DNA from: a virus
IMG/VR virus record: IMGVR_UViG_3300032050_000278
Location: 1 to 42,303 of that record
DNA: 42,303 nt
Direction: 5' to 3' (one strand)
Part shown: positions 1 to 42,303 of the stretch, one piece after another
Layout of the letters: each line of letters opens with the position of its first letter
Position numbering within the stretch: position 1 is the stretch's first letter
The notes under the pieces: model-generated
Database searches by the model: none
Told to the model about the DNA's origin: nothing
The model's input: the letters and a program-made list of their open reading frames with translations, nothing else
Made by a program: the position numbers and the translations under genes

Positions 1-167
1 GTGCAACAATAGCAAACGAACATTACATTGCCTATGATGCACCTATTGGTTCTAATGATTCTGTTACTTGGACTATTGGTATGACTGTTGATGCAGCAGA
101 TGTTGTTACTGTTTATGCGTCTACAGCGAACTTGTCTGTTAATATCTTCGGAGCGGAGATTGCGTAA
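1..167 (+). CDS. Tail-fibre-associated adaptor protein, C-terminal part (5' end outside the window)
   Basis: The reading frame is open from the first base and ends in TAA at 165-167, one base into the next ATG. The visible 54 codons are the same as the C-terminal half of the complete 109-residue protein at 40918-41247, with one nucleotide difference (position 128). It is therefore a second copy, or a second allele, of that gene. The family is a small beta-rich protein often found next to phage tail fibres; its function is not established. The truncation is caused by the window edge. Confidence 0.85.
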   Translation, partial: ATIANEHYIAYDAPIGSNDSVTWTIGMTVDAADVVTVYASTANLSVNIFGAEIA

Positions 168-229
168 TGGGTGTTAAATCAGCAACGGCTTTTGGTTTAT
201 CTAGTGGTTTAGAACCTGGAATGGTTTTA
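1..229 (+). repeat. Near-identical copy of 41081-41309 (end-to-end repeat)
   Basis: By eye, bases 1-229 align without gaps to 41081-41309 with about four substitutions, then similarity collapses inside the following gene. The pairing either marks circular closure with two alleles or a duplicated cassette. Confidence 0.9.
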
Positions 230-715
230 CTGAATACGACTAGTTTTAGTGCAGTAAGTTCTCAATCTATAAATGATGTGTTTAGTGCAACTTATACAAA
301 TTATTTTATTTCATTAGAAACAGATGCCAGCGATGCAGACCAAGGTTTGAATATGCGTTTGAGAGTTTCTGGGTCAGATAATTCTTCAAATAATTATCGT
401 TGGTCTAATGGTTATGTTGTGACTGATGGTACTGCTTCTGTTACTGGTCAAAACAGTAATGGATTAGGAAATGCTTTTAGAATTGGTGCAGTAAGCAGTT
501 CTGCTAGAAATTTTGCAAAATTTGATTTATTTAATCCTTTTACTGCTGAAGAAACTGGTTTTTTAGGACAATTTTTTCAAAAATGGGGTGCTAATTCAAC
601 TACTCATTTTTCGGGTGGCATTATGTCTGTCACAACTTCTTATACAGGTTTTACTTTGATTCCAGGTGCAGGAACTATAACAGGAACTGTGAGTGTGTAT
701 GGCTACAACAAATAA
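167..715 (+). CDS. Putative variable tail-tip / receptor-binding domain protein (182 aa)
   Basis: The first 17 or so residues (starting MGVKSATAFGL) are shared with the 183-residue protein at 41247-41798, after which the two sequences diverge strongly. The C-terminus ends in VSVYGYNK, an ending shared with the proteins at 3015 and 41247 and close to the one at 2012 (VYGYKN). Sequence is rich in Ser, Thr, Asn and Gly, as expected for a beta-structured fibre tip. The start overlaps the stop of the preceding gene (TAATG), so translation is probably coupled. A conserved head with a variable body and conserved tail suggests host recognition; this is inference from layout, not a domain match. Confidence 0.7.
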   Translation: MGVKSATAFGLSSGLEPGMVLLNTTSFSAVSSQSINDVFSATYTNYFISLETDASDADQGLNMRLRVSGSDNSSNNYRWSNGYVVTDGTASVTGQNSNGLGNAFRIGAVSSSARNFAKFDLFNPFTAEETGFLGQFFQKWGANSTTHFSGGIMSVTTSYTGFTLIPGAGTITGTVSVYGYNK

Positions 716-744
716 AACCAAAAACAAATTCAAGGTGGTATTAA

Positions 745-1863
745 ATGGCTAAACAAGCGTACGTGTATTCTGGAACCGACTGGGTTCCGTTGGCTTCTGA
801 GGTTACTAACCTTTCAGGTTATCAGACTAAGGCATTGAACCAGTTTGCTCACAGAAATCTTATTATTAATGGTGATATGCAGATTGCACAGCGTTCATCT
901 TCTGTTGCTTCTATTACTACTGGTGGTTATATAACTGCTGATAGATGGGCTAGTACTGTTAACACATTAGGTACTTGGACACAATCTGTAGAAAACGATG
1001 CACCAACAGGTTCAGGTTTTCGTAAATCTTTAAAGATGCTTTGCACTACAGCAGATGCTTCACCTGCTGCTGCTGATGTACTTGGTATTTTTCAAAATAT
1101 AGAAGGTCAGAATCTTCAACACCTTAAAAAAGGTACTGCTGCAGCAGAACAATTAACTCTTTCTTTCTGGGTTAAATCAAACGTTACTGGTACATATATT
1201 GTTTACGCATACGATAATGATAATAATCGTCAAGTATCAAAATCATACACAATAAATGCTTCAGGAACTTGGGAATATAAAACAGTTACTTTTCCTGCTG
1301 ATACTACTGGTGTTTTAGATAATGATAATGCTTTATCTTTACAAATAAATTTTTCTTTAGGTGCTGGTTCTAATGAAACATCTGGAACTTTACAAACTAC
1401 TTGGGGAACTTATGTTGCTGCAAATAGTCGTGTTGGTCAAGTTAACCTTGCATCAGCAACCAGCAACTACTGGCAGGTTACTGGTGTTCAACTTGAGGTT
1501 GGTGATACTGCTACACCTTTTGAGTTTGAACCTATTAATGTAGAATTAAGTAAATGTTTTAGGTATTATCAAGAAATTCCAAGTATGGGAACTAGATACT
1601 TTGTTACAGGTTATCAAGAATCTGCATATCTTTTTGGACAATTGCAATTTTTAACAAGAATGAGAACAGATGCAACCATAACTGCCCCAGCCGCTAATAC
1701 ATTTGATATATGGGGAGTAGGTGCCCCTTCGAATATAAATGTTCAAGGAACAAATACTGATTATGCTTCTATTAGATTTGATAAAAGTGGATTAACTAAT
1801 TATTATTCTTATGTTCTTCAAGGCAACGGTTCTACATTCTGGAAGGTAAGTGCAGAGTTATAA
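745..1863 (+). CDS. Tail fibre protein with carbohydrate-binding-like body (372 aa)
   Basis: The N-terminus (MAKQAYVYSGTDWVPLASEV) is followed by an RNLIINGDMQIAQR stretch, typical of phage fibre and tail-spike proteins whose following region folds as a jelly-roll or carbohydrate-binding module. Residues of about 100-260 (TLSFWVKSNVTGTY onward, then WQVTGVQLEVGDTATPFEFEP) fit that class. A partial homologue starts at 41810. The first 165 or so residues are roughly three-quarters identical between the two by eye. Stop codon overlaps the next ATG (TAATG). Confidence 0.8.
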   Translation: MAKQAYVYSGTDWVPLASEVTNLSGYQTKALNQFAHRNLIINGDMQIAQRSSSVASITTGGYITADRWASTVNTLGTWTQSVENDAPTGSGFRKSLKMLCTTADASPAAADVLGIFQNIEGQNLQHLKKGTAAAEQLTLSFWVKSNVTGTYIVYAYDNDNNRQVSKSYTINASGTWEYKTVTFPADTTGVLDNDNALSLQINFSLGAGSNETSGTLQTTWGTYVAANSRVGQVNLASATSNYWQVTGVQLEVGDTATPFEFEPINVELSKCFRYYQEIPSMGTRYFVTGYQESAYLFGQLQFLTRMRTDATITAPAANTFDIWGVGAPSNINVQGTNTDYASIRFDKSGLTNYYSYVLQGNGSTFWKVSAEL

Positions 1864-2012
1864 TGTATAAAATATTAAATGTACCAACATCAGCGATGAT
1901 TTATCGTATATCTGATGAGGCTTGGATTCCATCAAATGAAGCAAACGCTGATTACCAAGCATATCTTGCTTGGGTAGCAGAAGGTAACGAAGCGGAAGAG
2001 GTTGAACAATAA
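1863..2012 (+). CDS. Small tail-fibre-linked protein, XkdW/fibre-assembly-like motif (49 aa)
   Basis: ATG at 1863 overlaps the TAA of the upstream fibre gene, and its own TAA overlaps the next ATG at 2012, so it is locked into the operon. The C-terminal half reads IPSNEANADYQAYLAWVAEG, a motif commonly seen near the end of phage tail-fibre or fibre-assembly proteins (asparagine, then DYQxYLAWxAEGN). A role as a small fibre chaperone or fibre-associated protein is inferred. Confidence 0.75.
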   Translation: MYKILNVPTSAMIYRISDEAWIPSNEANADYQAYLAWVAEGNEAEEVEQ

Positions 2013-3001
2013 TGGCAGCAGTACCAATATACGTATGGAACGGAACAGCCTGGCAAGAAACAGGACCAACCATCCCAGCAAACCCAATCAAATACCAAGC
2101 AAGTGCCCCATCCAGCCCCTCCACAGGGGATATTTGGGTTGATTCTGACGCTGATGTGACAACAGGTTCTCAACAGTTCCAACGTTTTCGTTTTGTGGCT
2201 TCTGGTGGTGAAACAACTATTTCTGGTGCTGATGCTAATGGTGCTGTTTTGGCTTACACAGCAGGTTTGGAGCAGGTTGTTTTGAATGGTGCTGTGCTTG
2301 TTCGTGGGTCTGATTATACAGCAACTAATGGTACAAGTATTACAGGTTTAAGTCCTGCACTGGTTGCAAGTGATGTGTTGGAAGTGTTTTCTTTTATTGC
2401 TTTCACTGTTGCTAATACTTACACACAGTCACAAGTTGATGGGTTGATTGCTGCTGCTCCTGGTATGAAACTTATTGTTCCTACTTCTGCAACTAACGGT
2501 ACTGTTGGTGCAACTGGTGCTGTTACTTTTACAGGTGTTACAAGTGTTTCATTAAACGGTTGTTTTAGTTCAACTTACGATTCATATAAAGTTTTAGTAG
2601 ATATAACTGCTTCTAGTGCAAGTTCTGATTTAAGTTTTAAGTATAGAACTGCAGGTACTGATTTAAGTGGTACTTACTATGGTGGCTTTACTGGATTAAA
2701 TCATTCTGGAACTGGAGTAACTTGGGCTATCAATAATAGTTCTGGTGCTAAAGTCGCTGAATTTAATACTTTTACTAAAAGAGCAGGATTTGTTGACTTA
2801 TCTTTATCTGGTCCATTTTTATCAGATACTAAAAGTGCTACTTGGAATGTTGTTTGCGTTCATACTTCAACTCAAACTGGTATGGGTGGTGCAGGTGGTG
2901 TTGGTTATGATACTGCAGGAAGTGCTAGTGATGGTATTTCTTTCATCAAATCTTCTGGAACTATGAATGGCACTATCCGTGTTTACGGTTACAAGAATTA
3001 A
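2012..3001 (+). CDS. Tail fibre protein with N-terminal attachment part and C-terminal tip domain (329 aa)
   Basis: Residues 1-60 (IYVWNGTAWQ, then a GDIWVDSDA motif) resemble fibre attachment segments; the same IWVDSDA/ELWVDSDA motif occurs at the end of the long fibre at 39142. Residues of about 60-150 (VLNGAVLVRGSDYTATNG) resemble the T7-type fibre N-terminal fold. From about residue 165 it carries the same kind of tip domain as the proteins at 167, 3015 and 41247 (GVTSVSLNGCFSSTYDSYKV), ending VYGYKN. It looks like a fusion of a fibre shaft and a tip domain that is separate elsewhere in this genome. Confidence 0.75.
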   Translation: MAAVPIYVWNGTAWQETGPTIPANPIKYQASAPSSPSTGDIWVDSDADVTTGSQQFQRFRFVASGGETTISGADANGAVLAYTAGLEQVVLNGAVLVRGSDYTATNGTSITGLSPALVASDVLEVFSFIAFTVANTYTQSQVDGLIAAAPGMKLIVPTSATNGTVGATGAVTFTGVTSVSLNGCFSSTYDSYKVLVDITASSASSDLSFKYRTAGTDLSGTYYGGFTGLNHSGTGVTWAINNSSGAKVAEFNTFTKRAGFVDLSLSGPFLSDTKSATWNVVCVHTSTQTGMGGAGGVGYDTAGSASDGISFIKSSGTMNGTIRVYGYKN

Positions 3002-3014
3002 AGGAGAACAATAA

Positions 3015-3590
3015 ATGACTAAGGCTCGTGATTTAGCAAACGGTGGATTCGGTTTAGTTCTTGTTAAACCTTCTTCTGTTGTGAATGGTACGGATAATGG
3101 TAAGGGTACTGTAAGTTTCAGTGCTGTTGGAAGTGTGTCATTAAACAATGTATTTAGTTCAACATATGATAACTATCGTATTATGATAACTATTTCAACT
3201 AGCAGTAACAATGATGGAAACCAATTTATCAGAATGAGAAATGCTGGTTCTGATAAATCAACAAATACTTATGTTTATTCAAGTTGGGTAAAAGCAGCAG
3301 CAGGAAGTGATATATCTTATACTAGTGGTACAGATTCACTTGTTAAACTTGGTGCACAAGACAACGTTGAAAAAGGTGGACAGTCATATTGTATAGATAT
3401 TGTTTCACCATTTTTAGCACAATTTACAAGAATGAATTGTAATGTAACTATGCAAAATGATGGTGGTGCTTGGGGTGGTGGTATAGTTTCAGGTTTACAA
3501 TTTGAAAATACAAGTTTTGATGGTTTTACTTTACATACACAAAACGGCACATTTACAGGAACAGTTTCAGTTTACGGTTACAACAAATAA
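3015..3590 (+). CDS. Putative tail-tip / receptor-binding domain protein (191 aa)
   Basis: A good ribosome site (AAAGGAG) lies ahead of ATG 3015. The protein opens MTKARDLANGG, a common start for small phage fibre proteins, followed by the tip domain shared with the 167, 2012 and 41247 proteins (VGSVSLNNVFSSTYDNYRI) and the ending VSVYGYNK. Probably part of the receptor-recognition set. Confidence 0.7.
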   Translation: MTKARDLANGGFGLVLVKPSSVVNGTDNGKGTVSFSAVGSVSLNNVFSSTYDNYRIMITISTSSNNDGNQFIRMRNAGSDKSTNTYVYSSWVKAAAGSDISYTSGTDSLVKLGAQDNVEKGGQSYCIDIVSPFLAQFTRMNCNVTMQNDGGAWGGGIVSGLQFENTSFDGFTLHTQNGTFTGTVSVYGYNK

Positions 3591-3605
3591 GATAAGGAAC
3601 ACCTA

Positions 3606-5591
3606 GTGGCTTTATCAAGCACAATCAGAACACTTCGTTCAAGAGATATAACAGACGCAATCCCATTCAACGTGGGACAACCATCTTATGTTTCTGACAT
3701 TTGGACAAACACAACTGTTGCATACGATGTTGCAATCGGTGGTCTACCATTCTTCTACGGCATCTCCAACGAGAGACCATACGAACGCCAGACTGCACCG
3801 TACAAAAAACAACAGTTTGATAACAGTAAAGAACCTGGTGAGCAAACACTTGAGGGTTGGTGGATTCGTTCCCAATCATCTTTTCATCGTGGTGCAGGTA
3901 TTACTTTCTTTGACCCTTCTGCTGGTGAAGAAGTTGAGTACCGTTTCTCAGACTCTGAAGGTATTGATGTTTGGACTAGAGGTCAGGTAACTCTTCTTAA
4001 GAAGGTTACAGCAGGGCACGCAACCACAACATCTTCACAGAAGATGCGTTCAATAAAGTATTCTAACACTAATGCTGTGCTTGCTTTGGATGGTCACGAT
4101 GTTGACAAACTTCTTGCAGATGGAACAGTTGTTCATTTCGTTGACTATAACTCTGGTTCAGATGACCCTGTTTATGCTATCTGTGATGATGGTGCAACAG
4201 CGTACTGGGCAACTAACGACATCAATGCTGGTACTAATAAGGCACACGTTTACAAAAAGGCTTTAACTTTAACTTCTGCTGATGCTGACACTTTAATGTT
4301 CAACATCAACTCATACACTTTTACTGAAGGTAAAGTTGCAATGGAATGGGTTAAAGGACGTATCATTCTTTGTGCAGATAACAAAGTTTACGAACTAACC
4401 CCTTCTACTTCATCTCTTCCTTCACCAATATTTACACACCCATCAACAGGTTACACTTTTACAAGTATCACCGAATCAGGTGCAGCAATCTATGTGGCAG
4501 GATACTCAGGTATCCAATCAGCGATTTACAAGTTTAGTTTAACAACTGCTGGTGCTATCACTTCGCTAACATCTGCTGTTGTGGCAGCCGAAATGCCTAT
4601 CGGTGAAATCATTCACAGCATCAAATACTATTTAGGTTATATGGTTATCGGAACATCTAAAGGTGTTCGTATAGCCCAGGTTTCTGTTGATGATGGTTCC
4701 ATTGCTTATGGTCCACTGATTTCTGAAACCGAACAACCTGTTTACGATTTCACTTTTAGGGACAGATATGTTTGGTTTACTTCTAAAGTTAATGGTAAGT
4801 CTGGTTTAACACGTATTGATTTGGCTGAACAAATCAGTCCTCTTCGTTTCGCTTACGCTCACGATGTGTTCACAGATGCCTCAACCAATACAACCACAGG
4901 TTGTGCTTTCATTGGGGACAGTGACCAGATTGCTTTCTCTGTTGCAAACAACTTTTTCTATGTTCAATCAGCCACAGACTTTGTAACTTCAGGTTATCTA
5001 AGAACAGGGTTCATTCGTTACGGAACATTAGAACCTAAGAACTTTAAACGTGTACGTGCACGAGGTGTTTATGATACTGGTGGTTTGTTAATCTCACCTG
5101 TTGGTCCAGATAACACAGTGTATGAAACAGCAATCTATAACTCTGTTATTGGTACACCAGAGGTTAACATTATTAACCCTCCTGGTTCACAAGAGTTTAT
5201 TGCTATGAAGTTTACTTTAAGTTTATATAAAGACCCAACTGATACAGGTTCAACATTGGACACTACTGGTCCAACATTTAAGGGTTATCAAGTTCGTGCA
5301 CTACCTGCAACACCAAGACAACATCTAATACAACTACCTTTGTATTGTTACGATGTTGAAACAGATAGGTACAATGTGCAGGTTGGTTACGATGGTCGTT
5401 CTTGGGAACGTATCCAAGCGTTAGAGGATTTGGAATCCACAGGTGATGAGGTTATCTTCCAGGATTTTACTACTGGTGAACAGATAACTGTTGTTATTGA
5501 TTCTGTTGGTTTCCAAAGAGCAACACCACCTTCTGGAGGTTTCTCTGGTTTTGGTGGCAATCTTACAGTTATAGTTAGGGAAGTTGGATAA
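3606..5591 (+). CDS. Large tail structural protein, probable tail stabilisation or hub protein (661 aa)
   Basis: GTG start with AAGGAA upstream. The N-terminus (LRSRDITDAIPFNVGQPSYV) continues into a region of repeated beta-strand segments spaced roughly 40-60 residues apart (for example AIYVAGYSG, MVIGTSKGVRIA and VWFTSKVNG), suggesting a beta-propeller-like body. The last 100 residues (YDVETDRYNVQVGYDGRSWERI) look like a tail-associated domain. Position after the fibres and before the lysis genes fits a tail tube or tail-needle component. The exact role is not clear. Confidence 0.6.
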   Translation: MALSSTIRTLRSRDITDAIPFNVGQPSYVSDIWTNTTVAYDVAIGGLPFFYGISNERPYERQTAPYKKQQFDNSKEPGEQTLEGWWIRSQSSFHRGAGITFFDPSAGEEVEYRFSDSEGIDVWTRGQVTLLKKVTAGHATTTSSQKMRSIKYSNTNAVLALDGHDVDKLLADGTVVHFVDYNSGSDDPVYAICDDGATAYWATNDINAGTNKAHVYKKALTLTSADADTLMFNINSYTFTEGKVAMEWVKGRIILCADNKVYELTPSTSSLPSPIFTHPSTGYTFTSITESGAAIYVAGYSGIQSAIYKFSLTTAGAITSLTSAVVAAEMPIGEIIHSIKYYLGYMVIGTSKGVRIAQVSVDDGSIAYGPLISETEQPVYDFTFRDRYVWFTSKVNGKSGLTRIDLAEQISPLRFAYAHDVFTDASTNTTTGCAFIGDSDQIAFSVANNFFYVQSATDFVTSGYLRTGFIRYGTLEPKNFKRVRARGVYDTGGLLISPVGPDNTVYETAIYNSVIGTPEVNIINPPGSQEFIAMKFTLSLYKDPTDTGSTLDTTGPTFKGYQVRALPATPRQHLIQLPLYCYDVETDRYNVQVGYDGRSWERIQALEDLESTGDEVIFQDFTTGEQITVVIDSVGFQRATPPSGGFSGFGGNLTVIVREVG

Positions 5592-5846
5592 ATGAAATTA
5601 AGTATTATTAAAGATGTAGTGTTTCGTTCTATTGCTTTGTTTTTAACAATGGCATTACCTGCTATTGGTGCTGGTGCTTTCGCTGGTGTCGAACCAGTTA
5701 ACTCTGCATTAATTGCTGGTGCCCTTGGTGTATCTAAGGTTATTACAGATTTAGCCAAAGCATTCTTAGATGATGGACAACTTACAAAAGAAGAAGTTGA
5801 TGCAATATTTAAGAAAGCCAACAAGAAATCTGAAGGCGGCAAATAA
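5592..5846 (+). CDS. Putative holin or small membrane protein (84 aa)
   Basis: ATG directly follows the upstream TAA. Residues 8-50 contain a hydrophobic stretch (IALFLTMALPAIGAGAFAG, then SALIAGALGVSKVI), and the C-terminus is charged (EEVDAIFKKANKKSEGGK). A small hydrophobic protein immediately ahead of a peptidoglycan hydrolase is the usual place for a holin. There are no conserved holin-family signatures I can name. Confidence 0.6.
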   Translation: MKLSIIKDVVFRSIALFLTMALPAIGAGAFAGVEPVNSALIAGALGVSKVITDLAKAFLDDGQLTKEEVDAIFKKANKKSEGGK

Positions 5847-5848
5847 GA

Positions 5849-6250
5849 ATGAGTTTACCAATTAAGAATGGTAAAATCACCACACCTTATAACAAAAAAG
5901 GTAATATGTGGAAATCAGGTTTTCATACTGGTGTCGACTTTGCAGTTCCTGAAGGAACAGAAATCATTGCAACTGTTGATGGAAAAGTTTTAGCCAACAA
6001 CTGGGGTAAAGCATATGGCACCCAACTGATTGTTGAATCTAAAATTGGTGATAAAAAAGTGTGGATGATTTACGCTCACCTTTCTAAATTATTAGTTAAA
6101 GTTGGTGACAAGGTTATCAAAGGACAAGCGATTGCTAAGTCTGGTAACACAGGTAATTCATCTGGTCCACATTTGCATTTCGAGGTTAGAGATAATGTTA
6201 GATGGTCTGCTGGTAAACCAGTTGACCCTAAAGAAGTCTTAGAAGCATAA
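5849..6250 (+). CDS. M23-family (LytM/lysostaphin-like) endopeptidase, endolysin (133 aa)
   Basis: Contains the zinc-metallopeptidase signature of family M23: H26-xxx-D30 (HTGVD), H77 in YAHLS and H108-x-H110 (HLHFE). The metal ligands and catalytic histidine all appear present. The protein is little more than the catalytic domain and has no obvious signal peptide or cell-wall-binding module. It would cleave peptide cross-bridges of peptidoglycan. The preceding gene is a holin candidate. The ribosome site is weak (AATAAGA). Confidence 0.9.
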   Translation: MSLPIKNGKITTPYNKKGNMWKSGFHTGVDFAVPEGTEIIATVDGKVLANNWGKAYGTQLIVESKIGDKKVWMIYAHLSKLLVKVGDKVIKGQAIAKSGNTGNSSGPHLHFEVRDNVRWSAGKPVDPKEVLEA

Positions 6251-7330
6251 TTGTTTAGCCGCTTCATAGCGGTAGTAACAATTGGGGTGTTAACTACTTT
6301 AATAGCATCACCATCTTATTCAGATGATGTGACAATTAATCTTGACCAATCAACACCTTATGTTGACATACCAGTAACTGTTACTGAACCAGTTGATGCA
6401 ACTATCAGTACTGTTACTGGTACACCTCAAACTAATCCTGGGTTTATTGATTCTTGGATTGAAGTGTGGCAGGGTTTAAATAAACTTCGTGCAGATGATG
6501 ACAGTGCTCATAGTGCTAGCAATGTGTTAGCATCCATCATCAATATGCCTTTGCAAGTTGGTGAATACTTTATTCGTGCAACATCCTTTGCTTATATGTG
6601 TTGCAATGCACGTCCTGCTGGTACTTATTTATTGTCTACTAACTTAACAGTAGCCATACCTTCACCAACACCATCACAGATATCCCCAACACCGACAGTG
6701 TCGCCAGAGCCAACGCCATCAGAAAGTGTGACTCCTTCACCTAGTCCAACCCCAACTCAGACTTCATCTTCGCCAACTCCTGAGCCAACGCCTGAGCCTT
6801 CTTTTCCTTCTCCGTCACCGTCTGATATTCCTGTGCCATCAGAATCTCCAGAGGTTCCAGTTGGTCCAGTTCCAGAGCCAGACGAGCCAGACCTTGAACC
6901 TTTTGTAGAGTTAGTAGAGCCCTTTGAACTTCCGTCTCCAGATGTTCAAGATACTTTAGAAGAAGTTGTTGATTCGTCATTTAACGATTTCCCTTCTTCT
7001 TTGGAGAACGACTTACCTTCATTGGAAGAGACTTTACCCATTGACGAAACTGAATCTCTTTTTGAATTTCTTCCAGAGTTTTCACTAGAAGCATTGCAAG
7101 AAACGTTCCAACAAATATCTGAAACCATAACTGCTGCATTTGAATCCGTTCCTGGTGGTGAGCAAGTACTTGCCGCCGCCGAGTTTGTAGGGGAGCAATT
7201 CACTGCTGCCGCAGAGTTTGCTACCAATCTTGGTACCGAGTTTACACCTGAAGAGCGCGAACAGGCTCAGCAGGTAATTCTTGGTGCTGTAATCGTAACA
7301 CAATTAGCATCCCCTAGGAGGATAAAGTAA
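6251..7330 (+). CDS. Secreted or anchored proline-rich acidic protein of unknown function (359 aa)
   Basis: TTG start immediately after the previous TAA. Residues 1-25 form a signal peptide (RFIAVVTIGVLTTLIASPSYS). Residues of about 26-130 are a beta-rich globular part with a CC pair (MCCNARPAGTYLL). Residues of about 135-220 form a Pro/Thr/Ser linker (repeats of the type PSPTPTQT and PEPTPEPS) that turns acidic (EPDEPDLEPFVE). The C-terminus is alpha-helical (EEREQAQQVILGAVIVTQLA). This architecture is typical of secreted actinobacterial wall proteins, so host origin or wall interaction is possible. No known lysis family is recognised. Confidence 0.75.
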   Translation: MFSRFIAVVTIGVLTTLIASPSYSDDVTINLDQSTPYVDIPVTVTEPVDATISTVTGTPQTNPGFIDSWIEVWQGLNKLRADDDSAHSASNVLASIINMPLQVGEYFIRATSFAYMCCNARPAGTYLLSTNLTVAIPSPTPSQISPTPTVSPEPTPSESVTPSPSPTPTQTSSSPTPEPTPEPSFPSPSPSDIPVPSESPEVPVGPVPEPDEPDLEPFVELVEPFELPSPDVQDTLEEVVDSSFNDFPSSLENDLPSLEETLPIDETESLFEFLPEFSLEALQETFQQISETITAAFESVPGGEQVLAAAEFVGEQFTAAAEFATNLGTEFTPEEREQAQQVILGAVIVTQLASPRRIK

Positions 7331-7524
7331 TGAGAATCGCCAAATTTATTTGGAAACACCTCGATGCCTGGGCTGGGGAAGCCTTTACTTTGGCTGGGCT
7401 TTTGATAGCATGGATTGTACTCCCACCAGGGGATAGCCGAAACGTTGTAGGAATAGTTTGTGTTGGGGCACTTGCTGTTTGGACTTTGTTTAAGGTTACT
7501 TTAGATACGGATGATGATGCCTAA
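7330..7524 (+). CDS. Small membrane protein, holin-like (64 aa)
   Basis: Start ATG shares one base with the upstream TAA. Two hydrophobic segments are visible: about residues 18-32 (EAFTLAGLLIAWIVLPP) and 39-56 (VVGIVCVGALAVWTLFKV), with an acidic tail (DTDDDA). Size, topology and location between lysis genes fit a second holin or an antiholin. Confidence 0.65.
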   Translation: MRIAKFIWKHLDAWAGEAFTLAGLLIAWIVLPPGDSRNVVGIVCVGALAVWTLFKVTLDTDDDA

Positions 7525-7780
7525 GATTTATGGGCCTTATAAGGGTTCTAAACAGAATAAAGGTAGACCGATTTACGTTGTTAAGACCAAGGGTAAAACA
7601 ACTTCTGTCAACAAAGCCCGAAAGGACTATGAGGACAGGAACGGTAAACTTCCTAGAGGTACTGATGTTGACCATAAGGACAACAATCATAAGAATGATT
7701 CTAAGAGGAATCTTAGAACGTTACCTCATGGTAAGAATACTGCTAAGGAGAATAAACGCAGGGCTAAGAAAAAGAAGTAA
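7511..7780 (+). CDS. HNH endonuclease-like protein (89 aa)
   Basis: Carries an HNH motif of the HNH_3 type: DVDHKDNNHKNDSKRNLRTL, with the paired His-Asn residues and the downstream NTAKENK. The N-terminus is basic and the tail is Lys/Arg-rich, suggesting DNA binding. Three ATG codons in a row at 7511-7519 overlap the end of the upstream gene; the exact start is uncertain. It could be a small homing-type endonuclease or a packaging-associated HNH protein; its place inside the lysis region favours a mobile insertion. Confidence 0.8.
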   Translation: MMMPKIYGPYKGSKQNKGRPIYVVKTKGKTTSVNKARKDYEDRNGKLPRGTDVDHKDNNHKNDSKRNLRTLPHGKNTAKENKRRAKKKK

Positions 7781-7812
7781 CGCCTGTTTTTGTTCCTGAA
7801 CCAAGGAGATAG

Positions 7813-8118
7813 ATGCTAGTTGAAGCATTAACTCTACTTGTCTTAAAGACACCATATAAAGATATGGGTCCTACACCTATTCAATGGCAAACGTTGAGGA
7901 TGTGTGAGTCAAGTAATAGAACGAATGCTGTCTCTAGAACTGGTAAGTACCGTGGTCTTTATCAGTTTGATTTACCCACTTGGGAATCTGTTGGTGGTAA
8001 AGGAGACCCTGCTAAGGCTACAAGGGCTGAGCAACATAAGAGGGCAATGATATTGCACTCTGAACGTGGCTGGAAACCTTGGCCTGAATGTGGCAAAGTT
8101 GCTGCAAAAATTGAATAA
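7813..8118 (+). CDS. Resuscitation-promoting-factor-like transglycosylase, second lysin (101 aa)
   Basis: Strong ribosome site (AAGGAG) before ATG. From residue 23, WQTLRMCESSNRTNA is followed by YRGLYQFDLPTWESVGG and ends HSERGWKPWPEC: the fold signature of the Rpf/transglycosylase-like family, with E32 in CESS as the expected catalytic glutamate. Such domains are largely confined to Actinobacteria and their phages. It would cut the glycan strands, complementing the M23 peptidase. It is the last gene of the rightward block, followed by a terminator. Confidence 0.85.
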   Translation: MLVEALTLLVLKTPYKDMGPTPIQWQTLRMCESSNRTNAVSRTGKYRGLYQFDLPTWESVGGKGDPAKATRAEQHKRAMILHSERGWKPWPECGKVAAKIE

Positions 8119-8130
8119 AGTATTATAAGG

Positions 8131-8171
8131 AAAAGAGACCGTGTAGCCCCAACTACACGGTCTCTTTTTTT
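8131..8171. terminator. Bidirectional rho-independent terminator between converging blocks
   Basis: Perfect 16-bp stem (8131-8146 with 8153-8168) around a 6-base loop, followed by a T run to 8171 on + and a short T run from the mirrored A tract on the other strand. It lies between the last + gene (ends 8118) and the last - gene (ends 8181). Confidence 0.95.
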
Positions 8172-8180
8172 GTTTATAGG

Positions 8181-8408
8181 TTACTGATACGTTTCTTTTA
8201 TTACTTGTTCTCTTGATTTGTTTGCATAGTTTAACCAATGTGATTTAAATGATTCGTTGCGAGTTTCTTTTTCTTTATCAAACTCTTCACCATTTAGTTT
8301 ACTGATTTCACTTGGCATGAAATAAGAAAAGTATAAGGGTATCTTTTTGGAAACAATTCTATTAGTGTTCCAGAAAGGATAAGGTTTCTTATCTATTGTC
8401 TTTTCCAA
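8181..8408 (-). CDS. Hypothetical protein (75 aa)
   Basis: TTG start at 8408 overlapping the upstream gene by 16 bases. Lys/Glu-rich with aromatic residues (YPFWNTN, YFSYFMP, SHWLNY); no recognised motif. It is the terminal gene of the leftward block and ends 10 bases from the shared terminator. A later start cannot be excluded. Confidence 0.6.
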   Translation of the reverse strand: MEKTIDKKPYPFWNTNRIVSKKIPLYFSYFMPSEISKLNGEEFDKEKETRNESFKSHWLNYANKSREQVIKETYQ

Positions 8409-8881
8409 TTCTCTACAGGGTTAAGTAAATCTTTGTGAATCATTCTACCATACTGCATCTGTGTTCCCTTTTCCCAACCTTCTGCTGCTGGTATCCATCC
8501 AAGTATTTCTACTTCACGGAACTCTTTAGGTACAGGTATAACACCGAAGATTATTAAACCTTCTTTTTTTAAATCTTTTTCTCTAACTGCTGGACCATCT
8601 TGTGTTCTAACTCTACGAACTTCAATGTTAGTACCAACATCTGCTAAGTCTTTGTACTTTGCATGGTCTGCGCCTTTCCAAATGCTTGCTGACCAATACT
8701 CGTTGATGGCTTTGGCTACCGCAAGTTCACCTATTGCTGCGGCAACTTGTGCTGTTCTGTTATCTTCCATCTTCTTTGGGTCGTAGTGTGGTGCATCAGG
8801 TTTACCCCAATTGTTTGTATATCTTCTGATACCGATAGTACTTGCGTATTCGTATTCCCATGACTCTAATTTAATTATCAT
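8393..8881 (-). CDS. Hypothetical protein, possible PD-(D/E)XK-type nuclease fold (162 aa)
   Basis: The segment AAIGELAVAKAINEYW followed about 20 residues later by YKDLADVGTNIEVRRVRT resembles a restriction-endonuclease-like core (Glu, Asp, then E-x-R in place of the usual E-x-K). That match is weak and is inference only. The C-terminus has GWIPAAEGWEKG. ATG start overlaps the neighbouring gene by 11 bases. Confidence 0.7.
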   Translation of the reverse strand: MIIKLESWEYEYASTIGIRRYTNNWGKPDAPHYDPKKMEDNRTAQVAAAIGELAVAKAINEYWSASIWKGADHAKYKDLADVGTNIEVRRVRTQDGPAVREKDLKKEGLIIFGVIPVPKEFREVEILGWIPAAEGWEKGTQMQYGRMIHKDLLNPVENWKRQ

Positions 8882-9179
8882 TATTCTCCAAGTAGTCTTC
8901 TTCGGGTAAACAGTTCCAACAAAATCCTTCGTATAATCCTTCTTCTTCCTGACAGAGGGTACAAGGTGGGAAAGGTTCTCTATCTAAAGGTGTTGCTGGT
9001 GTTACTAACGAACCGCATTGTCTACACTCGGCGTCTTCTAAACCGTATGCCGAAGGCATGTATCCAATTTCGTCAAACATTACTGACATACGAAACCAAT
9101 TACTATTACAATTAGGGCACGTTGGTGTTGGTATGCCACGGTAGTCGTACTTGTTTTTATTCTTGGGTTTGTTCGGCAT
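8871..9179 (-). CDS. Zinc-ribbon protein with four Cys pairs (102 aa)
   Basis: I chose the ATG at 9179 (MPNKPKNKNKYDYRG) because the longer reading frame would run deep into the sigma-like gene. CPNC, CRQC, CTLC and CWNC pairs are spread along the protein and could form two zinc ribbons. The N-terminus is basic. It overlaps the end of the sigma-like gene by 23 bases. It may bind nucleic acid or RNA polymerase, but no family is recognised. Confidence 0.75.
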   Translation of the reverse strand: MPNKPKNKNKYDYRGIPTPTCPNCNSNWFRMSVMFDEIGYMPSAYGLEDAECRQCGSLVTPATPLDREPFPPCTLCQEEEGLYEGFCWNCLPEEDYLENNDN

Positions 9180-9810
9180 CTTGACTTTTCTTGTAATCAT
9201 TGTCAACGAATGGTCGAGGTCCACCTAGTTCATCTATGAGTGCTTTCATAGCCCTGTCTACACGTTTACGTGCAGCATCAGCACTTATCTTTAACTCATT
9301 ACCGACATCTTCTAGAGATGTTGATAAGGAACCAAATCTAAGTCTTAAAACATTTTGATGACGTTCATCAATTGATTCGTATGCTTGGGATATGTCTGCT
9401 CTCACAGCCAACCACGTGTTGCCTTCCGAGACAACACTTCTGTTTGGTCTGTAGTTAACATCGTTAACACCTATTGGTATAAAATATGATTCAGTTAAAA
9501 TGTATGGAAGGAACTCTTCAATAATTGCTGGTTCATAATAGAATAAGTCTTGCACTTCGTAGCCAATAACTTTTGCTTTTTCTTTTGTGCAATACTTTTG
9601 TGCAGCGTTACGAAGTGAACGATTAATTAACTTGTTTTTATCTTTCTCGGAATGGTTTGTTTCCCATTCGTTTAACTTGTTGTTGTGGGTTATAAACCAA
9701 ACCCATAGTTCTTGCTTGATGTCGTCGGCGTCTAGCATCTGATATCTTTTGCTATATTCGTATGAGATGTGAGTTACTAGACCACCGTAGTTGTCTAAAT
9801 AATGTTGCAC
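9157..9810 (-). CDS. RNA polymerase sigma-factor-like protein (217 aa)
   Basis: GTG start with AAAGGGA upstream. Residues of about 14-45 (YEYSKRYQMLDADDIKQELW) match sigma region 2, and residues of about 160-192 (LEDVGNELKISADAARKRVD) form a region-4-type helix-turn-helix with the usual preceding RHQNVLRLRFG. The total length suits an ECF-like factor. It would redirect host polymerase to phage promoters, presumably the late block. An alternative is a sigma-like regulator without promoter specificity of its own. Confidence 0.8.
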   Translation of the reverse strand: MQHYLDNYGGLVTHISYEYSKRYQMLDADDIKQELWVWFITHNNKLNEWETNHSEKDKNKLINRSLRNAAQKYCTKEKAKVIGYEVQDLFYYEPAIIEEFLPYILTESYFIPIGVNDVNYRPNRSVVSEGNTWLAVRADISQAYESIDERHQNVLRLRFGSLSTSLEDVGNELKISADAARKRVDRAMKALIDELGGPRPFVDNDYKKSQDAEQTQE

Positions 9811-9834
9811 TATGTCCCTTTATGGGTTTTGATT

Positions 9835-10146
9835 TTAGTCTTCCTGACTAGGAACTCCATGCCATTTGCCTCGGAGTACCATAAGGGCAATTGCTGAATA
9901 GTTTAACAGGTCTATAAAGGAATCTTCTATAGGCTCATTCTTTGGCGTGTCTTTTGTTTCATATATTAGGTGATTAAGTCTGGCTATCTTGTCATGCATT
10001 CGTACAAGAAGCCCATTTAAAGCCCCTCCAGGGGCACTAGCAATGTTTTTAGGACCGTAGTCTAGTTGCTTCTTGACTAACAGTTCCCATGCTTCATTGT
10101 ATATTGCAATAGATTCGAACTTAAAGTTCTCAATATCATAATCCAT
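9835..10146 (-). CDS. Nmad1/DUF1599-like nucleotide-modification-associated protein (103 aa)
   Basis: Start set at 10146 because AAGGAG lies 7 bases upstream; the stop of the preceding gene overlaps. The motif YGPKNIA, then GLLVRMHDKIARLNHL and EDSFIDLLNYSAIALMVLRG, is the pattern of the DUF1599 (Nmad1) family, often found in phages with nucleotide metabolism genes. The exact reaction is unknown. No companion thymidylate or hypermodification gene is seen in the window. Confidence 0.75.
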   Translation of the reverse strand: MDYDIENFKFESIAIYNEAWELLVKKQLDYGPKNIASAPGGALNGLLVRMHDKIARLNHLIYETKDTPKNEPIEDSFIDLLNYSAIALMVLRGKWHGVPSQED

Positions 10147-10477
10147 CCATGAACTCCTTAAGGTCGTTATCAAAATCTGCTGTTGATATTAGGGTAACGT
10201 ATTCTTGCATCCTGTCATTGGCTTCTTTAGTGCTACCTGCCTGCACCCATGAGCCAATGATGTCTAACATTACTAAGGCTTCTTCTTGCTTTCCTTCTTT
10301 AACTGTGTAATAAATATCAGCCAACATTCTGAATATTGGTATCGGACCTGTTGTTGAATTAAGTTGTGCTGCTGCTAATGGTTTATCTTCAAACTGTTCG
10401 TAAATAGATTCATTAGATTTCCAAGACTGCTTTAATCTTGTCATTAATGTACTGTGCTCCATATTTCTGAAAGACAC
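10136..10477 (-). CDS. Hypothetical protein (up to 113 aa)
   Basis: Begins with GTG at 10477, inside the end of the primase-TOPRIM gene; ATG at 10462 or 10444 are alternatives. The sequence is mostly helical (NSTTGPIPIFRMLADIYYTV, then EEALVMLDIIGSWVQAG). No motif recognised. It overlaps the next gene by 11 bases. Confidence 0.65.
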   Translation of the reverse strand: MSFRNMEHSTLMTRLKQSWKSNESIYEQFEDKPLAAAQLNSTTGPIPIFRMLADIYYTVKEGKQEEALVMLDIIGSWVQAGSTKEANDRMQEYVTLISTADFDNDLKEFMDGL

Positions 10478-11042
10478 TGTTTACATCCTCTCCTAGTGGC
10501 ATCTGCAAGATGCGCGTTGTGTTTAAACTTCTTTGTATTCTTTTGCCAAACTCCATGCCAGCATCGTCACCGTCTGCTAAGACAATGACTGTATCGAAAT
10601 CTTCGAATACTCTTGGATAAAATTTCTTCCAAGACGTCGCACCTGGCGCACCAACCGTCGGGTGCGATGTCGTCGCAGCCATAGTTATTGTATCCATTTC
10701 ACCCTCACAGATACATACATATTGTTTTGCTTTAAACAATGCTTCAACATTGTATAAAGTTGTTTCCGCCGAAGGTAAACCTAAATACTTAGGTTCTTCT
10801 CCGTTTAGTGAGCGGAATCGGATATCAACTACACCACTTCTTGTGATGTATGGAATTGAAAGTCGTCCTTGATATTGTTCATGACTCGGTAGTGGGTCTT
10901 CCACGACGCCCAGGTGGAACTGATTTGCTGCCTCCTGAGATAGTCCTCTCTCTGCCAAATAAGGTAACGCTTTTTCTACTGTCGTAGCGTACTGATGTGC
11001 TGCCTTGATTAAGAATTGTTTCTGCGATGGTGAGAGCCTCAC
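10413..11042 (-). CDS. DNA primase, TOPRIM catalytic part (209 aa)
   Basis: TOPRIM motifs are clear: VCICEGEMDTITM (E113, E115) and VIVLADGDDAG (D157, D159, D160). Upstream, YLAERGLSQEAANQFHLG is the typical linker seen in DnaG/phage primases between the zinc and TOPRIM parts. The frame can start at GTG 11042, preceded by AAGGGG at 9 bases, inside the zinc-finger gene. It overlaps that gene by 164 bases in another frame. Together the two halves equal one primase. Confidence 0.85.
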   Translation of the reverse strand: MRLSPSQKQFLIKAAHQYATTVEKALPYLAERGLSQEAANQFHLGVVEDPLPSHEQYQGRLSIPYITRSGVVDIRFRSLNGEEPKYLGLPSAETTLYNVEALFKAKQYVCICEGEMDTITMAATTSHPTVGAPGATSWKKFYPRVFEDFDTVIVLADGDDAGMEFGKRIQRSLNTTRILQMPLGEDVNSVFQKYGAQYINDKIKAVLEI

Positions 11043-11265
11043 GAAATGTTACCCCTTCTTGTTGTTGAATAATATTATATGCACTGCCTTTAACGTCGCA
11101 AGCAAAACATACAAACGTGTTGTCGTCAAAGTTTACTAAACCTGAGCGAATTGAATCATCATGAAAACAACAACGCATACTACTTTTACCCCACTGACGT
11201 GATGGTACCTTGCCGCCGTAATGTTTTAGTATTGGTCCAATAGGTGGGTTTTCAACACTAGCCAT
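10879..11265 (-). CDS. DNA primase, zinc-binding (CHC2-type) part (128 aa)
   Basis: Start set at ATG 11265 with AGGA 7 bases upstream. The zinc site is a C-xx-H then C-xx-C arrangement (CCFHDD, then FVCFACDVKG), the CHC2 primase finger. After the conserved FREALTIAETIL the remaining tail is Arg/Ser/Gly-rich and looks out of frame, while the other frame (next gene) continues as a normal primase linker. Either a +1 frameshift joins the halves or two subunits are made. Confidence 0.8.
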   Translation of the reverse strand: MASVENPPIGPILKHYGGKVPSRQWGKSSMRCCFHDDSIRSGLVNFDDNTFVCFACDVKGSAYNIIQQQEGVTFREALTIAETILNQGSTSVRYDSRKSVTLFGRERTISGGSKSVPPGRRGRPTTES

Positions 11266-11602
11266 CAATATATCCTGCATCTTTTAACAGATACATATAC
11301 ATCCAGAATGGCATTGAAGCATACCATTCGCTGACATCAGTTGTTCCCTTACGTTTATGAATCACTGCACCTGTCTCAGCGTTAGCGTTCTCTACTTCTA
11401 CTTTTAATTCTTCCATCCACTGACCAAGTGTCATAGTCTTATGGTTCTTTACTTCAAGTACCACATCAAATATTCCTGAGATGTCACCTTTATCTAGTGC
11501 ACCTGTTAGTGCACGTCTTTCAGCAGGTATCTTCCACTTATCTTTAAGATAATTTACTACAGCAGTTTCAGCAGATGTTCCTTTTTGCTTTGACTTACTC
11601 AT
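11258..11602 (-). CDS. Holliday-junction-resolvase-like PD-(D/E)XK nuclease (114 aa)
   Basis: ATG at 11602 is preceded by GGGAAG. The core pattern GTSAE (E12), RR at 29-30, KGDISG (D40), FDVVLEVKN (D46, E50, K52) is that of phage Hjc/archaeal-type resolvases and related VRR-like nucleases. It probably resolves branched DNA during replication or before packaging. It sits between a DNA helicase-like ATPase and primase. Confidence 0.8.
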   Translation of the reverse strand: MSKSKQKGTSAETAVVNYLKDKWKIPAERRALTGALDKGDISGIFDVVLEVKNHKTMTLGQWMEELKVEVENANAETGAVIHKRKGTTDVSEWYASMPFWMYMYLLKDAGYIDG

Positions 11603-11747
11603 CTTCTTCCCACTCTTTACCATCTAGGGACATACATTGACTGCATAGTATTGCCCAACCATAGGCTACTTGCCCACCGTCCATGCCGCAACGTTCACAT
11701 CTGACTACAACATAGCCAGAATCGTTCTCATTCTCCAGTGGTAACAT
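11595..11747 (-). CDS. Small zinc-ribbon protein (50 aa)
   Basis: ATG 11747 lies inside the end of the ATPase gene (20-base overlap), and the stop overlaps the start of the resolvase-like gene by 8 bases. Two Cys pairs are visible (RCERCG and LCSQCM), 14 residues apart, which makes a compact zinc ribbon. The tail is acidic (GKEWEEDE). The ribosome site is weak, so translation may be coupled. Function unknown. Confidence 0.65.
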   Translation of the reverse strand: MLPLENENDSGYVVVRCERCGMDGGQVAYGWAILCSQCMSLDGKEWEEDE

Positions 11748-12522
11748 CTTTTAACTGCATGCATGCTGGGTCAAATGAAAGCATCGTGAAAGTTCTACCT
11801 GTTGAATCTGCTCTACCATATCTATTCTTAACAGCAGCCACACACAGATAATTTCTTTCCCCTACTTCTTGTTGTCCGATAGTAAGAATTAGTGCAGGGA
11901 TTTGGTTAACCATACCTTGTACAGCAGACCTTGGTTGACAAGGTGTTGCGTCAAAAGATTCCTTTGTATGATGCAAGATAAGTACACAAGCATTAGTGTC
12001 GCGTGCTAAATACTTTAACTCTTTCATTGCAGCACGCATACCTGAGAACTCTTCCATACCATCCATTGCAATATCCATAAGGTTATCTACCACTATAAGA
12101 GTTGGGCTACATCCCCATACTGTTTCAAATGCTTGAACAGATTCATCAATGTCCGACAAGGTAGGACTAGAATCAAAACTCCATTTAATATTTTCAAACT
12201 GTCTTAGTAAAGATTCTGCTTTATCTTTTTCAAACTTTAAAATGTTTTCTGCTTGTGCTTGGCTAACACCTGTTGCCATTGAGTACACACGCATACCCAT
12301 GGTATGCGCATTGGTATCAGCAGAAATATAAAGTGTTGGTACTTGTGCTTGTACTGCTACTGCTAAAGCAATAGAAGATTTACCAGCACCAGGTGCACCT
12401 GCAACAAGATTTAATTCTGCTCTTCTAAAAACTATTTCGTTGGCTTGGAGACTTTTGAAAGCGGCGGGGAGTGGTTCCCCGCCTACTTCCTTCGCTCCGA
12501 TAGCCCTGTAAAGGGTTCTCAT
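11728..12522 (-). CDS. DnaB/RecA-like replicative helicase ATPase (264 aa)
   Basis: Walker A GAPGAGKS at residues 42-49 and Walker B LIVVDN at 142-147, then VLILHHTKES and QEVGERNYL, in the order of the RecA/DnaB core. It has only the ATPase core and lacks the N-terminal DnaB domain, as in phage 'RepA-like' helicases. Start overlaps the previous stop (TAATG). With the primase genes downstream it likely forms the replisome core. Confidence 0.85.
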   Translation of the reverse strand: MRTLYRAIGAKEVGGEPLPAAFKSLQANEIVFRRAELNLVAGAPGAGKSSIALAVAVQAQVPTLYISADTNAHTMGMRVYSMATGVSQAQAENILKFEKDKAESLLRQFENIKWSFDSSPTLSDIDESVQAFETVWGCSPTLIVVDNLMDIAMDGMEEFSGMRAAMKELKYLARDTNACVLILHHTKESFDATPCQPRSAVQGMVNQIPALILTIGQQEVGERNYLCVAAVKNRYGRADSTGRTFTMLSFDPACMQLKDVTTGE

Positions 12523-12965
12523 TACTTCGCTTTAGCCATCTTCTCTGGAACATATGAGTTCCAGTCTGGCTCAGTTTTCTTTAGATAAATTGTTTTACAT
12601 TTATCTGTTGCGCCTTGGGGTGCTGCACAGAAAAATCCTTTGTATACCCCATATTGCCCTTGACCCTGAATTGCTGACATCTTCCCATGTAAGCAATGAC
12701 GAGTAGGTGCATCACCAGTTGTTGTCATAGACGTTGCACCAAGTGAGGCTATCGCATAATCAATGTTGTTAGTTGGATTAGCCACGACTTGTGCAGGTTT
12801 ACTTAAACCTACTGCTTCAGCGAACGCTTCTAAAGTCCCGACGAAGGTTTCAGAAGTAACTGCTGATGTAATTAATGTTTCAACTTCTTCTGTAGTATCA
12901 CCACGGAATAGTGGGATAGTTCCATTAGGTAGTTTGAAACTTACCTGTATTTTTGATTCAGACAT
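12522..12965 (-). CDS. Putative DNA-metabolism protein with C-terminal zinc-like Cys/His motif (147 aa)
   Basis: Residues of about 100-130 show RHCLHGKMSAIQGQG, then GFFCAAPQGATDKCK: a C-x-H...C...C arrangement often seen at the end of small actinophage proteins near recombination genes. The N-terminal half is a beta-strand region (IQVSFKLPNGTIPLF). It lies between Cas4-like nuclease and helicase. A single-strand-binding role is possible but is inference only. Confidence 0.7.
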   Translation of the reverse strand: MSESKIQVSFKLPNGTIPLFRGDTTEEVETLITSAVTSETFVGTLEAFAEAVGLSKPAQVVANPTNNIDYAIASLGATSMTTTGDAPTRHCLHGKMSAIQGQGQYGVYKGFFCAAPQGATDKCKTIYLKKTEPDWNSYVPEKMAKAK

Positions 12966-12971
12966 TTTGTC

Positions 12972-13607
12972 TTAGTCCTTATCTGTTTTGTTAAACCATT
13001 CGCAATGCTTAGTGTAACCGCATATTGAACAGTGGTTGATGTTTGGAAGAAAGTTACCTTGCTTCCTTTGACGGTCAAACTTATCCGCCAAATCTAATAC
13101 CCTCTCTTTCGAGAAGAAATCTAATGATACTGGTTCAGTTGGTTCACCTTTACGTGCCATCCAATAAGAACCATACTTAGGTCTAACACCATAGATTAAC
13201 TCAACACCTACAGCATAGAAACCTAATTGTAAAAATGTGCTTGGGGTTCTGGACCCAGTCTTGACGTCCAGAACCACAAGGTCCCCATTAGGTAATTCCA
13301 TAACTCTATCAAGTGTCATCTTAATAGAGAAGTTCTTATGTTGTACGTTCATATAAAGTTCTATAGCAGGTTCATTAGTTGGTGTTGTCCACACTTTCCA
13401 ATCACTTGTTGCTCTCCACTTTTGATATGACTTAAACATTTCAAAACCATTAGTGAACCACCAGTCTTTATCTTCAGGTGATTTTGATTTTGCTTTAGCA
13501 GAACGAAAAGGTTGATTCATTCCATCTGCACCTAGGCGTTGAACAAAGTCATCACCTGTTGCAGACCAAGCCTTCTTCCAATATTCGAAAGACTTATCAA
13601 CGTCCAT
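12972..13607 (-). CDS. Cas4/RecB-type nuclease, catalytic and C-terminal cluster part (211 aa)
   Basis: Motifs in order: E83 (AIELYM), D100 (MTLDR), D114-x-K116 (VVLDVKTG) and the QLGFYA helix at 127-132, which together make a complete RecB-family PD-(D/E)XK site. The end carries three cysteines, C193, C196 and C202 (CSICGYTKHC), as in Cas4-like Fe-S nucleases. The fourth cysteine expected at the N-terminus is found in the preceding 67-residue gene, which overlaps by 11 bases. The pair looks like one nuclease split in two. Confidence 0.85.
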   Translation of the reverse strand: MDVDKSFEYWKKAWSATGDDFVQRLGADGMNQPFRSAKAKSKSPEDKDWWFTNGFEMFKSYQKWRATSDWKVWTTPTNEPAIELYMNVQHKNFSIKMTLDRVMELPNGDLVVLDVKTGSRTPSTFLQLGFYAVGVELIYGVRPKYGSYWMARKGEPTEPVSLDFFSKERVLDLADKFDRQRKQGNFLPNINHCSICGYTKHCEWFNKTDKD

Positions 13608-13800
13608 TTATATTCCACTCATCTTTGTCCCAGTTCTCGGTGGCCTGATGAACAGCAACACCACCGTAGAGCCACCATGCTGGTGTCTCTTTCAATTGTT
13701 TAACACGTGATAAGTAATACAACCATCCACAATTTAGATAGTCAGTAAGACTTGAGTAGGAGATATGTTGAGGAACTTCTTCCCCATCAATCGTCACCAT
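13597..13800 (-). CDS. Cas4/RecB-type nuclease, N-terminal part (67 aa)
   Basis: SYSSLTDYLNCGWLYYLSRV is the standard opening of Cas4/AddB-like nucleases, with C24 as the lone N-terminal cluster cysteine, followed by GGVAVHQATENW (H51, the first active-site motif). The protein stops abruptly, and the next gene begins in another frame 11 bases earlier. The ribosome site before ATG 13800 is not obvious. Either a genuine two-piece gene or a frameshift in the sequence. Confidence 0.75.
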   Translation of the reverse strand: MVTIDGEEVPQHISYSSLTDYLNCGWLYYLSRVKQLKETPAWWLYGGVAVHQATENWDKDEWNINGR

Positions 13801-13888
13801 ATGGGTGTGGCGAGCGCAGGTGAAAGGAGGATATAAAGCCCACGCTCACCACTTGTATAGTCAGCCTCGCCAGAAACTGACTCACATT

Positions 13889-14671
13889 TTATTTCTTGCT
13901 TATTGAAAAACGGATATCCGTTTTCGTTTTGTTTGTTGTACATAGTCCACAAGTGTAGCACGCACCACCGTCTTTTGATATCAACGGAATTTGGCGTGTT
14001 TGCTCAGGACATTTAGCACCAGGCTTACCTGTTAACGCTCTGACCTGCAACGATGCCTCTTCAAAAGTGTCAGCCAACCATGCTAACTTGACATCATAGT
14101 CTTGGCGTAAACGCTTAGCCTCATCCACGTTGTCTTTGTCAGCCGAGAAATATAAACTAAGATTCTTAATCCCAGTTAACATCTCTACTGCACTAGGTAC
14201 CCTTGTGTACACCCAAAACTGTACGTCTTTGTTATGTTTAATAACTCGTCGCCATGCTTTTGTGTAATCTTCTGAAAAGAAATCACCATCCCAATGTATA
14301 CGAAATAGTTTTTCAGCATTGTACTTGTCGCAGTCATACTTGAAATCCTGAATCATAAACTGAATCATTTGTTGTAATTCGTTTACAGATTTATTTTGTA
14401 CAGCATCCCAATTAGCAAGCAACAATTCTCTGGTGCCTTTGAATATTTTTTCTAACTTACCTGCATAACATATCTTTTCGCAGACTGATGTAGCACCTGG
14501 ACAAGAAAATGATTTGCCAGATGGAAGACCAAAAGTATTTGCTACTAATGGTCTTTTGCCATCTGGCATAGTTATTGTTGCAGTTTTCCTATCGTTGTTG
14601 CGTCTCAGTCTGGGTAGACTAGAAGTCAACCTCAATACTTTCTTCTGAGTATGAATCATCATTGCCAGCAT
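13889..14671 (-). CDS. GP88-like protein of actinophages (up to 260 aa)
   Basis: The cysteine-rich segment FSCPGATSVCEKICYAGK, the HWDGDFFSEDYTKAW stretch and the CYTCGLC motif near the end fit the 'Gene product 88' family of mycobacteriophages; the biochemical role is unknown. The cysteines could bind a metal or cluster. The ATG at 14671 gives a 53-base overlap with the upstream gene; later starts (ATG 14662, 14659) or a TTG are possible. Confidence 0.75.
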   Translation of the reverse strand: MLAMMIHTQKKVLRLTSSLPRLRRNNDRKTATITMPDGKRPLVANTFGLPSGKSFSCPGATSVCEKICYAGKLEKIFKGTRELLLANWDAVQNKSVNELQQMIQFMIQDFKYDCDKYNAEKLFRIHWDGDFFSEDYTKAWRRVIKHNKDVQFWVYTRVPSAVEMLTGIKNLSLYFSADKDNVDEAKRLRQDYDVKLAWLADTFEEASLQVRALTGKPGAKCPEQTRQIPLISKDGGACYTCGLCTTNKTKTDIRFSISKK

Positions 14672-15182
14672 CTATCTGACTTTCAAGATTGCCAACTGCT
14701 GACTCAACTATTTCTCTTGCTTCATCTTCTGATTCAGCCTGAACAGTGAATGAGTAAGTGATAGTTACACGACCTTCGAACTCTTGTTTCAATAGGTCTG
14801 CACCTATGTCACCAAGTAACTCGTTGGCTTCATCACGATGAACAGTTATCTCATCTTCGTTACCATCGAACTGGTCTTTGAAGAAGGTATGAACTGTTGT
14901 TCTTAACGCATAGATTTGGTCACGGTAACCTCTACCGCGAACTTCTTCTGCTTCAAGGTCCGACTTCAATGTATCTATTTGTTTCTGTATTGCATCGAAC
15001 GGTGTGACCGTTGCGATTATTGATTCTTCTTCTGACATTTGTATTTCTCCTTTGTTGAGTGTGCCCTTACCCTTGCAGGTAGGGCACACGATGTTAAACA
15101 TTAATACTTGGGGAACAATCCCCAAGCCCTTACAATCAGGACACCATACTTCTGTTTCAGGATATGGAGTTTCATATCTCAT
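14619..15182 (-). CDS. Zinc-motif (DnaJ-like CxxCxGxG) protein with internal start, Glu-rich (187 aa)
   Basis: Residues 14-40 have two CxxCxGxG motifs (CPDCKGLG and CPTCKGKG), as in the DnaJ zinc domain. Residues 49-187 are acidic and helical (SEEESIIATVTPFDAIQKQI onward). A strong AAGGAG followed by ATG at 15038 lies in frame at residue 49, so a shorter 139-residue product starting MSEEES is likely made too. Start ATG 15182 overlaps the previous stop (ATGA). Confidence 0.75.
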   Translation of the reverse strand: MRYETPYPETEVWCPDCKGLGIVPQVLMFNIVCPTCKGKGTLNKGEIQMSEEESIIATVTPFDAIQKQIDTLKSDLEAEEVRGRGYRDQIYALRTTVHTFFKDQFDGNEDEITVHRDEANELLGDIGADLLKQEFEGRVTITYSFTVQAESEDEAREIVESAVGNLESQIDAGNDDSYSEESIEVDF

Positions 15183-16192
15183 TGCAGAAGCAAGTCCAAT
15201 GCTCTGTCCTTCAACACTTCACCTTCCGCTAACACCACACGTTCAGCACGACGAGTATCACTACCACGTACTGTTGAATAGTAGTCAGAGTATTCGGTAA
15301 CAGAGTTGAACAAGCGCCAAGCATTCTTCTCTAGCATTTGTTGACCTGGAGAATTATGATACAAGTTCTTAATTGTATCTTTCTTATTATCCAGCATTGT
15401 AATAACTTTCAACTCATTCTTTTCTAATGGTCGCTTACCCATAGCACCAGCAATATCTGCTGGGATAGGAAACAAATGAGATAAGAAGTTGTCAACGTCA
15501 TGCGGATGCACAACAGTGTTAACTAACTTGTCTGCTTGTTCTTGTAAGAAACCACCATACTGAAACGAGAACTGCATAACATCTCTTGCTTGCGCAATAG
15601 ACTTATTACTGTTAGCAGTATGTCTGATGGTGTGCTTGTACTGTGATGCACGACGTGCCATACGCCAAGTGTTTTGACACACCACACGTACTGCAGTTAG
15701 TGAAACATTCATACTGAATGAACCATCATGTGATGTGGTTGCAAAGATATACATATCTGATTTATCTTTACCATCAACAAGGATACCGTTAGGCATACGC
15801 ATAGTGATAAAGATTTTCTTACCACCATCAATAGACCCAGCAGTTTCATATGATGAACCACTATCAACTAGCGCATCAAGGAAGTTAAACACTGCCCTGT
15901 TTTGAATAGGTGTGTATCTTGTACCAACAACACCTAACGCATCACGTTCACCAAGCAATGGATGTTTACGAATGACTGCGAACTTGTCCTCAACTGGCAC
16001 AACTTCAACACCATCAGCAGACATAACACTTGAATACAAGGGATGTAGTTCTACTTCCCAATCAAGCATTGCTTTTTGAATAGCAGACTCGGCAGTTAGT
16101 TCTTCTTCAACTACTTGTCCTAGTCCATGCCATCCTGGTTTACGGTAAGCAACGAATGCTGTCTCACCGTTTATCTGTTCTAGATTATGCAT
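15179..16192 (-). CDS. DUF932-family phage/plasmid-like protein (337 aa)
   Basis: The N-terminus (AYRKPGWHGLGQVVEEE) and the later VVCQNTWRMARR match the DUF932 / TIGR03299 'phage/plasmid-like' family. Length is normal for the family. Its function is unknown. AAGGAG lies ahead of ATG 16192. It is the largest early gene and, with the next downstream gene, forms an ATGA-coupled pair. Confidence 0.9.
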   Translation of the reverse strand: MHNLEQINGETAFVAYRKPGWHGLGQVVEEELTAESAIQKAMLDWEVELHPLYSSVMSADGVEVVPVEDKFAVIRKHPLLGERDALGVVGTRYTPIQNRAVFNFLDALVDSGSSYETAGSIDGGKKIFITMRMPNGILVDGKDKSDMYIFATTSHDGSFSMNVSLTAVRVVCQNTWRMARRASQYKHTIRHTANSNKSIAQARDVMQFSFQYGGFLQEQADKLVNTVVHPHDVDNFLSHLFPIPADIAGAMGKRPLEKNELKVITMLDNKKDTIKNLYHNSPGQQMLEKNAWRLFNSVTEYSDYYSTVRGSDTRRAERVVLAEGEVLKDRALDLLLQ

Positions 16193-16201
16193 ACATTCTC
16201 C

Positions 16202-16654
16202 TTATAGATATCTTGATACTGAAGCGTAAGTTGCTGTTGAAACAACATCTTCATCAGACAACTCAAGCATGCGAATAGCATTAGTTAAGTCAGCAACAAT
16301 GTCGTCATAGTCGTTGCTCACATAATGTCTGCCATTACCACGACCACCTCTGTAAGGAGGCGTTGGTTCTGTTGGCTCTTCTGGCAATTTAGCGTTATCA
16401 ACTTTTACTGTTATCTCAAACACAGTAATAGTGTCATCAGACTGCCACCTGCTTTTAGTCACACTAGTAACTAAGTCAAGATTCTTTAGAGCAATCTTCT
16501 TAATTGCTCCCTCGTAATCTTTCCAATTAGTTTTATGTGTTTCAACTGCTTTCTCGTAAAGTGATTGGTTCAAACACACTTCACTTAGTTTTTCTTTCAA
16601 GGCTGTCACAAGTTTATCTTTAGACACCTTGATATTTATTCCTTTACTTGCCAT
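16202..16654 (-). CDS. Hypothetical protein (150 aa)
   Basis: AAAGGAG precedes ATG 16654. The N-terminal half is basic and helical, the middle has a Pro/Gly/Arg linker (PTEPTPPYRGGRGNGRHYV), and the last 40 residues are acidic helix (NDYDDIVADLTNAIRMLELS). It lies 9 bases ahead of the DUF932 gene, so they are likely expressed together. No known family. Confidence 0.75.
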   Translation of the reverse strand: MASKGINIKVSKDKLVTALKEKLSEVCLNQSLYEKAVETHKTNWKDYEGAIKKIALKNLDLVTSVTKSRWQSDDTITVFEITVKVDNAKLPEEPTEPTPPYRGGRGNGRHYVSNDYDDIVADLTNAIRMLELSDEDVVSTATYASVSRYL

Positions 16655-16684
16655 GTTTGTTTCTCCTTTTGTTTTTGTTTTTTA

Positions 16685-17125
16685 CTACCAACTAGATTGG
16701 TACGTTATGTTCCAGTCTGCTGGTACTTCTTTTAGTACTCGCTCTACTTGTTCAATGGTTTGTTTGATACCTTCGAAGTACCATTCATCGTACTCATAAG
16801 TACCAAAGAAAAACCCTGATGCAGTTGGTAGTAACTCAGATGCACTAGTGTTATCAAGTTCTATTAGTTTACATATGTTTAATAGTTCTTGTAACTTTTC
16901 TCGCGAAACACCATACTCGTGGCAATCATCTTCGCCATCTTGTACGTTGTCAACGAACCATTTATGTACTGCATTTACTTTTCTCCAGTATGCAACTTCA
17001 ACTTTAAGCATCAGACTACCTGTAGTAGCAAAAGGTACTTCCTTTGTTAAAGTTTTGTATGTATCTGGTTTAAAATAATTTTCAGATGCAAACTCTTCTG
17101 CATATAAAAACATATCTAATCCCAT
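16685..17125 (-). CDS. Conserved phage hypothetical protein of the 'GLDM' type (146 aa)
   Basis: Start set at ATG 17125 because AGAGGAGA lies just upstream and the opening MGLDMFLYAEEF is the usual start of a common phage family; the longer frame would run into the hairpin leader. Further features: YWRKVNAVHKWFVDNVQDGE and a C-terminus FFFGTYEYDEWYFEGIKQT. Function unknown. Confidence 0.8.
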   Translation of the reverse strand: MGLDMFLYAEEFASENYFKPDTYKTLTKEVPFATTGSLMLKVEVAYWRKVNAVHKWFVDNVQDGEDDCHEYGVSREKLQELLNICKLIELDNTSASELLPTASGFFFGTYEYDEWYFEGIKQTIEQVERVLKEVPADWNITYQSSW

Positions 17126-17148
17126 TGTCTCCTCTTTTCTAATAGGTA

Positions 17149-17180
17149 AAGCCCTGCCTAGCGTTAACCAGGCAGGGCTT
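17149..17180. promoter_or_regulatory. Hairpin in the leader of the 17125 gene (possible terminator or attenuator)
   Basis: Perfect 11-bp stem AAGCCCTGCCT (17149-17159) with AGGCAGGGCTT (17170-17180). It lies just ahead of the ribosome site of the - strand gene at 17125 and behind the micro-gene train. There is no long T run, so its action as a terminator is uncertain. Confidence 0.6.
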
Positions 17181-17209
17181 GTTGACGACATTGCTAGTAT
17201 GGTTTCCTT

Positions 17210-17316
17210 AACACACAGGGGAAATGATTGTGTGTTATTGCCTTAGATATCATCAACTAATCTAAATAACTTAGAGGCTCCTGCTCACTTGCGTGTCAGG
17301 GACATCGTTATTTAGA
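17210..17316. other. Two further stem-loops in the 17126-17307 intergenic region
   Basis: AACACACA (17210-17217) pairs with TGTGTGTT (17229-17236), and TCTAAATAAC (17261-17270) pairs with GTTATTTAGA (17307-17316). The second stem includes the stop codon of the 55-residue gene ending at 17308, so it could act as an mRNA 3' end on the - strand. No gene is seen in 17126-17307. Confidence 0.55.
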
Positions 17317-17475
17317 AACTTTATCACTCAGTTCATCACACGTAAACACTAAAGTCACGTTAAGAATAGAACCATTACATTTCTTGCACAAAGAATCATA
17401 CATATTAACAGCCACCCAATCGTGGCTGCCAAGATTCTTACGTGCAGTATCAATGTCAACGTTAAGTCTACTCAT
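17308..17475 (-). CDS. Small protein with a CxxC motif (55 aa)
   Basis: ATG at 17475 overlaps the TGA of the upstream gene (ATGA). The sequence opens MSRLNVDIDTARKNLGSHDW, then LCKKCNGS provides a Cys pair, with one more Cys in VFTCDELS. It may bind zinc. It is the last gene of a train of small overlapping genes. Confidence 0.7.
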   Translation of the reverse strand: MSRLNVDIDTARKNLGSHDWVAVNMYDSLCKKCNGSILNVTLVFTCDELSDKVSK

Positions 17476-17558
17476 TCAGTTGTACCAAACTCGTATATAC
17501 AATCAGCACACATACCTTGATACTCTTTCTTGTGCTTCTTGCAATAATGTCTACTCAT
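17472..17558 (-). CDS. Micro-protein, zinc-motif (28 aa)
   Basis: ATG 17558 to TGA 17472. The pattern C-xx-H...C-xx-C (YCKKHKKEYQGMCADC) would form a single zinc knuckle. Overlaps its neighbours by 8 and 4 bases, which supports translation despite its size. Confidence 0.6.
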   Translation of the reverse strand: MSRHYCKKHKKEYQGMCADCIYEFGTTE

Positions 17559-17640
17559 TGTTGTCCTTACAATTAGAATCATGACCAATAGTAAAGTTAC
17601 AACCACATACCCAATGATGACAATTACATTTATCTGTCAT
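17551..17640 (-). CDS. Micro-protein, Cys/His-rich (29 aa)
   Basis: ATG 17640 to TAG 17551. Contains five Cys and three His (CNCHHWVCGC, then GHDSNC). It is coupled by ATGA overlap with the upstream membrane micro-gene and by 8 bases with the downstream gene. Probably metal-binding; function unknown. Confidence 0.6.
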   Translation of the reverse strand: MTDKCNCHHWVCGCNFTIGHDSNCKDNNE

Positions 17641-17726
17641 GGTTTTCTACTTTGATACAACATACCAAGTAGGAAAGAACTAACAGTAAACAATATTCCT
17701 ATTGCCAACCAGTCACCCCAATACAT
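17637..17726 (-). CDS. Micro-protein with one membrane segment (29 aa)
   Basis: Excellent ribosome site (AGGAGG, 4 bases before ATG 17726), which shares one base with the upstream TAA. Residues 6-24 are hydrophobic (WLAIGILFTVSSFLLGMLY) with a basic end (QSRKP). A small inner-membrane peptide is likely. Confidence 0.65.
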   Translation of the reverse strand: MYWGDWLAIGILFTVSSFLLGMLYQSRKP

Positions 17727-17992
17727 TAATCCTCCTCTTGTTCTTTAGGTTTAGGATAATTCCACTCATGCCCTTTTTCCTTAAGTAACTCTTTCAACTT
17801 TTTGTTCTCATTCCATAACACTTGCATATGTCTAACCTTAGTACTAGGTGCCAGCCCATACTCATCTAGCAAACTATAATACACCTCTTGATACTCATCA
17901 ATGTATTTGTTTTTAATAACATGCGCTGCCCTAGTAGCAAGATTACTGCGCAATCTTGTAATCTTCTCTGCATCAGTTAACTCTTTAGGCAT
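17726..17992 (-). CDS. Hypothetical helical protein (88 aa)
   Basis: ATG 17992 (MPKELTDAEKI) chosen because AGGAG lies 7 bases upstream within the end of the previous gene. Helical and charged, with an acidic tail (KEQEED). An HTH-like helix pair (LTDAEKITRLRSNLATRA) is visible but not convincing. Confidence 0.7.
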   Translation of the reverse strand: MPKELTDAEKITRLRSNLATRAAHVIKNKYIDEYQEVYYSLLDEYGLAPSTKVRHMQVLWNENKKLKELLKEKGHEWNYPKPKEQEED

Positions 17993-18260
17993 TGTCATTC
18001 TCCTCAACAGTAAACTTTTTTGATAATGCATCAAACAAATCACTATGCAATTGATTATCTATATCATCAAGATTAAAATCATAAAACTCCATGGCTTGGT
18101 CATGAACAAACCTAGTCACATCCATCCACGCAGTTTCGCCAAGAAAATCCTTAGCATGCTTACCATTCAGATTGACCTTGTAGTCAGCCCAGAAATCGTA
18201 TGGGTTAACAAAAACTTCTAACCCATTCTTTTCATACACACTTAAATATTTATCACTCAT
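17985..18260 (-). CDS. Hypothetical protein (91 aa)
   Basis: ATG 18260 overlaps the upstream TGA (ATGA). The sequence has VNPYDFWADYKVNLNGKHAK and an acidic helical end. No family recognised. Confidence 0.7.
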   Translation of the reverse strand: MSDKYLSVYEKNGLEVFVNPYDFWADYKVNLNGKHAKDFLGETAWMDVTRFVHDQAMEFYDFNLDDIDNQLHSDLFDALSKKFTVEENDNA

Positions 18261-18499
18261 CGTATCCCCTTGTATCTAATTAATAGTTCTTGTTTAAAAT
18301 GTGCCCACTGTTCATCATTTAAACCGCGAGCAATATCCATAGCAGAGACAAGCAACTCCGAAGCGTCTTCTTTACCCCACTTGTAGTCGCCATCCCAATC
18401 AGCCTTAGCCTGCACGTTATCAATAACATTGCAAGTAAAATAGAAAGCAATGTTCTTTAATTCGTGCGGCAATATTTTTAACTCTAATGTTCCACTCAT
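18257..18499 (-). CDS. Hypothetical protein (80 aa)
   Basis: ATG 18499 follows AGAGGAGA. The N-terminal half is mixed (LELKILPHELKNIAFYFTCN), the C-terminal half helical. No recognised motif. ATGA-coupled on both sides. Confidence 0.7.
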   Translation of the reverse strand: MSGTLELKILPHELKNIAFYFTCNVIDNVQAKADWDGDYKWGKEDASELLVSAMDIARGLNDEQWAHFKQELLIRYKGIR

Positions 18500-18636
18500 T
18501 TGTTCTCCTCTAATATTTCTTCTAATGTTTTACCTTCACAGGTAGCACAGATAACTGTTCCATCAGGATAGATGTGTCCACCTTCACCGTCCATATCAAT
18601 GTCGTTTTTACAACATTCACATATGACCCAGCACAT
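18496..18636 (-). CDS. Small zinc-ribbon protein (46 aa)
   Basis: ATG 18636 with AAGGAG 8 bases upstream. CECC near the start and CATC near residue 30 give a four-Cys zinc site, followed by an acidic helix (LEEILEENK). Overlaps the stop of the upstream gene by one base and the start of the next by four. Confidence 0.7.
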   Translation of the reverse strand: MCWVICECCKNDIDMDGEGGHIYPDGTVICATCEGKTLEEILEENK

Positions 18637-18782
18637 TACACATTCTCCTTTGTTTGCTTAACATGTATCTCACCATCAATAAGTAATTCATCAAGCAAAT
18701 CATACAAACCTGAAAGATTATAAATGTTTGCATTTTTGATTAACTCTTTGTACTCTTCAATTTCTGTATCATTAATTCTCAT
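18636..18782 (-). CDS. Small helical hypothetical protein (48 aa)
   Basis: ATG 18782 shares a base with the upstream TAA; its own TAA shares a base with the next ATG. Sequence is charged and helical (NDTEIEEYKELIKNANIYNL). No family recognised; supported by the tight overlaps. Confidence 0.65.
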   Translation of the reverse strand: MRINDTEIEEYKELIKNANIYNLSGLYDLLDELLIDGEIHVKQTKENV

Positions 18783-19021
18783 TAGGCATCTACCTCAGAA
18801 ACAATCTTGTTGTCATCACCAATAGTTCTCAAAATCCTAGGTGGTTCCTCACCACACGGATAAAAAGAAGCCTTGTGTGTAGACTTACAATCACATTCCA
18901 CACACCTAATATCACCATCTTGACTAGCAAAACGGTGCGTAAAATAATTCAACATAGCCTGAGCCTGTTGTTCAGGTGTATCCATAGGAAACGGTTTAGG
19001 AACATTAATAACATGAGTCAT
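18782..19021 (-). CDS. Hypothetical protein with Cys cluster (79 aa)
   Basis: Start overlaps the preceding TGA (ATGA). Residues of about 39-45 carry CVECDC, and a further Cys lies in FYPCGEEPPR, a possible zinc site. No family recognised. Confidence 0.7.
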   Translation of the reverse strand: MTHVINVPKPFPMDTPEQQAQAMLNYFTHRFASQDGDIRCVECDCKSTHKASFYPCGEEPPRILRTIGDDNKIVSEVDA

Positions 19022-19284
19022 CGTGCAGCATCCATCTCTGCTTGACCAATCTCACGCCACTCTGTTTGCTTGATGTCAAGAATCTCATCAATACGAGCAG
19101 CAATCAACATTGATGCACGAGCCAGTTGCAAACCAGCCAAACCAAGACACGCATCAATATCACCAACACCGTAATCAGTATCCAAATCAGCAGACCACAA
19201 CGGAGTCTCATCCATAAGCGCAGCCATCTGGTCAACCTTACTACGAATAGTATTCAACAACACGTACTCTTTATCTAAACTCAT
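19018..19284 (-). CDS. Hypothetical helical protein (88 aa)
   Basis: AAAAGGAGAAG ahead of ATG 19284. Mostly alpha-helical (MLIAARIDEILDIKQTEW). No motif recognised. Coupled by four-base overlaps on both sides. Confidence 0.7.
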   Translation of the reverse strand: MSLDKEYVLLNTIRSKVDQMAALMDETPLWSADLDTDYGVGDIDACLGLAGLQLARASMLIAARIDEILDIKQTEWREIGQAEMDAAR

Positions 19285-19391
19285 TTACTTCTCCTTTTAA
19301 ATAGTTTCGGACCTTTTACATACATTGTACCAAAAAACACTGTCGCAAAATATGCAAAAGCAATTAAGCCATCAACATATCTAGTAGCCAT
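19281..19391 (-). CDS. Single-pass membrane micro-protein (36 aa)
   Basis: I set the start at ATG 19391 because AAAGG lies upstream; the longer frame would begin in a region better explained by the 50-residue gene. Residues 8-26 are hydrophobic (LIAFAYFATVFFGTMYV), the end is basic (KLFKRRSK). Confidence 0.6.
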   Translation of the reverse strand: MATRYVDGLIAFAYFATVFFGTMYVKGPKLFKRRSK

Positions 19392-19533
19392 CTGTAACCT
19401 TTCTGTGTGAACCAGCCTTTCCGCAGGAAAGAAGGCTGGTGAACTTCTTGCTGTCCATGCCATACATAAGGGCGGGGTTTGTGTTGGGTAAACATTGTGT
19501 AACCATGTAACCTATAACTGATTGATATAACAT
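19381..19533 (-). CDS. Small hypothetical protein, tentative (50 aa)
   Basis: ATG 19533 is preceded by AAGGA 5 bases upstream and the TAG overlaps the next gene by 11 bases, like its neighbours. The sequence starts MLYQSVIGYMVTQCLP. A 43-residue alternative frame (ATG 19495) overlaps it; this one has the better ribosome site. A GC-rich hairpin (ACCAGCCTT with AAGGCTGGT) lies inside it, so a noncoding leader is the alternative. Confidence 0.4.
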   Translation of the reverse strand: MLYQSVIGYMVTQCLPNTNPALMYGMDSKKFTSLLSCGKAGSHRKVTDGY

Positions 19534-19611
19534 TGTTATCCTTATCTGGCGATAGCGCCGACTGAGTCATGCCCGAAGTTGGGCTGACGAAGGAGGCAAC
19601 GGATTTTTTTT

Positions 19612-19656
19612 AAAAAAATAAACTAGCAAGGCTGACCGAAGCCAGCCCTGTTAGTT
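19612..19656 (-). terminator. Rho-independent terminator of the 19667 gene
   Basis: On the - strand a 16-bp stem (19641-19656 with 19621-19636, two GU pairs, one mismatch) closes a TTCG tetraloop and is followed by TATTTTTTT at 19620-19612. This is a strong terminator directly behind the 168-residue gene and separates it from the small-gene train. Confidence 0.9.
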
Positions 19657-19666
19657 TGTGTTGGGG

Positions 19667-20173
19667 TTAGGCGACGACCAAGCCCCACTTTACTGCAATA
19701 TCTTGGCTTACCTTGTGTGAGCCAATTTGCACACCATTAGAGTTAACATAAGGTGCTTGATAATCTGATATATTTGCTAACCAAGATTTACGTAATTCTG
19801 ATGCTTTTGCAGAATTAACTTGGTTAGCATATAACAGATAGTAAGAATCGTGATATAAAACCTTTTTGGTTGGATACACGATATCTATTTCATAATGCAT
19901 ATTCATTAAGTCGTGGACAGAGAATCTGTCAACGATACTAGACCAAGAGTCTTTGACTCTTGTGTCTGTTGTTTCTTCTTGAGGTTCTGGATTGTAGATA
20001 GGCAAGCCAGAATCCTCATCAACAGTAACGTAGCCGTTAACTGTTTTATGGTCGACAACAACATCATCAACATCTATGAAGTGGCGACCTTCAGAGTCCA
20101 CATACTCTGTGGACTTTTGTTCAATGTCTTCTGTAACATACAGAGCATTGGTTTGTGTTGGATACCAAGACAT
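19667..20173 (-). CDS. Hypothetical protein (168 aa)
   Basis: AAAGGAG precedes ATG 20173. Acidic N-terminal part (DVDDVVVDHKTVNGYVTV), with a C-terminal region LRKSWLANISDYQAPYVNSN. No family recognised. Monocistronic: it lies between a structured noncoding region and its own terminator. Confidence 0.75.
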   Translation of the reverse strand: MSWYPTQTNALYVTEDIEQKSTEYVDSEGRHFIDVDDVVVDHKTVNGYVTVDEDSGLPIYNPEPQEETTDTRVKDSWSSIVDRFSVHDLMNMHYEIDIVYPTKKVLYHDSYYLLYANQVNSAKASELRKSWLANISDYQAPYVNSNGVQIGSHKVSQDIAVKWGLVVA

Positions 20174-20215
20174 CTTTACTCCTTTTCTTTTAACTACCGA
20201 TTTGGTAATTATAAA

Positions 20216-20362
20216 GCCAAGACCAATTGGTTGGTTGCAGTCTTGTCAAATCATGTAGTTGATTATAACAATTTGGTGCAAGTTTTTCCCGTTTTTGGAA
20301 AAAGTTCTCCAAATCGTTATAATCATTGATTTGACGAGCAAGACCAGCCAATTAGGCTTGGC
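20216..20362. repeat. Long imperfect inverted repeat (147 bp) in noncoding DNA
   Basis: GCCAAG...AATTGG...TGTCAAATCA on the left (from 20216) reappears reversed on the right (TGATTTGACG...CCAATTAGGCTTGGC, ending 20362). The core pairs GATTATAACAATTTGG (20261-20276) with CCAAATCGTTATAATC (20309-20324), one mismatch, closing on TTTTTCC / GGAAAAA around 20283-20303. Could be an origin, a cruciform operator or a structured RNA. Confidence 0.8.
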
Positions 20363-20376
20363 GGGTACTACTAGAG

Positions 20377-20425
20377 CCGTTTACATAACGCGGAATTTTG
20401 TTTACAAAATTACGCTGTATAACGG
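20377..20425. other. Stem-loop in the 20174-20517 noncoding region
   Basis: Outer arms CCGTT/AACGG, a middle GCG/CGC and an inner perfect 8-bp stem AATTTTGT (20394-20401) with ACAAAATT (20404-20411). It adjoins the long inverted repeat. The 344 bp between the two hypothetical genes has no credible gene. Confidence 0.6.
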
Positions 20426-20465
20426 CGGAGCGAAGTAATCACTCGTGACACCAGTCTGGAAGACT

Positions 20466-20510
20466 TAAACCTACACGCCGCGAGCGTTTGCTGCGAGACG
20501 TGTAGGTTTA
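20466..20510 (-). terminator. Possible terminator or 3' hairpin of the 20518 gene
   Basis: Perfect 12-bp arms TAAACCTACACG (20466-20477) and CGTGTAGGTTTA (20499-20510) just beyond the stop of the - strand gene. The loop is 21 bases and there is no long T run, so its strength as a terminator is uncertain. Confidence 0.6.
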
Positions 20511-20517
20511 GCCCTAA

Positions 20518-20883
20518 TTAGTTATGGTCTTGAACTTCCAAAGCCACTTGGAAATCAACAATGTTTCTAAAGGTACGAGGAGATTTATCTGAACCTTTAG
20601 CAACACGTTCCATAACAGGTTCGAACACGATTTCTGCAAAATCTGCAACATATCGAGTTTGACCCTTACTATTCTGGATAGGCTCAGCCAAGCCAGAATC
20701 AACCAATTCCTTTAATCTGTTAACGATTACAGGATTATTGCTAGTCACATACTCGTAACCCATTTGAGTATACGGAGTACCGTTGCTTGACCATTTTTGT
20801 GTTGAACCATTAATAGAAATGGCTGCACGTTTCTCATCTGGGAATGAGATACTGCCTTTAACTGCTGTTGCACTGAACGCCAT
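20518..20883 (-). CDS. Hypothetical protein, first gene of the leftward block (121 aa)
   Basis: AAAGGATG lies before ATG 20883, with a small hairpin (AGAGGC/GCCTCT at 20903-20919) just ahead in the leader. The start is MAFSATAVKGSISFPDEKRA and the end MERVAKGSDKSPRTFRNIVD then VALEVQDHN. Mixed alpha/beta; a DNA-binding role is possible from position, but no family is recognised. Confidence 0.75.
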   Translation of the reverse strand: MAFSATAVKGSISFPDEKRAAISINGSTQKWSSNGTPYTQMGYEYVTSNNPVIVNRLKELVDSGLAEPIQNSKGQTRYVADFAEIVFEPVMERVAKGSDKSPRTFRNIVDFQVALEVQDHN

Positions 20884-21053
20884 GATGTTGTCATCCTTTC
20901 ACAGAGGCTATCTGCCTCTTTGGCATTTATGACAAAGAGCAGTAGCCAGTCACCATCTCGCACTTCTTGCCATCAGTACCAGATAAGGACAGGCTCACCC
21001 ATAGCCTCAACCAGACTGACTTCATCCGTGGATGGATAGTTATGGTTACATGG

Positions 21054-21166
21054 GTAAGTCTGAGGATGCCACAGCGTGGCTCCGAGGACTTACGTCTGCA
21101 AAAACACTGGCACCGCGTAGCGGTGGGCTGCCGTAGGCAGCAGGTCTGCGAGCCTGCGAGCAGACC
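21054..21166. ncRNA. Cluster of four GC-rich stem-loops, possible structured RNA or DNA site (tentative)
   Basis: In order: GTAAGTC (21054-21060) with GACTTAC (21087-21093), with inner GCCAC/GTGGC; CACCGC-gta-GCGGTG (21111-21125); GCTGCC-gta-GGCAGC (21127-21141); GGTCTGC (21143-21149) with GCAGACC (21160-21166). The two middle hairpins share a GTA loop. GC content is far above the surroundings. It lies in the 589-bp region between the divergent blocks, just upstream of the terminase gene. Role unknown. Confidence 0.5.
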
Positions 21167-21252
21167 CCAGGGTTTTTAACCGACGTGTGACTGTCGTATG
21201 TATAGTGTTTTTATATATTTCTGTTACAGATACAGGGGAATATATACGGTTT

Positions 21253-21281
21253 ATATAACATTTTGGTAACGTTTATAACAA
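21253..21281 (-). promoter_or_regulatory. Candidate leftward promoter
   Basis: On the - strand TTGTTA (21281-21276) and TTATAT (21258-21253) are 17 bases apart, a reasonable sigma-70-like promoter reading into the early block. It overlaps the repeated TTATAAC-type motifs. Based on hexamer match only. Confidence 0.4.
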
Positions 21282-21287
21282 TTTGGT
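21254..21287 (+). repeat. Tandem copies of a 15-base motif also found at 20263-20277
   Basis: TTATAACAATTTGGT occurs exactly at 21273-21287 and 20263-20277. Variants: TATAACATTTTGGTAA at 21254-21269, and on the - strand TTATAACGATTTGG at 20309-20322. ATTTGGTAA also occurs at 20200-20208. All lie in noncoding DNA, consistent with operator or iteron sites. Confidence 0.65.
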
Positions 21288-21333
21288 AAATTGTTGTCCG
21301 CTTTTGTATTTTGGACGGATTAGTATATAGTGA

Positions 21334-21390
21334 GGGGTCTTTTAGACCCCGAACATGGTTTACTTATATGAGCCCCCTAAAGGGGCTCAT
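21334..21390. other. Two strong hairpins ahead of the terminase gene
   Basis: GGGGTCT-ttt-AGACCCC (21334-21350) and ATGAGCCCC-ctaaa-GGGGCTCAT (21368-21390). They lie between the leftward promoter region and the terminase start at 21473. They could end stray transcripts or form part of a packaging site. Confidence 0.6.
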
Positions 21391-21472
21391 CTAGATGGTT
21401 TTATTATTGTTACATTGGTGTATATATTGTTGTTACACAGTTAGTGTTTATTAATGCGGGGGCGTCTGTTTT

Positions 21473-23350
21473 ATGGCAAAGTTTCAATCTGGTGCCCAGC
21501 ATCCTTTAATCAAGGACACTGTTGAGGCTAAGACCAAAGTGCTATCCCATGTTAGGGAAGGCATTAGTGTTAAGCAGGCCATGGGCCTTGTGGGTAGACA
21601 AGAAGGCACCCTACGCCAATGGTTATCCAGGGATGCTAAGTTTGCCTCTGCGTTAGAAGACGCTAAAGAAGAGGGCGCCACCAGGGATTTGAGTGGTGAC
21701 AAGTTTTCTTTTGAGTTTGCTGAGTTTTCAAAAAATTTTTTGAACAGTAGTGTGTTCCCTCATCAACAGAATTGGGTTGATGTTTTGGAGGGTCGTACCC
21801 CTTCTTGGTTGCATCCGTCTATGACGTATGAGCCTTCTGATGATAAGACTCGTTTGTTAATTAATGTGCCCCCTGAGCATGCCAAGTCGACTACGATTAC
21901 TGTTAATTATTCGACTTACAAGATTTGTATGGACCCTGACAATACTCGTATTATTGTTATTTCTAAAACCCTGACTAAGGCTCAGGAGTTTGTTTATTCT
22001 ATTAAGCAACGTTTGACTCATCCTATGTGGGCTAAGATGCAGGCAACTTATGCCCCTCCTGGTGGTTGGCGTGAGGATGCTGATTCTTGGAAAGCCAACG
22101 CTATTACTCTTTCTCGTAACTCTACCGAAAAAGACCCTACTGTTCAGGCTTTGGGTATTGGTGGTCAAGTATATGGTGCCCGCGCTAACTTGATTATTCT
22201 TGATGACTGTGTGACTGGTGCTAACGCACATGAGTGGGAAAAGCAACTTGAGTGGATTCAGAAAGAAGTTATTACTCGTCTAGATGATGAGGGTGTGCTT
22301 CTAGTGTTGGGTACACGCTTTGCTGCCAATGACCTTTACCGTGAGATTAGAAGCCCTAAGCATTGGTCTAATGGTAAGTCTCCGTTTACATATTTTGCTA
22401 TGCCAGCAGTTTTAGAGTTTAAGGATAGCCCAAAAGATTGGGTTACTCTTTGGCCTAAGACTGACCAGAAGTCTGGTTCTAAAGAACCAAACGCTGAAGG
22501 TCTTTACAATAAATGGGACGGTCCAGCCCTTTATAGAAGACGTGGTGAAGTAACTCCGTCTACTTGGGCTTTGGTTTACCAGCAACAAGACATTCAAGAA
22601 AATTCAATTTTTTCCCCTGTCTGTGTTCAAGGTTCTATTAATGGTATGCGCCGTGTAGGTCCTTTACGTCCAAATGTTTTAGGTCACCCACAAGGTGGAG
22701 ACTTTTACACTATTATGGGTATTGACCCTGCTATGACAGGTAACACTGCAGCAGTTGTTATGGCTTTTGAACGTGGTACTCAGAAACGTTATATTCTTGA
22801 TGTTCACAATATGCGAGACCCTGACCCCCAAAAAATTCGGGCGCTCATGGAAGACTGGGTTAACAAGTACCCTATTAATGAGATGCGTATAGAAATTAAC
22901 GCACATCAAAAATCTTATGCTTTAGACACTGAACTGAACCAATATTTTGCTTCACGTGGTGTACAGATTCGTTCCCATTACACAAGTAAGAACAAGTGGG
23001 ATGAAACTTTTGGTGTTGCAGGTATGGCTGCTTTGTTTGGAACTGTACGTGATGGTAAACATCAAGACGACAGTTTGATTGAACTACCATCCTCTGAGAA
23101 CAATGAGCACGTTAAAGCGTTAATTAACCAGTTGATTACTTGGGATGCAAACGCACGAAAGTCTCAAAAGACTGATTGTGTTATGGCTTTGTGGTTTTGT
23201 GAGATTAGGGCTAAGGAATTAGTTCAACAATCAGGTTTTATGCAAACACATATAGAAAACAGATATACAACAAGACGTGGTGTTAATCAACGTGGTGTTG
23301 TTAATTTAGATGAACTAGCAGCACAACAGTATTCTCAATTATATTATTAG
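21473..23350 (+). CDS. terL: Terminase large subunit with N-terminal HTH (625 aa)
   Basis: ATPase: Walker A-like PPEHAKST at residues 133-140 and Walker B NLIILDD at 239-245. Nuclease: TIMGIDPAMTGNTAAVVMAF near residue 430 supplies the first aspartate of the RNase H-like fold. Residues of about 24-60 (REGISVKQAMGLVGRQEGT) resemble the helix-turn-helix of small terminase subunits, and no separate small subunit gene is visible. It is the first gene of the late block; the ribosome site is weak. It cuts and translocates genomic DNA into the procapsid. Confidence 0.9.
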   Translation: MAKFQSGAQHPLIKDTVEAKTKVLSHVREGISVKQAMGLVGRQEGTLRQWLSRDAKFASALEDAKEEGATRDLSGDKFSFEFAEFSKNFLNSSVFPHQQNWVDVLEGRTPSWLHPSMTYEPSDDKTRLLINVPPEHAKSTTITVNYSTYKICMDPDNTRIIVISKTLTKAQEFVYSIKQRLTHPMWAKMQATYAPPGGWREDADSWKANAITLSRNSTEKDPTVQALGIGGQVYGARANLIILDDCVTGANAHEWEKQLEWIQKEVITRLDDEGVLLVLGTRFAANDLYREIRSPKHWSNGKSPFTYFAMPAVLEFKDSPKDWVTLWPKTDQKSGSKEPNAEGLYNKWDGPALYRRRGEVTPSTWALVYQQQDIQENSIFSPVCVQGSINGMRRVGPLRPNVLGHPQGGDFYTIMGIDPAMTGNTAAVVMAFERGTQKRYILDVHNMRDPDPQKIRALMEDWVNKYPINEMRIEINAHQKSYALDTELNQYFASRGVQIRSHYTSKNKWDETFGVAGMAALFGTVRDGKHQDDSLIELPSSENNEHVKALINQLITWDANARKSQKTDCVMALWFCEIRAKELVQQSGFMQTHIENRYTTRRGVNQRGVVNLDELAAQQYSQLYY

Positions 23351-23358
23351 GAGTTTGA

Positions 23359-25080
23359 ATGGCACTTGATGTGCAGCAGATAGCGGATAAAGTTGAAGGT
23401 CTCCGCCGCCGCTACAGCGAACGTGATAGCCGTATGCAAAACGTTCTTTCTGTTCGACGCGGAAGAATAGAATCAATTTTCCCAGACTTTTTCCCTGAAG
23501 GTATGACAACACCAATGATTGCTAACTTCATTGATGTTGCTGCTAAAGATTTGGCGGAAGTACTTGCCCCACTTCCTTCTTTTAATTGCTCAACGGCAAA
23601 CGTAAATTCTGACCGCGCCAAAAGCGCTGCAGAGAAAAGAACAATGATTGCTAACTATTATGTTCAATCATCGCGTCTACAGACGCAAATGTATACTGGG
23701 GCTGACTGGTACCTGACATATGGCTTTTTGCCAATCGTAATAGAATTAGATGCCGAAAACAGCCAGCCTCGTATACGTATAGATAATCCAATGGGTGCTT
23801 ACCCAGAGTTTGACCGCTTTGGTCGCGTTATTTCTTACACACACAGATATCAAAAAACTGTTGCAGAGTTAGTTGCAGAGTTCCCTGAATACGCTAGTCA
23901 AATTATTGGACCTCAAGGTTACAAGAGTGTTGACATGTATTCAATGCTTGAACTTGTTCGATATGAAGATAAAGAACAAATAATTGTTTTTCTACCACAA
24001 CGCTCAAATCTTCCATTATCTGTTGTTGAAAATCCTACTGGTGAAATATTAGTACGTGTTGCACGTAAACCAAGTATTGATGATGAGACACGTGGACAGT
24101 TTGATGATGTTATTTGGGTTCAACTTGCCAGAGCACGTTTCGCTTTTCTTGCCCTTGAAGCGGCAGAGAAAAGCGTACAAGCACCTCTTGCGTTACCTAA
24201 TGATGTTCAAGAACTTGCTTTTGGTCCAGATGCTGTGTTGCGTTCTCAAAACCCACAGCAAATCCGCAGAGTCGGATTGGAATTACCAACTGCAGCATTT
24301 ACAGAACAATCATTATTACAGCAAGAAATGCGTTTGGGCGCACGATATCCAGAAGGTCGCTCAGGCAACATTGATGCCAGCATCATTACTGGACAAGGCG
24401 TCCAAGCGTTACTTGGTGCATTTGATTCACAAATCAAAGCAGGTCAACAAGTACTTGCACAAACACTTGAAGATGTTGTTTCTCTCTGTTTACGTTTAGA
24501 TGAAAAGATTTTCCCATTCGAAAGAACAGTTCGTGGGTACAATGATGGTTCCCCATATGAACTTAAATACAATCCAACTAAAGACATCAAAGGTGATTAC
24601 ACCGTTGAGGTACGTTACGGATTAATGGCAGGGTTAGACCCTAGCCGTGCACTTATATTCTCACTTCAAGCACTTGGTGGAGATTTAGTTTCTCGCGAAT
24701 TTGTAATGAGTGAACTACCTTGGTCTGTTAACGTTGCCAAGGAACAAGAACGCATAGATATTCAACGTATGCGTGATAATTTAAATAAAGCAGTTAGCGC
24801 TGCTGCTGGGGCTTTACCTGAAATGATTGCAACAGGTCAAGATGTTTCAACTTTGTTAAATAAATTTGCTGACATTATTGAAAAAAGACGTGATGGTATA
24901 TCAATTGAAAATGCTGTTAAAGAAGCATTCCAACCAGAACAACCTGAACCTACTCCAGCAGGCACAGAAAATCCAGAACAAGTTGCAGCGCAACCGTCCC
25001 CTGTCGGCGCTCCTTCGGCTGGTCCTGCTGGAGCCCTTCCTCCAGATTTAACCGCAATTATGGGACAGTTAGCAGGATAA
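23359..25080 (+). CDS. Portal protein (573 aa)
   Basis: AGGAG ahead of ATG 23359, directly behind terminase. The size, the gene order and the middle region (ADWYLTYGFLPIVIELDAEN, then MGAYPEFDRFGRVISYTHRY) fit a portal. The last 60 residues are Pro/Ala/Gln-rich (PTPAGTENPEQVAAQPSPVG). It forms the dodecameric DNA entry ring. I identify it mostly by context. Confidence 0.75.
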   Translation: MALDVQQIADKVEGLRRRYSERDSRMQNVLSVRRGRIESIFPDFFPEGMTTPMIANFIDVAAKDLAEVLAPLPSFNCSTANVNSDRAKSAAEKRTMIANYYVQSSRLQTQMYTGADWYLTYGFLPIVIELDAENSQPRIRIDNPMGAYPEFDRFGRVISYTHRYQKTVAELVAEFPEYASQIIGPQGYKSVDMYSMLELVRYEDKEQIIVFLPQRSNLPLSVVENPTGEILVRVARKPSIDDETRGQFDDVIWVQLARARFAFLALEAAEKSVQAPLALPNDVQELAFGPDAVLRSQNPQQIRRVGLELPTAAFTEQSLLQQEMRLGARYPEGRSGNIDASIITGQGVQALLGAFDSQIKAGQQVLAQTLEDVVSLCLRLDEKIFPFERTVRGYNDGSPYELKYNPTKDIKGDYTVEVRYGLMAGLDPSRALIFSLQALGGDLVSREFVMSELPWSVNVAKEQERIDIQRMRDNLNKAVSAAAGALPEMIATGQDVSTLLNKFADIIEKRRDGISIENAVKEAFQPEQPEPTPAGTENPEQVAAQPSPVGAPSAGPAGALPPDLTAIMGQLAG

Positions 25081-25081
25081 A

Positions 25082-25333
25082 ATGACAAAGCGCACACACC
25101 CTGACTATGTAAAGATGTTTCAGGATTCGTTAAACGGCTTTGTTCAAGACTTACATCCAATGGGTGCTATGGCAACAGGCGTTATAACAGTTGTTGAAAT
25201 GATTGATTCCGAAGGAAGATATTTTTTACACGTATTAGATGACGGTAAGTCTCCGATTTGGAAACTTAAAGGAATGCTAGACGCAGCACACATTCAACTA
25301 GATGATAAAGAATTTGATGAGGACGAAGATTAA
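25082..25333 (+). CDS. Hypothetical head-region protein (83 aa)
   Basis: ATG 25082 two bases after the portal stop. The acidic C-terminus (DDKEFDEDED) follows a beta-rich middle (SEGRYFLHVLDDGKSPIW). No family recognised. Its stop overlaps the next start (TAATG). Confidence 0.7.
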   Translation: MTKRTHPDYVKMFQDSLNGFVQDLHPMGAMATGVITVVEMIDSEGRYFLHVLDDGKSPIWKLKGMLDAAHIQLDDKEFDEDED

Positions 25334-25782
25334 TGGCAATTAGAGAACAAGTATCAGGTCCTGGTAGTAATTCAAAGAGAACTGATTTAAATGTTTCTAG
25401 ACAACCAGCAAGATATATGTCTGGTGGTTCTTATGGTGAAGGTCAAGAACTTATGGGTCTTCAACAAGGTGCAACTATGGCTGGTCCAACTCCAAATATG
25501 GTTGGCGGTGGACGTGGTGGTATGTCTAAACCTATTTCTTCTTTCGCTGCAACATCCCCAATTACTCAACTTACTGCACCAACTGAAAGACCAAATGAAC
25601 CACAAACTGCTGGTATGCCTTTTGGTCCTGGAACAAATTTTATAAGTCTTCCACCAAGTAATCAAAGAACTCCTGCAAATGTAGCAACTGAAATGTTAAA
25701 TAATCCACAAGTGCAAGACATTGCAGGTGTTGCTGATATTTTTATGGCAATGGAAGGTCAAGGCAAAGGTTTTGGGTATTAA
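25333..25782 (+). CDS. Hypothetical low-complexity head protein (149 aa)
   Basis: Gly/Pro/Ser-rich (GPTPNMVGGGRGGMSKPISS), with repeated GPGxN; no domain recognised. Coupled to both neighbours by TAATG overlaps. Likely a minor virion protein because of its place between portal and ejection proteins. Confidence 0.65.
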   Translation: MAIREQVSGPGSNSKRTDLNVSRQPARYMSGGSYGEGQELMGLQQGATMAGPTPNMVGGGRGGMSKPISSFAATSPITQLTAPTERPNEPQTAGMPFGPGTNFISLPPSNQRTPANVATEMLNNPQVQDIAGVADIFMAMEGQGKGFGY

Positions 25783-28700
25783 TGTCTCGGATACCAGGAT
25801 GGAATCCACCAGAACCTTTTAGACCTGCTGGTAATCAATATTTACCAGAATTAGCAGTAGCGTCTTATCGCGCTAATTTGCCAGAAAAAGATTTACAACA
25901 AATTAATACTTGGAGTAAACTCTATGACAAACATAGAGAATTACTTAAGATGGACAACAAAGATGCTAACGAAGAATTTCTTCAACTTGATGACGGTATT
26001 CAAGAAGCATTAAAAAGTACTTTTGATAATCCTGATTATTTAAATAAACCAAGCAACTGGACAATATTAGGAACAATAGGTTCCCTTGCTAAAAAAACAA
26101 TTCAATCACCTTTCACTGGTGCTTTCAAAGCATTGCAAGGTTACAGTCAAGCATTAACTGGAACTGTTGGTGGAACACTTACTTATGCTAAGCAAACAGG
26201 TCAATACACACCAAGCATGCTTAACTTCTGGTCTGATGACTGGGATGGCAAACGTATATGGAACGTTGAATATACAAAAAAATTAGAAGAAACATACGGT
26301 CCAGGTATGTCTGCTTTAGCAAAAGGTTTAGTAACAGGATGGACACCTGGTCGAGTAATTGAAGAAGCAGGTGGGGTGACACCTGAACTTGAACGTGCTT
26401 TATCTTTCATGCAAGAAAACCCACAAGACTTTGCTGACATTCTTGGTGATTATCGCAGAGCACAAGTAAGTCCTGGTAGAGAAGTTGCCAGAAGACAAAT
26501 GCGTTTATCTCCTGATGCACCTTTGGCTGAAGAAAAAGTTTTTGACAGAATTTCTGGAACATATGATGCAACGTTTCAAATACTTGCAGACCCTTTAACT
26601 TGGGCAACTGCTGGTACTTGGGCTGCAGGTAAAGCACTTGTTAAAGGTGTACAAGCAGGAGAACGTGTTGGCGTTCTTGGAAAACTTACTTTAAAAGAAA
26701 ACTTACAACCTAGAACACCTATTATTAATAAGGGTGCTATTTATGGAACTTTATTTAAAAAAGGTATTGCACCTGAATTAGCAGTTCCTAAAGTATTTGA
26801 ATTTGATGAAGTTAAAAAAGTATGGGACGGCATACCTGATGTAACTCCTGGTCTTGGACCGTTGTTAAAACAGTTTAGAGAAGGCGCACCAGAAGTTAGA
26901 ACAAGAGTTATGACTTCTATTGCCCAAAATTATCCTGCATATAACAATGATGCTATTGTTCGTAAACTTGCTTTCGGTGGCATTGAAGACTCAAAATCTG
27001 CTGCACAATATTTTACTAACACACAACATGCTTTAGATTTGTTTAGTGGTAAATCTAACAGCATGATGTTCTATAGAACTAACAATGTTGTTACCGCAAC
27101 TAAGTCTTCACTATGGGCTAACTCAATTCGTAAATCAATTGGTGACATATTCAGTAGTAGACTTAAAGGTACAACAGATGTTAATCTTTTTGAAGCAATC
27201 CAAAAAACAGATAACGTTGTTGATACCGCATATCTTGAAGGTAAATACATTGAAGTTGGTGGGGACCTTTCTAAAGCGATAGCACGTATTTCTGATTTAA
27301 GACAATCTGACCCATTGTTTATATTTGCTGCAGAAAAAATGAAAACATTTTCTTCAAAAGTAAATAAACTTGCATCTCGTGCACCACTTGGTAGACCAAT
27401 CTTTACAGATGACAAGATGGTTGGGGAAACATTAAATACTTTCAGAGATACAGCACGTTTAGTTTTACCTAAAGAAGAAGCAGGGGTATTAACTCAAAGG
27501 TTTGCTGACTTAAAAGAATATGACAGAATAGTTCTTCTTAGAGGTTTGTACACAGATATTTTACACAGCAGTGGTTTAGGTGCAACCCCTGGTGGTTCTA
27601 CTATTATTGAAACAATACTTAAAGATAAATTTGGTGGCTTAGGTACTTTTGCTACAGGTAATGTTCTTGACATTCCTAAGAATTTACAAGTAAGTGATTT
27701 AGCAAGAGTTGGTTCTGAACTAGGTGCAGAGTTTGATAAAGTAAAAGTTCAATCACCTTTACATAATTTTCAATTCACTCCAGCAATTGGTCAACTAGAT
27801 TGGCTTGAGATTGCTAAACTTCAATCAGATAATGCTAGAATTTTTAACGGATTACGTCGTCTAGGTGTAATCATTAATGGTCAAGCAGTTTCTCAGTACA
27901 CTAATGCTTGGACTTTATTAACTCTTGCCCCTAAACTTGGTATTCGTGCAACAATAGACGAACTATTCTTATTTACTTTGTACGCACCTAAAGAAGTTAT
28001 GTACAATTATTTACGTGGTGTAGGAAGAACAGCCGTTAAAGTTCTTGCTGCTGCTAAAGGTAAGCCAGAAGGTTTGTCTCTTACAGGTGAAAACGTATTT
28101 AAAATACAAAACATGATTAGTAACGAAGAGCGCATTGCTCTTCAGAAACAAATCGAAGAAGAATTTCCTTTAGACTTTAATCAACAGAAAAAAGCATTAT
28201 CAACTAGGTTGTTTGGTCTTGCCTTAGATAGATTAAAGATAGAACAAGGTTTAGGTAAACATATTCCTGGTTCTGGTGGTTTAAATGATTCAGATATTGA
28301 ATCCCTTAAAGAACTTTTCTTACATAATCCTTTAGGTTTTGACGCACTTGCTTCTTCTCAAGCAAGAACTGCTGGTTTAAGTGGCGGATTCCTTCGCCCA
28401 ACAGAAGACTTAATGGCTAATGAAGTCATGGAAACTGCCATGAAAGAACTTGGTGTTAAGAATCCAGGTAAATGGGTTAATCTTCCTAGCAGTGCGGCTA
28501 GAGCAGAAAGAGTTTTGGGACAATACTCTAACGTTTCTGCAAGATTTAGTAGTAATTACGAAAAATTTGGTATTAAAACCGATACTCCTCAACAGATATT
28601 TGTTAGAAATAATGGTTTAGAGAATCAACAAGACTTCACTAATGCTGTTACTGATGTTCTAAAACTGTTTGGTGTTAAGTTACCTGCAGGAAAAACATAC

Positions 28701-31028
28701 TTAGACCTTGTTAGAGATGTTAAATCAGGTTTATTAGTTGACCCAATGAAGGAATTAGCAGAGGGTCCTGGACGTACTCTACTAAATTCTTTATCAGAGT
28801 ACGCTACTTTAAAAGGTTCAGCCTCAGATGTAGAAATTATAACACGTTGGGTTGAACAACACCTATTAGATTTACGTAAATCATTTCATGGTTCAGCAGA
28901 TTTAAGTGTATTCAATACTAAATTGTTTAATAGAGTTAAACAAGGAAGTATTAAACAAGTATCTAAAGGTGAAATAGATAAAGTTATTACACCATTTAGA
29001 TGGAATCAACTTCCTATACAAGAATTTGATGAACTTGTTAAAGATAATCTAATTGCTGGTGATTTGTTAGTACCATTCCAAGCAGGACCAACTAACTTAA
29101 AAGAATACTTTGCTGAATACGGTACTAAAATATTTGAAGCAATGGACCAACAGGTAACATCATATTTCCGTACACCTGCTTTTATGTCTTTCTATCTTGA
29201 AAGAATGGATAACTTCCGTAAAGGTGGATATAGACAACAATCTGTAAAAGAATTTGTTAATAAATTTCGTGCTGAAAAGATTGAAAGAGTTGGTAGACCT
29301 CTTTCTGCTGCTGAAGAAATTAAAATAATTCAAAGAGCAGAAGATATGACAGCCAGAGCAATAGTTGAATATTCTGTTCAAGATTCATTAAATTCAATTA
29401 TGAAGTTTGCTGATAACCCTGATGTTAGAACAGCACTTGCATTTAATATGCGTAACGGTTCACGTTTCTATCGTGCAACAGAAGACTTTGTTAGAAGACT
29501 ATATAGATTAAAAGACCATTCATTAAAAACAGTTATGAGAATGCGTCTTAGTGCATTAGGTTTGAGTGCTTCAGGGTTTATTCATGAGGATGCACAGGGT
29601 CAAGGATACCTTGTTATGCCTATGGATGACCTGATATTCCAAGTAGTTGATAAGCCTTTAAGAGTATTAACTGGTGGAAAACCAGGGTATAGTCAACCAT
29701 TAGTTGGTGACTTTACTTTTAAATTACAACAACTAAACCCATCATTTGGTCCAGATGCAACAACACCAACATTATCTGGTCCATTAGCAAGTTTAAATAT
29801 TTATTTAGTTAAATCAATTCTTGGTCGTTTAGGACCAGATGGCAGATATGCTGCAGATAAAGTTGATAATATTTTACTTGGCGATATTGGTGATAACTTA
29901 GATTTAAAGAAAGCAATACTTCCATTATCTTTAAATAGATTATGGAGTATCATTGGTGCTGGCGAGAAAGATAAACAAGAAGCATCTGCTGTTCATCAAG
30001 TAATTGCATATAATGCAGCACATGGTAAAGGTTTACCTGTTGATGCTACCCCTGAAGAACAATATGAGTACATTAAAAATACTCGTATATCAGGACATAA
30101 CTTAGTTGTTATGCGTAACTTACTTGGATTACTTCCAATACCTGTTTCTCCTACATTAAAAGAAACTAAAGATATACCTGAATTTCTAAAAGAAGTAGGC
30201 GTTGTAAGCGTTAGACAAGAGTTCTTTGACATATTCGAAGGCGTATTATCTAACCCTAACCCTAGAATAGATGACCCATATGAGGAAGCATTAGCCATTT
30301 ACATTGGCAAGAATCCTAATAAACTTATCTATACTGTTTCTCGTGCAGAGAAAACAACAGATGTTGCTTTTAAGAAAACCGAAGAAGTTAAAGATTGGTA
30401 TATTAAAAACAAAGGTTTGGTTGAGAAGTACGGTGAAGCAGCATGGTTAGCAGCACCTAGTGTTGGTGAATTTACTGCTTCTACTTATGCTTGGTTTGAG
30501 GCTGCAGAATTAATTGATAATAGAGATTTAGAAACCTATTTACGTGAAGTTCAAATAGCCGTTGATAGACAAAACTATTTTGATTTAGAAGAACGTGCAG
30601 CCGAAGAGATTAGCAGAACTGCTGATACTACTGCTATTAAACAAATCGGTGCTCAAATGAACTTAGCACAAGAGATGATTCTTAATTCTAATCCTTTACT
30701 AAGACAACGTTTTGCTACTGGTGATTTCGGTGTTGAAAAGGAAAAACAATATCTTACTAATTTAACTTATCTTTTAGCAGATGAGTCTGTTAAGATGGAG
30801 CCTGCTACTAGAGATAAATTAAATAAAGCGTTAAAGATTATGAGCGAGACTGCTTATAAGATTAATAGTGATAATGGCATGAGTACTTCATTTAGAAGAA
30901 TGGTTAGAGATGAAGCCCTTGCTGATTTATCTGTATTAAGTAATCTTGATTACACTGTTCGTCAGGCTAATAAAGCAATATTAACTCCAATATTAAAAGA
31001 CCTAAGTAGGGATACACAAATTAGATGA
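25782..31028 (+). CDS. Very large internal virion / ejection protein (1748 aa)
   Basis: By far the largest gene. Sequence is mixed alpha-helical with several amphipathic and hydrophobic stretches (for example TNAWTLLTLAPKLGIRATID), no coiled-coil repeats of a tape measure, and no enzymatic motif I recognise. Residues 1-150 resemble the openings of podovirus internal proteins (WNPPEPFRPAGNQYLPELA). Position between portal and scaffold with a transglycosylase in the same cluster suggests an ejectosome component that crosses the cell envelope with the DNA. Confidence 0.7.
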   Translation: MSRIPGWNPPEPFRPAGNQYLPELAVASYRANLPEKDLQQINTWSKLYDKHRELLKMDNKDANEEFLQLDDGIQEALKSTFDNPDYLNKPSNWTILGTIGSLAKKTIQSPFTGAFKALQGYSQALTGTVGGTLTYAKQTGQYTPSMLNFWSDDWDGKRIWNVEYTKKLEETYGPGMSALAKGLVTGWTPGRVIEEAGGVTPELERALSFMQENPQDFADILGDYRRAQVSPGREVARRQMRLSPDAPLAEEKVFDRISGTYDATFQILADPLTWATAGTWAAGKALVKGVQAGERVGVLGKLTLKENLQPRTPIINKGAIYGTLFKKGIAPELAVPKVFEFDEVKKVWDGIPDVTPGLGPLLKQFREGAPEVRTRVMTSIAQNYPAYNNDAIVRKLAFGGIEDSKSAAQYFTNTQHALDLFSGKSNSMMFYRTNNVVTATKSSLWANSIRKSIGDIFSSRLKGTTDVNLFEAIQKTDNVVDTAYLEGKYIEVGGDLSKAIARISDLRQSDPLFIFAAEKMKTFSSKVNKLASRAPLGRPIFTDDKMVGETLNTFRDTARLVLPKEEAGVLTQRFADLKEYDRIVLLRGLYTDILHSSGLGATPGGSTIIETILKDKFGGLGTFATGNVLDIPKNLQVSDLARVGSELGAEFDKVKVQSPLHNFQFTPAIGQLDWLEIAKLQSDNARIFNGLRRLGVIINGQAVSQYTNAWTLLTLAPKLGIRATIDELFLFTLYAPKEVMYNYLRGVGRTAVKVLAAAKGKPEGLSLTGENVFKIQNMISNEERIALQKQIEEEFPLDFNQQKKALSTRLFGLALDRLKIEQGLGKHIPGSGGLNDSDIESLKELFLHNPLGFDALASSQARTAGLSGGFLRPTEDLMANEVMETAMKELGVKNPGKWVNLPSSAARAERVLGQYSNVSARFSSNYEKFGIKTDTPQQIFVRNNGLENQQDFTNAVTDVLKLFGVKLPAGKTYLDLVRDVKSGLLVDPMKELAEGPGRTLLNSLSEYATLKGSASDVEIITRWVEQHLLDLRKSFHGSADLSVFNTKLFNRVKQGSIKQVSKGEIDKVITPFRWNQLPIQEFDELVKDNLIAGDLLVPFQAGPTNLKEYFAEYGTKIFEAMDQQVTSYFRTPAFMSFYLERMDNFRKGGYRQQSVKEFVNKFRAEKIERVGRPLSAAEEIKIIQRAEDMTARAIVEYSVQDSLNSIMKFADNPDVRTALAFNMRNGSRFYRATEDFVRRLYRLKDHSLKTVMRMRLSALGLSASGFIHEDAQGQGYLVMPMDDLIFQVVDKPLRVLTGGKPGYSQPLVGDFTFKLQQLNPSFGPDATTPTLSGPLASLNIYLVKSILGRLGPDGRYAADKVDNILLGDIGDNLDLKKAILPLSLNRLWSIIGAGEKDKQEASAVHQVIAYNAAHGKGLPVDATPEEQYEYIKNTRISGHNLVVMRNLLGLLPIPVSPTLKETKDIPEFLKEVGVVSVRQEFFDIFEGVLSNPNPRIDDPYEEALAIYIGKNPNKLIYTVSRAEKTTDVAFKKTEEVKDWYIKNKGLVEKYGEAAWLAAPSVGEFTASTYAWFEAAELIDNRDLETYLREVQIAVDRQNYFDLEERAAEEISRTADTTAIKQIGAQMNLAQEMILNSNPLLRQRFATGDFGVEKEKQYLTNLTYLLADESVKMEPATRDKLNKALKIMSETAYKINSDNGMSTSFRRMVRDEALADLSVLSNLDYTVRQANKAILTPILKDLSRDTQIR

Positions 31029-32299
31029 TAGTTAATGGTACGTATGATGAGACTACTGGCACATTTACTTTTGAATATGTAGAGCAACAGCCTTCTACAG
31101 TTGGTACAACAGGTATGCCTACACTTGGTACGACTGGACAAAAACCTTTAGGTTCTACAACTGGTGTTGCTTTACCTAAACGTTTTACTATTACTTTAAG
31201 TGCATCAGAAGTTCAAAAGATTCCTGGTGCTAAGATTGATGAGGTAAGTAGAATTGCTTATCTTGATTCAAGTCAATTAGTTAAACTTAATAAAGCACAA
31301 GAAATTGAAATAGAAAAACCTGCACCTAAATCATCTATTATAGATGCAGCAAAGTGGGACCCTAATCGTACTACTTATCAAGCAGAAGAACCAGTAGAAG
31401 AACCTGCTTATAAAAAAGGAATGGTTGTTGATAAAGCAATCCTTCTTGGTAAAAAAGGTATTGCGCAAGACCCTGTCACTAGGGCTATAACATTTATTCT
31501 TCCAGCAAATGAACAAGCAGAAACTTTAGCAGGAAAAGGTGGGGACCTTAATCCAAGTTTTGCTGTTATTGTTCCTAAAAAATCTTATATTGGTTCAGGA
31601 ATGGTAACTACTGCTGTTGCTTATGATGCTGTTACTGCTCAAGAAAACTTGATTTCTGATTTAATTAAAGAAAATAAAGTTGATGAATTTAAGAACCTAT
31701 TATTAGATAAAGGTTTCTACGAATTTGCTGGTTTATCTTTACCGCAAGTTAGAAGCAGTATGGCTCAAAAAGGTGTAGCAGATTCATTTATGAGTTCTGC
31801 ACTTAATGGTTTTCTATATCTTTATAGTCAACAAAATTATCAAAACATTATAGAAGATACTGAAACATTTACTTATAATGATTTTGCTAAAAACTATAAA
31901 CCTGACTTTATTGAAGAGTCAGCCTATGTTCCATCTAGAAGAGATGCAGATGCATCAGTTGATGCAGCCTATATTGAGTACGTTGGACGACGTGCTACCG
32001 ATAAAGAAAAGCAAGCATTCTTTTCTGCTCTTGAACGTGAAGCGTCAAGTAACCCAGTTCGTTCTGTTCCTGGTATGGGTGCAGGACCTGATACTACACT
32101 TGGTGGATTTACAGAAGAAGACCTTGGTGCTTTTGCAAGTGAGTTCGCTTTAGCCACACCTGGTGCTGAAAAGTATGGTGAAGGTTTTGGTGGTTATAAA
32201 ACGTTTAATAATGTTTTAAGTTCTTTGGTAAGTGATTTAGAGAACGAAACACAATTTATTAATAAACCAATTTTAGGTGAAAATCCTAATGCAGTATAG
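31025..32299 (+). CDS. Internal virion protein candidate (424 aa)
   Basis: Start overlaps the previous stop (ATGA). N-terminal Thr/Gly-rich segment (TVGTTGMPTLGTTGQKPLG), a middle beta region and a C-terminal helical segment EYVGRRATDKEKQAFFSALE. No enzymatic motif. Part of the ejection cluster by position. Confidence 0.65.
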   Translation: MIVNGTYDETTGTFTFEYVEQQPSTVGTTGMPTLGTTGQKPLGSTTGVALPKRFTITLSASEVQKIPGAKIDEVSRIAYLDSSQLVKLNKAQEIEIEKPAPKSSIIDAAKWDPNRTTYQAEEPVEEPAYKKGMVVDKAILLGKKGIAQDPVTRAITFILPANEQAETLAGKGGDLNPSFAVIVPKKSYIGSGMVTTAVAYDAVTAQENLISDLIKENKVDEFKNLLLDKGFYEFAGLSLPQVRSSMAQKGVADSFMSSALNGFLYLYSQQNYQNIIEDTETFTYNDFAKNYKPDFIEESAYVPSRRDADASVDAAYIEYVGRRATDKEKQAFFSALEREASSNPVRSVPGMGAGPDTTLGGFTEEDLGAFASEFALATPGAEKYGEGFGGYKTFNNVLSSLVSDLENETQFINKPILGENPNAV

Positions 32300-33563
32300 C
32301 CAAGGACAGATTGAACAACTTTTAAGACAAGTAGGTTTTCCTGAGTCTGCTATTCCTACTATGGTTAAGATTGCTCAATTAGAATCTACTAATGATACTC
32401 AGGCTTTTAATCCTGATTCAACAACAAAAGATTTATCTTATGGTTTATTTCAAATTAATATGTTTGGAAATATGGGACCTGAACGTAGAAAATGGTTTGG
32501 TCTTAAATCAAATGAAGAATTGTATGACCCAGTAACTAATGCTAAGGCAGCATACAAGTTGTGGAGTTCTAAGGAAAAGCAAGGCAAAGGTAAAGGCTTT
32601 ACACATTGGAGTACTTATAATGAACAAATTGCAGGGAATCCTAATTTGAGAACACAGAACATACAAGGCATGGAAGCCAGTGCTACTACTTCTGCTGCTG
32701 GTTTTGAAAACGAAGGTGAATCATTTGCTTTAACAGCAGCAATGATTGATAGGGCTTTCCTGACCGATAAAGAAATTGGTAAAATATTTCAAGACTTTAA
32801 AGGTCAACAAGGTCCAGAGACTGAGAAAGCATTAAAGGCTGCGTTGCAACAAACAAAGTTTTGGCAAAAGTTCTCTGCAGATGTTAAACAAGAAATCTAT
32901 TCAAGTCTTTTATTAGACCCTGCTAGTTATCAAGAGAAGTTTAAATTAAGACTTGATGAAATTAAAAACAAGTTTTTAACTATCGGTGCACCTGTTCCAT
33001 CAAGTTTAGAATTACAAGACCTTGCCAAGAAAACCCTTTTGTTTGGTTTAAAGGGTACTCAGTTAGATGAGATAGTTTTCAATTCTGTTAAGTTTGATAA
33101 TAATTTTATTGCTGGTAAGGCTGGAGAATACGCCACCAGTATTTATAAATCAATAGAAGATTTTGGTGGCACTATTGATAAGACTTCTTCAGAGTTTAAG
33201 AATTATGTTTTTGATGCTATTAGAACTGGCGGGGCTAGTGTCAGTCAAGTAAAGAAACAGTACGCTGATTTGGCTGCTCAAATGTATCCACAGTTTGCTG
33301 AGAGGTTTAAATCTGGTGCAACTTTAAGAGAGGTTGCTTCTCCTTATCTTCAGTTAGCAACTCAATATTTAGAGGAACCTATTACTGATTTAAAAAATCC
33401 TATTATTCAAACAGGTTTGGTTAATGGTATGAATGCTTTAGATTATGTTAAAGAGGTTAAAAAGAACCCTAAGTGGCAATATACTTATAATGCTACTGAA
33501 TCAATTCTTGGTTCATTGAAAAGTGTTTTGACTGATTTTGGTTTTGGGTTCGGTGGTAAATAA
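32289..33563 (+). CDS. Virion-associated lytic transglycosylase-like protein (424 aa)
   Basis: I chose ATG 32289 with AGGTGA upstream; GTG 32277 is an alternative. Residues 27-60 (KIAQLESTNDTQAFNPDSTT, then SYGLFQINMFG) carry the SLT-type signature: catalytic E32 and GLFQIN at 52-57. The rest is helical with no other domain. It likely opens the cell wall locally during DNA entry. Confidence 0.85.
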   Translation: MQYSQGQIEQLLRQVGFPESAIPTMVKIAQLESTNDTQAFNPDSTTKDLSYGLFQINMFGNMGPERRKWFGLKSNEELYDPVTNAKAAYKLWSSKEKQGKGKGFTHWSTYNEQIAGNPNLRTQNIQGMEASATTSAAGFENEGESFALTAAMIDRAFLTDKEIGKIFQDFKGQQGPETEKALKAALQQTKFWQKFSADVKQEIYSSLLLDPASYQEKFKLRLDEIKNKFLTIGAPVPSSLELQDLAKKTLLFGLKGTQLDEIVFNSVKFDNNFIAGKAGEYATSIYKSIEDFGGTIDKTSSEFKNYVFDAIRTGGASVSQVKKQYADLAAQMYPQFAERFKSGATLREVASPYLQLATQYLEEPITDLKNPIIQTGLVNGMNALDYVKEVKKNPKWQYTYNATESILGSLKSVLTDFGFGFGGK

Positions 33564-34690
33564 TGGCTGAGAGTCGTAAACAATATTTAGAACGTCGTGT
33601 TCAAGAAGCAGCAAGTCTTGGTAGAACCGTTGATATTAAAATTCCTAATAATCCTACTAAGGCACAATTAACTGCACTTGATGATAAGATAAATAAAGTT
33701 TTATATCCTACTGGTAAATATGGTGATACTTCACCAGTTCCTTCTGCACCACCACCAGACCCTGGTGCTGCTCTTGCCGCAGAACAAAGACGCCAATTTG
33801 AATTAACACAATCATTACAGAAACAACAACAACGTCAAAGTGCTTTTGATTTGGCTAAGTCTTTTGCTGTACAATATGGTTTAGGTGAAAGCATTGCTGA
33901 CAGAATTGTTGACCTTACTGTTAATCAAGGATACACAGAAACCGCTTTAACTTTAGCCTTACAACAATCACCAGAGTATAAAGAACGTTTTTCTGGTTTA
34001 GAAAAGTATAAACAAAACTTTGCATCAGATATTGCTGCTGGTAGAAAAGCACAACCTTTAACTCCTTCTCAATATATTAAAGCCGAGCAAGAGTATCAAG
34101 AAATTTTATCAAGATATGGTCTTAAAGATTTGGCTAGTCAAGGAACTTTTTCTGAATTAATTGGTGGAGATGTTTCTGCTATTGAACTTAAAGACCGTGT
34201 AGAAAATGTGTATGACAAAATCAGAAATGCTGATAGTGTTCTTAAAGAACAATTAACAACTTATTTCCCAACGTTAACTGAAGCAGATTTTGCTAAATCA
34301 TTACTAACTGGTAAGAACCCAGAAGATATGGCTTCATCTTTGAAGCGTCGTGTATCTCAGGCTGAGATTAGTTCTGAGGCTGCTCGTGCAGGTTTGGGTG
34401 GATTAACTGTTGGTCGTGCTGCTGAACTAGAGCAAATGGGTCTTACAAGAACTATTGCACGTGCAGGTTATTCAAGAATTGCTGAACAACAATCAGTGTT
34501 AAATAAACTTGGTTCTATTTATCAACAAGATGTTACAGGTTTACAAACAGAATTAGAAGCAGAACAGTTCCAAGGTTTGGCTTCACAGAGACGAAAGAAA
34601 CTTGAGCAAACAGAGCAAGCAACGTTTGCTGGCCGAAGTGGTGTGTCTCAAGTATCTCTTTCTCAACAAGGTACAGCAGGTACCCTCTAA
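33563..34690 (+). CDS. Internal virion protein candidate, helical (375 aa)
   Basis: TAATG overlap with the upstream gene. Highly helical and Gln-rich (ELTQSLQKQQQRQSAFDLAK), with TALTLALQQSPEYKERFSGL in the first half; the C-terminus contains AELEQMGLTRTIARAGYSRI. No recognised domain. Probably the last protein of the ejection cluster. Confidence 0.65.
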   Translation: MAESRKQYLERRVQEAASLGRTVDIKIPNNPTKAQLTALDDKINKVLYPTGKYGDTSPVPSAPPPDPGAALAAEQRRQFELTQSLQKQQQRQSAFDLAKSFAVQYGLGESIADRIVDLTVNQGYTETALTLALQQSPEYKERFSGLEKYKQNFASDIAAGRKAQPLTPSQYIKAEQEYQEILSRYGLKDLASQGTFSELIGGDVSAIELKDRVENVYDKIRNADSVLKEQLTTYFPTLTEADFAKSLLTGKNPEDMASSLKRRVSQAEISSEAARAGLGGLTVGRAAELEQMGLTRTIARAGYSRIAEQQSVLNKLGSIYQQDVTGLQTELEAEQFQGLASQRRKKLEQTEQATFAGRSGVSQVSLSQQGTAGTL

Positions 34691-34808
34691 ACCACAACAG
34701 GACCGACCAGCCCCTGTGTGCGCAAAAGACTGGTAGCAAAAGCCATTACTTCTCCCCCAAGAAGATAATGAGGTTTGCGAAACTACAACAGAATGGGAGA
34801 CCGTTGCG
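34691..34808. other. 118-bp gap between ejection and capsid modules
   Basis: No gene seen. A short imperfect stem (ACCAG at 34697-34701 and CTGGT at 34730-34734) is present. A promoter or transcript end here would fit, but no clear hexamers are visible. Confidence 0.35.
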
Positions 34809-35279
34809 ATGAGCAACACTTATCAAGAATGGGACGACGAAGAAGACGTTACCCCTATGAACGAATCCGAATTGTTAAAACAATTACGGAAAGAACTCAA
34901 AGTTAAAAATAAGCAGATGTCAGAAATGGAATCTAAACTTAGTGACTTTGAGAAAAGTCAAAGAGAAAACGTTATCAAGTCTGTTCTTGAATCAAAGGGC
35001 GTTAATCCAAAAATAGCAAAATTCATTCCTTCAGATATTGATACTTCACCCGAAGTTATTGGTACTTGGATTGATGAGAATGCCGATGTTTTTGGAGTGG
35101 CTGTTCCAGCGCAAGAAAACAAAGGACCTAATTTAGGTGCTTTGCGTTCTATTGACGCTATAACTGCAAACGCTCAAACACTTACTGGTACGCAAGATGT
35201 GTTATCTCAAATTCAAAATGCAAGTGAAGAAGAGTTACTTAACATGATTCATGCTGCTGGTGGTGGATACGGCTCATAA
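34809..35279 (+). CDS. Capsid scaffolding protein candidate (156 aa)
   Basis: Acidic and helical, with a coiled-coil stretch (LRKELKVKNKQMSEMESKLS) in the first third, and located just before the capsid gene, as scaffolds usually are. No protease gene is recognised nearby. Confidence 0.7.
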   Translation: MSNTYQEWDDEEDVTPMNESELLKQLRKELKVKNKQMSEMESKLSDFEKSQRENVIKSVLESKGVNPKIAKFIPSDIDTSPEVIGTWIDENADVFGVAVPAQENKGPNLGALRSIDAITANAQTLTGTQDVLSQIQNASEEELLNMIHAAGGGYGS

Positions 35280-35305
35280 AAACAATCAAATAAGGAAAAG
35301 GTAAA

Positions 35306-36490
35306 ATGGCAAACACATTCACCTCTACTGACTCTGGTTCGCTCGGTACATCTCTTGTTGTACAGGCTTACGATAAGTTAGTAGAATTTGCGTTACGTTC
35401 ACAACCGATGCTTCGCTCAGTTTCTGACAAGCGTCCAGTTAACGTAACATCTCCAGGTACATCTGTAACTTTTCAAATTTACAATGACTTGGCAGTTGCA
35501 ACAACCGCATTAACAGAAACAACTGACCCAGATGCCGTAGGAATCCCTTCAACATCATCTGTATCAGTTACTCTAAATGAATACGGTAACGTTGCTTTAG
35601 TAACACGCAAACTGCAATTAACATCTTTAACAGATGTTGACCCAGGTATTGCAAACATCCTTGCATACAACATGGCTGACTCAATTGATGATGTAGTTCA
35701 AACTACTCTCAACGGTGGAACCAACGTTCGTTATGCTTCAGGTGGAGCATCAGACCCAACCTCACGTGCAACAGTTGCAGCAGAAGATATTATTGCTGCA
35801 TCAGATATTCGTTTTGCTATTGCAAAACTTCGTGCAGGTAAATCAGTTCCACGTAAAGGAAACCTATACTGGTGTGCAATACATCCAGAAGTTTCACACG
35901 ACCTTCGTGCAGAAACAGGTTCAGGTTCTTGGAGATTGCCTCACGAATATAACTCAAATGATAACATTTGGGCTGGCGAAATTGGCCAATTCGAAGGTGC
36001 TTACTTCATTGAATCACCACGTATGACTGCAGCAAAAGACGGTGCAGACCAAACAGCATTAGCAACTGCTTCAGCAGTTAGCGGTGCGTCTGGTGCATTT
36101 ACAATCGTTGCAGCAAATGCTGCTTTCGGTGGTCTTGCTAAGGTAGGAGATAAAATCTCTGGTACCAACGTTGGTACAGGTGCAAAGATTACAGCAATTT
36201 CCGTAGGAGCAACAAACACTACTTACACAGTAGATGTTGCTAACTCTGGAACTGTTGGAACTAACACCCTTACAGTAACCCCTGTAACAAAGGTATTCCG
36301 TACCTTACTTGCTGGTCAACAAGCACTTGCAGAAGCAGTTGCTGAAGAACCACACGTAGTTGCTGGTCCTGTTACTGATAAGTTAATGCGTTTCCGTCCA
36401 TTAGGTTGGTACGGTATGCTAGGATTTGCTCGCTACCGCGAAGCATCTCTATACAGAATTGAATCATCTTCAAGCATTAACCTTGCTTAA
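35306..36490 (+). CDS. Major capsid protein, N4-gp56-like family (394 aa)
   Basis: AAGGAAAAG precedes ATG 35306. The opening and the core (AYDKLVEFALRSQPMLRSVS; NEYGNVALVTRKLQLTSLTD; WCAIHPEVSHDLRAETGSG) fit the N4-gp56 capsid family. Residues of about 245-328 are an extra beta-rich, Thr/Gly/Ala-rich insertion (GDKISGTNVGTGAKITAISV) between YFIESPRM and VFRTLLAGQQA, suggesting a surface decoration domain. A terminator follows. Confidence 0.85.
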   Translation: MANTFTSTDSGSLGTSLVVQAYDKLVEFALRSQPMLRSVSDKRPVNVTSPGTSVTFQIYNDLAVATTALTETTDPDAVGIPSTSSVSVTLNEYGNVALVTRKLQLTSLTDVDPGIANILAYNMADSIDDVVQTTLNGGTNVRYASGGASDPTSRATVAAEDIIAASDIRFAIAKLRAGKSVPRKGNLYWCAIHPEVSHDLRAETGSGSWRLPHEYNSNDNIWAGEIGQFEGAYFIESPRMTAAKDGADQTALATASAVSGASGAFTIVAANAAFGGLAKVGDKISGTNVGTGAKITAISVGATNTTYTVDVANSGTVGTNTLTVTPVTKVFRTLLAGQQALAEAVAEEPHVVAGPVTDKLMRFRPLGWYGMLGFARYREASLYRIESSSSINLA

Positions 36491-36509
36491 TTAGATTCAA
36501 ATCAAAATT

Positions 36510-36535
36510 AAAGCCCCTGGGTAACTGGGGGCTTT
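36510..36535 (+). terminator. Terminator-like hairpin behind the capsid gene
   Basis: AAAGCCCC (36510-36517) pairs with GGGGCTTT (36528-36535), 10-base loop, followed by ACTTATT. It probably reduces or ends transcription after the abundant capsid message. Confidence 0.75.
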
Positions 36536-36556
36536 ACTTATTAAGGAGAAAACAAA

Positions 36557-36814
36557 TTGCCTATTTTTAGACCGCCAACAGTTGATGAAGGTCCTGCAGG
36601 TGGAGGGCATTTCTTTTCTCGTTACAAAATTCCTAGAGGTGACAGTATTGTTAATAACGGTGGAACTTATACTCGTATTCGTACGCCGTCTCTTGATGAG
36701 TTTATTGCTGCCACTTTTGTTTATCAAGGTGGTCACGAATATGAAGTGGACGATGCTGAGAAAGCCGCGCTTATTGCCAGTGGCAATGGTATTACGGAAA
36801 GTAACTTCACATAA
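36557..36814 (+). CDS. Small virion-region protein (85 aa)
   Basis: TTG start with AAGGAG upstream. Sequence PIFRPPTVDEGPAGGGHFFS, then DSIVNNGGTYTRIRTPSLDE. No family that I can name; by position a head-completion or decoration protein. Confidence 0.65.
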   Translation: MPIFRPPTVDEGPAGGGHFFSRYKIPRGDSIVNNGGTYTRIRTPSLDEFIAATFVYQGGHEYEVDDAEKAALIASGNGITESNFT

Positions 36815-37089
36815 TGATAGAGAACATTCTTATAGCGGGTGCGACTGCAAGCGCAATTGCTTCTGTATTTTTTGTGATTGCTCCAACAGTTCGAAAGACT
36901 CGTTCTATGATGGAATGGTTGGAAAAGTTTCGCAGGGATTGGGAAGGCGAAGAAGAATCTCCTGGTAGAGCACGTGTTCCTGGTGTGATGGAAAGACTTA
37001 ACAGACTTGACGGTGAGTTAAGCAATAATGGTGGTTCATCTATTAAAGATGCTATCGAAAGAATTGAAAAGACTTTAGGGACGAAATGA
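36814..37089 (+). CDS. Membrane-anchored small protein (91 aa)
   Basis: Residues 5-25 are hydrophobic (ILIAGATASAIASVFFVIAP), followed by a charged helix (MMEWLEKFRRDWEGEEESPG) and a second helix near the end. A holin-like or spanin-like role is possible, but the distance from the lysis genes argues against it. Starts on the last base of the previous stop. Confidence 0.65.
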   Translation: MIENILIAGATASAIASVFFVIAPTVRKTRSMMEWLEKFRRDWEGEEESPGRARVPGVMERLNRLDGELSNNGGSSIKDAIERIEKTLGTK

Positions 37090-37337
37090 GTTTACATAGA
37101 GAACGTACACATCCTGAGTTTGTTGAAGGATGTTTTGGTTGCAAGGCTTCAACCATTGACCTGAATGCAGGTGAAGCCAACTCTCGTTTAACGATGAGTT
37201 CAAAAAAATGGGATAAAGAACTTGCGTTATATCGTACGGCTAGAGCACAAGGTATTCAACCTGAAGGTACTAGCACAGCGAAGATACGTAAGGCAATAGA
37301 TATATCAAACAAAACTGGAACAGCATATGGAGCGTAA
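37086..37337 (+). CDS. Hypothetical protein with N-terminal Cys pair (83 aa)
   Basis: ATGA overlap with the upstream gene. HPEFVEGCFGCKASTIDLNA contains a CxxC; the rest is basic (SKKWDKELALYRTARAQG). It resembles a small protein often seen in actinophage structural regions; function unknown. Confidence 0.65.
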   Translation: MSLHRERTHPEFVEGCFGCKASTIDLNAGEANSRLTMSSKKWDKELALYRTARAQGIQPEGTSTAKIRKAIDISNKTGTAYGA

Positions 37338-37340
37338 ATA

Positions 37341-37448
37341 ATGTACGGTAAAAAAATGGCTAAAGGTAAGAAAATGATGGATATGAAAAAAATGGATGCT
37401 AAGAAAAAAGCAATGCCTAAAATGAAGAAAATGGGAAAGAAGAAATAA
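37341..37448 (+). CDS. Lys/Met-rich micro-protein (35 aa)
   Basis: ATG 37341 to TAA 37446-37448. Composition is extreme: 16 lysines and 9 methionines out of 35 residues (it opens MYGKKMAKGKKMMDMKKMD). It lies in a run of small basic genes, 3 bases behind the upstream stop codon and 2 bases before the next ATG. Could be a DNA-condensing or virion-associated peptide; inference. Confidence 0.65.
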   Translation: MYGKKMAKGKKMMDMKKMDAKKKAMPKMKKMGKKK

Positions 37449-37449
37449 T

Positions 37450-37587
37450 ATGTGTGCAACTTGTGGATGTAATTATATAAATTATGAACACGAAATGGGT
37501 GCTATCAGAGGAAAGAATCCTGCTCAAACTAATACAGGTGTAGAAGTTCCTCCGATGCCACGTCAAGGTTCGGAGAACCCTGAATAA
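37450..37587 (+). CDS. Small Cys-motif protein (45 aa)
   Basis: Begins MCATCGCNYI, a Cys-rich head seen in small phage proteins, and ends in a flexible Pro/Gly segment. The stop overlaps the next ATG by one base (TAATG). Possibly zinc-binding. Confidence 0.65.
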   Translation: MCATCGCNYINYEHEMGAIRGKNPAQTNTGVEVPPMPRQGSENPE

Positions 37588-37847
37588 TGAATAAAGACTC
37601 ACGCCTTAAAAGGGCTGGGGTTTCTGGTTTTAACAAGCCAAAGCGGACTCCTAATCACCCTACTAAGTCACACGTTGTTGTGGCTAAATCTGGTTCACAG
37701 GTTAAGACAATCCGCTTTGGTCAACAAGGTGTTACTGGGGATAAGAAAGCAACACCACGTCAAGCATCTTTTAAAGCACGTCATGCAAAGAATATTGCTA
37801 AGGGTAAGATGAGTGCCGCTTATTGGGCAGACAAGGTGAAGTGGTGA
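37587..37847 (+). CDS. Basic conserved phage protein (86 aa)
   Basis: Lys/Arg-rich; the segment VKTIRFGQQGVTGDKKATPR and the ending MSAAYWADKVKW match a small protein widespread in marine phages whose function is unknown. It runs directly into the next small basic gene. Confidence 0.75.
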   Translation: MNKDSRLKRAGVSGFNKPKRTPNHPTKSHVVVAKSGSQVKTIRFGQQGVTGDKKATPRQASFKARHAKNIAKGKMSAAYWADKVKW

Positions 37848-38026
37848 AAAAGAAAGCAAAGTCTAAAGTTAATGCTGCAGGTAATTACACTAAACCTGGT
37901 ATGCGTAAAGCATTGTTTAATAAAATTAAGGCTGGTTCTAAGGGTGGGGACCCTGGTGAATGGTCTGCTCGTAAAGCACAACTGCTTGCTGTTCAATATA
38001 AGAAGGCTGGCGGGGGTTACAAATAA
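37844..38026 (+). CDS. Basic conserved phage protein (60 aa)
   Basis: I set the start at GTG 37844, overlapping the upstream TGA (GTGA), because the conserved part begins KKKAKSKVNAAGNYTKPGM. The remainder (GGDPGEWSARKAQLLAVQYK) is a motif common in cyanophage and other marine phage genomes. A longer TTG start at 37823 is possible. Confidence 0.75.
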   Translation: MKKKAKSKVNAAGNYTKPGMRKALFNKIKAGSKGGDPGEWSARKAQLLAVQYKKAGGGYK

Positions 38027-38262
38027 TGGCTCTTGCTAAGTCGCAACAGTCTCTTAAGAATTGGGGTTCTCAGAAGTGGAGAACTTCTGATGGTAAACCT
38101 TCTAAGGGTAAGAAACGTTATTTACCTGATGCTGCTTGGAATGCTTTGAGTCCTGCTGAGAAGGCTGCTACTAATAGGGCTAAGGCTAAAGGTAATAAAA
38201 AGGGTAAACAGTTTGTTGCTCAACCTAAGAATATTAAAAAGAAAACGGCTAAATATAGATGA
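38026..38262 (+). CDS. Basic conserved phage protein (78 aa)
   Basis: Lys-rich (KWRTSDGKPSKGKKRYLPDA, and the tail KNIKKKTAKYR), matching the DUF5872-like small proteins of marine phages. Starts on the last base of the previous stop. With its neighbours it makes a cluster of positively charged proteins. Confidence 0.75.
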   Translation: MALAKSQQSLKNWGSQKWRTSDGKPSKGKKRYLPDAAWNALSPAEKAATNRAKAKGNKKGKQFVAQPKNIKKKTAKYR

Positions 38263-39149
38263 CAACATTTAATGAGTTAACAGAAGAAATCCTTATTAAT
38301 CTTGAGGGTTTTACTATGCGTCAAGACCGCACCACATATTTGACTGCTGCTATTGATAACAATGATTTGTCTTTGGCTTTGGCTTCAGGTGACAACATTG
38401 GTAAAGGTATTCTTGAAATTGATGATGAACTTATTCACATTGACTCTGTTGACCGTTCTGACCGTTCTGCTGTTATCTCACCTTTTGGTAGAGGTTACCG
38501 TGGTACTACTGCTGCAGCACATACTGTAAATACTAAAGTTACTTTTGCACCAAGTTTTCCACGTATCTCTGTTAAGAGAGCAATCAACGATACTCTTCGT
38601 GCCGTTTACCCTAATGTTTACGGTGTAGCATCTCATACTTTTACTTTTAATGCTTCACAAAATACTTACTCTCTTCCTGTTGCTGCTGAAACAGTGTTAG
38701 CAGTTTCTTGGGATTCTATTGGTCCTTCAGGTGAATGGATTCCAATTCGTCGTTGGAGACATGACCCTATGGCTGCAACAGTGGATTATTCTAACGGTAA
38801 CACTATTACTTTAAATGAGGCTATTGTTCCTGGTCGTACTGTTCAGGTTGTTTATGCTAAAACACCTACACCTCTTTCAGCCGATGCTGATGTTTTTACA
38901 ACCACTACTGGTCTTGAGGAAACTAGTCGTGATTTGATTGTCTATGGTGCTTCGTATCGTATGGCATCTTTCCTTGACCCTGGTCGTTTAACATTTACTT
39001 CTCCTGAAGCAGATGCTAATGACCAGACACGTCCGTTTGGTTCTGGTACAAGTACTGCAAGATATTTGTTGGCTTTGTATCAGCAACGTTTACAAGAAGA
39101 AACTAACCGTCTAAATGGTAAATATCCAGTAAGGGTTCATTATGTCTAG
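38259..39149 (+). CDS. Head-tail connector / tail adaptor protein candidate (296 aa)
   Basis: Length and position (between capsid-associated small genes and the fibre gene) fit an adaptor or tail-tube protein. The first 100 residues are mixed (IEIDDELIHIDSVDRSDRSA-type beta strands), with a Trp/Arg-rich middle (SGEWIPIRRWRHDP) and a helical end (TARYLLALYQQRLQEETNRL). Its stop overlaps the next start by 8 bases. Not assigned to a named family. Confidence 0.6.
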   Translation: MTTFNELTEEILINLEGFTMRQDRTTYLTAAIDNNDLSLALASGDNIGKGILEIDDELIHIDSVDRSDRSAVISPFGRGYRGTTAAAHTVNTKVTFAPSFPRISVKRAINDTLRAVYPNVYGVASHTFTFNASQNTYSLPVAAETVLAVSWDSIGPSGEWIPIRRWRHDPMAATVDYSNGNTITLNEAIVPGRTVQVVYAKTPTPLSADADVFTTTTGLEETSRDLIVYGASYRMASFLDPGRLTFTSPEADANDQTRPFGSGTSTARYLLALYQQRLQEETNRLNGKYPVRVHYV

Positions 39150-40908
39150 AAAGTATTCCAGCGTCTCTCTTGAGACTGAAGTTGTTGGTTCTTTAACAAC
39201 AACTGCCACAACTATTACTGTTGCTAATGCAACGAATTTACTTGGTGGTATTAACCCAGCGTCTATTAACACAACTGATGATTTCATTGTTGTGCTTGAA
39301 CCTGAAACATCTTCTGAGGAAATTGTTAGGGTAACAGGTGTTTCTTCTAACACTTTGACTGTTGTTCGTGGTCACGATGGTTCAACAGGTAAGACACATT
39401 CTTCTGGTGCCAAGGTTCGCCATATGGCTATCGGTGAGGATATGCGTAATGCTGCTTCTCACGTTGAGGCTACTGCTGTTCACGGTGCTACTGGTGCTGT
39501 GGTTGGTACAACTAACACACAGACTTTAACTAACAAAACTATCAGTGCTGCAAGTAATACTATTAGTGATATTGCTAACGCTAACATTGCTGCAGGTGCA
39601 GCGATTGCTGATACTAAACTTGGAACAATTTCTACAGCGAATAAGGTTCAGAACTCTGCTACTACTGCTACTTCAAGTAACTCTGGTTCAGCAATTGTTT
39701 CTCGTGATTCTTCAGGTAACTTCTCTGCTGGTGTTATCACAGCAAATGTTACTGGTGCTTTAACAGGTAATGCTTCTACTGCAACAACTCTTGCTACTGG
39801 TAGAGATTTTCAAATTGTTGGTGATGTTGAGGCTTCAGCCCAATCATTTAACGGTTCAGGAAATGTTACCTTAACAACAAGTATTGCTAACGGTGCAATT
39901 GTTAACGCTGATGTTAACGCATCTGCTGCGATTGCTGCAACTAAGATTGCTGGTACAGCAATTACTGCTGCAGATACTGGCACTGTTACTAACACAATGT
40001 TGGCTGGTTCAATTGCCAACGGCAAGTTAGCAACTGACCCTCTGGCTCGTGCTAACCATACTGGTACACAACTAGCATCAACTGTTTCAGATTTTGATAC
40101 ACAGGTTCGTACTTCTAAAGTAACTGACCTTGCTGCACCTACTGGTTCATTCTCTATGAACTCACAAAAAATTACTAACCTTGCCACACCAACATCTAAT
40201 GCTGATGCTTCTACTAAAGCATATGTTGATACTTCTATCAGTAACCTTATTGATGGTGCCCCTGGTACTTTGGATACTTTGAATGAGATTGCTGCAGCAC
40301 TTGCTGATACAGCGAACTTCTCTGACACTGTTGTTCTGAAGGCTGGTTCTACAATGTCTGGTGCCCTTGCTATGGGTACTAACAAGATTACTGGTCTTGG
40401 TACACCAACTAACTCAGCAGATGCTGCAACTAAAAACTATGTTGATACTGTTGTTATTGCACCAAGTAATCTTACTGGTGTTATTACCTCTGTTGGTGCT
40501 GCAACTTCTATTGCTTCACAGACTGGTACTGGTTCAACATTTGTTGTACAAGACACACCAACTTTAACCACACCTGTTTTGGGTGTTGCTACTGCAACAT
40601 CTATTAACGGTACAACTATTCCAAGCACTGCAACCTTAGTTACTACTGGTGATACTACTTTACTTGTTCCAAGTCAAACAGGTCAATCAGGTAAATATTT
40701 AACAACTAACGGTACAGCATCTTCTTGGGATACTGTTTCTAGTGGTTCAGCAACTTATTATCAAACTTCAGCCCCAACTGCTACAGCAATTGGTGAGTTG
40801 TGGGTTGATTCTGATGCAACAGCATCAATTTTAAATACTAACGATTTTGTTCAAAAGACAGATATTTACTCAGAAGCGATTCATCCGTTCGTGATGATGG
40901 GAGCGTAA
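39142..40908 (+). CDS. Long tail fibre protein with repeats (588 aa)
   Basis: N-terminal domain (residues 1-100, TNLLGGINPAS...VRHMAIGEDM) then a repetitive shaft: two copies of a motif like ITNLATPTSNADASTKAYVD and ITGLGTPTNSADAATKNYVD, typical of phage fibre repeats, and two of the NANIAAGAAIADTKL type. The C-terminus has ELWVDSDA, also found in the 2012 protein. It is a trimeric fibre by family knowledge. Confidence 0.85.
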   Translation: MSRKYSSVSLETEVVGSLTTTATTITVANATNLLGGINPASINTTDDFIVVLEPETSSEEIVRVTGVSSNTLTVVRGHDGSTGKTHSSGAKVRHMAIGEDMRNAASHVEATAVHGATGAVVGTTNTQTLTNKTISAASNTISDIANANIAAGAAIADTKLGTISTANKVQNSATTATSSNSGSAIVSRDSSGNFSAGVITANVTGALTGNASTATTLATGRDFQIVGDVEASAQSFNGSGNVTLTTSIANGAIVNADVNASAAIAATKIAGTAITAADTGTVTNTMLAGSIANGKLATDPLARANHTGTQLASTVSDFDTQVRTSKVTDLAAPTGSFSMNSQKITNLATPTSNADASTKAYVDTSISNLIDGAPGTLDTLNEIAAALADTANFSDTVVLKAGSTMSGALAMGTNKITGLGTPTNSADAATKNYVDTVVIAPSNLTGVITSVGAATSIASQTGTGSTFVVQDTPTLTTPVLGVATATSINGTTIPSTATLVTTGDTTLLVPSQTGQSGKYLTTNGTASSWDTVSSGSATYYQTSAPTATAIGELWVDSDATASILNTNDFVQKTDIYSEAIHPFVMMGA

Positions 40909-40917
40909 GGAAAACTA

Positions 40918-41247
40918 ATGGCAATCACATATAAGGTGCTAGGTCAATCAGCACCATCAGCAACAACCAACACAGATGTTTATACTGTTGGAGCAGGGAA
41001 GCAAACAACTATTTCTACTATTACGGTTTGTAATCGTGGAACATCTTCAGCAACGTATCGTATCGCTGTTAGACCTAACGGTGCAACAATAGCAAACGAA
41101 CATTACATTGCCTATGATGCACCTATTGGTTCTAATGATTCTGTTACTTGGACTATTGGTATGACTGTTGATGCAGCAGATGTTGTTACTGTTTATGCGT
41201 CTACAGCAAACTTGTCTGTTAATATCTTCGGAGCGGAGATTGCGTAA
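40918..41247 (+). CDS. Tail-fibre-associated adaptor protein (109 aa)
   Basis: AAGGAAAAC before ATG 40918. A common small phage protein (AITYKVLGQSAPSATTNTDV, VCNRGTSSATYRIAVRP), beta-rich, always close to fibres in phages I know. The C-terminal 54 residues recur at 1-167. It is coupled by TAATG to the tip protein. Confidence 0.8.
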   Translation: MAITYKVLGQSAPSATTNTDVYTVGAGKQTTISTITVCNRGTSSATYRIAVRPNGATIANEHYIAYDAPIGSNDSVTWTIGMTVDAADVVTVYASTANLSVNIFGAEIA

Positions 41248-41309
41248 TGGGTGTTAAATCAGCAACGGCTTTTGGTTTGACTAGTGGTTTAGAACCTGCA
41301 ATGGTTTTT
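41081..41309 (+). repeat. Near-identical copy of 1-229
   Basis: Matching partner of the repeat at the window start; differences fall at the positions corresponding to 128, 199, 200 and 219. See the finding on end homology. Confidence 0.9.
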
Positions 41310-41798
41310 TTAACTACTCAAACTTTTTCTGGAGTAACTTCTGTATCTTTACCTAATAATACTTTTACTGATACCTATGACAATTATTTGTTATTTATGA
41401 CTGTCAATGCTAACTCAGCAGATACTCAAATAAGAATGAAAATGAGAGCCTCTGGAACAGATTTTAGTGGTAGTGATTACAATTTTGCTTATGCGCGTGC
41501 AAGGTCTACTGCACAAAGTATTGACACAGGTGGCTCAAGCAATACAAGTTTTTATCTTGGTGAAGTTGAAAGTGCTTTTAATGGTCGTGCTGCATACAAA
41601 ATGGATATAATTAGTCCAAAACTTTTGGATAGAACAAGATACTTTGGTATCGCTGTTGATTCTGATACAGCAAGTAATTACGCTGCTGGTACTGTTGGTG
41701 GGGTTCTTAATAATGCTTTGGCTTATGACTCAGTAACTGTGATTGCTGATACTGGAACTTTTGGTGGTTTTTATTCTGTGTACGGTTACAACAAATAG
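41247..41798 (+). CDS. Putative variable tail-tip / receptor-binding domain protein (183 aa)
   Basis: Shares the MGVKSATAFGL head and the VYGYNK end with the 182-residue protein at 167, but the body (DYNFAYARARSTAQSIDTGG onward) is quite different. The pair shows the pattern expected of rapidly varying receptor-binding proteins. Start overlaps the adaptor stop by one base (TAATG). Confidence 0.7.
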   Translation: MGVKSATAFGLTSGLEPAMVFLTTQTFSGVTSVSLPNNTFTDTYDNYLLFMTVNANSADTQIRMKMRASGTDFSGSDYNFAYARARSTAQSIDTGGSSNTSFYLGEVESAFNGRAAYKMDIISPKLLDRTRYFGIAVDSDTASNYAAGTVGGVLNNALAYDSVTVIADTGTFGGFYSVYGYNK

Positions 41799-41809
41799 GA
41801 GTATGACAA

Positions 41810-42303
41810 ATGGCTAAACAAGCGTACGTGTATTCTGGAACCGACTGGGTTCCTTTAGCATCTGAGGTTACTAACCTTTCTGCTTATCAGACTAAAGCAT
41901 TAAACCAGTTTCCTTACAGGAATTTATTAATTAATGGTGATATGCAGGTTGCACAACGTTCAACTTCTGTTGCCTCTATTACTGCTTCTAGTTATAATAC
42001 AGCAGATAGATGGAGATTTTCTAATAGTTCTACTATGGGAACTTGGACACAATCTGTAGAAAACGATGCACCAACAGGTTCAGGTTTTAGAAAATCTTTA
42101 AAGATGCTTGTTACTACAGCAGACGCTTCACCTGCTGCTGGGGATTATGTTTTTATTAATCAAAAACTTGAAGGACAAAATGTTCAAGTAATCAAAAAAG
42201 GTACAGCAGCAGCCGAACAATTAACTGCTTCTTTTTGGGTTAAATCAAATGTTACTGGTACCTATGTTCTTGAAATTTTTGATAATGATAATTCTCGTCA
42301 TAC
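41810..42303 (+). CDS. Tail fibre protein, N-terminal part (3' end outside the window)
   Basis: Opens MAKQAYVYSGTDWVPLASEV, as the complete 372-residue fibre at 745 does. The two agree well over the first 60 residues, and then diverge in blocks (RWRFSNSSTMGTWTQSVEND versus RWASTVNTLGTWTQSVEND). Cut off by the window end after 164 codons. Confidence 0.85.
   Translation, partial: MAKQAYVYSGTDWVPLASEVTNLSAYQTKALNQFPYRNLLINGDMQVAQRSTSVASITASSYNTADRWRFSNSSTMGTWTQSVENDAPTGSGFRKSLKMLVTTADASPAAGDYVFINQKLEGQNVQVIKKGTAAAEQLTASFWVKSNVTGTYVLEIFDNDNSRH

Follow-up and report, generated by a model that had tools for sequence, protein, structure and literature searches.

Gene content of the locus spanning the two window ends

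The sequence analysed in the current work (henceforth "the window") is the complete virus record IMGVR_UViG_3300032050_000278, which comprises 42,303 bp and has a G+C content of 39%. When it is read across its two ends, the window presents a single row of genes in the order A-B-C-D-E, followed by C (its 3' part)-D-E-F-G-H-I. The versions of D and E present at the left and right end are designated allele L and allele R, respectively. The features of this row are listed below in reading order.

38259–39149, + strand: gene A, conserved 296-aa protein forming the upstream bound of the cassette (phrog_7578)
39142–40908, + strand: gene B, tail-fibre-like protein of 588 aa containing internal repeats
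40918–41247, + strand: gene C, complete copy, 109-aa conserved protein
41247–41798, + strand: gene D, allele R, tip protein of 183 aa (modelled with pLDDT 88.8)
41810–42303, + strand: gene E, allele R, initial 164 aa, with the contig ending ahead of the hypervariable C-terminus
1–127, + strand: exact 127-nt copy of 41081–41207 (3' half of gene C), probable assembly-graph fork at the contig start
3–170, + strand: gene C, 3' part, on the allele L side, reading ...ATIANEHYIAYDAPIG...FGAEIA*
167–715, + strand: gene D, allele L, 182-aa tip protein with a conserved head of ~20 aa and a predicted beta-sandwich body
745–1863, + strand: gene E, allele L, 372-aa fibre with an anchor (aa 1-24), a conserved middle (to ~265) and a hypervariable C-terminus (266-370)
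1863–2012, + strand: gene F, small 49-aa ORF after the fibre, missing or replaced in some relatives
2012–3001, + strand: gene G, conserved N-terminal part (aa 1-145) and variable D-type body (aa 171-329)
3015–3590, + strand: gene H, anchor (aa 1-35) and variable D-type body
3606–5591, + strand: gene I, conserved structural protein of 661 aa at the other bound of the cassette, with a middle part (aa 131-480) that is also variable in some relatives

The products of B, E and G were assigned by PHROG to tail fibres and that of H to minor tail proteins. The 182- and 183-aa D proteins have two further paralogues in the window, namely the C-terminus of the product of 2012–3001 and the entire product of 3015–3590, and D, the end of G and H form one domain family. 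An AlphaFold2 model of D allele R (pLDDT 88.8) predicts an all-beta domain from residue ~18 onwards, preceded by a disordered head. The best PDB neighbours of this modelled body, as retrieved with VIA-align, are the C-terminal beta-sandwiches of GH32 enzymes (Z 9.7, rmsd 3.1, 125 aligned), followed by galectins (Z 7.8), with low Foldseek TM-scores of 0.3-0.46, and the model suggests that the D body likely belongs to the galectin-like beta-sandwich fold class. Domains with a similar prediction are frequent among uncultured tailed phages (129 matches at E<=0.001). Sequence-profile matches of the D body to the PDB were confined to antibody chains at E>0.01 and were judged to be chance. Taken together, position, fold and family names point to a putative receptor-binding role of the cassette proteins, and the cassette may influence host range.

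A second contig, L005, is 99.9-100% identical over its positions 1-7041 to window positions 33398–40532. It is without 89 nt (window ~34419–34507), which shifts the frame in the gene at 33563–34690, and differs by a short indel close to the gene B start.

Similarity and divergence of the two window ends

The first-pass annotation had reported that positions 1–229 and 41081–41309 are nearly identical, and this was reproduced at 97.8% identity with five mismatches (at 128, 199, 200, 219 and 229). The similarity is composed of an exact match between 1–127 and 41081–41207, one mismatch and a second exact run of 70 nt (129–198), such that the ends agree at 197 of their first 198 nt, after which the alignment collapses inside gene D. 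The mismatch at 128/41208 is synonymous (GCG/GCA, Ala). Chance is excluded for the end match, because the window has no long direct DNA repeats other than these end-to-end pairs; the only other repeat family is of 33 nt and intergenic. The two copies of the latter (20263–20295 and 21273–21305, 76% identical) lie between divergently transcribed gene blocks and are possibly regulatory.

The resemblance noted earlier between the proteins encoded further inward was likewise recovered. The two D proteins are alike at their heads (18 of the first 21 residues identical) and tails (both end in SVYGYNK), with bodies that agree at 53 of 158 residues (34%), and the fibres starting at 745 and 41810 have residues 1-24 in common, 46 nt being identical at their starts (743–788/41808–41853). 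Position 1223, previously taken as the cassette boundary, does not mark one: the likeness runs out at the contig end (equivalent to ~1232). Assembly error as the source of the allele differences was considered and is unlikely, given an amino acid identity of 34% with the reading frames open.

Synonymous (dS) and nonsynonymous (dN) divergence between the window ends was determined for each segment by means of Nei-Gojobori counts, yielding a dS of 0.03 and a dN of 0 for the end of gene C, 0.80 and 0.79 for the body of gene D, and 0.42 and 0.06 for the first 40 codons of gene E. The earlier proposal that selection acts on the body of the tip protein is not borne out by this comparison, in which the body has a dS (0.80) close to its dN (0.79), as opposed to a dS of 0.03 just upstream. 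Since silent sites have diverged as much as nonsynonymous ones, selected point changes from the recent ancestor of the flank cannot account for the body, which was replaced en bloc in an exchange between old alleles. With an amino acid identity of 34%, a dN/dS of ~1 is near saturation and does not argue for positive selection. The tip protein is, moreover, not the only variable part of the locus, which contains about five such bodies in all.

Compared over ~490 nt from their starts, the E alleles show 82.2% identity, and allele R is thereby no closer to allele L than are the E genes of other contigs (L020, 83.7%; L033, 82.9%; L006, 82.7%; L019, 82.5%). Searches of IMG/VR for relatives of the D body returned, for allele L, one match at 43% and three at 32% only, and none for allele R.

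A probable circular genome with two alleles of one cassette

A usual largest k for metaSPAdes is 127. Contigs that metaSPAdes or MEGAHIT break at a fork carry end sequences whose length is exactly that of the largest k-mer (maxK) (PMC10914622). Because the exact end match of 127 nt equals the overlap length of metaSPAdes at k=127, base 1 of the window is most likely an assembly-graph fork, and we infer that the record was assembled with metaSPAdes at this k. As a control, other true contig ends that match an internal stretch exactly were collected from retrieved viral contigs, and 4 of 64 had a run of exactly 127 nt; this value is tied for the commonest, 114 nt also being seen 4 times, and the excess at 127 nt is modest. 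A terminal-repeat control on six relatives of ~40 kb, in which a near-terminal match of 126 nt was present in the contig of L019, one of 22 nt in another and none in the rest, is not clean as a control.

The A-to-I locus is spanned in six relatives (L006, L007, L012, L013, L014 and L019), of which L012-L014 are near-identical, leaving 4 independent genotypes, and is partly covered in L011, L020, L033, L047 and L050. One C-D-E unit is present in all six spanning relatives and in every partial one, in the order A-B-C-D-E-(F)-G-H-I. The distance from the start of A to the start of I is 6279-6823 bp in the spanning relatives, and the window, when closed at 41080/1, predicts 6427 bp. Since the relatives carry a single copy at the spacing that the closed circle predicts, the window ends are read as two alleles of one locus, not as a tandem duplication. 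On these sequence comparisons, the window very probably represents a single phage genome of ~41,080 bp that is circular (or circularly permuted), with the window ends corresponding to two alleles of one host-recognition cassette coexisting in the sample. A short-read assembler would have started at the fork just inside gene C, taken allele L round the circle and, on passing gene C again, exited into allele R of this D-E locus. An exact search for the continuation of allele R with the last 41 nt of the window gave no match.

The first-pass annotation had left the choice between a circular genome of ~41.08 kb with two alleles and a genuine tandem duplication; the former is supported by the 127-nt fork, the single copy in relatives and the spacing, and the latter is disfavoured. 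In a duplication, two C-D-E units would stand in series in one genome and the contig would end inside the repeat, which would likewise generate a fork of length k, and paralogous D-type domains do stand in tandem in this locus (D, G, H). Every close relative, however, has one unit at single-copy spacing, and a recent duplication should have left the bodies as alike as the flanks, whereas dS amounts to 0.03 in the flank and 0.80 in the body. Two gene-C homologues do occur in some distant relatives, for example L112, L113 and L034, yet the second homologue there is old (28% identical) and is no 98% copy, so that a duplication in the window is improbable. In L112, L113, L034 and record G005 the two homologues lie ~1 kb apart or near the two ends of the record, one being 63-65% and the other 28-33% identical; these pairs are an old duplication of the C unit.

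Allele R could also derive from a different phage, the last ~1.1 kb of the contig (41208–42303) having been joined through an identical stretch of gene C. Assemblers are able to walk through shared regions, and E allele R is as distant from allele L as from the E genes of other genomes, but gene C is only 74-94% identical at the amino acid level between close relatives, against 197/198 nt at the window ends. As the end match exceeds the gene C identity between relatives, the donor of such a chimera must belong to the same population or be a very recent recombinant, upon which this explanation merges with that of two alleles; a chimera in the strict sense is very unlikely. Programmed variation, by which a diversity-generating retroelement or a silent cassette/inversion switch would produce the second version, is extremely improbable. 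Such systems act in tip proteins, where the variable body indeed resides, but no 16-mer of either D body recurs elsewhere in the window on either strand, leaving no template repeat and no stored copy, and the differences in D fall on every codon position, accompanied by indels and by saturation at synonymous sites. Neither a reverse transcriptase nor a site-specific recombinase was seen among the scanned window proteins (not every small ORF being covered).

With two coexisting alleles as the preferred explanation, an assembly fork would have caught both versions of one locus within a single contig, while such hypervariable loci for host recognition are usually deduced from reduced read recruitment. 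A match of exactly k bases between the ends, beyond which the sequences diverge, may serve to recognise contigs of this type, which should be called circular, not linear or duplicated.

Conserved heads and variable bodies across the locus

The relatives of the window form a natural series that separates the fixed stretches from the swapped ones. A conserved head combined with a variable body was observed in D, E, G, H and, in part, I in five relatives. In comparison with L006, whose gene A is 98% identical at the nucleotide level, D is 97% identical over its first 20 codons and 49% over the remainder; the corresponding values are 97-99% for E 1-45 versus 44% for E 266-372, 92-94% for G 1-145 versus 55% for G 171-329, 94% for H 1-35 versus 52% for H 36-191, and 91% for I 1-130 versus 55% for I 131-480. 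The head of D is not kept in L019, L033 and L012 (58-67%). Over genome pairs, the median dS is 0.30-0.48 for the heads of E, G, H and I, 0.89 for the capsid gene and 0.67 for gene A, a comparison that is suggestive only, the pairs being non-independent and short heads possibly being constrained by translation.

In two natural chimeras, L012 and L047, the E slot contains the usual E head (MAKQAYVYSGTDWVPLASEVTNLS) fused to a D-type body, and the D slot of L020 is occupied by an unrelated glycine-rich protein. The core of L020 is 98.6% identical to that of L012 over 5.8 kb with the cassette replaced, and its E gene is 97.1% identical to that of L019 over 826 nt, against only ~84% between the L019 and L020 cores. 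The L012, L047 and L020 genomes are recombinant at the cassette locus. Each cassette gene in this phage group consists of a conserved head (anchor) and a replaceable body. Lineages would trade bodies through recombination within the conserved parts, presumably along a homologous recombination route, such that lectin-like receptor-binding domains would be swapped and attachment to the virion left unchanged. A more tentative extension, which we rate at somewhat below even chances, is that the conserved gene heads serve as exchange points, their DNA being kept alike between lineages, and that the tip slots are refilled independently from a group-wide pool of lectin-like bodies. D-type bodies cluster by slot more than shuffled labels do; their tree is poorly resolved, with 1 of 23 inner branches well supported, too few to trace movement of bodies between slots D, G and H.

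The locus lies within tail-fibre and receptor-binding genes (B, E, G and H by PHROG assignment, D through membership of the H/G body family) and is sharply more variable than its flanks among similar genomes, as in L006, where gene A at 98% nucleotide identity contrasts with a D body at 49%. It is accordingly classed, on sequence grounds, as a putative host-recognition island of a known kind, the variability of which is real.

Small ORFs of 49-73 aa, of at least two types, follow the receptor genes (window 1863–2012; L006 8855–9070; L012 13728–13940 and 14534–14755) and are gained or lost between relatives; they could help the preceding fibre to assemble. In addition, L012 and L013 show 99.9% identity over 18 kb, and their tail fibre genes B are set apart by one in-frame repeat unit of 66 nt, resulting in variation of shaft length.

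Comparison with known systems

Among cultured phages, the closest relatives found are LanE43-AprE7 and LanE43-AprF5 of Planktophila (E7 and F5; OX376640, OX376641), with identities to the window of 53% for the terminase, 60% for the capsid protein, 47% for A, 53% for C and 47-53% for I, the synteny of these core genes being kept. Because the closest cultured relatives found infect Planktophila, the host of the window phage is probably a freshwater actinobacterium. E7 and F5 possess two variable islands, of which the second comprises part of a tail fibre, two collagen-like and three further proteins, and is described as hypervariable and possibly related to host recognition (PMC10202952). This second island is syntenic to the present locus, its gene content fitting the interval between the A and I homologues (E7 21565–28271), including a gene C homologue (53%). 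The two systems differ in that the core proteins are only 47-60% identical, and in that the D slots of E7 hold glycine-rich and short beta proteins, for which the D-body profile gave no match at E<=1e-3. E7 and F5, which share a host strain, are ~97% alike over the A-to-I interval and differ at the other island, which fits a role of the interval in host choice but does not prove it. A whiB-like gene is said to be in all members of the E7/F5 family (PMC10202952); none was seen among the Pfam-scanned window proteins, several small ORFs lying outside the scan.

The metaviromic islands of marine phages (Mizuno et al. 2014, PMC3909814) were described as under-recruiting regions inside genes for tail fibres, lectin-like proteins and C1q. 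They resemble the present locus in their conserved N-terminus and variable C-terminus, and differ from it in having been inferred from read recruitment, while here two alleles were caught in one contig. Phage receptor-binding domains have been found to be interchangeable on different N-termini (Smug et al. 2023, PMC10684548), as is the case here, with the difference that exchange here is between adjacent slots of one locus in close relatives (L012, L047). Streptomyces phages of the Beephvirinae (e.g. WRightOn, Manuelvirus) carry homologues of A and I at 33-43%; they are distant, and cassette genes D-H were not detectably in common in the searches made.

A 1748-aa protein encoded at window positions 25782–31028 occupies the position of the 8-kb variable island of E7/F5 (E7 8372–16922), and is probably a second variable locus of this phage group.

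Follow-up and report, generated by a model that had tools for sequence, protein, structure and literature searches.

A conserved structured element, very probably an RNA, at the junction of the first two early genes of a tailed phage

The stretch of DNA analysed in this work (hereafter, the window) is the whole of a virus record of 42,303 bases and belongs to a tailed phage; the terminase closest to its own is that of an uncultured phage (53% identity), followed by those of Streptomyces phages (about 43%). The rightward gene block, comprising the terminase and later genes, begins at 21,473, and the leftward block on the minus strand, starting from about 20.9 kb, carries replication-type functions (helicase, primase, exonuclease and resolvase). 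An apparent sigma factor is encoded at 9157-9810 (sigma-70 region 4, Pfam 1.9e-6; PHROG sigma-K 2.7e-17); since the phage seems to encode such a factor, it may use promoters that depart from the consensus of the host. The first two minus-strand genes, P0002 (20518-20883, upstream) and P0001 (19667-20173, downstream), are separated by the gap in which the element described here is located. No Pfam or PHROG family was matched by P0001 at E 0.001, and its structure model was poor (pLDDT 40.2) and hence not used; the gene occurs in two very different alleles among relatives harboring the same element. Its ribosome-binding site, AAAAGGAG on the minus strand, can be read directly from the sequence at 20179-20186, and the terminator scan placed an intrinsic-terminator-like hairpin with a TTCG loop after the gene (19627-19650, minus strand). 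P0002 has no significant Pfam or PHROG family either. The best PDB matches of its AlphaFold model (pLDDT 80.9) are single-strand DNA-binding (SSB) proteins (Foldseek E 3.4e-3), and its best VIA match has Z 8.3 and an rmsd of 3.8 over 86 residues; because Z values of 7-8 are common between unrelated models, the predicted SSB-like OB fold is suggestive only. In the genome contig collection, 76 stretches matched the pattern for P0002 relatives and none was confirmed. The P0002 alignment (A5) omits L018 and L054, which are doubtful relatives, and L036, which is not a relative.

A preliminary description of the window had reported an imperfect inverted repeat of 147 bp at 20216-20362. The repeat, referred to as H1, is real, lies exactly at that place and exceeds chance by a wide margin (z of the RNA fold, about -9 to -11). 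Its arms run from GCCAAG (20216) to CTTGGC (20362), and when the 3' arm is reverse-complemented and aligned with the 5' arm, the result contains 57 Watson-Crick pairs, five wobble-type pairs, five other mismatches and 13 gap columns. When both strands were folded, as had been advised, both were found far below chance, with minimum free energies of -67.9 (plus) and -60.4 (minus) kcal/mol for the 147 nt and z of -11.2 and -9.1, respectively. In a fold scan of 516 windows of 120 nt on both strands (218 in 16501-23100 and 298 outside), the lowest z, -8.8, was that of 20221-20340, i.e., the strongest structure of the scan. The closure of the hairpin on TTTTTCC/GGAAAAA is present in the window, but it is no kept feature, because the inner part is mostly deleted in the related contigs L017 and L013. 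The statement that no gene crosses the hairpin held, the reading frames inside it being short and non-persistent between relatives; a coding sequence anywhere in the gap was ruled out on the same ground, since no frame persists.

Homologues, whose absence would have refuted the preliminary description, were found in five IMG/VR contigs, with identities of 100% (L002), 99% (L007), 98% (L009), 84% (L017) and 80% (L013). Their comparison indicates that the 147-bp repeat is correctly placed but is only a part of the conserved unit, which is the whole 344-nt interval from the P0002 stop codon to the P0001 start codon (20174-20517, minus strand), referred to as type A. Alignments A1 and A2 do not include L002, which is 100% identical to the window in this interval; duplicate loci of the same contigs were also omitted. 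For the full gap, the fold z is -13.5 (minus strand) and -10.9 (plus strand). Proceeding along the minus strand, the P0002 stop codon is followed by H3 (20510-20466), H2 (20426-20376), H1 (20362-20216), H0 (20215-20187), the ribosome-binding site and the P0001 start codon. H3, which corresponds to helix 2 of the covariation analysis, shows one compensatory change from A-U to G-C and is without a following T-run. H2 is embedded in an invariant block of 60 nt (20370-20429). H1 is the largest part and is defined by folds, arm swap, neutral simulation and covarying pairs. H0 (helix 11) is a small hairpin just upstream of the ribosome-binding site; 8 of its 12 pairs are invariant and, on the minus strand, the variable ones switch for the most part between U-G and U-A.

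The covariation that the preliminary description had proposed to look for was found, and it favors the minus strand. Between the window and L007, just three of 344 sites differ (20190, in H0, 20228 and 20350), and the last two are partners in H1 that changed together, from U-A in the window to C-G in L007 on one strand. Between the window and L017, 107 of the 147 window positions of H1 are identical, yet both sequences fold almost completely. The covariation counts are small because the five aligned rows fall into few groups (window, L007 and L009 versus L017 and L013); moreover, in the rebuilt part of the stem the MAFFT alignment of window-like with L017-like H1 sequences is uncertain, so that pair counts undercount compensation there. 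Arm-swap and simulation tests were used since they depend less on that alignment. The penalty for exchanging arms between relatives is about 6-36 kcal/mol. For the plus strand, the chimera of the window 5' arm with the L017 3' arm and the reverse one reach -52.7 and -42.0, against native values of -67.9 (window) and -62.8 (L017); on the minus strand, the same two chimeras reach -34.6 and -52.4, against -60.4 and -64.6.

In the neutral simulation, copies of the window hairpin were given randomly placed substitutions, matched in number and kind, and the same gaps. The simulated H1 descendants average -34 and -32, versus -62.8 and -64.6 for L017, and the native fold was reached by 0/500 both for window-to-L017 and for window-to-L013. 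The whole element behaved in the same way, with 0/150 reaching the native value for L017 and L013 on both strands. The very close pairs were not significant, either from window to L007 (43 and 53 of 500) or from window to L009 (4 and 21 of 150), while the L017-to-L013 simulation gave 20/500 (plus) and 1/500 (minus). Without H1, the rest of the element, simulated alone, gave 48 and 17 of 150 for L017 (not significant) and 9 and 5 of 150 for L013; the strong selection signal therefore sits in H1. These comparisons support the idea that the fold is maintained by selection, and the element is very probably a selected structured RNA.

As far as the strand is concerned, the RNAalifold consensus is -114.1 on the minus strand versus -105.3 on the plus strand, and the pairs in which both partners changed number six versus three. 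The covariation score was reached by none of 500 shuffles on the minus strand versus 79/500 on the plus strand, the shuffles ignoring relatedness. When the partners were slid, pairing dropped from 97.3% to at most 41.8% and the covariation signal was gone. The energy gained from G-U pairs in the window, L017 and L013 is, respectively, 18.1, 19.5 and 24.4 kcal/mol on the minus strand versus 13.4, 5.8 and 2.3 on the plus strand. Against this, it is the plus strand that gives the lower energy when the window H1 is folded by itself (-67.9 vs -60.4), and the element of a second type (type B, see below) is without a clear strand preference. Both flanking genes lie on the minus strand, and neither strand of the gap (20174-20517) has a reported terminator-like site, i.e., a GC-rich hairpin with a T-run; the TTCG-loop hairpin after P0001 fits transcription of the minus strand. 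On the whole, the minus strand, which is that of the early mRNA, is favored by the comparison of sequences as the one that fits the element best.

Another conserved structured noncoding stretch precedes P0002 (20884-21205). In its 20960-21205 portion, the native energy was reached in the window-to-L009 simulation by 0/150 on the plus strand and 5/150 on the minus strand, so that the strand preference is non-uniform over the region and the plus strand may be the RNA in that stretch. A structured gap upstream of the terminase was present in most of the 36 sequences having enough upstream DNA (the window and 35 loci).

The preliminary description had offered three natures for the repeat, i.e., a structured RNA, a replication origin or a cruciform operator. 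The first is well supported by the compensatory changes in relatives and by the wobble pairs, mostly on the minus strand; for the other two no support was obtained. A DNA-level element, whether origin, cruciform operator or packaging-related site, might account for the pairing kept on both strands and for a palindrome that also folds as single-stranded DNA (-38.6 and -36.1 kcal/mol), and the neighboring P0002 is predicted to be SSB-like. However, the cumulative GC skew is lowest at 21027, between the divergent blocks and near the switch in gene direction that accounts for it, and not at the hairpin, as would be expected for a phage origin marked by a skew switch independent of gene direction. 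The wobbles are strand-biased, and relatives have unrelated sequence in its place at the same junction. The two copies of a 15-base motif that had been noticed facing each other inside the hairpin are there, one exact (20263-20277, plus strand) and one with two mismatches (20308-20322, minus strand), but they are not kept in the L017 and L013 hairpins. At the same stem positions L017 carries TTAAAACAATTTGAT and TTACAACGATTTGAT on the two arms, which indicates that the motif is not conserved within the hairpin; its decay while the pairing stays argues against an operator. Allowing up to three mismatches, the motif has nine matches in the window against 4.14 expected, a number reached by 2/100 shuffles. 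A DNA-level role is thus regarded as improbable. Further copies of the motif are located at 21273 (exact) and 21253 (two mismatches), and 21253-21287 contains two direct copies of a TTATAACAATTTGGT-like sequence, 20 bases apart, between the divergent gene blocks, a possible regulator site.

A selfish palindromic repeat of the MITE type that landed in the gap could explain why the element is present in some relatives and absent from others (L005, L011, L015 and L016 are without type A). It is, nevertheless, found always at the same junction; the window harbors a single copy, and in six related records the extra matches are merely weak ones of 34-45 nt. A mobile repeat was rejected accordingly and deserves hardly any credence.

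The comparison of the junction in relatives reveals a varied picture. P0002 is encoded by 11 contigs, two of which (L008 and L012) end inside the gene; the junction is visible in the other nine and is structured in each of them. Type A is carried by five (L002, L007, L009, L013 and L017). Two others (L005 and L011) have type B, which is structured but unrelated and about 420-510 nt long, and for which the simulation test gave 0/150 in both directions and on both strands. The remaining two (L015 and L016) have type C, short gaps bearing hairpins, whose fold z on the minus versus the plus strand is -6.5 versus -2.4 in L015 and -3.9 versus -2.0 in L016. The slot limits of L005, L011 and L016 were not taken from simple ORF picking, which mis-calls them. 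The P0001 protein is 88% identical to that of the window in L005 and 27-32% identical in L017, L013 and L011; by DNA identity, the allele of L007 and L009 is that of the window. Therefore, type A is found with one P0001 allele in the window, L007 and L009 and with the other in L013 and L017, and type B with one in L005 and the other in L011. Since both types are paired with both alleles, the element appears to recombine independently of the downstream gene, and the view that it is a module exchanged in this way is supported by the available sequences. It might also be imagined that the junction is a swap slot in which unrelated structured RNAs (A, B and C) replace each other as accessory cassettes, like protein-coding accessory genes, with A and B being two new families of RNAs directed at the host or its defenses; this broader proposal is speculative and rather doubtful.

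The two main hairpins seem to be under opposite constraints: H1 is fairly free in sequence while its shape is held, and in H2 it is the sequence that is held. The 60-nt block around H2 shows zero differences in L007, L009, L017 and L013, beside a diverging P0002 that has 23% differences in L017 and L013 (55 of 122 third positions). This invariance suggests that H2 probably has a sequence-specific partner. One way to account for it is a trans-acting noncoding RNA, cut from the early message or transcribed apart from it and directed to a host or phage target (as a decoy, anti-defense or antisense RNA), for which H2 would provide the recognition and H1 the scaffold. The movement of the module independently of the downstream gene and the occupation of the same slot by unrelated structured elements would be in line with it, but no promoter-like or terminator-like site of its own is reported on the minus strand of the gap, it is without a known target and it has no Rfam match. 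A trans-acting role is therefore held to be unlikely, though it is the first of the alternatives in weight; if it were true, the element would represent a new phage RNA family.

Searching Rfam 15 at the gathering threshold gave no matches to 4227 families over the window, and an E-value search of 19280-21480 gave nine sub-threshold matches, the best being to microRNA hairpin models (E 0.045). No related DNA for 19500-21500 was found in 50,697 phage records at distant sensitivity, and an exact 28-base H2 pattern had no occurrence in the genome contig collection. No published description of the element was found in a literature search limited to openly licensed papers. Judged by the database searches made, the structured RNA is new, although its general kind is known.

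Three known kinds can be compared with it. GOLLD and ROOL are large structured phage RNAs without a known protein partner, a trait shared by the element; GOLLD is often longer than 800 nt, and both are often near tRNA islands (PMC12286853). The element, with its 344 nt, is below that length, and no tRNA gene is present in the window; the GOLLD and ROOL covariance models gave no match at the gathering threshold.

The second comparison is with the antitermination RNAs putL and putR of HK022, which are likewise cis RNA structures in a phage early transcript, of about 70 nt, with two stem-loops, and located downstream of early promoters (PMC9378689). In a reading of this kind, the element would be a nascent-RNA structure acting on RNA polymerase, so that early transcription passes the terminator after P0001 and others. 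It is placed early in the early operon, ahead of the terminator-like site at 19650-19627, its H2 is invariant as if recognized, and a second RNA motif (CCAACACAAAC, see below) shows enrichment immediately ahead of terminators in this group of phages. However, the comparison, made by description, finds an element that departs from the about 70 nt and two stem-loops of put: it is far larger (344 nt), has four hairpins or more and contains a long duplex, close to 60 pairs, that evolves freely, and types B and C share no core with type A. An antitermination function of this sort is considered less probable than a trans-acting one, although less remote than a DNA-level role.

The third comparison is with the intercistronic hairpins of T7, T3 and lambda, phages whose RNAs are targets of RNase III, for which 22 nt of duplex is quoted as the minimum target (PMC5371410). 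The element resembles them in having a long duplex between early genes and in that H1 keeps its structure over its sequence; the predicted H1, with 57 Watson-Crick pairs, is well beyond a duplex of about 22 bp. It is unlike them in its length of 344 nt, in its invariant second hairpin and in being the single such hairpin in the scan, and cleavage is here a prediction. Relatives hold unrelated folded RNAs at the same place, which suggests that the element probably controls or cuts the early message.

On these grounds, the reading tentatively preferred, with a likelihood somewhat short of even, is that the early transcript contains a new structured RNA, which probably works in cis as a processing or insulation module with an RNase III-like duplex. 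The inverted repeat would be the main stem of a structured noncoding RNA of the minus strand, part of the early message between P0002 and P0001 and acting in cis at the gene junction. Its duplex would most likely be a processing site for the host RNase III, or for a similar duplex-specific step, splitting the P0002 message from that of P0001. H2 and H3 might then protect the 3' end of the P0002 message, and H0 would remain at the 5' end of the P0001 message, beside its ribosome-binding site. RNase III processing leaves the 60-nt invariance around H2 unexplained, and the invariant H2 would imply an additional specific partner. Processing of the T7 type would also predict several such hairpins between early genes; contrary to this, H1 stands alone in the fold scan. 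If cis-acting, the element would serve phages of uncultured bacteria as a compact module for processing or antitermination. Annotation seeks mainly proteins, and structured RNAs of phage early operons are therefore easily overlooked; the comparative signal described here marks one such RNA, indicates its strand and reveals a junction where RNA structures replace each other.

Some other features of the phage can be mentioned. An 11-base motif, CCAACACAAAC (minus strand), is located at 19654, 20151, 19477 and 7456 of the window and also occurs in L005, L009, L011, L013, L015, L017, L027 and several of L056-L081. In a sample made of the window and 22 loci chosen for holding the motif, it has 40 distinct occurrences in 23 sequences, versus an expectation of 0.12 under uniform composition. 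A terminator-like hairpin with a T-run follows within 12 nt in 13/40 cases, versus 51/1840 random places, and a stop triplet is found at most 9 nt upstream in 23/40; it is a candidate antitermination or terminator-cassette RNA motif. Directly after the start codon of both P0001 alleles (window 20151; L017 and L013) lies CAACACAAACC, which is read in different frames (YPTQTN versus LLNTNQ) and thus seems to be kept as nucleic acid. A Q-like antitermination PHROG (E 7.4e-4) and Anti-TRAP (E 1.4e-4, below the cut-off) are weakly matched by the protein encoded at 14619-15182. An exonuclease-like gene extends over two overlapping frames (12972-13607 and 13597-13800) that match successive parts of one PHROG profile, a split due to a frameshift, either programmed or an error. 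Lastly, the record ends (1-1232 and 41081-42300) are 82-93% alike in three stretches with a spacing of about 41.07 kb, representing either paralogous genes or a terminal redundancy assembled from variants.
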